Of a DNA stretch of 64,000 bases, positions 1-64,000 are shown piece by piece. This DNA comes from Paramagnetospirillum marisnigri (GTDB taxonomy: Bacteria; Pseudomonadota; Alphaproteobacteria; Rhodospirillales; Magnetospirillaceae), in NCBI RefSeq assembly GCF_001650715.1, contig NZ_LWQT01000055.1, positions 1 to 64,000 of the forward strand, in the 5' to 3' direction. Position numbers and translations under genes: made by a program. Within the stretch, counting starts at the first letter, position 1, and each line of letters opens with the position of its first letter. The notes under the pieces were generated by a model, which worked only from the letters and a program-made list of their open reading frames with translations, searched no databases and was not told the DNA's origin.

Positions 1-501
1 ACGACCTGTACGCCAGCGTGATCATGCATGGTCATGCCACCGAAGGTAAGGAAGTGACCGTCTCCAAGATCGCGTCCATCGGTCTCGGCGTCATCGCCGT
101 GCTGCCTGGGCCTGATGTTCGAGAAGCAGAACGTGGCGTTCATCGTGGCGCTCACCTTCTCGGTCGCGGCCTCGGCCAACTTCCCAGTGCTGGTGCTGTC
201 CATGTTCTGGAGCGGCCTGACCACCCGTGGCGCCGTCCTCGGCGGCATGATCGGCCTGCTGATGTCGGTGATCATGGTGGTGCTGTCCAAGGCGGTGTGG
301 GTGCAGAGCTTCGGCTTCGGCTCGGAGATCTTCCCCTTCGCCTATCCGGCCCTGTTCTCGGTGCCCGCGGCCTTCATCTTCTCGTGGTTGTTCTCCATCA
401 CGGACAACAGCGAGTCGGCCAATGCGGAACGCGCCGCCTACGAAGCCCAGTCCATCCGGTCCGAGACCGGTCTGGGTGCCGAAGGCGCCGCCTCGCACTG
501 A
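1..501 (+). pseudogene. actP: Cation/acetate symporter ActP, 3' part, with apparent frameshift
   Basis: C-terminal part of a sodium:solute symporter that takes up acetate across the inner membrane; the 5' end lies outside the window. The first 105 bases read as ActP in the frame starting at base 3 (DLYASVIMHGH, then EVTVSKIASIGLGVIAVL). From base 106 on, the ActP match continues in another frame (GLMFEKQNVAF, then SANFPVLVLSMFW). One extra C in the run at 105-106 explains the shift. Two or more hydrophobic helices are visible in the second half, and the tail is hydrophilic as is usual for the family. It is either a genuine broken gene or a sequencing error. Identity as an ActP-family permease is confident; whether the gene is functional is not known. 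A terminator hairpin follows. Confidence 0.75.
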
Positions 502-528
502 GCGGCACGATCGGTGTTATGTTCAAGG

Positions 529-561
529 CAGGCCGTCGGGAAACCGGCGGCCTGTTTTCTT
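529..561 (+). terminator. Rho-independent terminator after actP
   Basis: GC-rich hairpin with arms at 529-539 and 544-554 (outer arm CAGGCCG/CGGCCTG, GAAA-type loop), followed by TTTTCTT. It lies 28 bases after the permease stop codon. Confidence 0.8.
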
Positions 562-775
562 GCCGGGTGAACCCAGGAAAAAAATGGCGCCTGCCGCGAG
601 GGCAAGCGCCATAAGACTTGTCGTGTGGGTCAAAGTGCGATGACCATCGGCCAACCGGTTCAGGGCGTGTCCCGCAGGGGTCGTCCGATGTCGCGATGAA
701 GACCATACAAGGCCAAGATTGCGCCCAGATGACACCAGAATTAAAGCGGGTCAGGAATACATCGAAAGAGCCGAC

Positions 776-1450
776 ATGAAGGTCCTGCTGGTCGAGGATG
801 AGACGAAATTTGCCGCCTTCACGGCCAAGGGGCTGCGCGAGCATGGCTTCGTGGTCGACATCGCCGCCAATGGGGATGACGGGCTCGGCATGGCATTGCT
901 GGGGGAATACGACCTCCTGATCCTCGACGTCATGCTGCCGGGTCGCGATGGCTGGTCGATCCTCGCCGAGATCCGGCAAAGGGGGCTGGAGGTGCCGACC
1001 CTGTTCCTGACCGCCCGCGACGCCGTCAGCGACCGGGTGCGTGGCCTGGAACTGGGAGCCGACGACTATCTGCCCAAGCCCTTCGCCTTCGCCGAACTGC
1101 TGGCGCGCATCCGCACCATCCTGCGGCGCGGCCCGGTTCGCCAGCCCAGCGTCATCCGCATTGGCGACCTGGAACTGGAACCGGCGCGCATGAGCGCCTC
1201 GCGCGGGGGGGCACGTCTGGACCTCACCCCCAAGGAATTCGCCCTGCTGCATTTGCTGGCGCGGCGCCGGGGCGAGGTGCTGTCCCGCCACTTCATCGCC
1301 CAGCAGATCTGGGACATGAATTTCGACGGCGATTCCAATGTGGTCGACGTCCATATCCGCCGACTGCGCCTGAAGGTGGACGATCCCTTCGCCCAGCGCC
1401 TGATCCGCACCGTCCGGGGTGTGGGCTATGCCCTGGACGACTGGGCATGA
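776..1450 (+). CDS. OmpR-family response regulator
   Basis: DNA-binding response regulator of 224 residues. The N-terminal receiver has the acidic pair E7-D8, phospho-acceptor D51 (in LILDVMLPG) and conserved K101 (in LPKPF). The C-terminal half is a winged-helix OmpR effector domain with an RRLRLKVD recognition-helix region. I chose the ATG at 776 (MKVLLVEDE) because the receiver fold begins exactly there; a TTG at 719 in the same frame would only add an unstructured leader. The gene overlaps the downstream histidine kinase by ATGA, so the two form one transcription unit and surely a cognate pair. The sequence most resembles the QseB/CusR/CopR group that responds to metals or envelope signals; the actual signal is not known. 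Confidence 0.93.
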
Positions 1451-2841
1451 GGCCGCTCCGCCGCCTGGTGAGAGGAATACGCTTGGCCTCGGACTCCATC
1501 GCGGGCCAGCTGACCTGGTGGTTCACCGCCACCTCGCTGGTCCTGCTGCTGGCCAAGACCCTGTTCACCTACTGGACCATGGCCCCGGTGATGTCGGCGC
1601 AGGAGGGGCAATATGTCCTGACCACGGCCCGCCAGATCGGCGGCCGGGTGGTGGCGAGCCTGCGCTCGGGCGAGATGCCGCGCATCGAGTCCCTGATGCC
1701 GCCCGCGGCATCGGGCTTCGTCCGGGTCATCGTCGGCGACACGGTGATCGCCGAGACGCCGGGACTCGAAGCGGAGATGCAGTTGTCAACCGACGGGCTC
1801 ACCGATCAGGCCGTGCTGATCGGCGGGACCTCCGGGCGGCAATACTGGGTTGGCGGACATCAAAGCCTGATCGCGCCCCCGGTAGTGGTCCAGGTTGCCG
1901 TCGAGGCCACCGAATTCCGCCTGATGGCCCCCACCGGCGGCAGGCTGTGGCTGGCCAGCGGCATCGCCCTGATCCTCAGCGGCATCGCGGGCTATCACAT
2001 CGCCCGACGCGCCATCCGGCCCTTGCAGAATCTGGCCGAGGCGGTCCAGGCCACTGGCGGATCGACCCTGGACCGACGCATCGATCCCGCCAGCCAGCCC
2101 CAGGAACTGCAGCCCCTGTGCGGCAGCTTCAACAGCATGCTCGACCGCCTGCGCCAATCCTTCGACATGGTCTCGCATGTCACCGACGACATCGCCCACG
2201 AGCTGAGAACCCCCCTCGCCATCATCCAAAGCCAGATCGACGTCGCCCTGACCGCCGAGCGGGGCCAGGCCGAATATCGCGAGGTTCTGGAATCGGTGCG
2301 CGAGGAGATCGTGACCTTGTCGGACATGGTGGCGCGCCTGCTGTTCCTGTCGCGGGTGGAAAACCAGTCGGTGGAGCTCAGGCGGGAGCGCCTCGACCTC
2401 ACCGCCGAGTTGACCGCCGTGCAGGAATTCTACGAGCCCCTGGCCCTCGAGGCCGGCATCGAGCTGGACGTGTCATCGACACCCCGCACCATCCATGCCA
2501 TCGGCGATCGTGTCATGCTGCGCCGCGCCATCACCAATCTGGTGGCCAATGCCATCCGCCACACCCCCAGCGGCGGACGGGTGACCCTTGGCGCCGGACG
2601 GGTGGAGGATGGCGCCGAAATCCGCGTGGAAGACACCGGCTGCGGCATCGCGCCCCAGGACATCCCCCGCCTGTTCGACCGCTTCTTCCGGCGCGAACGG
2701 GCACGCGAAGGCGGCGTGGGCCTCGGCCTCGCCATCGTCAAGGCCATCATTACCCGACATGGCGGACGCATCGAGGTGGAGAGCCAACCCGGCATCGGCA
2801 CCCGGGTCACCCTGGTCCTGCCCGACGGCGGCAAGGCCTGA
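1447..2841 (+). CDS. Sensor histidine kinase, cognate of the OmpR-type regulator
   Basis: Inner-membrane sensor kinase of 464 residues. The layout is an N-terminal membrane segment near residues 20-42, a periplasmic domain of about 110 residues with no motif I recognise, and a second membrane segment near 160-180. A HAMP domain follows, then a HisKA dimerisation domain with phospho-accepting H251 in the box IAHELRTPL, and a HATPase_c domain with N-box ([10 protein letters not shown]), G1 (DTGCGI) and G2 (GVGLGLAIV) motifs. Its start overlaps the stop of the response regulator by four bases, which suggests translational coupling. The architecture matches the CusS/QseC class. The ligand cannot be read from the sequence. 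Confidence 0.92.
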
Positions 2842-3015
2842 GCGAAGGACAGCCACCCTATCCGGAATGGGTGGGTGCGCGGCGACACATAAGCCCTATG
2901 CGCAGTTGTTCCATATCCTTATATTTTCTAAGGGTACTTCATGCTCGCCTGACTATGGCCGGACGCCACCACCGGCCTAGGAGCGGGCGTCCTCTACTGT
3001 CTGGAGTCATCCCGC

Positions 3016-4719
3016 GTGGATATCCTGGGGAATATGCGGCTGTCCGGCCGATTCATGGTGATCATGGGATTGGTGGTCTGCGGTCTGGCAGCCATCTTGG
3101 TGGTCACCATCGCCCGTTTCGAGCGCGCCGAGATGGAACGGCAACTGCACCAGTTGTCGGTCAACGAGATCACCTCGCTGCATGCCTTCATCGTCAATGT
3201 CATGGCCAAGCGTCCCGAGGATGGCGACAATATCGGCATCGCCGTCTTCAATAACTGGTTCGGCAGCCGCAATTCCCACTATCCCGGCAAGGTCTGGAGT
3301 GCCTGGGGAACGCAGGTGGCGGCGCATATGAAGGAGGTCGAGCCCAGCCGTCCGCCCAAGCCTCCCCTCGACGACATCGACCGCGAGGCCTTCGAAAGCC
3401 GGAAGCCGGTGGCAAGGCTGGCCAATGGGGCCTATCGCTATTCCCTGCCCATCGTCCTGGGCGTCACCGATGGCGCCCAGGCCGAAGTCTGCCACGCCTG
3501 CCACGGCGCCATGGGCCTGAAGGACGGCGACGTCATCGCCGTGCTGTCCTCCTCCCTGTCCACCGCTGAATCCGACGAGCGGCTGAACACCGTGCTGCTC
3601 TGGCTGATGGCGGGGGCGGTGGTTGGAACCATCCTGACCGTACTGGCCCTGCGCCTGGTGCTGAGCCGGATCATCACCCGCCCCATCGGCGACATGACCC
3701 GGCTGATGACGGCGCTGGCCGATGGCGATACCGCCGCCGAGGTCCCCGACCAGCAGCGCAAGGACGAGATCGGCGACATCGCCCGCGCCGTGCGCGTCTT
3801 CCGCGACGGGCTGATCCGCGCCGACGAGTTGGGGCGCCAGCAGGAGAACCACCAGCGCCAGCGCGACCGCCGCGCCCAAGTGATCGACGGCATCCTGGCC
3901 CAGTTCAACGTCGAGGTCGCCGAGATGCTGGAGACCATGGCCGCCTCGGCCACCGAACTGGAAGCCACCTCCCAGGCCATGTCGGAAACGGCCAAGAGGA
4001 CAACCGACCGGGTCGGGGTGGTATCGGCCTCGGTGGGCGAAATGGCGGCCAATCTGCGCACCGTCGCCACCGCCACCGATCATCTGGCGGGATCGGTGGA
4101 ATCCATCAATACCCGGGCCACGGATTCGGTCCGCATCGCCGAAAGCGCCCGCGACAAGGCCCAAAGCACCAACAAGATGGTGCTGGGCCTGTCCCAGGCG
4201 GTGATCAAGATCGGCGAGGTGGTGACCCTGATCAACGATATCGCGTCCCAGACCAACCTGCTGGCGCTCAACGCCACCATCGAGGCGGCACGGGCGGGCG
4301 AGGCCGGCAAGGGCTTCGCCGTGGTGGCGGGCGAGGTCAAGACCCTGGCCAACCAGACGGCACGGGCCACCGACGAGATTTCCGCCCAGATCAGCGCGGT
4401 CCAGAGCGGCACCAGCGAAGCGGTGGCGGCCATCGCCGATATCTCGGCCATCATCGACCGCATGACCGAATTGTCGGCGGCCATCGCCGCTTCGGTCGCG
4501 GAACAGGACTCCGCCACCACCGATATTGCCGGCAATGTGCAGCAGGTGGCCCAGGCCACCGACCATATCAGCGCCAATGTGGGCGAGGTGGACCAGGCGG
4601 CCAGCGAGACCGGCGAAGCCGCCGCCGATGTCCTGCGCACCGCCCATGCGGTGGCGGAGCGGGCGGCCACCCTGCAGGTCCAGGTGGACACCTTCCTGAC
4701 CCATATCCGCGCCGCCTGA
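3016..4719 (+). CDS. Methyl-accepting chemotaxis protein with a CxxCH haem-binding periplasmic domain
   Basis: Chemoreceptor of 567 residues. A membrane helix at about residues 11-35 is followed by a periplasmic domain of about 155 residues that ends with C159-x-x-C162-H163, the covalent haem c signature, in a context like the DUF3365/Tll0287-type sensor family. A second membrane helix (about 195-220), a HAMP domain and a long cytoplasmic signalling domain follow; the hairpin tip reads [20 protein letters not shown], the CheA/CheW contact. I chose the GTG at 3016 because GGAG lies 9 bases upstream; an ATG at 3034 is possible but its G-run is too close. It probably senses redox state, oxygen or NO through a c-type haem. 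No che genes are next to it. Confidence 0.88.
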
Positions 4720-4731
4720 CGGAGGCCTTGG

Positions 4732-6300
4732 TCAGGGCGCCGCCACGGTGAAATGGAAGCGCGAGCCCTGGCCGGGCTCGGACTCCACCCAGATGCGCCC
4801 GCCCAGCAGTTCCACCAGACGACGGCAGATGGCCAGGCCGACGCCGCTGCCGGGATAGGCCGATGCCGGATGCAGGCGTTTGAACAGGCCGAATATCTGG
4901 TCGTTGTATTCCGACTCGATGCCGATGCCGTTGTCGGAAACGGTGAACCGCCAGCCGCCCTCCGGCTCCGGTTCCGCCTCTATCCGGATGCGGGGAGCCA
5001 CCTGCGGGCGGCGAAATTTCATGGCATTGCCGATCAGGCAGGTGAAGATCTCCACCATCATGGCGCGGGTCGCCCGCACCCGGGGCAAGGCCACCACGGT
5101 GACTTCGGCGCCGGTTTCCTCGATCTGGCGCCGCAGCAGCGCCAGGGCACCGTCCACCGTGTCCATGGTCTCGACGTCATCCAGGCGCTCGATCCGCTCC
5201 ATGGCGCCGGAGAAGCCAACCAGATCGCGAACCAACTGCCGCGCCCGTTCCGCCTTGTCGACGATGATGCCCAGGGTCCCCTTGGCCGTCTCGGGCATGG
5301 CCTGGCCCCACTGGCGCTCCAGCACCTGGCAATGGATCAGCATGCCGCGCAGGGGCTCCTGGAGGTCATGGGCGGCGATCTTGGTGAATTCGCGCAGACC
5401 GGCATGGGCCGCCGACAGCTCGTCCAGTGTCCGCTGCAACAGCCGCGATTGCTCCTCCAGGCTCCAGCGGGTCTGGCTCAGTTCCTCCAGGGCCTGGTTC
5501 TTGTCGGCGATCACCCCTTCCAGATGACCGATATATTCGTTCTCCAACCCTTTCACGATCTCGTGCTGGCTGAGAATGCCCACCGGCCGATTGCCCTCGT
5601 CCACCACCACCACCCGGCGGATGCGGCGTTCCGCCAGCAGGGCGGAGGCGTCCAGCAGGCTGGAGTCACGCGACACCGTCACGATGGGGGCGGTCATCAA
5701 CTCGCCCACCGTCACCGACTGGGGGTCGACGCCCTGGCGCAGCAGACGGACGACGTCGCGCTCGGTCAGGATGCCGCAAGCGCCCTCGGTGTCGGCGATG
5801 ACCACGCAGGACACATCCGAGCGCGACAGCATTTCCAACGCCCGGCTGAAGGCCGCCGCGCGCTGCAGCGAGGATACCGGCGCCATCACCGAAGCCACGT
5901 CCTTCAGCCGGATATAATAATCCGTGCCCAGGGTTCGGACGTAATCGCTTTCAGTCACGATGCCGATCACCTGGCCCTGGCCGTCGGTCACCGGCAGATG
6001 GCGGATACGCCGCTCCGTCATCAGCCGATAGGCCTCCAGATGGTCGGTGCTGGCCGGAACCGTCAGCGGTGCCTCGGTCATGATGTCGGCCACCACGTTG
6101 CGGTCGTGGCTGGTCACGCCGCTATAACTGCGCACAAGGTCCTTTTCGGTGACGATGCCGCAGGTTGCCCCCTGGCGTGTCACCAGCAGGCAACTGATGC
6201 GCCGCTCGCTCATGAGGCGCAAGGCATCCTCGATGCGCTGGTCGGCCTCGATGGAGAGAACCGGGCCGCGCAAGATGTCGGCCAGGGTATTGGTGCTCAT
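4732..6300 (-). CDS. Orphan sensor histidine kinase with four CBS domains
   Basis: Cytoplasmic histidine kinase of 522 residues with no membrane helix. Residues about 1-250 hold four CBS motifs in two Bateman pairs (repeats such as GIVTEKD, GIVTESD, GILTERD, GILSQHE), which in other proteins bind adenine nucleotides. A coiled coil (about 255-300) leads into a HisKA-type domain with H311 in AAHDLQEPLR, a form common in phytochrome-type kinases. A HATPase_c domain ends the protein (NAMKFRR, DNGIGI, GSGVGLAICRR). I chose the ATG at 6300 for its GGGAG site; an in-frame upstream start would add a low-complexity leader. No response regulator is adjacent, so its partner is unknown. It likely couples cellular energy or nucleotide level to phosphotransfer. 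Confidence 0.88.
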   Translation of the reverse strand: MSTNTLADILRGPVLSIEADQRIEDALRLMSERRISCLLVTRQGATCGIVTEKDLVRSYSGVTSHDRNVVADIMTEAPLTVPASTDHLEAYRLMTERRIRHLPVTDGQGQVIGIVTESDYVRTLGTDYYIRLKDVASVMAPVSSLQRAAAFSRALEMLSRSDVSCVVIADTEGACGILTERDVVRLLRQGVDPQSVTVGELMTAPIVTVSRDSSLLDASALLAERRIRRVVVVDEGNRPVGILSQHEIVKGLENEYIGHLEGVIADKNQALEELSQTRWSLEEQSRLLQRTLDELSAAHAGLREFTKIAAHDLQEPLRGMLIHCQVLERQWGQAMPETAKGTLGIIVDKAERARQLVRDLVGFSGAMERIERLDDVETMDTVDGALALLRRQIEETGAEVTVVALPRVRATRAMMVEIFTCLIGNAMKFRRPQVAPRIRIEAEPEPEGGWRFTVSDNGIGIESEYNDQIFGLFKRLHPASAYPGSGVGLAICRRLVELLGGRIWVESEPGQGSRFHFTVAAP

Positions 6301-6504
6301 GCCGCGTTCTCCCGGGCCCGCCCCCCCGGCAGCCCCGAATGGGATTCCTGCGTCGACCGGTCGAACCACCCGCTCGCGCCAGCAGCCCGGACACTAGCGC
6401 GTTCCCGCCGCCTGGAGAAGGGCCAAAGGTCGCTTTCCCTCGAAACGCGCCCCCTGACCTGGCACGTCGCGCATACGAAATAGGAACAAACGCGAACATT
6501 CCGC

Positions 6505-6532
6505 TTGCGTTCCGGAACAAAGCCTGTACTCT
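6505..6532 (+). promoter_or_regulatory. Candidate recA promoter with overlapping palindrome
   Basis: A -35-like TTGCGT (6505-6510) and -10-like TACTCT (6527-6532) are spaced 16 bases apart. The palindrome GTTCCGGAAC (6509-6518) overlaps the -35 box. GAAC/GTTC half-sites are what alphaproteobacterial LexA binds, but the usual direct repeat with 7-base spacing is not found here, so the LexA role is only a suggestion. Confidence 0.4.
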
Positions 6533-6582
6533 ATTGCTCATTGCATGACCGCCCGGTTCGGGATAGATGAAGGGGAACTGCC

Positions 6583-7662
6583 ATGTCGCAGGCTGCGTTG
6601 CGTCTCGTGGACAAGGACACCATGGATAGACAGAAGGCACTGGAAGCCGCCGTCAGCCAGATCGAGCGGGCATTCGGCAAGGGCTCCATCATGAAGCTGG
6701 GGCAAAAGGATTCGGTGGTCGAGACCGAGGTGGTCTCCACCGGTTCCCTCGGCCTCGACGTCGCGCTCGGCATCGGCGGCGTGCCGCGCGGCCGCATCAT
6801 CGAGGTCTATGGCCCGGAAAGCTCGGGCAAGACCACCCTGGCGCTGCACATCATCGCCGAGGCCCAGAAGAAGGGCGGCACCTGCGCCTTTGTCGACGCC
6901 GAACACGCCCTGGACCCCAGCTATGCCCGCAAGCTGGGCGTCAATCTCGACGAATTGCTGATCAGCCAGCCCGATGCGGGTGAACAGGCGCTGGAAATCG
7001 CCGACACCCTGGTCCGCTCCGGCGCCATCGACGTGCTGGTGGTGGACTCGGTGGCCGCCCTGGTGCCCCGCGCCGAACTGGAAGGCGAGATGGGTGACAA
7101 CCATATGGGCCTGCATGCCCGCCTGATGAGCCAGGCGCTGCGCAAGCTGACCGGTTCGGTGTCCAAGTCCAAGACCATCGTCATCTTCATCAACCAGATC
7201 CGCATGAAGATCGGCGTGATGTTCGGCAATCCCGAAACCACCACCGGCGGCAATGCGCTGAAGTTCTATGCCTCGGTCCGCATGGAAATCCGCCGCGTCG
7301 GCGCCATCAAGGACCGCGACGAGGTGGTGGGCAACCAGACCCGGGTCAAGGTGGTCAAGAACAAGCTGGCGCCGCCGTTCAAGGTGGTCGACTTCGACAT
7401 CATGTATGGCGAGGGCATCTCCAAGATGGGCGAACTGATCGATCTGGGGGTCAAGGCCAATGTGGTGGAAAAGTCGGGAGCCTGGTTCTCCTACAATTCC
7501 ACCCGCATCGGCCAGGGCCGCGAGAACGCCAAGACCTTCCTGCGGGAGAATCCGGCCATGGCCGCCGAGATCGAGGGCGCCATCCGCCAGAATGCCGGAC
7601 TGATTTCCGAGGCCCTGGCCGGTGGTCCCGGCGACCTGGACGGCACCCCCACCGAGGACTGA
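6583..7662 (+). CDS. recA: Recombinase RecA
   Basis: Strand-exchange ATPase of homologous recombination and coprotease for LexA, 359 residues (usual length about 350). The P-loop GPESSGKTT (about residues 76-84), the Walker B region ([11 protein letters not shown]), the L2 loop region ([20 protein letters not shown]) and the C-terminal domain are all intact. The acidic tail ends in DLDGTPTED. The ATG at 6583 is preceded by AAGGGG and gives the N-terminus MSQAALRLV typical of alphaproteobacterial RecA. The gene stands alone between a kinase on the other strand and a hairpin terminator. Regulation by the SOS system is expected; a candidate promoter with a GAAC palindrome lies 50-80 bases upstream. 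Confidence 0.98.
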
Positions 7663-7686
7663 GGCCGGTCTTCCCCGCCAGTGATC

Positions 7687-7722
7687 AGCCCCCCTTGGCC
7701 CGGCCAAGGGGGGCTTGTCGTT
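7687..7722 (+). terminator. Hairpin terminator after recA
   Basis: Perfect inverted repeat with arms 7687-7700 and 7702-7715 (AGCCCCCCTTGGCC and its complement) followed by TTGTCGTT. The T run is weak, so termination may be only partly intrinsic. Confidence 0.6.
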
Positions 7723-7815
7723 CGGGCGGCGGCAATTGCCTCACCGAATGATTTTGACCCGGGCGACGGAGTGCCTATCATCACTGACAGCCGTGACCCT
7801 TGCCCGAGGCTTCCC

Positions 7816-9276
7816 ATGCGCCGCCCATCCGTCGCCATCGCCGCCGCCCTGTCCCTGTCGTTGCTGACCTCGTGCCAGGTGGCACCGGGCACCGGCCAAA
7901 GCAATTTCAACATCGTCTCGGCCGAGGAAGAGGCCAAGATGGGCGCCGAGGCCCATCCCGACATCATGAGCCAGTTCGGCGGCGCCTATGACGACCCAAA
8001 GCTTCAGGCCTATGTGGCGGGGATCGGCAAGCGTCTGGCCAAGAATACCGAGACACCGACCGCCCCCTTCCGCTTCACCATCCTCAACAGCACCGTCGTC
8101 AACGCCATGGCGCTGCCCGGTGGCTATATCTACGTCACCCGCGGCCTGATGAGCCTGGCTGGTGACGAGGCCGAACTGGCGGGCGTCATGGGCCACGAGA
8201 TCGGCCACGTCACCGGCCGCCACACCGCCCAGCGCCACAGCCAGGCCATGGCCGCCAATGTCGCCACCGGCGTGTTGGGAGCGGTGCTCGGCGCGGTCAC
8301 CGGCGTCGGCGGCCTGGGCGATATCGCGGGACTGGCGGCCGGGGCTTATGTCCAGGGCTATTCCCGAGACCAGGAAAGCGAGGCCGATTCCCTGGGGGTG
8401 CGCTATATGGCCACCAGCGGCTGGGATCCCGACTCCATGGCCACCTTCCTGGCCAAGCTGCGCGAGCAGTCGCGGCTGGAGGCACTGCTGGCGGGCCAGT
8501 CGCCGGACAAGATCGACGAGCATTCCATGTTCGCCAGCCATCCCCGCCTGATCGACCGCGTCAAGGAGGCGGCGGCCTTGGCGGACAAGGGAGGAAGCCG
8601 TCAGGGAGCGGTTGGCCGCGAGGCCTATCTCGCCAATATCGACGGCATGCTGGTGGGCGACGACCCGTCCGAGGGCGTGGTGCGCGGCAGGGTGTTCTCC
8701 CATTCCGGTCTCGGCATCCGCTACGAGGTCCCCCAGGGCTTTCGCCTAAGCAACGGCACCAAGGCGGTGACCGCCGCCCATTCCGATGGTTCGGTCATCC
8801 GCTTCGACATGGGACCCGAGGCCCATGGCGACATGACCAACTATCTGCAAAGCCAGTGGGCCAAGGGCACCCGCCTGGCCAATATCGAGGCCATCACCAT
8901 CAACGGCATGCCCGCCGCCACCGGCCTGGCCCGGCTCAACACCAACCGGGGCGCCATGGACGCCCGCCTGCTGGCGGTCAAGGACGGCAAGGCGGTCTAT
9001 CGCCTCATGTTCCTGACCAAGCCCCAGGCGACCGCGGATCATACCGAGGACTTCCGCCGCACCACCTACAGCCTGCGTCACCTGACCGAGGCCGAGCGCG
9101 GCCAGATCAAGCCGCTGCGGCTCAGGATCATCACCGTCAAGTCGGGCGATACCGTCGAGTCCCTGGCCGAGAAGATGCCCTATGACGACCACAAGCTGGA
9201 ACGCTTCCGGGTGCTCAACGGCCTGAGCGACACCGCCAGCCTCAAGCCCGGCCAGAAGCTGAAGATGGTGATCTGA
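7816..9276 (+). CDS. M48-family metalloprotease lipoprotein with C-terminal LysM
   Basis: Periplasmic, membrane-anchored zinc protease of 486 residues. The signal peptide ends in the lipobox LTSC (Cys at about residue 20). The peptidase domain carries the zinc motif H127-E128-IG-H131 in VMGHEIGHVTGRH, and the third ligand is probably the Glu in QESEADSLG. This resembles BepA/LoiP-type quality-control proteases of the outer membrane. The C-terminal 45 residues form a LysM-like peptidoglycan-binding repeat (KSGDTVESLA, then NGLSDTASLKPGQKL). I chose the ATG at 7816 because it gives a proper signal peptide and has GAGG 7 bases upstream. It has its own start region after recA; a convergent DnaJ-like gene ends four bases after its stop. 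Confidence 0.9.
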   Translation: MRRPSVAIAAALSLSLLTSCQVAPGTGQSNFNIVSAEEEAKMGAEAHPDIMSQFGGAYDDPKLQAYVAGIGKRLAKNTETPTAPFRFTILNSTVVNAMALPGGYIYVTRGLMSLAGDEAELAGVMGHEIGHVTGRHTAQRHSQAMAANVATGVLGAVLGAVTGVGGLGDIAGLAAGAYVQGYSRDQESEADSLGVRYMATSGWDPDSMATFLAKLREQSRLEALLAGQSPDKIDEHSMFASHPRLIDRVKEAAALADKGGSRQGAVGREAYLANIDGMLVGDDPSEGVVRGRVFSHSGLGIRYEVPQGFRLSNGTKAVTAAHSDGSVIRFDMGPEAHGDMTNYLQSQWAKGTRLANIEAITINGMPAATGLARLNTNRGAMDARLLAVKDGKAVYRLMFLTKPQATADHTEDFRRTTYSLRHLTEAERGQIKPLRLRIITVKSGDTVESLAEKMPYDDHKLERFRVLNGLSDTASLKPGQKLKMVI

Positions 9277-9280
9277 AGAA

Positions 9281-9766
9281 CTATCCCAGCAGCAGGTCGC
9301 GGGCCTGGTTGAGGCGTGCCGCGATCCAGGTGGAGCCCCCTGCATCGGGGTGGTTGGCCCGCATCAGGCGGCGGTGGGCCTCGCGGATTTCGTCCGGGCT
9401 TGCCCCGGGCTTCAGCCCCAGAACCTCATAGGCCTGGGCCTGGGTCATGACGGAGTCCGTCACCCCCGGCGATGGGCCGCCCGGGGCCTGGGCCCCGTTC
9501 CGTCCCTGGCGCAGATGCTGCACCCCCCGCCACAGGGAATGCAGCCGCATGGCGCGCGCCACCCAGGGCGACAGACCGGCCGCCACCGCGAACAGCCCGG
9601 CCATCTTGCCGGTGGCCACCAGCGCCACCCCCACCGCCACCAGCAGACCGAGACCGCCCAGGATCAGCGCCTTCTTGGCCTTGGCGGGCGGCGCCTTGGA
9701 CAGCCAGCGCAACGCCAGCCAAAGGGCGAGCAACCCGCCGATGGCGATGGCGAGGCGCAGGACCAT
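9281..9766 (-). CDS. Membrane-anchored DnaJ-domain protein
   Basis: Protein of 161 residues with two hydrophobic helices in the first half (about residues 3-20 and 34-70, the second long enough for two passes). A J domain lies at the C-terminus (about 108-161): AYEVLGLKPGASPDEIREAHRRLMRANHPDAGG, with the essential HPD tripeptide intact. J domains stimulate DnaK ATPase. This arrangement, membrane segment then J domain, is like the mitochondrial Tim14/Pam18 group, common in alphaproteobacteria. It is convergent with the M48 protease gene and lies downstream of a STAS gene on the same strand. The client is unknown. Confidence 0.85.
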   Translation of the reverse strand: MVLRLAIAIGGLLALWLALRWLSKAPPAKAKKALILGGLGLLVAVGVALVATGKMAGLFAVAAGLSPWVARAMRLHSLWRGVQHLRQGRNGAQAPGGPSPGVTDSVMTQAQAYEVLGLKPGASPDEIREAHRRLMRANHPDAGGSTWIAARLNQARDLLLG

Positions 9767-9786
9767 GCGGGCGGCCTCCGTCGTCT

Positions 9787-10089
9787 CTATTCGATGTCGA
9801 AGCTCTGGGAACTGTCGGTCAGTTGGAACAGGCGCTGGACATTGCCCACCGCGCCCTTCAGCACCATGCGGGCGCCATTGTCGATAATGCTGTCCTTGAC
9901 CAGATGCAGCATCCCCAAACCGACCGAATCAACCCGGGGAACCTTGGCCAGATCCACCACGACCCTGGCCGCCTTGATGACCTTCAAATCGGTGATCAGG
10001 CTTTCCATCTGATTGCTGGTGGTATAGTCCAGCACGCCGTCGAGCGACACGGTCAGGATGTCGTTGGTGTGGGCAATGGAGATGTTCAT
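9787..10089 (-). CDS. STAS-domain protein (anti-sigma factor antagonist type)
   Basis: Single STAS domain of 100 residues: MNISIAHTNDILTVSLDG, then VVVDLAKVPRVDSVGLGML. The serine in VDSVGLG sits where SpoIIAA-type antagonists are phosphorylated. I chose the ATG at 10089 because GGGAGGAC precedes it; an upstream in-frame start would add about 38 residues that are not domain-like. Such proteins act in partner switching with an anti-sigma kinase or in chemoreceptor/biofilm signalling. No kinase or phosphatase partner lies beside it, so its pathway cannot be assigned. Confidence 0.85.
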   Translation of the reverse strand: MNISIAHTNDILTVSLDGVLDYTTSNQMESLITDLKVIKAARVVVDLAKVPRVDSVGLGMLHLVKDSIIDNGARMVLKGAVGNVQRLFQLTDSSQSFDIE

Positions 10090-10249
10090 CCTGTCCTCCC
10101 GGTCCGCGTTGCGGTTATTGCTTGGTCTTGATCCGAAGCCGATTGTGCGCTGCACTCGCCGCCGGGGCAAGCCCGACCTGAGGCACGGTGACAGGATCGC
10201 CAATCCGCGCTAAAATAAACGAACGACTGATCGTAAACTGGAGTCTCGC

Positions 10250-12202
<1,953 letters not shown>

Positions 12203-12223
12203 CCCGAGGGGCGCGGTGCATAT

Positions 12224-12240
12224 TTGCCACAGTGTGGCAA
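12224..12240. promoter_or_regulatory. 17-base palindrome, possible operator
   Basis: TTGCCACAGTGTGGCAA is an 8+1+8 perfect inverted repeat between the acetoacetyl-CoA synthetase stop (12202) and the start of the next gene (12331). No T run follows and the hairpin would be short, so a protein-binding site upstream of the secreted-protein gene is more likely than a terminator. Confidence 0.4.
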
Positions 12241-12330
12241 CAATTCATGCTGCGCCGCACCCACCCCCTTCCCGTGGCACGGGCGGGCTCCTATATTGGA
12301 GATGAGATTTAGATTTGGACTGAAACCGCG

Positions 12331-12981
12331 ATGGCTTGCCGCCGCCTCCTTCTTGCCCTGACCCTGGCCCTGCCGCTGATGGCGGCGGGACAGGCCTTGG
12401 CGGCCGAGGCGGGAAACCGCCTGGTGGCGGGCGGCGCTTCCGGTCTTTCCGGGGGCTCGGCCTTGCGGGCGCAGTCCATCGGCGAAACGCGCCTGCCCCT
12501 GCTCACCAGCGGCGCCTTCAGCGTCGGCGGCATTGCCGAACCCTCCCGTTCGGCATCCGCCCTGTCGCTGCCCTGGTCCGGCCAGGGCAATCTGGCGGTG
12601 GGCGGCTATATCGCCTATGGCATGGGGGACGGCCGCTTGACCTCGTCGCTGACCAGCGACGGCGGCGCCATGCGCGCCAATATTTCCGCCGCCTATGCCG
12701 GGGGTCTGCTGGGCAACGCCAGTACCGCCGCCCTCAGCCTGGGCTCGGTCTGGGCCAAGCCCCAGGGCTTCAGCCCCAATCCGCTGCAGGCTGGTCCTGG
12801 CCTGACCGACCCGGCGGCGTCACAATCCGGCACCGACCTCAACCTGTCGCTCAGCCTGACCCATCAAATGACGCCATCCTTCAGCTTCGGCGGCATCGCT
12901 CAGGCCAACAAGCTGGGCGGCGAGGACAAGACCACCGGTTCCGGCTTCATGCTGGGCGCGGGCATGGGCCTGAAGTTCTGA
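12331..12981 (+). CDS. Exported protein of unknown function, possibly outer-membrane beta-strand rich
   Basis: I do not recognise the family. The 216-residue protein starts with a clear Sec signal peptide (RRLLLALTLALPLMAAGQALA, cleavage near residue 25). The rest is rich in Gly, Ser, Ala and Leu with alternating hydrophobic residues, as in small beta-barrels or adhesin-like surface proteins (for example LNLSLSLTHQM and FSFGGIAQ). It ends in a C-terminal Phe (GMGLKF), a feature of many outer-membrane barrels. It is free-standing, downstream of a palindromic site and convergent with nth, whose end lies 3 bases after its stop codon. Confidence 0.6.
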   Translation: MACRRLLLALTLALPLMAAGQALAAEAGNRLVAGGASGLSGGSALRAQSIGETRLPLLTSGAFSVGGIAEPSRSASALSLPWSGQGNLAVGGYIAYGMGDGRLTSSLTSDGGAMRANISAAYAGGLLGNASTAALSLGSVWAKPQGFSPNPLQAGPGLTDPAASQSGTDLNLSLSLTHQMTPSFSFGGIAQANKLGGEDKTTGSGFMLGAGMGLKF

Positions 12982-12984
12982 GGC

Positions 12985-13620
12985 TCAAGCCTCTTCCTTA
13001 CCCTTGAAACCGCAGAGATCGCGCACGATGCAGGCCGGGCAGTCGGGCTTGCGCGCCTTGCAGACATAGCGGCCGTGCAGGATCAGCCAGTGATGGGCGT
13101 GATCGAGCCAGCGCTTGGGCGTGCGCTTCAACAGCCCCATCTCCACCTCCAGCACCGTCTTGCCCGGCGCCAGCCCGGTGCGGTTGGCCACCCGGAAACA
13201 ATGGGTGTCCACCGCGATGGTGGGCTCGCCGAAGGCGACGTTCAGCACCACATTGGCGGTCTTGCGCCCGACGCCGGGCAGGGCTTCCAGCGCCTCGCGG
13301 TCGCGCGGCACCTCCCCGCCATGCTTGTCCAGCAGGATGGCGGACAAGGCGATGACGTTCCTGGCCTTGGTCTTGTAGAGGCCGATGGTGCGGATGGCCT
13401 CGGCCAGCCGCTCCTCGCCCAGCGCCAGCATGGCGGCCGGGTTGTCCACCGTGGCGAACAGCGGCCCCGTCGCCTTGTTCACCCCCACATCGGTGGCCTG
13501 GGCCGAAAGGACCACCGCCACCAGCAGGGTATAGGGATTGGAATAGGCCAGCTCGCTCTTGGGCTCGGGATCGCGCGCCGCCAGCCGGGCATAGAACTGG
13601 TCGATGGCCTGGGCTTTCAC
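12985..13620 (-). CDS. nth: Endonuclease III
   Basis: DNA glycosylase/AP lyase for oxidised pyrimidines, 211 residues (usual length). The helix-hairpin-helix LPGVGRKTANVVLN contains the catalytic Lys, and the catalytic Asp follows in VDTHCFRV. The 4Fe-4S cluster motif Cys-x6-Cys-x2-Cys-x5-Cys is intact near the C-terminus (CKARKPDCPACIVRDLC). The start is GTG at 13620, which overlaps the hisN stop codon (GTGA), so it is translationally coupled to hisN. The gene pair shows no functional link beyond shared transcription. Confidence 0.95.
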   Translation of the reverse strand: MKAQAIDQFYARLAARDPEPKSELAYSNPYTLLVAVVLSAQATDVGVNKATGPLFATVDNPAAMLALGEERLAEAIRTIGLYKTKARNVIALSAILLDKHGGEVPRDREALEALPGVGRKTANVVLNVAFGEPTIAVDTHCFRVANRTGLAPGKTVLEVEMGLLKRTPKRWLDHAHHWLILHGRYVCKARKPDCPACIVRDLCGFKGKEEA

Positions 13621-14390
13621 GCCAGCAGCCCCAGCGCCTGGGCGTGCAGGCGGGCATCGCCAGCGGCGCAGACCTTGCCCTCGGAGGCGATGGTCAGGGG
13701 CTGACCCGCCCAGTCGGTCATGACGCCGCCCGCGCCGGTGATCACCGGCACCAGGGCGCCGAAATCATAGGGCTTCAACCCCGCTTCCACCACCACATCG
13801 GCGAAGCCGGTGGCCAGCAGGGCATAGGCGTAGCAATCGGCTCCGAAGCGGGTGCGCTTGACCGCCGCCGCCACCTTGTTCCAGCCGGGACGGGTGTCGG
13901 GGCCGAACAGGTCCGGCGAGGTGGTGAAGGCATAGGCCGATCCCAGGTCGGGACAGGCGCGGACATTCACTGGCCGACCGTTCAAGGTGGTGGGGCGGCC
14001 CGCCACGCCCAGCCAGCGCTCGTTCAGGATGGCCTGGTCGATGATCCCCAGCACCGGGCGACCGTGATGGAACAGCGAGATCAGGGTGCCGAATACCGGC
14101 ACGCCGGTGATGAAGGACATGGTGCCGTCGATGGGGTCCAACACCCAGACCCATTCCGCGTCGCAATTGATGCGGCCGTGCTCCTCGCCCAGGATGCCGT
14201 GGCCGGACACCGTTGCGGCCAGGATCGCCCGCATGGCCGATTCCACCTCGCGGTCGGCGATGGTGACCGGCGAATCGTCGGCCTTGTCGTCGATGGCGAC
14301 GGGGGTGCGGAAATAGCGGGTGATCACGGGCCGGGCGGCATCGGCCAGTCGCTCGGCCAGGGTGACGAACTCGGCGGGACAGTCGCTCAT
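13617..14390 (-). CDS. hisN: Histidinol-phosphatase / inositol monophosphatase family protein
   Basis: Magnesium-dependent phosphatase of 257 residues. The metal-binding motifs of the inositol monophosphatase fold are present: GEEHG (about residue 67), WVLDPIDGTMSFITG (about 82-96) and, near the C-terminus, the KPYDFGALVPVITGAGG segment in place of WDxAAG. The DPIDGTxxF form with the FGAL ending fits the HisN histidinol-phosphatase subgroup that replaces the HisB-type enzyme in many alphaproteobacteria; a generic inositol phosphatase is the alternative. First gene of a two-gene unit with nth. Confidence 0.82.
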   Translation of the reverse strand: MSDCPAEFVTLAERLADAARPVITRYFRTPVAIDDKADDSPVTIADREVESAMRAILAATVSGHGILGEEHGRINCDAEWVWVLDPIDGTMSFITGVPVFGTLISLFHHGRPVLGIIDQAILNERWLGVAGRPTTLNGRPVNVRACPDLGSAYAFTTSPDLFGPDTRPGWNKVAAAVKRTRFGADCYAYALLATGFADVVVEAGLKPYDFGALVPVITGAGGVMTDWAGQPLTIASEGKVCAAGDARLHAQALGLLA

Positions 14391-14658
14391 GACAGGAGTC
14401 TCTCGCTTGCGGGACGGGCGAGTTTGGCGCGAAAGCGCGTGTCTGACCAGCCCCCTTTGCCACCGCCAAGGGGACGCGATTGGAACCGTTTCAAACCCGC
14501 TCCACCCGCCGCCAACCCCTTCGGGTGGGATGTCCCGCCGTAAAGTGTGGTTTCACATCGTTGACTCCGACGCCGCGAGGGTCTAAACACTTGCCGCATC
14601 GCCGCAAAGGACCTTTCAATCCAGGTCCTCGTCGTCCGACTTTCAGGGGCACCTCGCC

Positions 14659-15033
14659 ATGACAACGCGCACCAGGCCGCTTTCCCCGCATGTTCAGATC
14701 TACAAGATGCCGTTCACGGCGATCTTGTCCATCTCCCACCGCATTACCGGCGTGGCGCTGGCGGTCGGCACCATCGTGCTGGGCTACTGGCTGGCCTCGG
14801 CCGCCTATGGCCCGGTGGCCTATGGCCACGCCCAGGCGGTGCTCGGCTCGTTCCTGGGCAAGCTGGTGCTGTTCGGCTGGACGGCGGCGCTGTTCTATCA
14901 CCTGTGCAACGGCATCCGTCACCTGTTCTGGGACGTGGGGCGCGGCTTCGAGCCCGCCGCCGCCGACAAGTCGGGTCGCATCGTCGTCGGGGCGGCCGCC
15001 GTCCTGACCGTGCTGACCTGGATCATCGCTTAA
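14659..15033 (+). CDS. sdhC: Succinate dehydrogenase cytochrome b556 subunit
   Basis: Membrane anchor subunit of complex II, 124 residues. The N-terminus RPLSPHVQIYKMPFTAILSISHRITG carries the SHRITG motif that lines the quinone site. Three hydrophobic helices follow (about 30-50, 68-90 and 105-124), with the haem-ligand His in LFYHLCNGIRHLFWD. First gene of sdhCDAB; sdhD starts 17 bases downstream. Confidence 0.95.
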   Translation: MTTRTRPLSPHVQIYKMPFTAILSISHRITGVALAVGTIVLGYWLASAAYGPVAYGHAQAVLGSFLGKLVLFGWTAALFYHLCNGIRHLFWDVGRGFEPAAADKSGRIVVGAAAVLTVLTWIIA

Positions 15034-15049
15034 CTCGGGGGGCGTACAG

Positions 15050-15430
15050 ATGAGCCTTAAATCCGCTCTCGGCCGCGCCCGCGGCCTGGGTTCCGCCAAG
15101 GAAGGCGCCGGCCATTTCTGGGGCCAGCGCGTTTCCGCCATTTTCCTGATCCCCCTGTCGCTGTGGTTCGTCACCGCCGTGATCGGACTGTCGCGGGTGG
15201 ATTACGCCGGGGTGAAGGCGTGGTTCGCCAGCCCGGGCAATTCCGCCCTAATGCTGCTGACCGTGCTGAGCGTGCTCTACCACGCCCATCTCGGCCTGCA
15301 GACGGTGATCGAGGACTATGTCCATTGCGAAGCGAAGAAGTTGGTTTCGCTGATCGCGATGAAGTTCGCCGTCGCCTTCCTCGCCGTCTTCATGACGGTG
15401 TCGATCCTGAAAGTCGCTGTCGGAGTCTGA
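15050..15430 (+). CDS. sdhD: Succinate dehydrogenase hydrophobic membrane anchor subunit
   Basis: Second membrane anchor of complex II, 126 residues with three predicted helices (about 29-50, 64-86 and 98-120). The second helix contains [16 protein letters not shown], whose His and Asp-Tyr residues bind haem b and the quinone in this family. It lies between sdhC and sdhA in the same unit; sdhA starts 5 bases after its stop. Confidence 0.95.
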
Positions 15431-15434
15431 CGCC

Positions 15435-17216
15435 ATGGCCGCCTACAAGATCATTGACCATACCTACGACGTCGTGGTCGTCGGCGCCGGCGGCGCCGGA
15501 CTGCGCGCCACCATGGGCATGGGACAGGCCGGGTTCAAGACCGCCTGCATCACCAAGGTGTTTCCCACCCGCTCGCACACCGTGGCCGCCCAGGGCGGCA
15601 TCGGCGCCAGCCTCGGCAACATGGCCGAGGATACCTGGCAGTGGCACATGTACGACACCGTGAAGGGGTCGGACTGGCTGGGCGACCAAGACGCCATCGA
15701 ATACATGTGCCGCGAGGCGGTGCCCGCCGTGCACGAGCTGGAGCATTTCGGCGTGCCGTTCTCGCGCACCCCGGAAGGCAAGATCTACCAGCGCCCGTTC
15801 GGCGGCCACATGTCCAATTTCGGCGAGAAGCCGGTGCAGCGCGCCTGCGCCGCCGCCGACCGGACCGGCCATGCCATCCTGCACACGCTGTATTCCCAGT
15901 GCCTGAAGCACCAGTGCGAATTCTTCATCGAATATTTCGCCCTGGACCTGATCATGGAGAACGGCGCCTGCCGCGGCGTCATGGCCTGGAACCTGGATGA
16001 CGGCACCCTGCACCGCTTCCGCGCCCATAAGGTGGTGCTGGCCTCGGGCGGCTATGGCCGCGCCTATTTCAGCTGCACCTCGGCCCATACCTGCACCGGC
16101 GACGGCCACGGCATGGTGGCCCGCGCGGGCCTGCCGCTCCAGGACATGGAGTTCGTGCAGTTCCATCCCACCGGCATCTACGGCTCCGGCTGCCTGATCA
16201 CCGAGGGTGCCCGTGGCGAAGGCGGCATCCTGAAGAATTCCGCCGGCGAGCGCTTCATGGAGCGTTACGCCCCCACCGCCAAGGACCTGGCGTCGCGCGA
16301 CGTGGTGTCGCGCGCCATGACCGTGGAAATCCGCGAGGGCCGCGGCGTGGGCAAGGACAACGACCACATCTTCCTTCATCTGGATCACCTGGATCCGGCC
16401 GATCTGGAACTGCGCCTGCCTGGCATCTCCGAGACCTCGAAGATCTTCGCCGGTGTCGATGTGACCCGTCAGCCCATCCCGGTGCTGCCGACCGTCCACT
16501 ACAACATGGGCGGCATCCCCACCAACCTGTATGGTGAAGTGCTGCGCCCCACCGCCGACAATCCCGACGCCACCGTCGAGGGCCTGATGGCCATCGGCGA
16601 GGCGGCCTGCGTGTCGGTGCACGGCGCCAACCGCCTGGGCACCAACTCGCTGCTGGACATCGTGGTGTTCGGCCGCGCCGCCGCGCTCCGCGCCGCCGCC
16701 ACTCTGAAGCCCGGCACCTCGCACAAGCCGCTGCCCAAGGATGGCAGCGATCTGGCGGTGTCGCGCTTCGACCGTCTGCGCAACGCCAATGGCTCCATGC
16801 ATACCAGCGAAATCCGTCTGGCCATGCAGAAGACCATGCAGATGGACGCCGCCGTGTTCCGGACCTCCAAGTCGCTGGCCGAAGGCTGCGAGAAGATGGG
16901 TCAGGTGGCCTCCACCCTGCCGCAGATCAAGATCAACGACCGTTCCACCGTGTGGAACTCGGATCTGGTCGAGGCTTTCGAGCTGGAAAACCTGATGGAT
17001 TGCGCGCTCGCCACCATCGTCTCGGCGGAAGCCCGTCACGAGAGCCGTGGTGCCCACGCTCACGAGGATTTCCCCGATCGCGACGACGTCACCTGGCAGA
17101 AGCACTCGTTGGCCTGGGTCGAGAACGGCAAGGTGAAGCTGGACTACCGTCCGGTTCACACCTACACGCTGACCGACGAGGTCGAGTACATCAAGCCGCA
17201 AAAGCGCGTCTACTAA
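15435..17216 (+). CDS. sdhA: Succinate dehydrogenase flavoprotein subunit
   Basis: Catalytic subunit of complex II, 593 residues, oxidising succinate to fumarate. The FAD-binding GAGGAGLRA motif lies near residue 20; the covalent FAD histidine is in [13 protein letters not shown] (His at about residue 48). Substrate-site residues sit in [21 protein letters not shown] and in the late segment [12 protein letters not shown]-like [11 protein letters not shown]. The C-terminal domain ends with WRPVHTYTL-like YRPVHTYTL. Length and all motifs are normal. Confidence 0.97.
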
Positions 17217-17238
17217 GGCTCGGGCACGGAGAACGGAT

Positions 17239-18021
17239 ATGGTCGATTTCGCCCTTCCCCCCAATTCCCGGGTCCAGCCCGGCAAGGTCCACAAGGCCCC
17301 CGCCGGGGCCAAGAATGTGAAGGTCTTCAAGATCTATCGCTACGATCCGGATTCGGGGGCCAATCCCCGCCTGGACTCGTTCGAGATCGATCTGGACGCC
17401 TGCGGCCCGATGGTTCTGGACGCCCTGCTGAAGATCAAGAACGAGATCGACTCGACCTTGACCTTCCGCCGGTCCTGCCGTGAAGGCATCTGCGGCTCCT
17501 GCGCCATGAACATCGACGGCGCCAATACCCTGGCCTGCCTGAAGCCCATCGAGGACATCAAGGGCGACGCGGCGATCTATCCGCTGCCGCACATGCCGGT
17601 GGTCAAGGATCTGATCCCCGACCTGACCCTGCCCTATGCCCAGCTGGCCTCCATCAAGCCGTGGATGCAGACCCAGACCGCCCCGCCGCCGGATGGCGAA
17701 CGGCTGCAGAGCCCGGAAGAGCGCGAGAAGCTGGACGGGCTGTGGGAATGCATCTTGTGCTTCTGCTGCCAGACCAGCTGCCCCAGCTACTGGTGGAACG
17801 GCGACCGCTATCTCGGTCCGTCGGTGCTGCTGCAGGCGGCCCGCTGGATCCTGGACTCCCGCGACGAGATGACCGGCGAGCGTCTGGATGCCCTTGAAGA
17901 CCCCTTCAAGCTCTATCGCTGCCACACCATCATGAACTGCACCAAGACCTGCCCCAAGGGCCTGAATCCGGCCAAGGCCATCGGTGCCATCAAGGAAAAG
18001 ATGATCGAGCGTCGGCTTTAA
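17239..18021 (+). CDS. sdhB: Succinate dehydrogenase iron-sulfur subunit
   Basis: Electron-transfer subunit of complex II, 260 residues. The 2Fe-2S ligands are in [13 protein letters not shown], and the 4Fe-4S and 3Fe-4S ligands lie in [17 protein letters not shown] and [17 protein letters not shown]. Last gene of sdhCDAB, 22 bases after sdhA, followed by two strong hairpins. The N-terminus is slightly long, which is common in alphaproteobacteria. Confidence 0.97.
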
Positions 18022-18026
18022 TATCA

Positions 18027-18058
18027 GATCCCGGTGATCGCAGCCGATCACCGGGATC
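18027..18058 (+). terminator. Strong hairpin after sdhB
   Basis: Perfect 14-base stem (18027-18040 with 18045-18058) and a 4-base loop CAGC, six bases after the sdhB stop. There is no T run, so it may protect the 3' end rather than terminate. Confidence 0.6.
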
Positions 18059-18130
18059 GCCCTTAAGCGGCGGGCTGGCGCGAGCGCCCTTGCCTCCCGC
18101 GCCACGGGGCGCGCGGCCCTTTGGGCCTAA

Positions 18131-18165
18131 CAAAATCCCGATGAGCCCCGTTCATCGGGATTTTG
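18131..18165. terminator. Bidirectional intrinsic terminator
   Basis: Perfect 14-base stem (18131-18144 and 18152-18165) whose outer four pairs are A:T on both sides (CAAAATCCCGATGA), giving a T run in either direction. It lies between sdhB (plus) and the lipoprotein gene (minus) and can serve both. Confidence 0.75.
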
Positions 18166-18248
18166 CATGGGTCCGGCCATCGGTCTGAATGGATCAGCGG
18201 GGCGGCGCCTTATCGGGGCCGCCCCGTTTCCTATTCGGCCCTCACTTG

Positions 18249-18644
18249 CTATTCGGCCGGGGCCTTGCCCTGTTCCTGGGCCCAGGCATTGACCTGGGAA
18301 CCGCTGAAGGGATTGACGTAGCGGCCATCGGCCATGCGCATCTCGGGATCATAGCAGGCATAGGTGGCCTGATGCGGCTTGGTCACCCGGCATTGCCATT
18401 TCTGTTCCAGCACCAGCATGGATTTGAGGCCATAGACCTCGCAGGCCTCGCCGGCCAGTTCGTCACGCTTGGCCAGCGGCGTCTTGTCGTCATAACAGAC
18501 GAGCACCTGGCCGTTATAGCCGGGCAGCTTCTGTTTCTTCACCGACATCACCGTGTAGTTGCGATCGACGAAGGCACCGCCATCGGCACAGCCCGCCAGG
18601 ACCAGAACAATCAGCGCGAAAGCGACAGGGCGAAGCGGATGCAT
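18249..18644 (-). CDS. Small lipoprotein of unknown function
   Basis: 131 residues with a lipoprotein signal peptide: hydrophobic stretch then LAGC, acylated Cys at about residue 19. The mature part has four further cysteines (in LVCYDD, GEACEVY, WQCRV and TYACYDPE), which could form two disulfides in the periplasm. No family recognised. It is a single gene, convergent with sdhB across a bidirectional terminator. Confidence 0.7.
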   Translation of the reverse strand: MHPLRPVAFALIVLVLAGCADGGAFVDRNYTVMSVKKQKLPGYNGQVLVCYDDKTPLAKRDELAGEACEVYGLKSMLVLEQKWQCRVTKPHQATYACYDPEMRMADGRYVNPFSGSQVNAWAQEQGKAPAE

Positions 18645-18830
18645 GCGTGAAGGACCTTCAAAGCGGCCGGTTGATTTCCCATGTGTACCCCAAGGTCATA
18701 GTTTTGGGAACCATGCGATGGGACGCGAATAAACCCAAGACAATCAGGTCTGGCGTTGTCTCGACGCGCGCGGGGGGCTATCCTTCCGTCCAGTACTCAG
18801 GTCCCCGGGGCGGGAAGGAGGAGATATTCA

Positions 18831-19763
18831 ATGGCTGACGGTAAGAAATTTCGCCTGGTGACACGCAGCGACTTCGATGGGCTGGTCTGCGCCGTGCTGC
18901 TGAAGCAGTTGGACCTGATCGATGACATCAAGTTCGTGCATCCCAAGGACATGCAGGACGGCGTGATCGAGATCGGGCCGAACGACATCACCACCAATCT
19001 GCCCTATGTGGACGGCGTTCATATCGCCTTCGACCACCACCTGTCCGAAACCATCCGGGTGGGGCGCAAGGAGAACCACATCATCGAGTCCGAGGCCCCG
19101 TCGGCGGCCCGCGTCGTCTATAATTACTACGGCGGTGCCGCCAAGTTCCCGGCATCGTGGACCGGCATGATGGAAGCGGTGGACCAGGGCGATTCCGCCC
19201 AGTACTCGCTGGACGAGATTCTCGACCCCACCGGCTGGACCCTGCTGAACTACATCATGGATGCCCGCACCGGCCTTGGCCGCTTCCGCGAATTCCGCAT
19301 CTCCAATTATCAGTTGATGATGAACCTCATCGACTACTGCCGCGACCACACCATCGAGCAGATCCTGGAACTGCCCGATGTCCGCGAGCGCACCGACCTC
19401 TATTTCGAGCATGCGGTGAAGTTCAAGGACCAGATCAAGCGCTGCTCCACCGTGCACAAGAACCTGATCGTGCTGGACCTGCGCAAGGAAGAGACCATCT
19501 TCGCGGGCAACCGCTTCATGATCTACGCGCTGTATCCCGACACCAACATCTCGATCCATGTGCTGTGGGGCGTCAAGCAGCAGAACACGGTGTTCGCCAT
19601 CGGCAAGTCCATCGTCAATCGCAGCTCCAAGACCAATGTGGGTGAGCTGTGCCTGAAATACGGTGGCGGCGGCCATATGAATGCCGGCACCTGTCAGGTG
19701 GACAACGCGGTTTGCGACAAGGTCATGGCCGAACTGGTGGCCAAGATCAACGCCGACGGCTGA
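18831..19763 (+). CDS. DHH-family phosphoesterase (exopolyphosphatase-like)
   Basis: Cytoplasmic DHH-superfamily hydrolase of 310 residues. N-terminal motif I is TRSDFDGLVCAVLL (metal-binding Asp residues); the family-naming motif is HIAFDHHLSE (about residues 65-74). The C-terminal DHHA1 substrate-binding domain ends in the glycine-rich KYGGGGHMNAGTCQV. Members cleave phosphodiester or phosphoanhydride bonds (nanoRNA, cyclic dinucleotides, polyphosphate); which of these applies here is not clear. I chose the ATG at 18831 for its near-perfect AAGGAGGAG ribosome site 8 bases upstream. Confidence 0.85.
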   Translation: MADGKKFRLVTRSDFDGLVCAVLLKQLDLIDDIKFVHPKDMQDGVIEIGPNDITTNLPYVDGVHIAFDHHLSETIRVGRKENHIIESEAPSAARVVYNYYGGAAKFPASWTGMMEAVDQGDSAQYSLDEILDPTGWTLLNYIMDARTGLGRFREFRISNYQLMMNLIDYCRDHTIEQILELPDVRERTDLYFEHAVKFKDQIKRCSTVHKNLIVLDLRKEETIFAGNRFMIYALYPDTNISIHVLWGVKQQNTVFAIGKSIVNRSSKTNVGELCLKYGGGGHMNAGTCQVDNAVCDKVMAELVAKINADG

Positions 19764-19841
19764 TCCGTCCAGGGGCGCGAACGGGCCAGCCCTGTTCGCG
19801 CCCTTTTCCGTTTCCATCCCGTGGAAAGAGTGCCTGCCGTC

Positions 19842-21002
19842 ATGGGCGAAGGTCCCCTGTTCGCCTACCGTGCCAAGCTCCAGTCCGGCGAAGTCAAACC
19901 GGACGTGGCCCAGGAGCTGGCGGTGGAGAAGCTGCAAAGCCTGCATCACGCCCTGGCCCGTTACCGCCCGTCCCTGGGCGAGGCCGGGTGGCTGGCCCGA
20001 TTCGGCCTGAAAAAGGCCCAGCCGGGCTCCACCTGGACCTGGCGGGGCGGTGACGGCGAGCAGGCGGCGCCCAAGCACGGGCTGTACATCTTCGGCGAGG
20101 TCGGGCGCGGCAAGTCCATGCTGATGGACATGTTCTTCCACTCCGCCACCATCCCCGGCAAGAAGCGCATCCACTTCCACGAATTCATGCGCGACTTCCA
20201 CGCCGACATCCACAAGCTGCGCAACGCGCCGTCACGGGCCGAGGCCGACCCCATCCCCAAGCTGGCGCGCGCCATCGCCTCCGAGGCCTGGCTTTTGTGC
20301 CTGGACGAGTTGCAGATCACCGATATCGCCGATGCCATGATCGTCGGCCGCCTGTTCAAATGCCTGCTGGATGATGGCGTGGTGGTGGTGATCACCTCAA
20401 ACCGCCCGCCCAAGGACCTCTACAAGGACGGGCTGCAGCGCGACCGCTTCCTGCCCTTCATCAAGCTGATCGAGGACTCCCTCGACGTGCTGGAGCTGAA
20501 CTCGGAGCGCGACTACCGGCTGGGCCGCAAGCGGGGGCTGCAGGTCTACCACGCGCCGCTGACCGAGGAGGCCGAGACCGCCCTGGAACTGGCCTTCGCC
20601 CGCCTGACCGAGGGCACCCAGGCGGTGCCCCACATCATCGAGGTGCACGGCCGCCAGTTCCGGGTCCCGCTGGCCGCCACCGGTGTGGCGCGGTTCTCAT
20701 TCCAGCAGTTGTGCGGCGCCATGCTGGGTCCCAGCGACTATCTCGCCCTGGCCGAGCGCTATCACACCCTGGTGCTGTCCGACATCCCGCTGCTGTCGCC
20801 CGCCAACATGAACGAGGCACGGCGCTTCGTCACCCTGGTGGACGCGCTTTACGAGCACAAGGTCACCCTGGTCTGCTCCGCCGCCGCCCCGCCCGAAACC
20901 CTCTACCCCGAGGGTGTCGGCGCCTTCGAGTTCCAGCGCACCGTCTCCCGCCTGATGGAAATGCAGGCCGAGGATTACGTCATGCGGGAGCATGTGCGAT
21001 GA
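19842..21002 (+). CDS. zapE: AFG1-type ATPase, cell-division protein ZapE
   Basis: P-loop ATPase of the AFG1/ZapE family, 386 residues. Walker A is GEVGRGKSM, in the family context GLYIFGEVGRGKSMLMDMFF; Walker B is LLCLDELQITDIADAMI, followed by the ITSNRPP sensor loop. ZapE modulates FtsZ ring constriction in proteobacteria, and the mitochondrial AFG1 acts in protein turnover. I chose the ATG at 19842 (GGAAAGAG 12 bases upstream); GTG at 19821 or 19830 in the same frame would add four to seven residues. In alphaproteobacteria the gene is commonly found just upstream of mdh, as here. Confidence 0.9.
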   Translation: MGEGPLFAYRAKLQSGEVKPDVAQELAVEKLQSLHHALARYRPSLGEAGWLARFGLKKAQPGSTWTWRGGDGEQAAPKHGLYIFGEVGRGKSMLMDMFFHSATIPGKKRIHFHEFMRDFHADIHKLRNAPSRAEADPIPKLARAIASEAWLLCLDELQITDIADAMIVGRLFKCLLDDGVVVVITSNRPPKDLYKDGLQRDRFLPFIKLIEDSLDVLELNSERDYRLGRKRGLQVYHAPLTEEAETALELAFARLTEGTQAVPHIIEVHGRQFRVPLAATGVARFSFQQLCGAMLGPSDYLALAERYHTLVLSDIPLLSPANMNEARRFVTLVDALYEHKVTLVCSAAAPPETLYPEGVGAFEFQRTVSRLMEMQAEDYVMREHVR

Positions 21003-21082
21003 GGCCCGACGCGACCGGCGACGCCAACCCGACCACCCCCAACGGGTAGGGCACATCCCCCTCCGGGTAGGTAATCTTATAA

Positions 21083-22258
<1,176 letters not shown>

Positions 22259-22285
22259 TTCACAGCGAAAGGGGAATCAAGTCCC

Positions 22286-23482
22286 ATGAACATTCATGAA
22301 TACCAGGCCAAGCAGCTGCTGGCCAAGTACGGCGTGGCGGTGCTGAAGGGCGGCGTCGCCTACACCCCCGCCGAGGCCATTCAGGTGGCCAAGGACCTGG
22401 GCGGCCCGGTGTGGGTCGTCAAGTCGCAGATCCATGCCGGTGGCCGTGGCGCCGGTCGCTTCGCCAATGACCCCAACGGCAAGGGCGGCGTCCGCGTCGT
22501 CAAGTCGGTGGAAGAAGTGGGCGCCAATGCCGACGCCATGCTGGGCAAGGTCCTGGTGACCAAGCAGACCGGCCCGGCGGGCAAGGAAGTGAAGCGCCTG
22601 TACATCGAGCAGGGCTGCGACATCCGTCGCGAACTGTATCTGTCGCTGCTGATCGACCGCGCCACCTCCAAGGTCACCATCATCGCCTCCACCGAGGGCG
22701 GCATGGAGATCGAGGAAGTGGCCCACAGCCACCCGGAAAAGATCCTGAAGGTCGCCATCGATCCGGTGGAAGGCTTCCAGCAGTACCACGGCCGCCAGAT
22801 CGCCTTCGGCCTGGGCCTGGAAGGCAAGCAGGTCAACACCGCCGTGAAGTTCCTGGCCGGCCTCTACAAGGCCTTCATGGACCTGGACGGTTCCATCATC
22901 GAGATCAACCCGCTGGTGGTCACCGGCGACGATCAGCTGATCGCGCTGGACGCCAAGGTGAACTTCGACGACAACGCGCTGTTCCGTCACAAGGACATCG
23001 AAGAGCTGCGTGACGAGTCGGAAGAAGACCCTGCCGAGCTCGAAGCCGCCCGCCACAGCCTGAACTACATCAAGCTGGACGGCCAGATCGGCTGCATGGT
23101 CAACGGTGCCGGTCTCGCCATGGCCACCATGGACATCATCAAGCTGTACGGCGCCGAGCCCGCCAACTTCCTGGATGTCGGCGGCGGCGCCACCAAGGAG
23201 CGCGTCACCACCGCGTTCAAGCTGATCCTGTCCGACCCCAATGTCGAAGGCATCCTGGTCAACATCTTCGGTGGCATCATGCGTTGCGACGTCATCGCCG
23301 AAGGCGTTGTCGCCGCTGCCCGCGAAGTGTCCTTGAACGTTCCGCTGGTGGTTCGCCTCGAAGGCACCAATGTGGAACTGGGCAAGAAGATCATGGCTCA
23401 ATCTGGCCTGCCGATCATCGCGGCCGACAACCTTGCCGACGCCGCCGAGAAGGTGGTCAAGGCCGTGAAGGAGGCTGCATAA
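22286..23482 (+). CDS. sucC: Succinyl-CoA synthetase beta subunit
   Basis: ADP-forming subunit of succinyl-CoA synthetase, 398 residues. N-terminal ATP-grasp domain begins [17 protein letters not shown] and includes the nucleotide-binding [14 protein letters not shown] segment; the metal-binding region EINPLVV lies mid-protein. The C-terminal CoA-ligase domain carries GGGATKERV and [10 protein letters not shown]. The ribosome site of sucD lies inside the last codons, and sucD starts 2 bases after the stop, so the two subunits are coupled. Confidence 0.97.
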
Positions 23483-23484
23483 AA

Positions 23485-24366
<882 letters not shown>

Positions 24367-24380
24367 AAATAAGAAAAGTC

Positions 24381-24410
24381 GGTCCGACGCACCGCCGGGG
24401 GCGTCGGACC
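24381..24410 (+). terminator. Hairpin between sucD and sucA (attenuator or processing site)
   Basis: Stem GGTCCGACGC (24381-24390) with its complement at 24401-24410 and a 10-base loop, 14 bases after the sucD stop. No T run follows, so it may balance sucCD and sucAB levels rather than end transcription. Confidence 0.5.
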
Positions 24411-24530
24411 GATCCCCATCAGGGGGGGAATTGCGAAAGATGTTTGCGCCGTCCTTAGTCGCGGCGCCCGGCGGCGCCGTTGCGGCCCCTCAAGAAAGGG
24501 ACGCGGGCAAGAACTCGCGTCAACGCCACC

Positions 24531-27479
<2,949 letters not shown>

Positions 27480-27502
27480 GCCCAGAAAAAGGAAACGCCA
27501 CT

Positions 27503-28699
27503 ATGTCCATCGAAATCAAGGTGCCCACCCTGGGCGAATCCGTCACCGAGGCGACCATCGCCAAGTGGTTCAAGGCCGTGGGCGATGCCGTGCGCGCCGA
27601 CGAGCCGCTGGTTGAGCTGGAGACCGACAAGGTCACGGTCGAGGTCAACGCTCCCGCCGCCGGGACCCTGACCGAGATCACCGCCGCCGTGGGGTCCACC
27701 GTCGAGGTCGGCGCCCTGCTGGGTCTGCTCGGCGCCGCCGGTGCCGCCGTCGCCGCCAAGCCCGCCGCCGCCGCTGCCGCTCCGGTGGCTGCCGCCCCGG
27801 CTCCCGCCAAGGCGGCCGAGGCCCCGGCGGTGATGCCGTCGGCCAAGAAGATTGCCGCCGATGCCGGTGTCGACACCGCCGCCATCGCTGGAACCGGCAA
27901 GGACGGACGCGTCACCAAGGGCGACGTGCTGGCCGCCGCCGCCGCTCCTGCCCCGGCCCCCGCGCCGAAGGCCCCGTCCGGCCCGCGCGCCAAGGCCGAC
28001 CTGGAAGAGCGCGTCCGCATGACCCGCCTGCGCAAGACCATCGCCGGGCGCCTGAAGGAGGCCCAGAACACCGCCGCCATGCTGACCACCTTCAACGAGG
28101 TGGACATGACCGCGCTGTTTGATCTGCGCAACCAGTACAAGGACCAGTTCGAGAAGAAGCACGGCACCAAGCTGGGCTTCATGTCCTTCTTCGTGAAGGC
28201 TTCGGTGGCCGCCCTGAAGGATTGGCCCGCCGTCAATGCCGAGATCGACGGCGAGGACCTGGTCTACAAGAAGTACTACGACATCGGCGTCGCCGTGGGC
28301 ACCCCCCAGGGTCTGGTGGTGCCGGTGCTGCGCGGCGCCGACCAGTTGTCCTTCGCCGGGGTCGAGCAGGGCATCGCCAATCTGGGCAAGAAGGCGAGGG
28401 ACGGCAAACTGTCCATGGAAGACCTCATGGGTGGCACCTTCACCATCTCCAATGGCGGCGTCTATGGCTCGCTGATGAGCACCCCCATCCTCAACACGCC
28501 GCAGTCCGGCATCCTGGGGATGCACAAGGTGCAGCAGCGCCCCATGGTCATGCCCGACGGCTCCATCAAGGCGCGCCCGATGATGTATCTGGCGCTGTCC
28601 TATGACCACCGCATCATCGACGGCCGCGAGGCGGTCTCCTTCCTGGTGCGCGTCAAGGAGTGCATCGAGGACCCGCAGCGCATCCTGCTGGAGATGTAG
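27503..28699 (+). CDS. sucB: Dihydrolipoyllysine succinyltransferase E2 component
   Basis: Core subunit of the 2-oxoglutarate dehydrogenase complex, 398 residues. One lipoyl domain (residues 1-77) with the lipoylated Lys in ETDKVTVEV; an Ala/Pro-rich hinge; a peripheral-subunit-binding domain ([26 protein letters not shown]); another Ala/Pro linker; and the catalytic domain from about 165 on, with [13 protein letters not shown]. The GC-rich linkers are alanine repeats. The start has AAGGAAA upstream and lies 23 bases after sucA. Confidence 0.97.
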
Positions 28700-28710
28700 T
28701 TCGTCTCCCT

Positions 28711-28831
28711 CCCTCCCCCGCCCAGGCGGGGGAGGGTCGGGGTGGGGGCGTCCGTCCCCGCCGCCGGACACCTTTCCGCGCGTTCCGCGCGGCCCCCTCC
28801 CCATCCCTCCCCCGCCTCCGGCGAGGGAGGG
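28711..28831. repeat. GC-rich intergenic inverted repeats between sucB and lpdA
   Basis: Two copies of CCCTCCCCCGCC (28711-28722 and 28805-28816), each followed closely by a complementary arm (28725-28736 perfect; 28820-28831 with mismatch). A third relative, CCTCCCCCGCC-cat-GGCGGGGGAGG, lies at 61220-61244. This looks like a short dispersed palindromic repeat that can fold in RNA; it may adjust transcript stability between sucB and lpdA. Confidence 0.5.
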
Positions 28832-28852
28832 GGCTAGATTGAGGACGAAACA

Positions 28853-30256
28853 ATGTCCGAGAACACTTTCGACGTCGTCATCATCGGCGGTGGCCCCGGC
28901 GGCTATGTCGCCGCCATCCGCGCCGCCCAGTTGGGCCTGAAGACTGCCTGCGTGGAAAAGCGCGGCACGCTCGGCGGCACCTGCCTCAATGTGGGCTGCA
29001 TTCCGTCCAAGGCGCTGCTGTCGGCCTCGCACCACTTCCACGCCGCCGGTCACGAGCTGGCCGCCTTCGGCGTCAAGGTGGGCAAGGTCGAGCTCGACCT
29101 CGGGGCCATGATGGGCCACAAGGACAAGGTGGTGTCCGACAACACCAAGGGCATCGAGTTCCTGTTCAAGAAGAACAAGGTGACCTATATCGTCGGCGCG
29201 GGCGAGATCACCGCCCCCGGCCAGGTCAAGGTCACCGGCAAGGACGCCAAGACCCTGACCGCCAAGCATATCGTCATCGCCACCGGCTCCGACGTCACGC
29301 CGCTGCCCGGCGTCACCATCGACGAGGAGGTCATCGTCTCCTCCACCGGCGCCCTGGCGCTGCCCAAGGTGCCGAAGCATCTGGTGGTGATCGGCGGCGG
29401 CGTCATCGGCCTGGAACTGGCCACGGTCTGGGGCCGCCTGGGCACCAAGATCACCGTGGTGGAATACCTGGACCGCATCCTGCCGTTCAACGACGGCGAA
29501 GTGTCCAAGCAGATGCAGCGCATCCTCGCCAAGCAGGGCATGGAGTTCAAGCTGGGCACCAAGGTCACCGGCATCGACAAGAAGGGCAAGAAGGCCACCG
29601 TCTCCGTCGAGCCCGCCGCTGGCGGCAAGGCCGAGACCATCGAGGCCGATTGCGTCCTGGTGGCCATCGGCCGCAAGCCCTATACCGATGGCCTGGGCCT
29701 GGACAAGGTCGGCGTCGCCCTGGACAAGCGCGGCTTTGTCCAGATCGACGGCCATTTCAAGACCAATGTGCCCGGAATCTATGCCATCGGCGACGTGGTC
29801 GGCGGCGCCATGCTGGCCCACAAGGCCGAGGAAGAGGGTGTGGCCCTGGCGGAAATCCTGGCCGGTCAGCACGGCCATGTGAATTACGACGTCATTCCGG
29901 CGGTGGTCTATACCTGGCCGGAAGTGGCCTCGGTGGGCAAGACCGAGGAGCAGTTGAAGGCCGAAGGCATCGCCTACAAGGCGGGCAAGTTCCCCTTCAC
30001 CGCCAATGGCCGCGCCCGCTCCATGAACGAGACCGACGGCTTCGTCAAGATTCTGGCCGACGCCACCACCGACAAGGTGTTGGGCGCCCATATCGTCGGC
30101 CCCAATGCCGGCGATCTGCTGGCGGAAGTGGTGCTGGCCATGGAATTCGGCGCCGCGGCCGAGGACATCGCCCGGACCTGCCATTCCCATCCCGGCCTGG
30201 GCGAAGCGGTCAAGGAAGCCGCCCTGGCGGTGGACGGGCGTCCGCTGCACACCTGA
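28853..30256 (+). CDS. lpdA: Dihydrolipoyl dehydrogenase E3 component
   Basis: FAD flavoprotein that reoxidises dihydrolipoamide with NAD, 467 residues. N-terminal FAD-binding [12 protein letters not shown]; redox-active disulfide in [13 protein letters not shown] (near residues 44 and 49); NAD-binding [13 protein letters not shown]; second FAD motif [22 protein letters not shown]; and C-terminal catalytic [15 protein letters not shown] (His-Glu pair). Last gene of the block, ended by a strong terminator. It may also serve other 2-oxoacid dehydrogenases. Confidence 0.97.
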
Positions 30257-30274
30257 GATCGGGACGTTTCTTTC

Positions 30275-30313
30275 AGCCTCCCCCATGCCCGGCATGGGGG
30301 AGGCTTTTTATTT
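30275..30313 (+). terminator. Rho-independent terminator after lpdA
   Basis: Perfect 15-base stem (30275-30289 and 30291-30305, AGCCTCCCCCATGCC and its complement) followed by TTTTTATTT. Ends the mdh-suc-lpd unit. Confidence 0.85.
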
Positions 30314-30330
30314 GGACTCCCGTTCCTTCC

Positions 30331-30383
30331 TGTCATCCCGAGCGCATGCGAGGGATCTCCGCCCAAGGGCCGTCGGGATGACA
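30331..30383. repeat. Intergenic palindromic repeat (TGTCATCCCGA type)
   Basis: Arms TGTCATCCCGA (30331-30341) and TCGGGATGACA (30373-30383) around a core that includes GCGAGGGATCT. Repeats that begin TGTCATCCCGAGC and run into GCGAGGGATCT are widespread between genes in many bacterial genomes. Confidence 0.55.
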
Positions 30384-30540
30384 AATGCATTATTGGCCGA
30401 CATTGCACAATAAAAACGCCTAAAATTTCCATACAATTTTACGCAAACAATATTAAAACAGTATTATCTAATCCTTCTGTCCAGTTGTGTGAAGTCGTTC
30501 ACTGTGGCTTCATGACTGTAACCCTTCAGGACATCAGGCC

Positions 30541-31014
30541 ATGCTCTACGCCGACATCAGAGCCCTCGTCATAGACGACAAGCACTTCTCGCGAATGACC
30601 ACGGTGAGACTGCTGCGCGCCATGGGCATTCGCAAGGTCGCCGAGGCCGCCGATGGCGCCTCGGGCCTGGAAGCCTATGCCACCCACTGGCCGCATGTGG
30701 TGATCTGCGTTCCCGAGATGAAGCCGGTGGACGGCATCGTCTTCATGCAGACCCTGCTGGCCGAGAAAAAGCATCTGGTCCGCGTCGCCCCGGTGATCTT
30801 CCTCAGCGACGACGCGGGCGAGACCCTGGTGGCCCAGGCGCGGGCCCTGGGGGTGTCCGGTTTCCTGCGCAAGCCCATCTCCATGGCCTCGCTGCGGCGT
30901 CAGGTGGATTTCGCCCTCGAGCGCACGGGCGATCTGTACGGCGAATGGGCGGTGCAGGACGAGGCCCCGCCCCTGGCGGCGACGGCCAGCCTCACCTATC
31001 AGCTATCGCTGTGA
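30541..31014 (+). CDS. Receiver-like protein lacking the phospho-acceptor aspartate
   Basis: Stand-alone receiver-fold protein of 157 residues. The acidic pair D12-D13 (LVIDDKHFSR) and the conserved Lys in GFLRKPIS are present. At the phosphorylation site the family pattern DxxMPxxDG reads V57-PEMKPVD-G65, so the acceptor Asp is a Val. It thus cannot be phosphorylated in the usual way and may act as a constitutive or protein-interaction module, like other atypical receivers. About 35 residues follow the fold. The upstream 150 bases are AT-rich, with a GTGAA-4-TTCAC palindrome at 30489-30502. It ends one base before the convergent PccR-type gene. Confidence 0.8.
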   Translation: MLYADIRALVIDDKHFSRMTTVRLLRAMGIRKVAEAADGASGLEAYATHWPHVVICVPEMKPVDGIVFMQTLLAEKKHLVRVAPVIFLSDDAGETLVAQARALGVSGFLRKPISMASLRRQVDFALERTGDLYGEWAVQDEAPPLAATASLTYQLSL

Positions 31015-31015
31015 C

Positions 31016-32440
31016 TCACGAAAACAAGTAGGGCACGAAGCTGCGGTTGTTCTCGTCGACGCTGATATGGCTGCCGATGGGAGGGAAGGCGCGCTGGCGG
31101 CAATCATCGCGCTCGCAGATGCGGCAATTGACCCCGATGGGCACCGCCGCCTGTTCATGGGCGAGGTCGAGACCGGCGGAATAGACCACCTCGTCGGCAT
31201 AGGCGGTTTCGCAGCCCAGCCCCACGGCGAACTGGCGATCGGGCCGCAGATAGGAGCCGCCGCGCTTCGACGCGGTCCGCGCCAGACAGATATAGGAAAT
31301 GCCATCGGGCATGCGCGCCAACTGCACCAGGATCTTGCCGGGCTGGGCGAAGGCTTCGTGGATGTTCCACAGCGGGCAGGCGCCGCCGAAGCGGGTGAAG
31401 TGGAAACGGGTGGCGGAATGGCGCTTGGTGATGTTGCCCGCCATGTCGACCCGCACGAAATAGAACGGCACCCCCCGGGCGCCGGGGCGTTGCAGGGTCG
31501 ACAGGCGATGACAGACCTGCTCGAAACTGGCGCCGAAGCGGCTTTGCAGTTGCTCCACGTCATGGCGCAGCAGCCGGGCCTGTTCGGCGAACGCCCCATA
31601 GGGCATCACCAGGGCACCGGCAAAGTAATTGGCCAAGCCCACCCGGCAGATGGAACGGGCATCGTCCGAAGACAGCTTGGCACCGTCCACCACCTCGGCG
31701 ATGAGATCGTGATAGGCCAGCAGCGCCACCTGATGCGCCAGTTGGAAGGTGCGCGACGGCACCGACAGCAGCGCCGACAGCGACAGCGAGCCGCTGCCGG
31801 GATCGAAGGCCCGCATGCCCGCGCCGTCGTCGTCGGCATTAACCCGCACCCGGACGCCGTGGCGGCTTTCCAGATAGGCGGCGAGGTCGTTGTGCATCTG
31901 GCCCAGGCGGAAGCCTTCCCGCTCCACCAACTGCTCGGCGGCCTCGTCCAGCCCGCCGAAATAGTTATTGCAGTAATAGAAGAAGTCGCGGACCTCCTCA
32001 TAGGGGAAGTGGGCATGGCCCGCCCGCTCCTCGCCGGTGGCCGAGGACAGGTTCTCGGTCAGGCTTTGCAGCCGCTCGTCCAACTGGCGGAAGGCTTGGT
32101 AGAGGGTCAGCACCCGCTTGGCCAGTTCGGGCGAGGCGGAGGCCGCATTCCTCAGCTCGGACAGGCCGATGGTGCCCAGACCGAACACCGGGTCGTTCAT
32201 GGCTTCGCGCAGATCAGCCACCAGCCGGGATTCCTCGTCCTCCACCAGGGTGGCGAGGTCCACGTCCAGCACCTTGGCGATGCGCAGCAGCACCGGCACC
32301 GTCAGCGGCCGCTGGTTGTTCTCGATCTGATTGAGATAGCTGGGCGACACCTCCAGCAGCACCGCCAGGGCCGCCTGGGACAGCTTCTTGCCTTCGCGCA
32401 GGCGCCGCAGCTTATAGCCGAGGAACAGTTTCTTGGTCAT
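31016..32440 (-). CDS. pccR: Short-chain acyl-CoA-type transcriptional regulator (PccR/RamB family)
   Basis: Transcription factor of 474 residues. An XRE-type helix-turn-helix (residues about 7-62: KLSQAALAVLLEVSPSYLNQIENNQRPLT) is followed by a middle domain related to IrrE/M78 peptidases but without an intact HExxH (LAHQVALLAYHDL). The C-terminal ScfR-type domain has a Cys set (CPLWN, then CRICERDDC). Members control acetate, propionate and glyoxylate genes by sensing short-chain acyl-CoAs. It is divergent from pccB, across a gap full of TTTGCAAA/TTCGCAA palindromes, so it very probably regulates propionyl-CoA carboxylase and itself. I chose the ATG at 32440 (GAGGGG 8 bases upstream) over the TTG two codons earlier. 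Confidence 0.88.
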   Translation of the reverse strand: MTKKLFLGYKLRRLREGKKLSQAALAVLLEVSPSYLNQIENNQRPLTVPVLLRIAKVLDVDLATLVEDEESRLVADLREAMNDPVFGLGTIGLSELRNAASASPELAKRVLTLYQAFRQLDERLQSLTENLSSATGEERAGHAHFPYEEVRDFFYYCNNYFGGLDEAAEQLVEREGFRLGQMHNDLAAYLESRHGVRVRVNADDDGAGMRAFDPGSGSLSLSALLSVPSRTFQLAHQVALLAYHDLIAEVVDGAKLSSDDARSICRVGLANYFAGALVMPYGAFAEQARLLRHDVEQLQSRFGASFEQVCHRLSTLQRPGARGVPFYFVRVDMAGNITKRHSATRFHFTRFGGACPLWNIHEAFAQPGKILVQLARMPDGISYICLARTASKRGGSYLRPDRQFAVGLGCETAYADEVVYSAGLDLAHEQAAVPIGVNCRICERDDCRQRAFPPIGSHISVDENNRSFVPYLFS

Positions 32441-32496
32441 GAACAAAGCCCCTCAAGCGCCGGGCGGGCGCTCATAGGGCCAGCCTTATACCCCGC

Positions 32497-32546
32497 CTTC
32501 GCAACCTTTGCAAATTCGCAATGCGAGGTTGCGAAGTGCTTCGCAT
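32497..32546. promoter_or_regulatory. Operator array in the pccR-pccB divergent region
   Basis: A dense set of TTYGCRAA elements: TTCGCAA (32498-32504), TTTGCAAA (32507-32514), TTCGCAA (32515-32521), TTGCGAA (32529-32535) and TTCGCA (32540-32545), plus TTTGCGAA at 32589-32596. CTTCGCAACC (32497-32506) and GGTTGCGAAG (32527-32536) form perfect outer arms. The PccR protein of Rhodobacter is known to bind TTTGCAAA-type palindromes, so this is probably the autoregulated operator for both genes. Confidence 0.7.
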
Positions 32547-32642
32547 CACCGCCCTTTTCCTGACCGTTCGTATTGCCTCGCGGCCCGCTTTGCGAATATG
32601 ACAGCATCGACCTGTTACTCTTCCCGCCGGAGGTACATCGAG

Positions 32643-34175
<1,533 letters not shown>

Positions 34176-34188
34176 GGGGGACGATCAC

Positions 34189-36176
<1,988 letters not shown>

Positions 36177-36180
<4 letters not shown>

Positions 36181-36833
36181 AGAAGGCGCCGGGGATCGAC
36201 CGCCTGCTGGACAACAACCGCGCCTGGGCCGAACGGGTCGAGCGCGAGAAGCCGGGCTTCTTCGCCCATCTGGCCCAGCAGCAATCTCCGGCCTATCTTT
36301 GGATCGGCTGCGCCGATTCCCGCGTGCCCGCCAACGAGATCGTGGGGTTGGAGCCGGGTGAACTGTTCGTCCACCGCAATGTGGCCAACCTGTTCAGCCA
36401 CTCCGACCTCAACGGCCTCTCGGTGCTGCAATTCGCCGTCGATGTCATCAAGGTCAAGCATATCATCGTCTGCGGCCATTACGGCTGTTCCGGCGTGCGC
36501 GCGGCCCTGCAGGATACCCGCCTGGGCGTGACCGAGCACTGGATCCGCCCGGTGCGGGATATTTGCGAACGTCATCGCCATGAATTGGACATGCTGCCCA
36601 GCGAAGGGGCGCGGGTCGACCGGCTGTGCGAGTTGAACGTGATGCAGCAGGTGCGTAACCTGTGCCGGTCTCCGGTGCTGCAGGATGCCTGGAGCCGGGG
36701 CCAGAAGCTGGCGGTCCATTCCTGGGTCTATGGACTTGAGGATGGGCTGGTGCGGCCGCTGGGGCCGGTGGTGGCGGGACTGAAGAGCCTGGACGAGCTG
36801 GGCGCCTCCTATCTGATGCGCGGCGCGTTTTAA
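36177..36833 (+). CDS. can: Beta-type carbonic anhydrase
   Basis: Zinc enzyme of 218 residues that interconverts CO2 and bicarbonate. The zinc ligands and catalytic dyad are intact: C45 and D47 in GCADSR, H101 and C104 in CGHYGCSGV. The start overlaps the pccA stop by ATGA, so it is translated with the carboxylase. That placement suggests it supplies bicarbonate, the substrate of PccA, or recaptures CO2. It has no signal peptide and is cytoplasmic. Confidence 0.95.
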
Positions 36834-36836
36834 GGT

Positions 36837-36954
36837 CCGCCCGGCGACCGAGGGTGTGAAAGAACTGGAGCGCAGCGACTGGCGCATTGAGCGCCCGCGA
36901 GCGCGTGCGAGCGAGAGCCAAGGGCGCGGGACGCGCCCGCCCGGCGACTGAGGG
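36837..36954. repeat. Direct repeat 100 bases apart between can and the mutase gene
   Basis: CCGCCCGGCGACCGAGGG at 36837-36854 recurs as CCGCCCGGCGACTGAGGG at 36937-36954 (one mismatch), exactly 100 bases later. The sequence in between is GC-rich and contains GAGCG/CGCTC-type small inverted repeats. It looks like a partial tandem duplication; function unknown. Confidence 0.5.
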
Positions 36955-36972
36955 GCAATAAGGAGCAACACC

Positions 36973-39123
36973 ATGAGCGATTTCCCCAAGAAGACCCTGG
37001 CCGACTGGGATGCCCTGGCGTCCAAGGACCTGAAGGGCGCCTCGCCCGACACCCTGGCCTGGGAAACCCCCGAAGGCATCACGGTGAAGCCGCTCTATAC
37101 CGCCGCCGATCTGGAAGGCCTCGACCATCTGGGCTCGCTGCCCGGCTTCCCGCCCTTCACGCGGGGCCCGCGCGCCACCATGTATTCCTTCCGGCCCTGG
37201 ACCATCCGCCAGTATGCGGGCTTCTCCACCGCCGAGGAATCCAACAAGTTCTATCGCGCCAATCTGGCCGCCGGTGGCCAGGGCCTGTCGGTGGCCTTCG
37301 ACCTGGCCACCCATCGCGGCTATGATTCCGATCATCCCCGGGTGGTCGGCGATGTGGGCAAGGCCGGCGTCGCCATCGATTCCGTCGAGGACATGAAGAT
37401 CCTGTTCGACGGCATTCCGCTGGACAAGATGTCGGTCTCCATGACCATGAACGGCGCGGTGCTGCCGGTGCTGGCGGGCTATATCGTCGCCGCCGAGGAA
37501 CAGGGCGTCTCCCAGGACAAGCTGTCGGGCACCATCCAGAACGACATCCTGAAGGAGTTCATGGTCCGCAACACCTATATCTATCCGCCCGCGCCCAGCA
37601 TGCGGATCGTGTCGGACATCATCTCCTACACCTCCAGGAACATGCCCAAGTTCAACTCCATCTCCATCTCCGGCTACCACATGCAGGAAGCCGGGGCGAC
37701 GGCGGTGCAGGAACTGGCCTTCACCCTGGCCGACGGACTGGAATATGTCCGCACCGCCCTGGCCAGCGGCCTCAAGATCGACGACTTTGCCGGGCGGCTG
37801 TCCTTCTTCTGGGCCATCGGCATGAACTTCTTCATGGAAGTGGCCAAGCTGCGCGCCGGGCGCCTGCTGTGGGCGCGGATGATCAAGCAGTTCAATCCGA
37901 CCAATCCCGCCTCCATGGCGCTGCGCACCCACTGCCAGACCTCGGGCGTCTCCCTGACGGAAAAGGACGCCTACAACAACGTCATCCGCACCACCATCGA
38001 AGCCATGGCGGCGGTGTTGGGCGGCACCCAGTCGCTGCACACCAATGCGCTGGATGAAGCCATCGCGCTGCCGACCCCGTTCTCGGCCCGCATCGCCCGC
38101 AACACCCAGCTGGTCATCCAGGAAGAGACCGGCATCACCCATGTGGTCGATCCGCTGGCCGGGTCCTACTACGTGGAAAGCCTGACCGCCTCGCTGGCCG
38201 AGGAAGCCTGGAAGCTGATTCAGGAAGTCGAGGCGCTGGGCGGCATGACCAAGGCGGTCGAGTCCGGCATGCCCAAGATGAAGATCGAGGAGGCCGCCGC
38301 CCGCCGTCAGGCCCGCATCGACCGGGGTGACGAAGTGGTGGTGGGCGTCAACAAGTACCAGCCCAAGGAAGAGACCCCCATCGAGATTCTCGACGTGGAC
38401 AACGCCATGGTGCGCGAAGCCCAGATCGCCCGCCTCAAGCAGATCAAGGCCAGCCGCGATACCGCCAAGGTCGAGGCGGCGCTCAAGGCGCTGGCCGACG
38501 CCGCCGCGTCGGGCCAGGGCAATCTGCTGGAGCTGGCAGTCAACGCCACAAGGGCGCGGGCCACGGTGGGTGAGATTTCCGACGCGCTGGAAACCACCTT
38601 CACCCGTCACCGCGCCGTCAACCGCACCATTTCCGGCGTCTATGGCGGCGTCTACCAGGGCGACGAGGGCTTCGCCAAGCTGAAGGCCGATATCGACGCC
38701 TTCGCCAAGGCCGAGGGCCGCCGCCCCCGCATGCTGGTGTGCAAGATGGGCCAGGACGGCCATGATCGCGGCGCCAAGGTCATCGCCACCGCCTTCGCCG
38801 ATCTCGGCTTCGACGTGGATATCGGGCCGCTGTTCCAGACCCCCGAGGAAGCCGCCCGCCAGGCGGTGGAGAACGACGTCCATATCGTCGCCGCCTCCTC
38901 CCTGGCCGCCGGTCACAAGACCCTGGTCCCCGCCCTGATCGGCGAGCTGAAGGCCCAGGGCGCGGGCGACATCCTGGTGGTGACCGGTGGTGTCATTCCG
39001 ACCCAGGACTACGACTTCCTGTACAAGGCGGGCGTGGCGGCGGTCTATGGCCCCGGCACCAATATCCCCAAGGCGGCGGCGGAAATCCTGGAACTGCTGA
39101 AGAAGCGGGGTCAGGCCGCCTGA
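36973..39123 (+). CDS. Methylmalonyl-CoA mutase, cobalamin-dependent
   Basis: Isomerises methylmalonyl-CoA to succinyl-CoA; 716 residues, the single-chain homodimer type. The catalytic TIM-barrel half contains the substrate-region motifs [21 protein letters not shown] and [13 protein letters not shown]. The C-terminal cobalamin-binding domain has DGHDRG with base-on ligand H597, then [13 protein letters not shown], and ends with a GTNI loop. It completes the propionate path from pccBA to the TCA cycle. It has its own ribosome site (AAGGAGC) and is ended by a strong terminator. Confidence 0.96.
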
Positions 39124-39146
39124 TCGATTCGCCAGATCGAACACCA

Positions 39147-39176
39147 ACGCCCCCGGAGAAATCCGGGGGCGTTTTT
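39147..39176 (+). terminator. Rho-independent terminator after methylmalonyl-CoA mutase
   Basis: Perfect 11-base stem ACGCCCCCGGA (39147-39157) / 39162-39172 with a GAAA tetraloop, followed by TTTTT. The T run abuts the end of the convergent phage gene. Confidence 0.85.
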
Positions 39177-39610
39177 CATGGGCCGTCGAAGAAGCTCTGG
39201 AACACCTTCATGCCGTTGCCCATGGCGGAATCCAGTAGATTGGAACCACTTCCCTGCCCGGCACGCGCGGTATTGCGCTCCATCTTGAACTGGGCCAGGG
39301 CATCATCGGCGGCAATGGTCTCGGCGCTGCGCTGCGCCATGCCTTCCAGGATGGCGTCGGCCGAACCGCCGCCGCCGCCCACACCCCAGGCACCCATTTG
39401 GGCCCGGGCGGACGCCTGCTGCTTATCCAGCAGGTCACGCTGCTGCCGCGCCTGGCGGTCCTGCTGGGCGGCGATCATCTGATTGCGGCGGACGATCTGG
39501 TTATTGACTGCCAGGACATGCTCATCCTCGGCCGACTGCTGCGCCTGGGCATCGATAACATCGGATGTCAGTTGAATAACCGCAGGGATTGCTTCTTCAA
39601 AACCGGCCAT
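39176..39610 (-). CDS. Probable phage internal virion-type protein
   Basis: 144 residues, mostly helical and rich in Gln, Ala and Arg (VLAVNNQIVRRNQMIAAQQDRQARQQRDLLDKQQASARAQMGAWG), with a Gly5 hinge and a C-terminal AMGNGMKVFQSFFDG. This composition (Q/A-rich coiled-coil, many NQ/QQ pairs) is what small internal core or gp14-like proteins of T7-like phages show, but I have no firm match. It is the leftmost minus-strand gene of the phage module. A run of 13 G lies 23-35 bases upstream of its start codon. Confidence 0.5.
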   Translation of the reverse strand: MAGFEEAIPAVIQLTSDVIDAQAQQSAEDEHVLAVNNQIVRRNQMIAAQQDRQARQQRDLLDKQQASARAQMGAWGVGGGGGSADAILEGMAQRSAETIAADDALAQFKMERNTARAGQGSGSNLLDSAMGNGMKVFQSFFDGP

Positions 39611-39632
39611 GATTCCAGGCTCCTGTATCTGA

Positions 39633-39645
39633 GGGGGGGGGGGGG
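39633..39645. repeat. Homopolymeric run of 13 G
   Basis: Thirteen consecutive G on the plus strand (C on the coding strand), in the 5' region of the minus-strand gene that starts at 39610. Runs of this length are prone to slippage. It is also a place where sequence length may be miscalled. Confidence 0.85.
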
Positions 39646-39798
39646 AGGATCGTCAAAAAGCAGAAAAGCCAGACCACAAGAACGCGCGTTCACACGATTC
39701 AGCACCACGAAACGAAAGCTTCGCTACATACTTACAACCGTTGACAGCATTTTATGCGCTTGATAATGGTTCATGTCTGAAGAAATTGGGGGAGTATC

Positions 39799-40176
39799 AT
39801 GCGCAGTTTGCAATTAATTATCGCATCAATCATGCTTGTTGGTTGCTCGACCCTTACCCAGGGAACCGATCAGCTGATCACCGTCATGACCCCAGGTGTT
39901 GATGCTGCGAGATGCAGTCTTACGTCAACTTCTGGCAAGACATGGTTCGTTGTTGCTCCTGGGTCGGTGAGCGTCGAGAAGTCAAAAGATGATATCAGCA
40001 TCGTTTGTAAGAAGGAGGGCTACCGTGACGGCGCGGCGGTCGCGACTTCTAATCTTGAAGGCATGACCTGGGGTAATATCGTGTTTGGTGGGGTGATTGG
40101 CGTCGGCGTGGATGCAGCGTCTGGCGCCATGAACAAGTATCCGCCGACCATCAATATCCAGATGGAACGAATCTGA
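39799..40176 (+). CDS. Small lipoprotein of unknown function
   Basis: 125 residues with a lipobox LVGC (Cys at about residue 16). The mature part resembles small phage-associated or plasmid lipoproteins that begin STLTQGTDQ and contain CSLTSTSGKTWFVVAPGSVSVEKS; a glycine-rich hydrophobic hairpin (WGNIVFGGVIGVGVDAASGAMNKYP) lies near the C-terminus. The base composition is lower in GC than the neighbours. It is surrounded by phage-derived genes, and its function cannot be stated. Confidence 0.65.
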   Translation: MRSLQLIIASIMLVGCSTLTQGTDQLITVMTPGVDAARCSLTSTSGKTWFVVAPGSVSVEKSKDDISIVCKKEGYRDGAAVATSNLEGMTWGNIVFGGVIGVGVDAASGAMNKYPPTINIQMERI

Positions 40177-40253
40177 GACATCTTGAATACAGTTCTGATT
40201 CCGCAAATCCCAGGGAGATCGATCCACGATAAACTCTCCCTGGGAGGCCTGCC

Positions 40254-40625
40254 TCAGCCATTAACGAAATCAATATCTATTTTAAACTCACAGCGATCAC
40301 GTTCAATTTCTAGAAATGTCGGCAGCTCATCTTTAATATAATTAATATCTTCCTGACTTGCCGACCTACCACTTATTATAATCATATATTTTCTAAGATA
40401 CCCCGTTACGACACCTTGGTTAAATGTGATAATTCCGCGAAGGCTATTAGTTGATGATTTCTTCGACAAGAAAGCTGAAACTCTAGAATTAAGCTGAGCA
40501 GTTTCCCGCGATTTGTATTCCTTTGATGCCGCATCGAACAGCATTCCCGGGCCGGGCGTCCCGCATGCTCCCAACACGGCAAGCATAGCCACAAGGGCTG
40601 TCGCATTGCGCGTTATTCTCTTCAT
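40254..40625 (-). CDS. AT-rich lipoprotein gene of unknown function
   Basis: 123 residues with a lipobox LGAC (Cys at about residue 22). The mature part has no recognised family; the C-terminus reads RDRCEFKIDIDFVNG. I chose the ATG at 40625, which begins the signal peptide MKRITRNATALVAMLAVLG. The coding sequence, especially 40254-40480, is visibly AT-rich compared with the about 65% GC around it, which points to recent acquisition. It converges with the lipoprotein gene at 39799. Confidence 0.6.
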   Translation of the reverse strand: MKRITRNATALVAMLAVLGACGTPGPGMLFDAASKEYKSRETAQLNSRVSAFLSKKSSTNSLRGIITFNQGVVTGYLRKYMIIISGRSASQEDINYIKDELPTFLEIERDRCEFKIDIDFVNG

Positions 40626-40734
40626 TGTTCCTACCGCCTGACGCCGAACCAGATCTACAACCAATTGTCAGATTACATCTTTAAGTCTATTTATCAACCC
40701 AATCAATCTCATTGGGTTGTTATGCCCAGCAAGT

Positions 40735-41009
40735 TCAATCTCCGCAATTTGAGTGGGCGATTCGGTTGGCCCGCAGACGGGCGCGATTGCCTTCGGCCAG
40801 GGCTCGGATCGCCTTGGGGGTGGGACATCCCAGGCCGATATTGAAGCGGACCGAGGCCAGCCGCCATCACATCCCCTGACCGCCAGGGCCAGACCGGTGC
40901 CCTGGGTGGGAATACCCGATATAAATCCGCCTTCGACGCGTCGCAGATGGTCCCAAACGAAGCGGACATAGGTATCGGCGGCGATGGGATCAGGGGCAAG
41001 ACCGGGCAT
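40735..41009 (-). pseudogene. Truncated and frameshifted copy of the GH24-type lysozyme gene start
   Basis: The ATG at 41009 has GGAAGA upstream and opens a frame whose first ~47 residues (HLRRVEGGF, then IPTQGTGLALAVRG) align with the intact lysozyme gene at 59375 (HLKTFEGAV, then IPTMGSGVALAVRN). Six residues between the catalytic Glu and Thr, including the catalytic Asp, are missing. After VRG the protein-like signal moves to another frame (VRFNIGLGCPTPKAIRALAEG, stop at 40735-40737), which does not match the lysozyme. The stretch is thus a decayed partial duplicate joined to other sequence. A terminator of the same type lies just upstream of both copies. Confidence 0.5.
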
Positions 41010-41023
41010 GGCGGTCTTCCATG

Positions 41024-41052
41024 AAAAAGGCCCACCCCGGGTGGGGCGGGCC
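41024..41052 (-). terminator. Minus-strand terminator
   Basis: Stem GGCCC-A-CCCC (41029-41038) / GGGG-C-GGGCC (41043-41052) with five A on the plus strand at 41024-41028, that is a T run on the minus transcript. Its layout, including the internal A/C mismatch, matches the one at 59396-59427. It ends the dodecin transcript. Confidence 0.7.
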
Positions 41053-41078
41053 GGTTGCGGCGGGATGGCCGGCATCCA

Positions 41079-41291
41079 TCAGTCGGGATCGATGGTGAAC
41101 CCCACCTTCAGCACCACTTGCCAATGGGCCACCTGACCCTGGTCGATATGGCCGCGGGTCTCGGTGACCTCGAACCAGCGCAGGTTGTGCACCGTCTTGG
41201 AGGCGCAGGCGACGGCGTTGCGGATGGCGTCCTCATAGGATTTGTCGGAACTCCCCGCCAGTTCGATGATCTTATAGGTGTGATTGCCCAT
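41079..41291 (-). CDS. Dodecin-family flavin-binding protein
   Basis: 70 residues. The protein shows the dodecin pattern: YKIIELAGSSDKSYEDAIRNAVACASKT, then NLRWFEVTETRG with the flavin-stacking Trp, then GQVAHWQVVLKVGF with the Gln that contacts the flavin. Dodecins are cytoplasmic dodecamers that store or buffer flavins and protect against light and radical damage. I chose the ATG at 41291, which starts MGNHTYK; longer in-frame starts add no family sequence. It is a single gene on the minus strand at the left end of the phage module and is followed by a terminator. Confidence 0.9.
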   Translation of the reverse strand: MGNHTYKIIELAGSSDKSYEDAIRNAVACASKTVHNLRWFEVTETRGHIDQGQVAHWQVVLKVGFTIDPD

Positions 41292-41451
41292 GCTCGGTCT
41301 CCTCCAGGCTTGCCTCATGCTGGATATGGGAAGACAATGGCCGTGGACCAGAAGGTCGCAATTCGGTATTTGAATGCCGGATTGCGATTGACGGTTCAGT
41401 CTTCCGCCACTACCCTTTTTTCCTACCCGGACAAGCAAGCAAGAGGCGCAG

Positions 41452-41952
41452 ATGGGCTATACCTTGGCAGAATTCCTGGCACACGCGATCGCACTCGAAC
41501 AGGAGGCGGCCGAGCGCTATCTCGAATTGGCGGATATGATGGAGGCGCACAACAACCTCGAAACCGCTTCGGTGTTTCGCGACATGTCGCGGTTCTCGAC
41601 CCTGCACGGCGACGAAATCAAGCAGCGCGCCCGCGCCTTGGAGCTGCCCAAGCTGATGTCGTGGCAGTATCGCTGGAAGACGCCGCCGGAAGTGGGCGGC
41701 GACGACGAGATCCACTACCTGATGACCCCGTATCATGCGCTGCGCTATGCCCGCGACAACGAGATTCGCGGCATGGAATATTATCGCGACGCGGCGGCCA
41801 ACAGCTCGGACAACGAGGTCAAGCGCCTGGGCAAGGACTTCGCCGAGGAAGAGGCCGAGCATGTGACGGCGCTGGACAAGTGGATCGAGAAGACCCCGCG
41901 TCCGTCCGTTTCCTGGGCCGAGGATGCGGACGAGGCCCAGGGCGTCGACTGA
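41452..41952 (+). CDS. Ferritin-like / rubrerythrin-domain protein
   Basis: 166-residue four-helix protein. Diiron-type ligand motifs are visible: EQEAAERYLELA (first Glu pair), SRFSTLHGDEIKQR (second, Glu/His), NEIRGMEYYRDAA and FAEEEAEHVTALDKW (later Glu and ExxH). This fits a ferritin-like or rubrerythrin domain without the rubredoxin tail. Such proteins reduce peroxide or handle iron in the cytoplasm. It sits alone on the plus strand between dodecin and the phage holin-like gene, whose stop lies 7 bases beyond its own. Confidence 0.82.
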   Translation: MGYTLAEFLAHAIALEQEAAERYLELADMMEAHNNLETASVFRDMSRFSTLHGDEIKQRARALELPKLMSWQYRWKTPPEVGGDDEIHYLMTPYHALRYARDNEIRGMEYYRDAAANSSDNEVKRLGKDFAEEEAEHVTALDKWIEKTPRPSVSWAEDADEAQGVD

Positions 41953-41958
41953 GTCCGA

Positions 41959-42522
41959 TCAACGGGGCTTGAACAGGGCCAGTGGCGCGTCCCCGACGGG
42001 CGCGCCACTGGCCCTTGCCTTGTCATGGCTGCGCTTGACCACCGACACCCCCAGAACGCCGAGAGCGATGCCCCAGATGGGCGAGGTGTTGACCAGGGCG
42101 GCGATGATGGATGGCGCCTGGGTCGGCTCGGCCACGATGGCCCAGGCCACGGCGGCCATGGTGGCGGTCCAGGTCGCCGCCACCGCATAGCCGAAGGTGG
42201 GGCGCCAGCGCCGGACATAGGCGTCGCCGCTGGCGGCCTCGGCCCGCATGGTGGCGTTGATCTCGGCCAGTTGGCGGGTTTCTTCCCGCGACAATTCCAA
42301 TTCATGGGCCAGCCAGGCCTGTTGCAGCGCCAGGGCCAGGGCGGGATCGGACCTGATGGCGGCCAGGGCGGCCTCGCCCGAGTCGCGGCCGGTAACGGTC
42401 TTGGCGACGCCGATGGCCTGCTCGGCCAGGGCGGCGGCCTTGGAGCGGTCGTCGCCGCCGATCCAACGGATCAGGCCGGGGATGAACTGGGCCAGGCCCA
42501 GGGCGATGGTGATGGGATCCAT
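41959..42522 (-). CDS. Holin-like protein of the 3TM (gene-transfer-agent) type
   Basis: 187 residues. The N-terminus ITIALGLAQFIPGLIRWIGGDD starts hydrophobic; a central charged helical region (LAHELELSREETRQLAEINATMRAEAASGDAYVRRWRPTF) is followed by two membrane helices (about residues 122-142 and 148-168). That is the pattern of the 3TM holin family first described in gene transfer agents (Pfam GTA_holin_3TM). It would open the inner membrane for release of particles. Last gene of the main phage block. Its last codons encode one arm of a 15-base perfect hairpin (41975-41989 / 42001-42015) that can terminate the convergent ferritin-like transcript. Confidence 0.75.
   Translation of the reverse strand: MDPITIALGLAQFIPGLIRWIGGDDRSKAAALAEQAIGVAKTVTGRDSGEAALAAIRSDPALALALQQAWLAHELELSREETRQLAEINATMRAEAASGDAYVRRWRPTFGYAVAATWTATMAAVAWAIVAEPTQAPSIIAALVNTSPIWGIALGVLGVSVVKRSHDKARASGAPVGDAPLALFKPR
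41975..42015. terminator. Perfect 15-base hairpin inside the holin 3' coding end
   Basis: AGGGCCAGTGGCGCG (41975-41989) and its exact complement (42001-42015) with an 11-base loop. It lies 23 bases after the ferritin-like gene's stop and within the last codons of the holin gene. T runs are weak on both sides. Confidence 0.5.
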
Positions 42523-42535
42523 GGTCGGCCCCTTT

Positions 42536-42835
42536 CTAGCGGCTGCCGCACTGGACGGCGTCCAGCTTGGTCTCGATGCGAATCAGGTGCTCGGTCAGGC
42601 GACTTTCCACATCCTTGAGATAGCCGGTGGTGGCATAGCTTTTCGCCACTTCCAGCTTGTAGGCGGCCAGGGCGTCGCGCGATTGGCCCAGACCGATCTC
42701 CAACCGGTGTTCCAGTTCGTCGGCGCGGCGGTCGCCATCCTGGCGGGTGCGCCACAGCAGCATGGCGAGGCCGCCGAGCACCGGCAGTTCCACGGCGGTG
42801 ATCCACCAGTCGGGAGAGAGAAGCGAATGATCCAT
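42536..42835 (-). CDS. Small membrane-anchored phage protein, possibly a spanin or holin accessory
   Basis: 99 residues: one N-terminal membrane helix (about 10-28, WWITAVELPVLGGLAMLLW) followed by a charged helical tail that is probably a coiled coil (RRADELEHRLEIGLGQSRDAL, then DVESRLTEHLIRIETKLDAV). That layout is like inner-membrane spanins or small lysis accessories that lie between holin and terminase genes. Position between the holin-like and large terminase genes supports a role in lysis; the exact role is not shown. Confidence 0.55.
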   Translation of the reverse strand: MDHSLLSPDWWITAVELPVLGGLAMLLWRTRQDGDRRADELEHRLEIGLGQSRDALAAYKLEVAKSYATTGYLKDVESRLTEHLIRIETKLDAVQCGSR

Positions 42836-42849
42836 GGGGGTCTCCGGGG

Positions 42850-44334
42850 TCAGAAGTCGAAATGGGAATCGGCCACCAGCGAGCCGCCGCCGGGGCGCCA
42901 GTCGGGCCGGGCGGCGATGGAGCCGCCGGGCCGGGCGAGGCGCACCGGCTGCGACAGCAAACAGCCCGCCACCGCGTCCAAGCCGTCGTCACGCAGGCGG
43001 CCGCCCGGCTGCCATTCCCGCATCTCGCCGATGAAGGGGGTGGTCCAGACGCTGCGATGGACGTGCAGGGCGCCCGCCGCCAGCACCGCGTCGAAGGCGT
43101 CGACGATGCGCTGGTCCTTGGGCTTGCGCGAGCTGATCTCGACCACGGCGCAGGCCAGCCCCGCCGCCGCCAGTTCACGCCGCAGCAGGCCGGGCAGGAA
43201 GCGGCCCAATCCGTTGGTTTCCAGTTGGACGGCGGGCAGGTGCAGTTCGGCGGCGAAGGTGGCCACCTGACGGCAGAGCTGGGTGGCCTCGTCCACCTCG
43301 GCCTTCGCCGGATCGTGCTCCAGGTAACGCATCCGGTGCAGCCAGTACATTCCATCGGCATCGGTGAACACGGCGGCGATCACCGAGGAATCGCCCTTGC
43401 CCGGCGCGCCATAGGCCGGGTCCCACCAGCACGAGGCCGCGACCAGCCGCTTGTCGCCCAGGGTCAGCAGCGGCTGGCCATTGCCCTCGGCATAGGAAAG
43501 CTCGGCCTCGTAATAGCGCATGCGGTCGGGGTCGAGGCGGCCATCGGCGACATTGACCGGCATCAGCATCATCTGGCTGTCGAATTTGTTGGGGCCGGTG
43601 CGCTTGCGAATGGCGCCGATGCGCTCGGGCGGGAAGCGATCGGGCCAGGCGCTGCGGCCCTTGGCGTCCACCAGCGGCAGTTCCAGACGGGCGAAGCCGT
43701 CCAGGAAGGGGCGGCTCTCGCCGGTCTCCAGCCGGGGGGAATCGGCGTAGATGGTGTAGTAGCTGTGGGGCGTGCCGACATAGAGCTGGGTGCCGCCCGG
43801 CACCATGACATAGTCGATCTCGGCCAGCCTCTCGCGCAGATCGGCCCGCTTGGGCGCCGAGTCGCAGGTATTGGGCACCTCGACATCGTCGCAGATGACG
43901 ATCTCGGCGCGCGAGCCGGTGATATTGGCGCCGATGCCCTTGGCCACCATGGAGGGATCGCGCAACTCGCCGGGACGGTTGACGGTGAACTGGTCGGCGG
44001 CCCACTGGTCGCGGCGCCTGGGCTTCAGCCCGGCGGTCAGGGGGTGCCGCTCGACGATGCGCTTGACGTTGCGGACCATCTTCTTGGCCAGGGCGAAATC
44101 GGCCGCCAGCACCATGATGCGCGTATCGGGATCGCAGGCCAGGACCCAGGCGCAGAACAGGCCGACGATGGTGGACTTGCCGGAAGAGCGGAAGGCCATC
44201 AGCAGCAGCTCGCGGTCGCGGCCATGCCAGCGCGCCGCCAGCCAGCGCGCCATGCGCAACTGGTGGCGGGGCGTGTCCATGCCCAGGCGCTGGTTCCACA
44301 CCCAGACGAATTCGGGGAAATTGGCGGTCTTCAT
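42850..44334 (-). CDS. Phage terminase large subunit
   Basis: DNA-packaging motor of 494 residues. The ATPase half has Walker A AFRSSGKS (residues 47-54), Walker B IVICDDVE and a coupling-type motif LYVGTPHSYYTIY. The nuclease half has WDPAYGAPGKGDSSVIAAV, with Asp residues of the RNase H-like fold, then ETNGLGRFLPGLL and a late DDGLDAV. All catalytic regions look intact. The ATG overlaps the stop of the upstream small gene (ATGA), which suggests a small/large terminase pair. The family fits podoviral alphaproteobacterial prophages. Confidence 0.9.
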   Translation of the reverse strand: MKTANFPEFVWVWNQRLGMDTPRHQLRMARWLAARWHGRDRELLLMAFRSSGKSTIVGLFCAWVLACDPDTRIMVLAADFALAKKMVRNVKRIVERHPLTAGLKPRRRDQWAADQFTVNRPGELRDPSMVAKGIGANITGSRAEIVICDDVEVPNTCDSAPKRADLRERLAEIDYVMVPGGTQLYVGTPHSYYTIYADSPRLETGESRPFLDGFARLELPLVDAKGRSAWPDRFPPERIGAIRKRTGPNKFDSQMMLMPVNVADGRLDPDRMRYYEAELSYAEGNGQPLLTLGDKRLVAASCWWDPAYGAPGKGDSSVIAAVFTDADGMYWLHRMRYLEHDPAKAEVDEATQLCRQVATFAAELHLPAVQLETNGLGRFLPGLLRRELAAAGLACAVVEISSRKPKDQRIVDAFDAVLAAGALHVHRSVWTTPFIGEMREWQPGGRLRDDGLDAVAGCLLSQPVRLARPGGSIAARPDWRPGGGSLVADSHFDF

Positions 44335-44639
44335 TCCGGCTCCTCATCGTCATCCAGGGCGTCCAGGGCGGCACGGGCCTGGGACAGCATGCGGTCGATG
44401 CCGCCATTGCCATCGGCGTCTTCCGCCTCGTCGCCGCCCTCGGCCCAGCGGGCCAGCTTGACCAGCAGATCCACATGGGCCAGGGCGGACTTAGCCGCCG
44501 CGTGCCAGGCGGCGAAGCCTTTGGCCTCGACCGGCGGCTCGGAGGCCACGAAAATCTCATAGCCCGCCACGGCGGCCTGGATGCGCCCGGGCAGGCTGAT
44601 CGCCAGCTTCTGGCGCAGGCCGGACAGGTCCTCGGACAT
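44331..44639 (-). CDS. Small phage protein, candidate terminase small subunit
   Basis: 102 residues, helical, with a very acidic C-terminus (AEDADG, then LDALDDDEEPE). Its only clue is position: immediately upstream of the large terminase, with a four-base overlap, where the small subunit normally lies. No helix-turn-helix is obvious. A terminator separates it from the tail-fibre gene upstream. Confidence 0.5.
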   Translation of the reverse strand: MSEDLSGLRQKLAISLPGRIQAAVAGYEIFVASEPPVEAKGFAAWHAAAKSALAHVDLLVKLARWAEGGDEAEDADGNGGIDRMLSQARAALDALDDDEEPE

Positions 44640-44660
44640 GCCTGATCTCCTTGCTGGAGC

Positions 44661-44695
44661 GAAAAAATCCCCGCCGGTCGGGAGGACCGGCGGGG
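44661..44695 (-). terminator. Minus-strand terminator after the second tail fibre
   Basis: Perfect 11-base stem CCCCGCCGGTC (44669-44679) / 44685-44695, with six A on the plus strand at 44662-44667 giving a T run on the minus transcript. Confidence 0.85.
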
Positions 44696-44706
44696 GAAAG
44701 CAAATC

Positions 44707-46440
44707 CTAGCTGACGGTGATGGCGACTCCCTTCACCCGTTGGAGCTTGGAATTCAGCATCTTCAGGCGATACTTGACCGTGGTGCCGCTAGCCTGGCCG
44801 GATAGGTCGATTGCCGTCCACAGGACCTTGTAGCCGGAGATGGTCAAGCCAGTGTCCTGGAGCGTGCCTTGGGTCCAGCCCGTGCCGTTCCGGGTCGCCT
44901 CGGCGGTGAAGTCCGTGTTCAGGCTCACCGCATCCACGGCCTTGTGCAGCACAAGCAAACCAGCGACACCGGGCGCCGAGGCCGGAGCCGGAACGAGGGC
45001 CGCCGAGACCAGGGTGACGTCGGGAATGCCACCCGTGATGGATCCCAGCTTGAACTCGACCTCGCACAGCCATTGGCTGATGACCGAGGCGCCATCGATG
45101 CAGTAAATGCGGACATAGCGCCAGGGGCCGTGATTGCCAGTCACCGGATAGACCACGGTGCTGGACGAACCGCCACCGCCCCAGGGAGTCGTAGCGGTCA
45201 GGTCCGCCCAGGTACTGCCGTCATTGGAGCCCTGCCAGATCCAGGTGCCGCCAGCCGGGGTGGTGTACTGCCAATAGCCCTTGATCTCGGTCAGGAAATT
45301 GGCCGCTCCTGCCCCAAAATCGAAGACGCAATACTTGCCGGTGGCATTGCCCGGATCGGTCTGGACCGGCAGGACGCCATAATCCATGGTCGAGGTATTG
45401 CCGTTGACGATCTGGCCGGTGCTGCCGGTATACAGATTCCACACGCCGCCGCCGGTGGTGATGCTCACCACGCCACTGCGATTGCCCGAGCCGCCGGTGG
45501 CGGAATAGGACGTGGTCGGCAGATAGCCGTAGGCCCGATCCGACCCCAGATAGGTCTGGTTGGTGGAGGTGGCGCCGATCGTGTCGGCACTGAAGCCATC
45601 ATAGGCGCCGCCGACCATGCTTTCCGCTGGCCAACCGCCATTGACCGCCGCCGACAGCACATTCCGGAGGTCATTAATGGCCAGGCGGTCGAACAGGGCC
45701 TGATGGCCGAGGGTCTGCGAGGTGACATAGGCCTTCACCGCCTTCTGGCTGGGCACCCGGCTGTCGCTGTCGGCGGCCAGGGTGGGATCGGTATCCACCG
45801 GCAGGGCGGCGGCGCTGCCCAGGCTGGGGGTGCCGCTCAGGTCAGCATAGGCGCCCGAACTCGCCACGGGAGCCAGCCCCAGATTCAGCCGCGCCTGGGC
45901 CTTGTCGGGCAGGTCGGCCAGGTTTTGGGACTTCAGCAGCACGTCGGAGGTGTCGACCTGCGGAATATTGACCAGGGCGTTGGCGGAGCCGTTCCAGCCC
46001 AGCAGCTTGCCCGCCTCGGGGCTCGGCAGGCCGAGCTCCACCGGCTGCGACAGATCGGCCGACAGCGGCAGCTTCACCGCCCGCGCGCTCTCTTCCGCCA
46101 GTTCCTGCACGGCGGCGACGGTCTGGTCGATGGCGTCGTTCAGTTCATGGGGGGTCGGGGCGCGCTCGTCGAGGAAATCCTCGTCACGGGCGTAGACCTG
46201 CTTGCGGCGCAGGGTGACGCGGACGCCGTTGCCGGGGGCAGTGGCGAAAACCACGGCGCCGCCCTTGCTGGACCCGGCGCCGAACACGGTGAAACCGCTG
46301 ATCAGCTGGGTGGTGCCCAGACGGACCTCCACGTCGCTGTCGCGAAACACCGGGAAGGGAAAGGCGAAGACGCGTTGGCTGCCGTCGCCGCCATGCTGGA
46401 TCACCGGGGAAATATCGGGAATGCGGATATGGGTGGTCAT
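44707..46440 (-). CDS. Phage tail fibre protein, second copy
   Basis: 577 residues. The N-terminal ~170 residues are of the T7 gp17 attachment type (FAFPFPVFRDSDVEVRLG, then TLRRKQVYARDEDFLDERAPTPHELNDAIDQTVAAVQELAEESARAV in outline), and they match the fibre encoded just upstream. The middle is a typical fibre stalk (DVLLKSQNLADLPDKAQARLNLGL). The distal part contains a discoidin-like stretch (DFGAGAANFLTEIKGYWQYT, WIWQGSNDGSTWADL, YVRIYCIDG) that probably binds a surface sugar. The C-terminus is unlike the other fibre. Good AAGGA site before the ATG. Role: host recognition. Confidence 0.82.
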   Translation of the reverse strand: MTTHIRIPDISPVIQHGGDGSQRVFAFPFPVFRDSDVEVRLGTTQLISGFTVFGAGSSKGGAVVFATAPGNGVRVTLRRKQVYARDEDFLDERAPTPHELNDAIDQTVAAVQELAEESARAVKLPLSADLSQPVELGLPSPEAGKLLGWNGSANALVNIPQVDTSDVLLKSQNLADLPDKAQARLNLGLAPVASSGAYADLSGTPSLGSAAALPVDTDPTLAADSDSRVPSQKAVKAYVTSQTLGHQALFDRLAINDLRNVLSAAVNGGWPAESMVGGAYDGFSADTIGATSTNQTYLGSDRAYGYLPTTSYSATGGSGNRSGVVSITTGGGVWNLYTGSTGQIVNGNTSTMDYGVLPVQTDPGNATGKYCVFDFGAGAANFLTEIKGYWQYTTPAGGTWIWQGSNDGSTWADLTATTPWGGGGSSSTVVYPVTGNHGPWRYVRIYCIDGASVISQWLCEVEFKLGSITGGIPDVTLVSAALVPAPASAPGVAGLLVLHKAVDAVSLNTDFTAEATRNGTGWTQGTLQDTGLTISGYKVLWTAIDLSGQASGTTVKYRLKMLNSKLQRVKGVAITVS

Positions 46441-46458
46441 GATGGTCCTTTCAGAGAC

Positions 46459-46490
46459 AAAAAAGCCCGCCGATCAGCGGATCGGCGGGC
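46459..46490 (-). terminator. Minus-strand terminator between fibre genes
   Basis: Perfect 11-base stem GCCCGCCGATC (46465-46475) / 46480-46490 with loop AGCG and six A on the plus strand (46459-46464), giving a T run on the minus transcript. It follows the small gene at 46517. Confidence 0.85.
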
Positions 46491-46516
46491 GGGGAAAAGC
46501 TGAAATTCGCGTCGCG

Positions 46517-46816
46517 TTAAGGCTGTAACTCGCCTCGCAGCGCCGCGATGGCGGCGGTCAGGCTCGCCAGCCGGTCCAGGTCGGCCGGGGCGGGCGGGTT
46601 ACCGCTGGCCAGGGCCAGCGCCACCTCGGCGGCCGGGCGCACCCGCCTGGCGTCCAGGGCGGCGATCTCGGCCAGGATGGGGGAGTTATGGGCAGCGCGG
46701 TCGCGCTCGGCCTGACCGGCGGCCCATTGGGCCTCGCGGGCCTCCAGCTCGACGATCTCGGCGCTGGTCAGGGGGCTCAGGACGCCATCGACCATCTTGT
46801 GAATGAATTTGCTCAT
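46517..46816 (-). CDS. Small tail-associated protein, possible fibre chaperone
   Basis: 99 residues beginning SKFIHKMVDGVLSPLTSAEIVELEAREAQW, then a helical Ala-rich region. Small proteins with a tail-fibre-like N-terminus and a helical E-A-R rich body often lie after fibre genes and assist their folding or attachment. It starts one base upstream of the preceding fibre stop region and is ended by a terminator, so it is transcribed with the first fibre. Function inferred from position only. Confidence 0.5.
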   Translation of the reverse strand: MSKFIHKMVDGVLSPLTSAEIVELEAREAQWAAGQAERDRAAHNSPILAEIAALDARRVRPAAEVALALASGNPPAPADLDRLASLTAAIAALRGELQP

Positions 46817-48541
46817 TTACTTCATCCCGTAAAGGGTTGCCGACGCCGTCAGGATGTTCTGACCACAGCCGATCCTCAGAGCATCCACGACACTGGTGTC
46901 ATAGACATACCCAGACGCCCAGAACGACCGCATGGCGTTGTAGAAGAATACCGACCCGTGATGTTCCACCCTGGTATAGACGGTGGGGTTTCTCGCGTTC
47001 AGGATAAGGATGTGACCGCAGTACCCGCCCTCTCCGGCAGTGCTGGTGGCAAGGGACTGACATAACCGGATCGTCCAATTGTTGTGGTCCGCCCCCGATC
47101 CCCAGTACGAGGTCGATCCATCCTCGTTCACGCACCCCCCGGTCCAGTCATAGATATTGCTGAACCAGGACGCACCACTCTCCTTGCGGAATTCAAGCTC
47201 TGGCGTCACGTTCCCGGCGACGTCGGGCCTAAGATTCTCGACAATCACCAGATATGTCCGATACGCATCGGACAACCCCGTGAACTGGATATACGCCGCG
47301 GGTGATGAAATCGTGGCGGTGGATATTTTCACCAGATCGCCCCCACCACCCGCCGGAAAGGCGATGGTCCCGGCACCGTCGTTGTAGCTGCCGCCCGCCG
47401 CCGCCACCATGGCGCCCACCACGTCCTGGACGCCTTCGGTCCAGTCGGTGATGGCGGTGCTGGCATGGCCGTGGCTGGCGGCGGCGGCGGCGAGATTGCT
47501 CCGAGCCGTCGCCGGATTGGCAACGTCGGCCAAGTTGTTGGCGGCGGCGAGAGTGCCGTTGCCCGAGACATAGGCCGCCACCCAGGCGGTGCCGGTCCAC
47601 AACTGCATGGCTCCGGCGGTGGTGTCGAAATAGAGCGCGCCACCCACCAGGGCGTTGCCGTCGTTGTCCAGCGTGGGGGCGCTGGCCTTGGCGCCGAGAT
47701 AACGGTCATCGAAGCTGTCATAGGCGGCGAGGGTGGCGTCACGCGCCGCCTCGGCCGCCATCTGGGCAACCTGGGCGGCGTTGCGATAGGCGAGCGCGTT
47801 GGTCTCGGAGCCCGAGGCGGCCAGGGCGGACGCGGCGGCGGCAGCCCTGTCAGCAGCCACCAGGGCCTTGTCCGCCGCGACAACGGCCCTATCGGCGGCG
47901 ACCTGGGCGGCATCGGCCGTCACCGCGATCCAGTCGGCATGGGTCGCGGCCGCGTCGGAAGCGACGGAGGTCTGGGCCGCGCTGGCCTCGGAGGCCTTGG
48001 CGGTGGCGATGGCGGCGGACGCCTGGGCGGCGGCGGCGCTGGCGGCGGCGGTGTCGAGATCGCTGGCGGAATTCTCCAGCCCGCTGCCATCGGCATTCCA
48101 TTTCAGGGCACGACCGCCCACCGGCTCGGGCAGGGTGAGGTCGGCGGCATCGGTGCTGAGAAAGGAGCGCCGCACGGCGCGCGAGGCTTCCTCGGCCACC
48201 TGCTGCAGGGCGGCGGTCTGGTAGTCCAACTCGTCGTTCAGTTCCTTGGCGCGGATCAGGCCATCATGGAGATAGTCGGTGTCGCGCCGGATGCTCAGGC
48301 GACGGCGCAGGGTGACGAAACCTCCGGCGGCGGGCGGCTGGGCGAACAGCACGCTTCCCCCGCCCGAGACTCCGGCACTCGACACCGCATAGACGGCAGG
48401 CAGTTGCAGTTCGTCATCGACCCAGACCTCCAGGTCCTGGGGCTTGAAGATGGGAAAGGGATAGGTGAAGGCGGCCTGGACGCCGTTGGCCACGTATTGG
48501 ACGCGCGGCACGGCATCACCTACCTGGATATGGTCAGCCAT
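46817..48541 (-). CDS. Phage tail fibre protein, first copy
   Basis: 574 residues with the T7 gp17-type N-terminus (VANGVQAAFTYPFPIFKPQ, DLEVWVDDELQLP, VTLRRRLSIRRDTDYL) that attaches fibres to the tail. A long Ala/Ser/Thr-rich helical region (about residues 155-275) is the coiled-coil stalk, followed by a collar-like GGALYFDTTAGAMQLWTGTAWVA segment and a unique C-terminal receptor-binding part from about 400 on. AAGGAG lies 8 bases before the ATG. It lies between gp12-like and the small chaperone-like gene. Confidence 0.85.
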   Translation of the reverse strand: MADHIQVGDAVPRVQYVANGVQAAFTYPFPIFKPQDLEVWVDDELQLPAVYAVSSAGVSGGGSVLFAQPPAAGGFVTLRRRLSIRRDTDYLHDGLIRAKELNDELDYQTAALQQVAEEASRAVRRSFLSTDAADLTLPEPVGGRALKWNADGSGLENSASDLDTAAASAAAAQASAAIATAKASEASAAQTSVASDAAATHADWIAVTADAAQVAADRAVVAADKALVAADRAAAAASALAASGSETNALAYRNAAQVAQMAAEAARDATLAAYDSFDDRYLGAKASAPTLDNDGNALVGGALYFDTTAGAMQLWTGTAWVAAYVSGNGTLAAANNLADVANPATARSNLAAAAASHGHASTAITDWTEGVQDVVGAMVAAAGGSYNDGAGTIAFPAGGGGDLVKISTATISSPAAYIQFTGLSDAYRTYLVIVENLRPDVAGNVTPELEFRKESGASWFSNIYDWTGGCVNEDGSTSYWGSGADHNNWTIRLCQSLATSTAGEGGYCGHILILNARNPTVYTRVEHHGSVFFYNAMRSFWASGYVYDTSVVDALRIGCGQNILTASATLYGMK

Positions 48542-48571
48542 GTTGGGCTCCTTGAAACGGATTTGAAAAAG

Positions 48572-50476
48572 TCAGTCGGCGAATTTCATCTGGGTGGTCA
48601 CCGACAGCACACAGCAGGGCAACGGCGAATCCTGGCGGATCCGCCACAGCGGTTGCAGGGCATCATGCTTCCAGCCCAGGGCCCGCACGGCGATATCGCC
48701 GGAAAAGCGGGGCGGCGCCGCGCCAAAGCGGGCACTGCCGAAGCGGCGCAACGGCACCGGCAGCGGCCCGCGCCCGGTATCCACATGCAGTGCCGCCGTC
48801 TCCAGCACCCGGAAACTGGCCTGGACCAGCCGGACGGCACGGCCGGGCGTGGCGGCCTGGGACGACCCGGTCATGGGCGGCAGCGGCTCGATCTCGTGGG
48901 TGAAGGGCAGCCCGGCCTGGATGGCGGCGGCGGGCTGGGCCAAGGTGATCTGCCCGCCGCTCACCACCTGGTCGGCTAGGGTACCGCCATCGGCCAGCAC
49001 CCGGAGGCTGCGACCCTCCAGATGGCCGAGCCCGCTCCAAACGGTGGCGGGTGTGGCCTGCTGGCCGGTCAGGGCGCAATCCAGCGACAGGGCGCTGTCG
49101 AAGCGTTCCAGGAAAACCGCACCCTGGCGCTCGACCAGCACATGGACCTCGCCGCCCATCACCGCCACCGCCAGGAAGCGCCCATCGGTGTGCAGCACGC
49201 TCCAGGCGGTGACCTTCTCCGAGCGATAGACCGTCAGCACGCCGAGACTGCCGTCGTCCATGACCACATGGAACAGCCGCCGCCCGCCGTCGTAGTCCTG
49301 GTCCAGCGGATGGTTCATCACATGCTTGGCGATCATGGCCAGATCGGTGGACTGATAGGCCTGCTCCACATCGGCATAGAGGAATTCGCGCAGATCACGG
49401 CCATTGCGCGAGATGAAATGGGTAGCGCCGTCCACGTCGCGGGGCGGCACCAGGCGGTCGTTGGGGGAGCCGACACGGGTCTGGCGGATCACCTGGATCT
49501 TGGTGGGGGTCAGCGGCGCGCCGCTGACCATGTATTCCGCCTCGGTGGTGAAAACCTGGAGATGGCGACCGGAAAACACCGCCCGGATGGCGTTGACGGG
49601 ATCGGACAGCATGGAGAACTCGATGGCTTCATCGTCGAGGCCGGTGCCGAGGTCGAAATTGAATAGATCCATGCTTTGCGACAGCCACAGCCGCCCGGGC
49701 AGGTCGCGGCTGCCGCCGATCACCAGGCGGCCCTGGTGGAAGCAGACCGAGGCGGGCCAACCGCGCAGGGCCGAGAACGCCTGTTCCTCCCAATCACTGG
49801 TGGCCTGGGTATCGGTCAGACCCTCCTTGACCTCGGCGGTGGCCGAGGTGGCCGAGGCCACGGCGGTGATCAGCACCTGCTTGGCCTTGAGGCGGAAGCG
49901 CAATCCCACATGCCCGGCCTGGAACATCCCTGCCGAGGCGGTCAGGGTGATGGTCCCCGAACCGGCGCTCGGCGTCAGGGTCACCGCGTCCTCGGCGAAT
50001 TTGTGATGGGGCAGGCAGATGACGCCGTCTTCCTCGAAGAACGCCCAGTCGTTCATGGTCCAGATGCCGCTACTGGTGCGCACGATCTTCTTCGGCGGGC
50101 AGTCGGGATGGGTCACCAGCAAGGTGTCGGCGCTTTGCGCCCAGGCCAGTTGAGGGATCCGGTCGGTGGTCCACGGCGTCGCCAGGGTCTGGATCCGGCT
50201 GCCGCCCTGATAGACGTCCAGATAACCGTCACTCACCACCAGCAGATAGGTCTGCTCGGTGTTGAAGGCGAAGCCGATCAGGCGGCCGGGACCACGGACG
50301 GTATCCACGTAGCGCAGGCCGGGTCGGCGACTGACGCCGCCGGTGGGAGCGACGATGACGTTGCGCAGCCGTCTGGCGCCATTGGCATAGGCGCCGAGAT
50401 CGCCGCGTCCCAGCAGGGCGGGGTCCAGTTCTCCGGCGGTGAAGCTGGTCTTGGTGACATTGACCATGCCGCTCAT
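48572..50476 (-). CDS. Tail tubular protein B (gp12-like nozzle)
   Basis: 634 residues. The N-terminus VTKTSFTAGELDPALLGRGDLGAYANGARRLRNVIVAPTGGVSRRPGLRYVD in outline is the signature of podoviral nozzle proteins (T7 gp12 class). Beta-propeller-like repeats follow (FNTEQTYLLVVSDGYLDVYQ, LAWAQSADTLLVTHPDCPPKKI). It forms the distal tail tube through which DNA leaves. Its ATG overlaps the gp11-like stop by ATGA, so the two tail-tube genes are coupled, as expected for proteins made in fixed ratio. Confidence 0.85.
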   Translation of the reverse strand: MSGMVNVTKTSFTAGELDPALLGRGDLGAYANGARRLRNVIVAPTGGVSRRPGLRYVDTVRGPGRLIGFAFNTEQTYLLVVSDGYLDVYQGGSRIQTLATPWTTDRIPQLAWAQSADTLLVTHPDCPPKKIVRTSSGIWTMNDWAFFEEDGVICLPHHKFAEDAVTLTPSAGSGTITLTASAGMFQAGHVGLRFRLKAKQVLITAVASATSATAEVKEGLTDTQATSDWEEQAFSALRGWPASVCFHQGRLVIGGSRDLPGRLWLSQSMDLFNFDLGTGLDDEAIEFSMLSDPVNAIRAVFSGRHLQVFTTEAEYMVSGAPLTPTKIQVIRQTRVGSPNDRLVPPRDVDGATHFISRNGRDLREFLYADVEQAYQSTDLAMIAKHVMNHPLDQDYDGGRRLFHVVMDDGSLGVLTVYRSEKVTAWSVLHTDGRFLAVAVMGGEVHVLVERQGAVFLERFDSALSLDCALTGQQATPATVWSGLGHLEGRSLRVLADGGTLADQVVSGGQITLAQPAAAIQAGLPFTHEIEPLPPMTGSSQAATPGRAVRLVQASFRVLETAALHVDTGRGPLPVPLRRFGSARFGAAPPRFSGDIAVRALGWKHDALQPLWRIRQDSPLPCCVLSVTTQMKFAD

Positions 50477-51042
50477 GAGCGCACCTCCACCAGCGGGAAA
50501 TCGGCGATGGCGGCGGGGGTCTGCTGCTGGCCGTCGATCAGCTTGGCGCGGCGGAACTCGTCCTCAGCCAGGCGGAACAGGAACTGGGCCCGGGTGGTGC
50601 TTTCGGTGACCGGAATGCAGAACTCGGCGGTCAGGCGCGCCATCAGCATCTGGTCGAAAAAGGGCGGAAAGCCGCTTTCATCGGGGCGAAAGACATAGGT
50701 CAGCACCACCTCCTCGGCATCGCACAACAGCCGGTCCTGGTGGATGCGATAGGTCAGGCCCTGGCCGCGCCCGCCCGGTCCCGCCGACAGCACCCGCAGG
50801 AAATCGGCGGGCAGTTGGAAGGCATTGGCGAAATCGGCCACCGGCGCCGCCGCCAGCCGGGGCAGGCTGCCCTGGGCGGTGGCGAAGCTCCAGGGATGGG
50901 ACGACAGCACCGCGTCGCGCAGCGGCGGATACAGCAGGGCGGCCACCTCGGATTCGGCGGTGCCGTCCTCGAAGCTGGCGATGGGACTGGCGCCGAGCCG
51001 CAGCAGGGCGCGCGAGCACAAGGCGATGGCGGACAGGGCCAT
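50473..51042 (-). CDS. Tail tubular protein A (gp11-like adaptor)
   Basis: 189 residues, the usual size for the T7 gp11-type adaptor that joins the portal ring to the nozzle. Family features: IALCSRALLRLGASPIASFEDGTAESEVAALLYPPLRDAVLSSHPWSFAT in outline, LPADFLRVLSAG and YRIHQDRLLCDAEEVVLTYVFRPDESGFPPFFDQMLMARLTAEF in outline. The ATG at 51042 was chosen for its AGGAGA site; an in-frame start eight codons earlier adds only a charged leader. Confidence 0.85.
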   Translation of the reverse strand: MALSAIALCSRALLRLGASPIASFEDGTAESEVAALLYPPLRDAVLSSHPWSFATAQGSLPRLAAAPVADFANAFQLPADFLRVLSAGPGGRGQGLTYRIHQDRLLCDAEEVVLTYVFRPDESGFPPFFDQMLMARLTAEFCIPVTESTTRAQFLFRLAEDEFRRAKLIDGQQQTPAAIADFPLVEVRS

Positions 51043-51073
51043 GGCGTTTCTCCTGGAATGGGACAATGGAATG

Positions 51074-51104
51074 AAAAAACCCGCCGGACCAAGGGTCGGG
51101 CGGG
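51074..51104 (-). terminator. Minus-strand terminator before the gp11-like gene
   Basis: Stem CCCGCC-G-GACC (51080-51090) / GGTC-G-GGCGGG (51094-51104), loop AAG, with six A on the plus strand (51074-51079). It follows the secreted-partner gene that ends at 51160. Confidence 0.75.
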
Positions 51105-51159
51105 CTGAACAGAATGCGTATCGGGTCGGGTTAGCTGGCGGAATTCGCCTGAACAGGGT

Positions 51160-51762
51160 TCATCGGTTCGGTGCCGCTGTCCCGTCCGGCCAGTTGTAAC
51201 GATCACCCAACGGGCACTCGACGCCATCGACCACCCAGCCGCGAGACTCTTTCTTCATCCGGTATCGGGCCGTCCAAGGGCCGGAGCGTTTCCAGGCGGC
51301 AAGGATGATGGCCGTGTCACCCGTACTATGTTCGGTGCGATACCAGTAACCATGGGGGGCCACATCCTGGGCGCAGTTGATCGGGCTTGATTCCAGCCCG
51401 CACATATCACCCTCGACATACTCGCCGCCACAATTCTGGACGACCAATTCGCGCTCAAAGGCCGCGACGGCATCGAGATAAGCTGAAGTGAAATGCCGAC
51501 CGAAGAGCTTGTGATGCAAGCGCCTGCCGCCTTTGTAATCAATGAGAAATTGGTGAAGTCGCGAATCTCCCAACGGAGGAGTGGCCTCCACTTTCAGCAG
51601 GGCATTCACTGCCCGCTCCGGCGACGAGTGGGGCCGATGGAACGTACTCGTCACCGAAGTCGCATCCTCCCCTAAAGACGGACTAGAGGCGAAGGGGGCC
51701 ACGAGCAGGCTAAGGAGTACGACGATAGATTTGATAGGCTGGCTTGTGCGTACGGTACCCAT
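51160..51762 (-). CDS. Secreted protein overlapping the amidase-like gene
   Basis: 200 residues. A hydrophobic signal peptide (IKSIVVLLSLLVAPFASSPSLG) is followed by a mature domain with SSPERAVNALLKVEATPP and YLDAVAAFERELV, paired cysteines (NCGGEYVEGDMCG, INCAQD) and a C-terminal WTARYRMKKESRGWVVDGVECP. The late pattern is like DUF3828-type periplasmic proteins, which I name only as a possibility. It starts at 51762 inside the 3' end of the amidase-like gene (53-base overlap), so the two are tightly coupled. A secreted inhibitor or immunity partner of that enzyme is one reading. Confidence 0.55.
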   Translation of the reverse strand: MGTVRTSQPIKSIVVLLSLLVAPFASSPSLGEDATSVTSTFHRPHSSPERAVNALLKVEATPPLGDSRLHQFLIDYKGGRRLHHKLFGRHFTSAYLDAVAAFERELVVQNCGGEYVEGDMCGLESSPINCAQDVAPHGYWYRTEHSTGDTAIILAAWKRSGPWTARYRMKKESRGWVVDGVECPLGDRYNWPDGTAAPNR

Positions 51763-52306
51763 CGCCACCCCACATATCCCTTTGCTTATGATCCGAAACC
51801 CAACCGCCTCCATCGTGCATAGCGATGTGGCCGTGTTTGCTGCCGCCTGGATGGGGTTGAATAACGATGACATCACCCTTTTGTGGTTTATACCCGTCCT
51901 TGGAAACAGGTTCAAATCCAGCCTTCTCCAGTGAAGGTCCCATATCCTTGGCTGATTCGACGCCTGCACCGACCTTGAGACCGCCCGCAGCAAGGGCTGA
52001 TTTCACGAATCTTGCACAATATTTGGTTGGGCCGAGAGCTGCCTGACTTCTCAATTTTTCGACGGCCTTGTCCGCATCGAACGGTGCCTTGCCTCCACTG
52101 CCGCCGCTTCGTTCGTGCGCCGCGACCTCCACCACCTGACCGTTGACGGTGCGGCTGTAGCCGCGAACCTGGATGCTTCCGCTGGCGACCTTGGTTCCGT
52201 CAGAGGCATAGATGTGCCCATCGGCACCCTGGTGGCGTTCCAGCGAATCGGTGTGATCGCCGCGCAGGCTCTGGTCGGGGTAGAGGGTGGCGAAGCCCCG
52301 CGACAC
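51710..52306 (-). CDS. Amidase/CHAP-like cell-wall hydrolase, C-terminal part
   Basis: 198 residues from a GTG at 52306 with a poor ribosome site. The C-terminal ~110 residues have a cysteine-histidine hydrolase look: KYCARFVKSALAAGGL (candidate nucleophile Cys), KPQKGDVIVIQPHPGG, KHGHIAMHDGGGWVSDH (candidate His) and MWGGDGYRTH. This is the order of NlpC/CHAP or Tae-type peptidoglycan amidases. The N-terminal GFATLYPD continues in sense the small frame just upstream (52308-52409): deleting one base at 52310 fuses them. It probably is the main part of one virion-associated lytic enzyme. Confidence 0.6.
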   Translation of the reverse strand: MSRGFATLYPDQSLRGDHTDSLERHQGADGHIYASDGTKVASGSIQVRGYSRTVNGQVVEVAAHERSGGSGGKAPFDADKAVEKLRSQAALGPTKYCARFVKSALAAGGLKVGAGVESAKDMGPSLEKAGFEPVSKDGYKPQKGDVIVIQPHPGGSKHGHIAMHDGGGWVSDHKQRDMWGGDGYRTHKPAYQIYRRTP

Positions 52307-52307
52307 C

Positions 52308-52409
52308 TTAGTCGCGCCACGACGGGTAGTCCGGGTGACGCGGGTTGGAGTAACGGGGGTCGGCCATGGCCTTCTTCAGGTTGGCCTCGGTGAGGGGAAG
52401 GGTGGACAT
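52308..52409 (-). CDS. N-terminal fragment of the amidase-like protein, out of frame
   Basis: 33 codons from the ATG at 52409 (GGAGA upstream) to TAA at 52308-52310: MSTLPLTEANLKKAM then ADPRYSNPRHPDYPSWRD. The next gene begins one base later in another frame with VSRGFATLYP. If base 52310 is skipped the two read as one chain, DPRY-x14-VSRGF-x2-LYP, which parallels the C-terminus of the scaffold-like protein (DPRY-x11-VSAGF-x2-LYG). The fragment is therefore part of the amidase gene, separated by a frameshift, error or recoding site. Confidence 0.6.
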   Translation of the reverse strand: MSTLPLTEANLKKAMADPRYSNPRHPDYPSWRD

Positions 52410-52560
52410 GGACGGTCTCCGGTCGAGAAAGCCAATCCCCGCCCCTCGCGCGCAGAAGGAGGGGCACGCGCCAGGGGCGGGGCGGCGGCCAGCGCTCCAC
52501 GGGCAAGCAGGGGGGAACCCGCCCGGATCGCCGGGGCCGAGGGAATTTCGCGGTCAAGGA

Positions 52561-52592
52561 CATCCTCCCCCGGCCGCAACCGGGGGAGGATG
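52561..52592. terminator. Hairpin between the capsid genes and the amidase gene
   Basis: Perfect 13-base stem CATCCTCCCCCGG (52561-52573) / 52580-52592 with a 6-base loop. It lies 11 bases after the small virion gene's stop on the minus strand. No T run. The rest of 52410-52602 is GC-rich with no gene I can support. Confidence 0.55.
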
Positions 52593-52602
52593 GAGACAGA
52601 TG

Positions 52603-52872
52603 CTACCGGCTGTCGGCGGCGCCGATCTGGGTCAGGTCGTTGACATCGACCACGCCGCCGGAATTGGCGGAGACCAGGAACAGGCCGCCCTTCATGGTTC
52701 CGGCGGTATCCACATTGGCGACGATGATGTCACCGACCCGCAGCATGGTGGAGGCGGCGTTGAAATAGCCCTCCGTATCCATGGTATTGGCGACATCGGC
52801 GGTGGTGTAGTGCCACAGGGTGAAGCCGTTGGCATAGGCCAGCACGCTGAGATCCTTGGACAGATAGGCCAT
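52603..52872 (-). CDS. Small virion-associated protein next to the capsid gene
   Basis: 89 residues: MAYLSKDLSVLAYANGFTLWHY then FNAASTMLRVGDIIVANVDTAGTMKGGLFLVSANSGGVVDVNDLT in outline, mostly beta with alternating hydrophobic residues. Small genes with this type of sequence commonly follow the capsid gene of alphaproteobacterial podoviruses and probably encode a head decoration or fibre protein. It starts 10 bases after the capsid stop. I cannot name it more closely. Confidence 0.6.
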   Translation of the reverse strand: MAYLSKDLSVLAYANGFTLWHYTTADVANTMDTEGYFNAASTMLRVGDIIVANVDTAGTMKGGLFLVSANSGGVVDVNDLTQIGAADSR

Positions 52873-52882
52873 GGGGGGCTCC

Positions 52883-53701
52883 TTAGGGTTCGAGGCAGCG
52901 CAGGCTGACGATGCCCACGGGGTCGATCAGGGCGCTGCCCTGGGACATGAAGTTGTTGATGAACCAGGCGGCGCGATCGCCCTGATAGGTGATCTCGGTC
53001 TTGACCTCGGCGCCGCAGGCATGGCCGATGGCGGTCTTGTGGTACCAGTAGCAATAGCGGGTGGTGCCGCTCTTGGTCAGGCCGGAGTGGGGCATCCACA
53101 GGGTGCCCAGCCACTTCTTGGCCTGGGTGCCCTTCCACGGCAGGTCATCGGCGCCGACATAGTCGGAGCTGGAGAATTCTTCGATATCCATCAGCTCGGA
53201 CCACTGCTTCCAGCCGACCACGGCATAACGCTCGCCGTCATCGGGGACATCGGCCTCGCCCAGCTTCTCGAAGGCCTCCAGCACCTTGGCCTTGGTCAGG
53301 CCGGAGGACCCGTCCAGGGCGTAGTTGGTGGACTTGTCCAGTTCGGCGATGATCAGTTCGTCGGTCTTGCGGCCCAGGGCATAGGCCCCGGCATTGGTCA
53401 GGACCTGGCGCTCGTTGTGCTCGATCTTCAGGTCGTCCAGCTTGTCCAGCCAGTCACCGGCGTAATAGTCGTAAAGCTGGCATTCGACGGTGCCGTGGTC
53501 GACATTCATCACCGGCACCTTGCCGTGGCGGGCCTTGGTGGCGGCGGAACCCTTGCCGACCTTCTGGAACACCGCGATGGCGCCCTTGACGTCGTTGCGC
53601 ACGCGGACGGTGTTGCGCAGCTTGGTGCCCATGCGCTGATAGGCGGCATGGACCTCGTGGCCATACTGCTTCGAGTAGGCGTTGATCACACTCGCGGACA
53701 T
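52883..53701 (-). CDS. Phage major capsid protein
   Basis: 272 residues. The N-terminus SVINAYSKQYGHEVHAAYQRMGTKLRNTVRVR and a mid part LYDYYAGDWLDKLDDLKIEHNERQVLTNAGAYALGRKTDELIIAEL in outline are typical of HK97-fold capsid proteins of podoviruses in alphaproteobacteria; the C-terminus has ITYQGDRAAWFINNFMSQGSALIDP. I chose the ATG at 53701, preceded by AAGGGAACAAAAC, rather than a much longer upstream start. Its place after portal and scaffold genes and before gp11/gp12-like genes is the T7-type order, but host and lysozyme genes intervene on the upstream side. Confidence 0.78.
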   Translation of the reverse strand: MSASVINAYSKQYGHEVHAAYQRMGTKLRNTVRVRNDVKGAIAVFQKVGKGSAATKARHGKVPVMNVDHGTVECQLYDYYAGDWLDKLDDLKIEHNERQVLTNAGAYALGRKTDELIIAELDKSTNYALDGSSGLTKAKVLEAFEKLGEADVPDDGERYAVVGWKQWSELMDIEEFSSSDYVGADDLPWKGTQAKKWLGTLWMPHSGLTKSGTTRYCYWYHKTAIGHACGAEVKTEITYQGDRAAWFINNFMSQGSALIDPVGIVSLRCLEP

Positions 53702-54034
53702 GTTTTGTTCCCTTGCTGTCTGGGGGAATGGGAGGATGGCGCCCGGACATGGGTTATGAGCCGCCGACGGCCGTGACGGTTGCTCGCCGAAGCCCGACGC
53801 GCGAATGCCCATCGGGCCAAGCCTGGAAGGGCCGGTTGTCCGTGGGCGCAATTGTGGTGTTGATAGGAATTAAGATACACTATCCCCTGCTATTGTTAAT
53901 ATATTCCTTTATAAATTTTTGAACTATTCCCGATCGCCGACCCTGGCCAAATTCCCTCTGTCCCCCATCATGAAAATCGTTATTATCTGGCCGATTCGAT
54001 TGCTGCATGCGGATTTCGAGGGACAAGGACGTCC
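53702..54034. promoter_or_regulatory. Gene-free divergent region with AT-rich island
   Basis: A 333-base gap between the capsid gene (minus) and the signalling/iron operon (plus). Bases 53870-53930 are strongly AT-rich (TTGTTAATATATTC, then TTTATAAATTTTTG) and are the best place for the operon promoter, though no clean -35/-10 pair stands out. A stretch ending GTTATTATC (53979-53987) matches a Fur box at about 12 of 19 positions, which is weak. The left half (53702-53860) is GC-rich and has nothing I recognise. Confidence 0.4.
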
Positions 54035-54763
54035 ATGAACCAGGTGTCGACTCCGGTACGCGAACGGACACCGCGCACCGACCGTATCGAGGCTCGGGCC
54101 AACGGATTGCTGAGCGATTGCCGCCGGGCCTTCCACGCCTTTGGCGAGCTGGATGAGCTGGCCGAGAACCTGCGGATTTTATCCCTGAATGCCGAACTGG
54201 CCGCCGGACGGGCGGGCGACAAGGGCCGGGCGGTGCGGGCGCTGACCCAATACACCCGCGAACTGGTCAACCGGCTGGCCCAGATCCAGGGCGAGATGAA
54301 TTCCCTGCGCGGCCGCACCTTCGCCCTGTCCTCGACCATCCTGCGGGGCCTCAGCCAGATGTCGCTGTTCGAGCGGGCCTGCGGCCTGATCGACGACCAT
54401 GATCATGACGCCCGCGCCAAATCGGCGGCCGACCACGCCTTCCACGACATCATGCGCATGCTGGTGGACACCCTGAGTGACATGGCCAATTGCGTGGGCG
54501 AGTTGGCCCGGCGGGCCCATGGCGTCGAGGAGGTGGTCAGCCAGTCGGATTCCATCGCCACCAACATCGCCATCGAGGCCGCCGCCGCCGGGGTGCATGA
54601 AAAGGAATTCCGCACGGTGTCGGATACGATGCGGCATTACGTGGACGATCTGCGCAAGATGATCGACGAGGCTTCCGATGCCGTCCGCCGCGCGTCCGAA
54701 AAGGGCGAATCGTTGCGCAGGCTCGGCATGGACAGCCTCGGCGAACTCGGATTCAACGGCTAA
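54035..54763 (+). CDS. Cytoplasmic chemotaxis-type signalling protein
   Basis: 242 residues, all-helical, with no membrane segment or HAMP. Two stretches resemble chemoreceptor tips: NLRILSLNAELAAGRAGDKGRAVRAL in outline and SIATNIAIEAAAAGVHEKEFRTVSDTMRHYVDDL in outline. It may scaffold CheA/CheW or act as a soluble receptor subunit. The next gene in the operon is an ODP-like protein, and ODP is known in spirochaetes as an oxygen sensor that works with chemotaxis proteins. That pairing suggests an oxygen-linked signalling role; no che kinase is in view. Confidence 0.7.
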   Translation: MNQVSTPVRERTPRTDRIEARANGLLSDCRRAFHAFGELDELAENLRILSLNAELAAGRAGDKGRAVRALTQYTRELVNRLAQIQGEMNSLRGRTFALSSTILRGLSQMSLFERACGLIDDHDHDARAKSAADHAFHDIMRMLVDTLSDMANCVGELARRAHGVEEVVSQSDSIATNIAIEAAAAGVHEKEFRTVSDTMRHYVDDLRKMIDEASDAVRRASEKGESLRRLGMDSLGELGFNG

Positions 54764-54780
54764 CGGCTAGCGAGCGAAAC

Positions 54781-55539
54781 ATGAAATGCGTCACCCTGTT
54801 CCGCCAGGACGATCATAGCTGGCAGGCTTTCGGCCAGGATCGGGACAAGCCGGACAATGTCATCGACACCAACCAGTACATGATCCGCGCGGGCGGATCG
54901 GCCATCCTGCTCGATCCCGGCGGAATGGAGGTGTTCCCGGCCATGCTGGCGGCGCTGACCCGCGAAATCCCGGTCGACGAGATCAAGGCGCTGTTCCTGT
55001 CGCACCAGGACCCGGATATCGGCTCGTCGCTGCCGCTGTGGCGCCGGGTCTGCCGCCCCGACGTCAAGATCTACCTGTCCTGGCTATGGGCCGGATTCAC
55101 CGCCCATTTCGACCGCGACGCCACCTTCACCACCATTCCCGACGAAGGCATGGAGATTTCCCTGTCCCATGACGTGAGGCTGCGCTTCATTCCGGCGCAC
55201 TACCTGCACTCCTCGGGAAATTTCAACGTCTACGACCCCAAGGCCCGTATCTTGTTCTCCGGCGACATGGGGGCCGCCCTGGTCCCCGCCGACCGGGCCA
55301 ATGGAACCATGTTCGTCAGCGATTTCGCCGGCCACATCCAGTACATGGACGGCTTCCACCGCCGCTGGCTGGGATCGACCCGAGCCCGCGATGCCTGGGT
55401 GGCCCAGGTGTCCAAGCTGGATATCGACATGCTGGCGCCGCAGCACGGCCTGATCTTCAAGGGCGATGACGTCAAGCGCTTCATCGACTGGATCGCCGGG
55501 CTCGAGATCGGCAGCGGCGTCGCTTCCATGAACCGATGA
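54781..55539 (+). CDS. ODP-like diiron metallo-beta-lactamase-fold protein
   Basis: 252 residues. The metal ligands follow the flavodiiron/ODP spacing: H75-x-D77-x-D79 (LSHQDPDIG), H143 (AHYLHSSGNF), D162 (SGDMGA) and H222 (APQHG); the second ligand is Asp instead of the usual Glu. There is no flavodoxin domain, so it is not a complete NO/oxygen reductase and fits an oxygen-binding sensor. It is 17 bases after the chemotaxis-type gene, and its stop overlaps the iron permease start (ATGA), so the sensor and transporter are co-translated. The ligand is inferred from the family. Confidence 0.8.
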   Translation: MKCVTLFRQDDHSWQAFGQDRDKPDNVIDTNQYMIRAGGSAILLDPGGMEVFPAMLAALTREIPVDEIKALFLSHQDPDIGSSLPLWRRVCRPDVKIYLSWLWAGFTAHFDRDATFTTIPDEGMEISLSHDVRLRFIPAHYLHSSGNFNVYDPKARILFSGDMGAALVPADRANGTMFVSDFAGHIQYMDGFHRRWLGSTRARDAWVAQVSKLDIDMLAPQHGLIFKGDDVKRFIDWIAGLEIGSGVASMNR

Positions 55540-57194
55540 GGTCCCCGGCGACGCCCACCGGCCGGGGCTGGTCGGTGGCGGTCTTCGTGCTGGTGGCCGT
55601 GGTCTCCCTTCCCGTCCTGGCGGTGGCCTCCAAGCTGCTGGTGCCATCGGCCGAGGTGTGGAGTCACCTGGCCGGAACCGTGCTCGCCACCTATGTCGCC
55701 AATTCCCTGTGGCTGATGCTGGGGGTCGGGGTCTGTGTCGCCTTTGGCGGTATCGGCACCGCCTGGCTGGTGACCATGTGCCGCTTCCCCGGCAGCCGCA
55801 CCCTGGAATGGGCGCTGCTGCTGCCCATGGCCATGCCCGCCTATGTGGTGGCCTATACCTATACCGGCCTGCTGGACTATGCCGGGCCGGTGCAGTCGGG
55901 CCTGCGCGTCCTGTTCGGCTGGCACACCGCCCGCGACTACTGGTTCCCCGAGATCCGCAGCCTGGGCGGCGCCATCTGGGTGATGTCCATGGTGCTGTAC
56001 CCCTATGTCACCATGCTGGCGCGGGCCGCCTTCCTGGAGCAGTCGGTCTGCGTGCTGGAGGCCAGCCGCACCCTGGGCTGCCGCCCCTGGCGGGCCTTCC
56101 TGACGGTGGCGCTGCCGCTGGCGCGCCCGGCGGTGGCGGCAGGGGTGGCGCTGGCGCTGATGGAGACCCTCAACGATTTCGGCACCGTCCACTATTTCGC
56201 GGTGGATACCTTCACCACCGGCATCTACCGCACCTGGCTGGGCCTGGGGCAACCCGCCGTGGCGGCGCAGTTGGGGGCGGTGCTGATGCTGTTCGTCCTC
56301 GCCCTGGTGCTGGCCGAGCGCATCTCGCGCGGCGGCCGACGCTATCACCACACCACCGGCCGCTACCGGCGCCTGCCGCAGCTTCGTCTGACCGGGTTCG
56401 CCGCCCTGGCGGCGCAGGTGTTCTGCCTGGCGCCGATCCTGCTGGGCTTTCTGATTCCCGCCGGGGTTCTGGGCCTGTGGGCCATCGAGGGCGGCGCCGA
56501 GCGGGCGCTGGCGGGCGAGTTCCTGCCCCTGGCCCGCAACAGCGTCATCCTGGCGGCAGTGGCCGGATTGGCGGCGGTGACGGTGGCGCTGGTGCTGGCC
56601 TATGCCCTGCGTCTGCATCCGCGCCCGGCGGTGAAAAGCGGCGTGCGGCTGGCCTCGCTGGGCTATGCCATACCCGGTTCGGTCATCGCGGTGGGTACCC
56701 TGGTCCCCTTGACCTCGGTGGATCGCGTCATCGCCGACATGGCGCAAAGCACCCTGGGCTGGAGCGTCGGGCTGCTGCTGACCGGCTCCATCGCCGGGCT
56801 GGTCTATGCCTATGTGGTCCGCTTTCTGGCGGTGGCGGTCAACGGCGTCGAGGCCAGCCTGGGCAAGGTCACCCCCAGCATGGAGGCCGCCGCCCGCACC
56901 CTGGGCGAAGGCAGCCTCGGCACCTTGCGCCGGGTCCATCTGCCCATCATCCGGGGCAGCCTGCTATCGGCGGGGCTGCTGGTCTTCGTCGACGTGATGA
57001 AGGAGCTTCCCGCCACCTTGATCATGCGACCGTTCAATTTCGACACCCTGGCGACGCGCACCTTCACCCTGGCCTCGGACGAGCGCCTTGCCGATGCCGG
57101 GGCGCCCGCCCTGGCCATCGTGCTGGCGGGCCTGCTGCCGGTGATGCTGCTCAGCCGGACCATCGCCCGTTCCCGCCCCGGAGGCAGCCCATGA
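55536..57194 (+). CDS. Iron(III) ABC transporter permease
   Basis: 552 residues with about 12 membrane helices in two homologous halves, each carrying an ABC-coupling EAA-type loop (EASRTLGCRPWRAFLTVALPLARPA near residue 181, EAAARTLGEGSLGTLRRVHLPIIRGS near 448). This two-in-one permease is the FbpB/SfuB type for ferric iron. Start overlaps the ODP-like gene, stop overlaps the ATPase gene, both by ATGA, so the three are tightly coupled. Its substrate-binding protein is probably the one encoded at 60186. Confidence 0.88.
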   Translation: MRSPATPTGRGWSVAVFVLVAVVSLPVLAVASKLLVPSAEVWSHLAGTVLATYVANSLWLMLGVGVCVAFGGIGTAWLVTMCRFPGSRTLEWALLLPMAMPAYVVAYTYTGLLDYAGPVQSGLRVLFGWHTARDYWFPEIRSLGGAIWVMSMVLYPYVTMLARAAFLEQSVCVLEASRTLGCRPWRAFLTVALPLARPAVAAGVALALMETLNDFGTVHYFAVDTFTTGIYRTWLGLGQPAVAAQLGAVLMLFVLALVLAERISRGGRRYHHTTGRYRRLPQLRLTGFAALAAQVFCLAPILLGFLIPAGVLGLWAIEGGAERALAGEFLPLARNSVILAAVAGLAAVTVALVLAYALRLHPRPAVKSGVRLASLGYAIPGSVIAVGTLVPLTSVDRVIADMAQSTLGWSVGLLLTGSIAGLVYAYVVRFLAVAVNGVEASLGKVTPSMEAAARTLGEGSLGTLRRVHLPIIRGSLLSAGLLVFVDVMKELPATLIMRPFNFDTLATRTFTLASDERLADAGAPALAIVLAGLLPVMLLSRTIARSRPGGSP

Positions 57195-58240
57195 CCGACG
57201 GTTTGGTTCTCGACTCCATCGGCCACGACTATGACGGCGTGCCGGTGGTCAAGGACGTCTCGCTGCAGGTCCGACCGGGCGAACTGGTCTGCCTGCTAGG
57301 GCCGTCGGGCTGCGGCAAGACCACCACGCTGCGGGTCGCCGCCGGGCTGGAGGCGCCACGCCTGGGCCGAGTCATCCTCAACGGCCAGCTGGTGTCGGGC
57401 GGCGGTGTCCATCTGCCGCCGGAATTGCGCCATGTGGGATTCCTGTTCCAGGACTATGCCCTGTTCCCCCATCTCGACGTGCTGGGCAACGTCACCTTCG
57501 GCTTGCGCTCGCTGTCCGATGCCGAGCGCGAGGCCCGCGCCCGCCAGATGCTGGCCCAGGTGGGCATGGAGGACTACGCCCGGGCCTGGCCGCATCAGCT
57601 GTCGGGCGGCCAGCAGCAGCGGGTCGCCCTGGCCCGCGCCCTGGCGCCCAGTCCCAGCCTGATGCTGCTGGACGAGCCCTTTTCCGGATTGGACAAGCGC
57701 CTGCGCGACCAGGTGCGCGACGAGACCCTGCACGTGCTGAAATCCACCCGCGTCGCCACCCTGATGGTCACCCACGACCCCGAGGAAGCCATGTTCATGG
57801 CCGATCGCATCGCGGTGATGCGGGGCGGCGAGATCGTGCAGATGGCGGCACCCGAGGAACTCTACAACCAGCCGCGCAATGCCTTCGTCGCCTCGTTCTT
57901 CGGTGAGGTCAATCTGTTGGAGGGCGTGGTGCGCCAGGGCAATGTCGCCACGGCATTGGGAAACTTTCCGGCGCCGGGGCTGGGCGAGGGAACCAGGGCC
58001 GAGGTCCTGATCCGGCCCGAGGGGCTGAGTCTGTCCCCGGCGCCCGAGGGCGAGGCGGTGGTGCTGACCGCGCGCCCATTGGGGCGGTCAAGCCTGGTCC
58101 ATCTGAGGGTCGAGCGCGCGGGTATGGCCCCCTGCCACCTCCATTCCCGCCTGCGAAGCGGCACCGCGCCCGCCGAGGAACAGCGCGTGACCATCGCGGT
58201 GGACGCCACCAAGGCGTTCGTCTATCCGATTCCCGAATAG
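57191..58240 (+). CDS. Iron(III) ABC transporter ATP-binding protein
   Basis: 349 residues: Walker A GPSGCGKTTT (about residues 37-46), Q-loop LFQDYALFPHLDV, signature LSGGQQQR, Walker B LMLLDEPFSGLD, switch His in MVTHDPEEA. The C-terminal ~110 residues form a TOBE-type regulatory domain, as in FbpC/FutC and PotA. It energises the adjacent permease and follows it with a four-base overlap. A lysozyme-like phage gene converges on it 31 bases later, where one would expect further iron genes. Confidence 0.9.
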   Translation: MTDGLVLDSIGHDYDGVPVVKDVSLQVRPGELVCLLGPSGCGKTTTLRVAAGLEAPRLGRVILNGQLVSGGGVHLPPELRHVGFLFQDYALFPHLDVLGNVTFGLRSLSDAEREARARQMLAQVGMEDYARAWPHQLSGGQQQRVALARALAPSPSLMLLDEPFSGLDKRLRDQVRDETLHVLKSTRVATLMVTHDPEEAMFMADRIAVMRGGEIVQMAAPEELYNQPRNAFVASFFGEVNLLEGVVRQGNVATALGNFPAPGLGEGTRAEVLIRPEGLSLSPAPEGEAVVLTARPLGRSSLVHLRVERAGMAPCHLHSRLRSGTAPAEEQRVTIAVDATKAFVYPIPE

Positions 58241-58271
58241 AAGGCGACGGACCGGCGACGGCACCGGGTGA

Positions 58272-59375
58272 TCACAACAACCCCAGGCCGGAGCCGAAGC
58301 TGCGGGTGAAGTCCTCGGGGTCGGTCTGGCCCATGGGGGCATCCTGGGGGCCGGGGCCACCGCCGCCATCACCTTCGTCGGCGCCGTCGGCGCCACCGTC
58401 CTTGGGTTGAGGCCATTGGGAGGCGGTGGGCCAGGGGGCTGGCTGACCTTCGAACCGGGGCAGCGGGTTGGCCTTCAACCGCTCGATCAGGCTGTCGGTG
58501 CTCATGGGGTCCTTCGTGTCCGGCGACGGCTGGCCTTGCTCGAACGCCTTGGGATAGGCCTTGCGGTAAGCCTTGGCCTCCGTGGAATTTTCGACCGCCT
58601 TCCACTTGGCCTGTTCCTCGGGCTTCCAGCCGGATGGACTGCCGGTGGCCAGGTCGGCCTCGGCCCGGCGGCGGGTGGCGATACCCCGGCTTTCATCGGC
58701 ATTGGAGTCGTAGAGGATTTCCTTGCGCATGGTGGCGGGATCATTGTCCAGCATGGCCCCCGTCGCCTTGGGGGCGGGGACGCCGTTGAAGGCCATGGAG
58801 GTAAGCGCGATCTCCTGCCGCGTGCCTTTCAGGGACTCGATATAGGCATCGGTCTGCTCCTTGGACCAGCCGCGTTTGTCGGCCTGCTGGCGAACGGTGT
58901 CGAAGGCGCGCTCGCGATGCTCGGACCAAGCGGTTTCCGCCTGTTTGGCGATCCGCTCGTCGCTCAAGGAAAAGCCGAACTTGTTCTTGTCGGCGGTTTC
59001 GGCGCCAGGCCTGTACTCGGGGATGAGCTTCTGGGCCTCTCGTTTTTTTGCATCCGGATCGAGCTTCGGATCATTCAGCTTGCCCACGGTGTCGTTGAGC
59101 AGTTTGGTTTCCGCCGGGGCGAAGCGATAAGGCTTGGTGAGGTCACCGCTGATCTCGCCGCCAATGGCGCTCAGATCGCGCAAAATGAATCTACCGCTGC
59201 CATTACGCACTGCCAGGGCGACGCCGCTGCCCATGGTGGGAATGCCGTAGTCGTCGGTATAGATGCGGGGCACGGCGCCCTCAAAGGTCTTCAAATGGTT
59301 GGCGACCGCGCTGGTGTAATCCTGTTGCGACAGCTTGGTCGGGGGCATGGGGGAGCGGCGGATGATCTCGGGCAT
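58272..59375 (-). CDS. GH24-type phage lysozyme with a long C-terminal extension
   Basis: 367 residues. The catalytic triad spacing of T4-type lysozymes is exact: E32-x8-D41-x5-T47 in TFEGAVPRIYTDDYGIPTMGSG. A helical middle part includes RQEIALTSMAFNGVPA, the region of the second lysozyme lobe. The last ~110 residues are Pro/Gly-rich and disordered (QPKDGGADGADEGDGGGGPGPQ), ending SFGSGLGLL. I chose the ATG at 59375 with GGAGAA upstream. It would cut peptidoglycan during entry or release. A decayed copy of its first part lies at 40735-41009. Confidence 0.75.
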   Translation of the reverse strand: MPEIIRRSPMPPTKLSQQDYTSAVANHLKTFEGAVPRIYTDDYGIPTMGSGVALAVRNGSGRFILRDLSAIGGEISGDLTKPYRFAPAETKLLNDTVGKLNDPKLDPDAKKREAQKLIPEYRPGAETADKNKFGFSLSDERIAKQAETAWSEHRERAFDTVRQQADKRGWSKEQTDAYIESLKGTRQEIALTSMAFNGVPAPKATGAMLDNDPATMRKEILYDSNADESRGIATRRRAEADLATGSPSGWKPEEQAKWKAVENSTEAKAYRKAYPKAFEQGQPSPDTKDPMSTDSLIERLKANPLPRFEGQPAPWPTASQWPQPKDGGADGADEGDGGGGPGPQDAPMGQTDPEDFTRSFGSGLGLL

Positions 59376-59395
59376 GATGGTTCTCCGGGTTGCAA

Positions 59396-59427
59396 AGAAA
59401 AAGGCCCACTCCGGGGGGGAGCGGGCC
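59396..59427 (-). terminator. Minus-strand terminator upstream of the lysozyme gene
   Basis: Stem GGCCC-A-CTCC (59403-59412) / GGAG-C-GGGCC (59418-59427) with AAAGAAAAA on the plus strand before it. Same layout, including the A/C mismatch, as at 41024-41052. It ends the transcript of the secreted-protein gene at 59458. Confidence 0.7.
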
Positions 59428-59457
59428 TGGGCGGCGAAATGCTTGAATGCCATGCGG

Positions 59458-59940
59458 CTATTTGACACTGAGCATAAGGGCGTGAGTTAGAAAATATTCT
59501 ATTGAATCAATTTTAGGGAACGCCCCTATTAGCAAGTAGCATTTGTCATCTGGATAGGGCGTCTTCATGTAGAAATTTGCATGAATCTCAATATATTGCC
59601 TATCCTGATCGATGCCTTCAAAATAATTGGGCGTCTGTTCATAACGGTAGACACGCTTGAATGTGCGCCTTTTCCTCCCCTCGGTCACAGGCTGGCGCTT
59701 GCCGTTCCAAATAAGAACGGCTTTGTGCTCGTCAATCCGGGCTTCCATCAGTTCCCTGCGGCGGCCCTTGGGGGGATCAAGCTCTTCGAAATTACCGAAC
59801 CGGTCGGCCACATGGGTGGTGCGCCAGGTGCCGTAGACCGGCGGGCATTTCTTGTCCGTCGATGGCGCGTCCTCGGCCAGTGCGATGGGCGCAGCCATCA
59901 GAGCGGCCAGCAGAATGGGCAGAATACGCGTTGGCCTCAT
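59458..59940 (-). CDS. Secreted protein next to the lysozyme gene
   Basis: 160 residues with a Sec signal peptide (MRPTRILPILLAALMAAPIALA). The mature part begins EDAPSTDKKCPPVYGTWRTTHVADRF and includes VLIWNGKRQPVTEGRKRRTFKRVYRYEQTPNYFEG in outline, with two cysteines. No family recognised. It lies directly upstream of the lysozyme gene on the same strand, separated by a terminator. Like the secreted protein beside the amidase gene, it could be a periplasmic partner or inhibitor; this is only inferred from position. Confidence 0.5.
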   Translation of the reverse strand: MRPTRILPILLAALMAAPIALAEDAPSTDKKCPPVYGTWRTTHVADRFGNFEELDPPKGRRRELMEARIDEHKAVLIWNGKRQPVTEGRKRRTFKRVYRYEQTPNYFEGIDQDRQYIEIHANFYMKTPYPDDKCYLLIGAFPKIDSIEYFLTHALMLSVK

Positions 59941-60185
59941 GGACGATCATCCCACGCAATAGTCGCCCCATGGTGCCGTTGTCGCCCACTACTCGCAATG
60001 GTCTCGAATGACAACGCCCGGAGCCAGGAAAAATGGGGGCAGAGCGGATGATTGCCGGTGGGAACACCCCTTTGGCCATTGATGGCGGGGCGGTGGCGTT
60101 CGAGATTCACCCTTTACACCCAAAACAAATGTGACCATACTGCCGCAGATGCAAATCATTAGCATTATCTCTCTGGGGCGCGCAT
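59941..60185. promoter_or_regulatory. Promoter region of the iron-binding protein with Fur-box-like site
   Basis: 245-base gap between divergent genes. GCAAATCATTAGCATTATC (60151-60169) matches the classic 19-base Fur box at 14 positions and contains the palindromic pair ATGC/GCAT. It lies 16-34 bases upstream of the ATG at 60186, where a repressor would block initiation. Confidence 0.6.
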
Positions 60186-61208
60186 ATGGGTAAGATCCTC
60201 CATCGGGCCATTCTGGCCATCTCCGTCACCATCCTGGCTGTCGGCACCGCGTCGGCGCAGGAGGTCAATGTCTATACCGCCCGCAAGGATCATCTGGTCA
60301 AGCCGGTGCTCGACGGCTTCACCAAGAAGACGGGGATCAAGGTCAACCTGTTGCCCGCCGGTGAGGACCAGTTGCTGGAACGCCTGAAGAGCGAGGGCAT
60401 GAACAGCCCCGCCGATGTGCTGATCACCACCGATGTCGCCCATCTGCACAAGGCCCGCGTCGCGGGCGTGCTGCAGCCGATCTCGTCCAAGGTGATCGAC
60501 GCCAATATTCCGGCCAAGTATCGCGATCCCCAGGGCTATTGGTACGGCCTGTCGGCCCGCGCCCGGGTGCTGTTCTACGCCAAGGACCGGGTCAAGCCCT
60601 CGGAGCTGTCCAGCTACGAGGATCTGGCCGATCCCAAATGGAAGGGCCGCATCTGCGTCCGCTCGTCGTCCTCCACCTATAACCAGTCGCTGCTGGCCCA
60701 TCTGATAGCGGTGATGGGGCCGGACAAGGCCGAAACCTGGGCCAAGGGCGTGGTCGACAACATGGCGCGCAAGCCCCAGGGCGGCGACCGAGACCAGATC
60801 ACCGCCGTGGCCGCCGGGCAGTGCGACGTCGCCATCGCCAACACCTATTACTACGGCAATCTGCAGACCTCGACCAAGGCCGAGGAGCGCGACGCCGCCG
60901 CCAAGGTCGGCATCTTCTTTCCCGGCCAGCAGGGTCGCGGCGCCCATATGAACGTGGCCGGAGCCGGGGTCACCGCCTCGGCCAAGCACAAGGCGGAGGC
61001 GATCAAGCTGATCGAGTTCCTGTCCGGTCCCGAGGCGCAGCAGATCTTCGCCGAGGCCAACAGCGAATACCCGGTCCTGGCCTCGGCCAAGGCCTCGGAG
61101 ATCGTGGCGGGCTGGGGCCCGTTCAAGGCCGAGGAGATCAATGTCGCCATGCTGGGCGAGAACAATCCGGTGGCGGTGCGCATCTTCGACCGCGTCGGCT
61201 GGCGCTGA
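60186..61208 (+). CDS. Iron(III) ABC transporter substrate-binding protein
   Basis: Periplasmic binding protein of 340 residues. A signal peptide (HRAILAISVTILAVGTASA, cleavage near residue 25) is followed by EVNVYTARKDHLVKPVLDGFTKKTGIKVNLLPAGEDQLLERL in outline, a typical FbpA/FutA start. The iron-binding tyrosine cluster Y221-Y222-Y223 lies in ANTYYYGN. It has its own promoter with a Fur-box-like site. The permease and ATPase genes are 2 kb upstream, on the same strand but separated by two minus-strand genes. Confidence 0.92.
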   Translation: MGKILHRAILAISVTILAVGTASAQEVNVYTARKDHLVKPVLDGFTKKTGIKVNLLPAGEDQLLERLKSEGMNSPADVLITTDVAHLHKARVAGVLQPISSKVIDANIPAKYRDPQGYWYGLSARARVLFYAKDRVKPSELSSYEDLADPKWKGRICVRSSSSTYNQSLLAHLIAVMGPDKAETWAKGVVDNMARKPQGGDRDQITAVAAGQCDVAIANTYYYGNLQTSTKAEERDAAAKVGIFFPGQQGRGAHMNVAGAGVTASAKHKAEAIKLIEFLSGPEAQQIFAEANSEYPVLASAKASEIVAGWGPFKAEEINVAMLGENNPVAVRIFDRVGWR

Positions 61209-61219
61209 CATCCAGACAA

Positions 61220-61244
61220 CCTCCCCCGCCCATGGCGGGGGAGG
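61220..61244. terminator. Hairpin between the iron-binding protein and scaffold-like genes
   Basis: CCTCCCCCGCC (61220-61230) / GGCGGGGGAGG (61234-61244), loop CAT, 12 bases after the plus-strand gene and 17 bases before the end of the minus-strand gene. Same sequence family as the repeats at 28711-28831. No T run on either side. Confidence 0.55.
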
Positions 61245-61261
61245 TGCCGGAGACGGCGAGG

Positions 61262-61942
61262 TCAGCCCTCGCCGTAGAGACGGCCGAACCCGGCCGAGAC
61301 CTTGGCGATGAAGGCCGGGTCGCGGGTCTTCCAGTAGCGCGGATCGCGGATCATCTTCTTCAGCTCCTCCTCGCTCGGGGTTTCTTCCGAGGCCGGGGCG
61401 GCGCGACCCAGGCTGGGCTCGCCGCTGGCCATCAACCGATGCAGCGCCTTGACGCCGTCGGGCGAAGCCACCAGGGCCTGATAGGCCTCGGGCGGCAGGT
61501 TCTTCTTGCCCCAGGCCGCCAGTTGCGGCGCCAACTGGCGCCACCGGCTCTCGCCGCCGAAATGGCGGGCCAGTTCCGCCAGATGGGCGGCATGGTCATC
61601 CTGGCCCCCCGCCTGATCCAGCAGCGGCAGCAGGCAATCATGGGCCAGATCATAGACCAGTTGGGCCTGCTCCTGGCTGAAGCCCGCCGCGTGCAGGCGC
61701 TTGTTCACCTCCATGCTGGAGGCCAGCTTGGGGTGACGATGGCTGATCTTGTAGCCATCGGGTCCCCCGGGCAGGGCGGCGGCGGCGCCACGGGGCGCGG
61801 CCGAGGCATGGCGCTCCAGGTCGCGATAGGCGCGCAACAGCGCCTCGACGCGGATTTCGCCCTTGGCCGGGTCCCAGAACTTCTCGGGGACATTGGTCGG
61901 GCGGGCTTGGGTGGCGGGCTCGAGGGAATCTTCGGAATGCAT
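61262..61942 (-). CDS. Capsid scaffold-like protein
   Basis: 226 residues, hydrophilic, helical and acidic. It begins LEPATQARPTNVPEKFWDPAKGEIRVEALLRAYRDLE in outline, the usual start of podoviral capsid assembly proteins (NVPEKFWD-x-GEIRVEALL), and has a long helical middle. The C-terminus carries a compact motif DPRYWKTRDPAF then VSAGFGRLYGEG that would be the capsid-contacting part, by analogy with T7 gp9 and P22 scaffolds. The same kind of motif opens the amidase-like protein at 52409. It lies directly after the portal gene, as expected. Confidence 0.75.
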   Translation of the reverse strand: MHSEDSLEPATQARPTNVPEKFWDPAKGEIRVEALLRAYRDLERHASAAPRGAAAALPGGPDGYKISHRHPKLASSMEVNKRLHAAGFSQEQAQLVYDLAHDCLLPLLDQAGGQDDHAAHLAELARHFGGESRWRQLAPQLAAWGKKNLPPEAYQALVASPDGVKALHRLMASGEPSLGRAAPASEETPSEEELKKMIRDPRYWKTRDPAFIAKVSAGFGRLYGEG

Positions 61943-61964
61943 GCTTGTCTCCTTTGGGACAGGG

Positions 61965-63485
61965 TCAGGAAAGCTTGGACGCTTCGGGACGCATCAGCGC
62001 GCCCGGAACGTTGAAGGTGCGGCCCAGCCAGCGGGCGGCGGCGGCGGGGTCGATGGTGGCCACCGCCTCGGGTCCCAACTGGCCCAGGGCCGACAGCCAG
62101 GTCAGCATATTGCGCGCATCGCGCTGGGCCTGGGTCTGGGCCAGGGGCGAGCGGTATTGCAGGTCCACCGACCGGCCATCCACCACCAGATCGGGGATTT
62201 CACCCCGGCGGCGCAGGATGTGGACGGCGCGCATGACCAGCGGCGTCAGCAGCTCGCTTTGCAGGCGGCCATAGGTGGCCCCCAGCAGCCGGACCATCTG
62301 GCTGGACCGCTCCAGAACCTCGGTGGCGGTCATTTTCGGTGCCTCCACCTGGCCCAGGCGGTCCACCATCAAGGCATGGCGGATGCGGGACCGCAGGTCG
62401 TCGAGCACCAGTTGCGAAGTGTCGAAGCGGCCGGGGGCGGTCAGAGGCTGCAACCCGGCCGAGCCCACCGCCTTGGGAATGATGGTGCCGGGAACCAGCT
62501 TGATATTGGCGGGGTTCAGCACCCCGTCGTCATCGGCCTGCCAGATGCCGGTCACCGCGATGGTGGCGTTCTTCAGCACCAGTTCCACCACCTTGTTGGC
62601 GGTCTTGATGTCGGGCAGCGCCTTCATCACCGGCGAGCGGCCATAGACCTCGCCCGGAGCCTTCAGCCAGCGGAAATTGATGAAGGGCGTCATCTCGAAC
62701 CGGCCGCTGGCCAGGACGGCGTTGTCATCGTCGTTTTCCAGCACGGCGGCATAGGCATAGCCATGCCCGGCAGGCACCACCGCCTCCACCACCCCGAAGC
62801 GCAGATCGGGGTCCTCGGCGGCGGCCTTGACCATCTCCTCGGGCGGATGGGCGCCGGGAAAGCGGCTGGCGAGACCGGCCCAGGTCAGCTCGCTGCGGCG
62901 GAAGGTGACATCGGGACGGCCTTCCGGCCCTTCCTCCATCACCACCTGGCCCAGGGGCACGGCGGTGAAGCGGAAGGCCGAGGCCTCGCCCGGCGGCGCC
63001 TCCTCGAACAGCAGCGAGGCGGTGCCGCCCGTGACCACGTCCAGATAGCACTGGTGCATTTCCACCGCGAAATTGGAGCGGTCGAAATGGGATTGCAGCA
63101 CCGCGCCGATGCGTTCCAGCGCCGGGGCGGCCCGCTCGCGCTCGGCTTCGCTCAGTTGCTCACCCGCTGTCAGGCCGAACCATTGCGCCCAGGGCGGCGT
63201 CAGTTCCGACAGCAGGCTGGCGGCCAACTGATCCACCGCGTCGGGAGCGGTGCCGTCGAACAGGCGGTCGGCCTTTTTTTCGCCGGGAATCCCCTGGTGC
63301 AGGATGGCGTCGCGCAGCGGCAAGGCGAAGTCATAGCATTCCTGCCAATGGGACTCCCACACGGCGCGGCGCTCCTTGGCCTTGTGATAGCGTCGCAGCA
63401 GGATCGAGGCATCATCCTCGTCGTCGCCCAATAGCTGTTCGCCACGGGCGGCCAGGGCCAGGGTTTCCGGGGAGGCTGCGCTCAT
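61965..63485 (-). CDS. Phage portal / head-to-tail connecting protein
   Basis: 506 residues, matching the T7 gp8-type head-tail connector family (about 500-550). Family features: LLRRYHKAKERRAVWESHWQECYDFALPLRD in outline, DRLFDGTAPDAVDQLAASLLSELTPPWAQWFGL in outline, FINFRWLKAPGEVYGRSPVMKALPDIKTANKV and VLERSSQMVRLLGATYGRLQSELLTPLV. The portal forms the DNA entry ring. I chose the ATG at 63485, which has GGGAG 7-10 bases upstream; the ATG two codons earlier is too close to that site. It starts 3 bases after the stop of the small upstream gene. Confidence 0.9.
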   Translation of the reverse strand: MSAASPETLALAARGEQLLGDDEDDASILLRRYHKAKERRAVWESHWQECYDFALPLRDAILHQGIPGEKKADRLFDGTAPDAVDQLAASLLSELTPPWAQWFGLTAGEQLSEAERERAAPALERIGAVLQSHFDRSNFAVEMHQCYLDVVTGGTASLLFEEAPPGEASAFRFTAVPLGQVVMEEGPEGRPDVTFRRSELTWAGLASRFPGAHPPEEMVKAAAEDPDLRFGVVEAVVPAGHGYAYAAVLENDDDNAVLASGRFEMTPFINFRWLKAPGEVYGRSPVMKALPDIKTANKVVELVLKNATIAVTGIWQADDDGVLNPANIKLVPGTIIPKAVGSAGLQPLTAPGRFDTSQLVLDDLRSRIRHALMVDRLGQVEAPKMTATEVLERSSQMVRLLGATYGRLQSELLTPLVMRAVHILRRRGEIPDLVVDGRSVDLQYRSPLAQTQAQRDARNMLTWLSALGQLGPEAVATIDPAAAARWLGRTFNVPGALMRPEASKLS

Positions 63486-63487
63486 CC

Positions 63488-63694
63488 TCATTCTCCCAGC
63501 AGGGATTTGCCGACGCCCTGGCTCGGCTGCAACAGGCCGGTCTCGGAGGTGGCGATGGTTCCGGCCAGGCCGCGGCGGTTGCGGGCGATGGCGTCCTGCC
63601 TGGCCTGGGCGGCCTCGGCTTCGGGATCGGTGACGATCACCGGCGGCGGCGGTGGCGACGGTGGCGGCGGGTCGGGGGTAAAAAATCCACCCAT
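63488..63694 (-). CDS. Small proline-rich protein before the portal gene
   Basis: 68 residues: MGGFFTPDPPPPSPPPPPVIV then a helical part DPEAEAAQARQDAIARNRRGLAGTIATSE and SLLGE. Proline-rich small proteins of this type precede the portal gene in several podovirus-like prophages; their role is unknown. AGGAG seven bases upstream favours the ATG at 63694. An ATG at 63721, preceded by GAACAAAAC exactly as the capsid gene, is an alternative start. Confidence 0.6.
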   Translation of the reverse strand: MGGFFTPDPPPPSPPPPPVIVTDPEAEAAQARQDAIARNRRGLAGTIATSETGLLQPSQGVGKSLLGE

Positions 63695-63790
63695 GGCACT
63701 CTCCTGCATCTGATTGATCATGTTTTGTTCTAATCGCCAAGCAGCCGGGCGCCCTGCGCGGGGCGGCTGATTTTGGGCACAATCATGGCG

Positions 63791-63831
63791 TTGACAAAAA
63801 CACCCTAGGCCGATTTACCGCCGGGTGTCAA
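63791..63831. promoter_or_regulatory. Palindromic promoter-like region at the head of the phage module
   Basis: TTGACA on the plus strand (63791-63796) and on the minus strand (63831-63826) face each other, and ACACCC (63800-63805) is inverted as GGGTGT (63823-63828). On the minus strand TTGACA is followed after 18 bases by TAGGGT, a poor -10. It lies about 100-135 bases upstream of the first phage gene and could be its promoter and operator. Another Fur-like half, GATAATGATA, lies at 63851-63860. The rest of 63695-64000 has a possible short minus-strand frame but nothing I can support. Confidence 0.35.
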
Positions 63832-64000
63832 GGATGATTTTCCGTTTTTAGATAATGATAGGTATAACTGCCATGGTGTTAGGGCAGCGCACCCCGAAAG
63901 TCCTATGACTCGCTTGACCTCCTCGACGCAAGTATAGGGACGCCATCCAATGGCACGCCGGGGCGGCCGCCGGGGCGTGGCCGAGACACAAATCAACCCC

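What the first reader, a model, noticed from the sequence alone, without database searches (positions are those of the whole stretch)
61262..61347. Motif shared between the scaffold C-terminus and the amidase N-terminus
The scaffold-like protein ends with DPRYWKTRDPAF and VSAGFGRLYG; the amidase-like protein starts with DPRYSNPRHPDY and VSRGFATLYP (after correcting the frameshift). Scaffold C-termini contact the capsid lattice. If the motif binds capsid, it would be a cargo tag that loads a lytic enzyme into the head.
Basis: partly seen in the sequence, partly recalled or inferred. Interest (0 to 1): 0.6.

Follow-up and report, generated by a model that had tools for sequence, protein, structure and literature searches.

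The report
Toxins wearing a capsid-scaffold tag
A short protein piece that ends a phage head-building (scaffold) protein is also found on a set of swappable bacterial toxins, which suggests that these bacteria load toxins into a tamed phage shell and fire them at rivals.

Summary
The motif is a ~40-residue, three-helix mini-domain that ends T7-gp9-type scaffolds. A profile built only from enzyme N-termini, searched through 99 genomes, found scaffold C-termini: 48 of 55 PF05396 places. The 'amidase' is a Tae3 antibacterial effector (E 8.5e-22 to 4hz9) followed by a conserved immunity-like gene. In this assembly a frameshift splits its tag; G016 has an intact copy.

Related genomes carry the tag on other toxin-like proteins: Tae2, glucosaminidase, Ntox44, 'Cytotoxic', SLT, M23, DUF6973, with a convincing immunity-like next gene in 8 of 10 loci examined. 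T6SS VipB is absent from 19 of 20 tag-bearing genomes. Scaffold and capsid genes occur once in each of 17 genus genomes, beside a phage-type repressor at a conserved site, but sometimes far apart: a domesticated, GTA-like podovirus.

Best reading: the tag mimics the scaffold to load toxins into domesticated heads. Homology and domain identities are shown; capsid binding, loading and delivery are inferred; five tag-bearing genomes lack detected capsid genes. Closest known: MuF toxins, with a different head-targeting domain.

The parts
61265..61375 (-). scaffold C-terminal tag (three-helix mini-domain, about residues 190-226)
   Evidence: hit by the enzyme-only HMM; AF2 helices 191-199, 201-206, 209-223, pLDDT 93-94 over 191-220 and 72 for the last six residues, after a linker (179-185) below 50
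61262..61942 (-). scaffolding protein (T7 capsid assembly family)
   Evidence: PF05396 7.4e-15, over cut-off
52277..52409 (-). the same tag at the N-terminus of the effector, split by a frameshift in this assembly
   Evidence: intact homologue in G016
51710..52306 (-). Tae3-type amidase effector (rest of tag, linker, catalytic domain)
   Evidence: phmmer 8.5e-22 to 4hz9_A; Foldseek of the G016 homologue, TM (target) 0.91; CHAP 8e-5, below cut-off
51160..51762 (-). putative Tae3 immunity protein; secretion-like N-terminus (by eye); start overlaps the effector's end
   Evidence: conserved beside Tae3 domains in L124, L129, L131, L133; no PDB match
52883..53704 (-). major capsid protein
   Evidence: PF19821 3.6e-87, phrog_3437
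61965..63485 (-). portal (head-tail connector)
   Evidence: PF12236 2.1e-150; phrog_332
52603..52872 (-). small conserved protein after the capsid gene
   Evidence: phrog_18004 2.5e-19
50473..51066 (-). tail tubular A-like protein
   Evidence: phrog_394 4.2e-46
48572..50476 (-). tail tubular B-like protein
   Evidence: phrog_376 1e-143
46817..48541 (-). tail-fibre-like protein
   Evidence: phrog_1640, phrog_38058
44707..46440 (-). second tail-fibre-like protein
   Evidence: phrog_1640
42850..44334 (-). terminase large subunit
   Evidence: phrog_38 3.4e-82
41959..42522 (-). holin-like protein
   Evidence: phrog_1544 4.9e-39 (unknown function), phrog_3427 holin 4e-7
54035..55539 (+). two host-type genes between scaffold and capsid (MCPsignal-like; ODP beta-lactamase fold); beside the scaffold in 13 of 16 same-genus loci, in 6 of them with the capsid gene on the other side
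55536..61208 (+). ABC transporter genes and substrate-binding protein inside the head cluster; the minus-strand genes 58272-59468 (lysozyme-like) and 59458-59940 lie within this span; permease and SBP had no hit in the 16 same-genus loci fetched

Best explanation
The motif is a self-folding three-helix domain of about 40 residues that ends the T7-gp9-type scaffolding protein of a domesticated, vertically inherited podovirus of Magnetospirillum-type bacteria and other alphaproteobacteria. It has been copied onto antibacterial toxins (often near the N-terminus), where it most likely acts as a loading tag. During head assembly it takes the place of the scaffold C-terminus on the inner face of the capsid lattice or at the portal, so that the toxin is enclosed and later enters a rival cell through the short tail. 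Sister cells are spared by the immunity protein encoded next to the toxin. Shown here: homology of the tags, the three-helix prediction in both contexts, a Tae3 toxin domain with a putative immunity partner, several other toxin types behind the same tag, no T6SS sheath gene in 19 of 20 carriers, and a fixed single-copy head cluster in the genus. Inferred: binding to the capsid or portal, packaging, and delivery to rivals.
For: Enzyme-only HMM finds 48 of 55 scaffold C-termini in 99 genomes. In 385 class genomes, 44 of 50 PF05396 places over cut-off carry the tag (one further place, the tagged neighbour in G473, passes only together with its neighbour and is left out); of 87 tag hits I sort 63 as scaffolds (44 by Pfam, 18 by position beside portal, capsid or tail genes, 1 by similarity), 4 as C-terminally tagged neighbours of scaffolds, 16 as effector-like, 2 as probable scaffold fragments (one not read), 2 unclear. 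PF05396's own C-terminal end touches effector tags, below its cut-off (E 0.0013 to 0.02). AF2 gives three helices plus a disordered linker in scaffold and effector. Tae3, Tae2, Ntox44 and DUF6973, glucosaminidase, Cytotoxic twice, SLT, M23. Immunity-like next genes in 8 of 10 loci, in tandem homologous pairs for L196, L198, L199. G078: nine toxin-like tagged frames, eight of them in two tag subfamilies with mostly different C-termini. T6SS VipB in 1 of 20 carriers. Carriers are enriched for the scaffold: class 6 of 9 against 43 of 376, p 2e-4; relatives, all carriers known at the end, 13 of 17 against 37 of 82, p 0.017. Single-copy scaffold and capsid in 17 of 17 genus genomes; conserved site and repressor.
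Against: No binding, packaging or delivery was tested. G057 (99% complete), G401 (94%) and G085 (81%) have tagged proteins but no PF19821 or PF12236 hit; G071 and G073 have tag hits but no PF05396 or capsid hit. 12 of 16 same-genus relatives have the head cluster but no clear tagged effector, so effectors are accessory. In G016 the effector lies about 2.3 Mb from the capsid gene. The window's own copy is frameshifted and copies in G003 and G004 look split or decayed. Tae3 domains also occur without a detected tag (G030, G038, G052). The putative Tae3 immunity protein resembles no PDB chain, and ten putative immunity genes gave no Pfam family over cut-off. L128 and L130 had no convincing next gene; next genes were mixed and not scored. 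The tag hits of the nine toxin-like frames in G078 are weak (E 2e-6 to 3e-4) and eight of them partial (positions 13-45 or 16-46 of 47). The best-scoring classical PF05396 proteins (G346, G356) lack a detectable tag.
Confidence: 0.6

Rival explanations
1. Virion-associated lysin: the tag loads a cell-wall enzyme that helps DNA entry or release; no interbacterial killing.
For: Many tagged proteins are peptidoglycan hydrolases (Tae3, Tae2, glucosaminidase, SLT, M23), and the window's copy lies between capsid and tail genes.
Against: Immunity-like partners; toxins of other kinds (two Cytotoxic; Ntox44); Tae2 and Tae3 are T6SS effector families; effectors are accessory and dispersed.
Confidence: 0.13
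2. Phage defence or hitchhiking: the tag lets a chromosomal toxin bind or poison the procapsid of an invading related phage, or ride in its head.
For: Tagged toxins are often far from the head genes and occur in five genomes without detected capsid genes (G057, G071, G073, G085, G401).
Against: Head genes are enriched in carriers; wall-acting toxins with secretion-like partners point to periplasmic action on other cells.
Confidence: 0.14
3. Adaptor for another secretion route (T6SS, eCIS) that happens to share the fold.
For: Tae2/Tae3 domains are typical T6SS cargo.
Against: VipB absent in 19 of 20 carriers; the tag matches scaffold C-termini genome after genome. eCIS genes were not searched for.
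Confidence: 0.05
4. Recombination debris without present function: scaffold ends fused by chance and now decaying.
For: Frameshifted, split or truncated copies in the window, G003 and G004.
Against: Intact long frames with the same tag on many unrelated toxin domains, and a recurrent DATGR-type motif right after the tag in 10 of 27.
Confidence: 0.06

Closest known systems
MuF polymorphic toxins (PMC5576092, PMC11699363, PMC9503650; passages read)
   Same: Polymorphic C-terminal toxins with adjacent immunity genes behind an N-terminal phage-head domain proposed to target the toxin to the capsid.
   Different: Here the domain is the scaffold's C-terminal tail, not MuF (no MuF hit in 25 proteins scanned), and the host element is a fixed, domesticated podovirus.
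P22 virus-like particles with cargo fused to scaffold (PMC8131759; passages read)
   Same: Cargo enters a phage shell because it is fused to scaffold protein.
   Different: That is engineered; here nature seems to do it with a minimal scaffold tail.
T6SS amidase effectors Tae3 and Tae2 (4hz9/4hzb, 6win)
   Same: Catalytic domains; toxin followed by a putative immunity gene.
   Different: Carry a scaffold-type tag, and 19 of 20 tag-bearing genomes lack a T6SS sheath gene.
Gene transfer agents, e.g. BaGTA (PMC9662315 and PMC6899734; passages read)
   Same: Phage head genes fixed and co-inherited with the host, genes partly spread over loci.
   Different: T7-like portal/scaffold/tail set with its own CI/LexA-type repressor and toxin-like cargo; DNA transfer not known; relation to BaGTA not tested.
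T4 capsid targeting sequence on internal proteins (recalled, no call)
   Same: Short N-terminal tag that sends proteins into the head.
   Different: No relation tested; cleavage of the present tag not tested.

Membership tests
T7-type scaffold, PF05396 | score over the curated cut-off | tested here: met
   56.2 against 27.1 bits
T7-type scaffold, PF05396 | gene between portal and capsid | tested here: met
   contiguous in L057 and in loci; in the window separated from the capsid gene by an insert of about 7.5 kb
Tae3 effector | sequence and fold of Tae3 | tested here: met
   8.5e-22; TM (target) 0.91 for the G016 homologue
Tae3 effector | Tai3 immunity partner | tested here: inconclusive
   a conserved neighbouring gene exists but has no PDB match
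T6SS-delivered effector | T6SS in the genome | tested here: not met
   no VipB in G000 nor in 18 of the other 19 carriers; G202 has it
MuF toxin | MuF domain | tested here: not met
   none among Pfam hits of 25 proteins (5, of which one is a fragment without the tag; 10; 10)
MuF toxin | toxin followed by immunity gene | tested here: inconclusive
   convincing next gene in 8 of 10 examined, judged by position and by eye; no Pfam family over cut-off in ten scanned
Gene transfer agent | fixed, vertically inherited head cluster | tested here: met
   scaffold and capsid in 17 of 17 genus genomes; repressor-side flank in 17 of 19 other fetched loci; no phylogeny was run
Gene transfer agent | packages and transfers host DNA | not testable with these tools
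   no experiment
Capsid cargo tag | tag binds capsid or portal and is sufficient for loading | not testable with these tools
   no two-chain prediction available

The most novel reading that the evidence does not exclude
A new class of interbacterial weapon: a podovirus shell, tamed and inherited like an ordinary chromosomal locus across Magnetospirillum-type and other alphaproteobacteria, is kept as a syringe whose payload is a changing set of protein toxins, each loaded by a copy of the scaffold's own C-terminal tail. The same device may also carry DNA, making it a GTA that delivers both genes and toxins.
Probability: 0.4. Interest if true: 0.95.

Novelty: new variant of a known kind. Interest (0 to 1): 0.87.

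Why it matters
If right, it adds a second, unrelated head-targeting domain for phage-borne toxins beside MuF, and gives a natural counterpart to scaffold-fusion cargo loading in P22 particles. It would explain how bacteria without a T6SS could deliver Tae-type effectors, and suggest why a podovirus head cluster has been kept in every examined genome of this genus. It makes the open question of what such fixed phage clusters are for directly testable in laboratory Magnetospirillum strains. The tag is also a handle: any protein that carries it is a candidate cargo.

Tried and rejected
Window-only statistics: piecewise shuffles are weak for the second piece (803 of 5000), so I relied on whole-genome profile searches.

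CHAP lysin: the Pfam CHAP hit is below cut-off; Tae3 fits far better.

T6SS delivery: VipB missing in 19 of 20 genomes. eCIS and other routes were not searched for.

BaGTA membership: papers seen in passages only; no Bartonella record was identified, so the relation is untested. Phage records closest to the window's capsid and portal are MT838907, an unverified 5-kb faecal clone, and Pelagibacter phage Hodr.

Tai3: no match for the putative immunity gene. L125's next gene resembles Tgi2PP only at E 0.028, below cut-off. L128 and L194 effector parts had no PDB match.

Fold search of the scaffold in BFVD: 7 matches at E 0.001 or less, one of them named capsid assembly protein, but TM-scores of 0.2-0.3, so weak support.

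Tag outside chromosomes: no match of the tag module in plasmids or phage records; viral contigs gave only the window's own stretch and nothing for the L198 effector.

One search's 'ATPase' query was read in a wrong frame (two stops), so its absence from the maps means nothing.

Literature: in the listings of ten searches I saw no paper on scaffold-tagged toxins or on a podovirus-type GTA in Magnetospirillum. Only bear closely on that; one search's phrases were narrow and found 0 papers; each listing showed at most 20 papers; the library lacks most subscription journals. A paper on M. gryphiswaldense prophages (PMC7860042, passages) has no occurrence of 'podovi'. PMC10276861 was also seen in passages and is not used.

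Full report
1. Observation. The 11.7-kb IMG/VR contig L231 is identical to 41959-53701, so it cannot tell whether the frameshift is a sequencing error. Within the window the similarity of one piece is convincing (1 of 5000 shuffles) and of the other is not (803 of 5000).

2. Beyond chance. In relatives the enzyme N-terminus is in frame with a longer protein in L003, L007, L008 and L010. An HMM from seven enzyme N-termini, none of them a scaffold (A1), was searched through 99 genomes (own included). 82 hits: 10 are effector pieces; of the other 72, 48 lie on the C-terminus of a PF05396 scaffold and 24 do not; 48 of 55 PF05396 places are reached. In 385 genomes of the class, a second tag profile (A2, 11 non-scaffold rows) gave 87 hits in 67 genomes; 44 lie on PF05396 scaffolds and 43 do not by coordinates. 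I looked at 42 of the 43 (not G119), G357 by coordinates only. 18 are scaffolds by their place beside portal, capsid or tail genes, 1 (at a contig start) by similarity, 4 are short C-terminally tagged proteins directly after the scaffold (G202, G396, G473, G158), 16 are effector-like, 2 are probable scaffold fragments at contig starts and 2 are unclear (count). That sorting is mine, partly by eye, and the class search scored at most 18 candidates a genome, so hits may be missing. The tag is not universal in PF05396: 6 of 50 class places lack it, among them the two that score best on the family. Of 41 complete scaffold-family C-termini from viral contigs, 24 carry a loose [DN]x[RK]Y version.

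3. Shape. AF2 with 36 scaffold rows (pTM 0.41): helices 191-199, 201-206, 209-223, pLDDT 93-94 over residues 191-220, after a linker below 50. AF2 with 14 effector rows, for G016 (pTM 0.55): helices 8-14, 18-21, 28-42, pLDDT 86-94 over residues 1-40, followed by a linker below 50. The order of elements is the same, on a tether; the two models were not superposed. Within the genus the tag is better conserved than the rest of the scaffold (median pairwise identity 0.82 against 0.58, 136 pairs).

4. What carries it. The window's effector is a Tae3 amidase (phmmer 8.5e-22 to 4hz9_A; Foldseek TM (target) 0.91 for the G016 homologue). The gene after it (51160-51762) has a secretion-like N-terminus (by eye), overlaps the effector's end and recurs beside Tae3 domains in L124, L129, L131 and L133, but resembles no PDB chain. 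Other tagged proteins: glucosaminidase (L008), Tae2 (L198, 6.5e-12 to 6win), Ntox44 (L199) and DUF6973 (L201, L136), Cytotoxic, the colicin-E3-type domain by recall (L258, L260), SLT (L265) and M23 (L269); many others gave no family. Of ten loci examined, eight have a convincing same-strand gene directly after the toxin; three have two tandem copies that look homologous (L196, L198, L199); six look secreted or membrane-anchored by eye; none of the ten putative immunity proteins scanned matches a Pfam family over cut-off. G078 has 11 tag hits: its scaffold, a short protein beside it, and nine in frames of 285 to 752 residues, eight of which fall in two tag subfamilies with mostly different C-termini. 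This is the layout of polymorphic toxins. A D[AGS]xG[RK] motif (mostly DATGR) stands right after the tag in 10 of 27 tagged proteins; its role is unknown, release by cleavage being one guess.

5. The vehicle. Scaffold and capsid each occur once in all 17 genomes of the genus (own plus 16; the capsid match is partial in G004, G007 and G012), and in 50 and 54 of 99 genomes searched. In 7 of 17 the two lie within 15 kb, in 4 they are on one contig but 33 kb to 1.47 Mb apart, in 6 on different contigs of draft assemblies, where the distance is unknown. Beside the portal, a regulator with an S24 peptidase domain and an HTH match just below cut-off (phrog_4 repressor, 4.7e-27) is conserved in 17 of 19 other fetched loci, including one from another family; the two exceptions begin within 0.8 kb of the portal at a contig start. 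Enoyl-ACP reductase and GTP cyclohydrolase I genes follow in 10 and 9 of 19. pN/pS medians are 0.22 to 0.51 for six structural genes (6 to 17 sequences each). The nearest PF00589 integrase hit on the contig is at 229 kb; other recombinases were not searched. No phage record reaches 60% identity to portal, capsid or terminase. I read this as a domesticated podovirus kept for the host, GTA-like; no phylogeny was run. Two relatives have names by matching contig length: G003 is M. molischianum DSM 120, G020 is Magnetospirillum sp. UT-4.

6. Delivery route. VipB, the T6SS sheath, is absent in 19 of 20 genomes with tagged proteins (G202 has it). Carriers are enriched for the scaffold: in the class 6 of 9 against 43 of 376, p 2e-4; in relatives 10 of 12 against 40 of 87, p 0.015, or with the carriers added, 13 of 17 against 37 of 82, p 0.017. 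The relatives test shares genomes with the making of the profiles. Of 14 genomes, mostly carriers, tested for capsid and portal families, 10 have the capsid and 11 the portal; G057, G085 and G401 have neither, G161 (68% complete) a portal only. G071 and G073 have tag hits without scaffold or capsid hits. 12 of 16 genus relatives have the head genes but no clear tagged effector. So the particle, if made, probably does something without these cargoes too.

7. Mechanism. Scaffold tails in P22 and T7 bind the inside of the shell (recalled). For T7, a V-shaped pair of helices near the open vertex was assigned to scaffold contacting the portal (PMC7196576, passages). Fusing cargo to P22 scaffold loads it (PMC8131759, passages). 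A free copy of the tail on a toxin should therefore place it in the procapsid; the short tail would then eject it. Each of these steps is inferred for this system.

8. Known relatives. MuF toxins have a head-protein domain in front of polymorphic toxins with immunity genes and are thought to be capsid-targeted (PMC5576092, PMC11699363, PMC9503650, passages). This system would work like them but is not a member: no MuF hit in 25 proteins scanned. The listings of ten literature searches showed nothing on a scaffold-tail version, within an open-access library only, and not all ten aimed at it.

Noticed in passing
window 53983-61208: A block of host-type genes lies inside the head cluster between capsid and scaffold. 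ODP and the MCPsignal-like gene sit beside the scaffold in 13 of 16 same-genus loci; the ABC transporter permease and substrate-binding genes had no hit in those 16.
   Followed up: partly
L188:8916-9302, L190:9700-10047, L191:9556-9930, L192:4378-4731: A short protein of about 116-129 aa (frame length) directly after the scaffold ends with the same tag; the two of four that were scanned have no PHROG match.
   Followed up: partly
L118:9062-9262; L196, L198, L199, L201, L271: A DATGR-type motif follows the tag on many cargo proteins (10 of 27; also L271); possible processing or release site.
   Followed up: partly
L258-L265 (G078): One genome holds nine toxin-like tagged frames, eight in two tag subfamilies; two carry the Cytotoxic domain and both next genes share an FCPWTG stretch.
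   Followed up: partly
L123 (G044): A second, divergent T7-like cluster whose scaffold matched the window's only at the C-terminal tag.
   Followed up: no
G000:C55:64664-65344 (just outside the window): A CI/LexA-like S24 regulator conserved beside the cluster; likely its switch.
   Followed up: partly
window 58272-59468: A lysozyme-like gene (Phage_lysozyme 0.042, below cut-off) inside the insert; a relative lies in the same cluster of G014 (L151, 38%).
   Followed up: no
window 44707-48541: Two tail-fibre-like genes in tandem whose N-terminal regions hit the same tail family, phrog_1640.
   Followed up: no
L266 (G058): Two further tagged proteins lie directly between scaffold and capsid gene; the one scanned has a PG_binding_3 match.
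   Followed up: no
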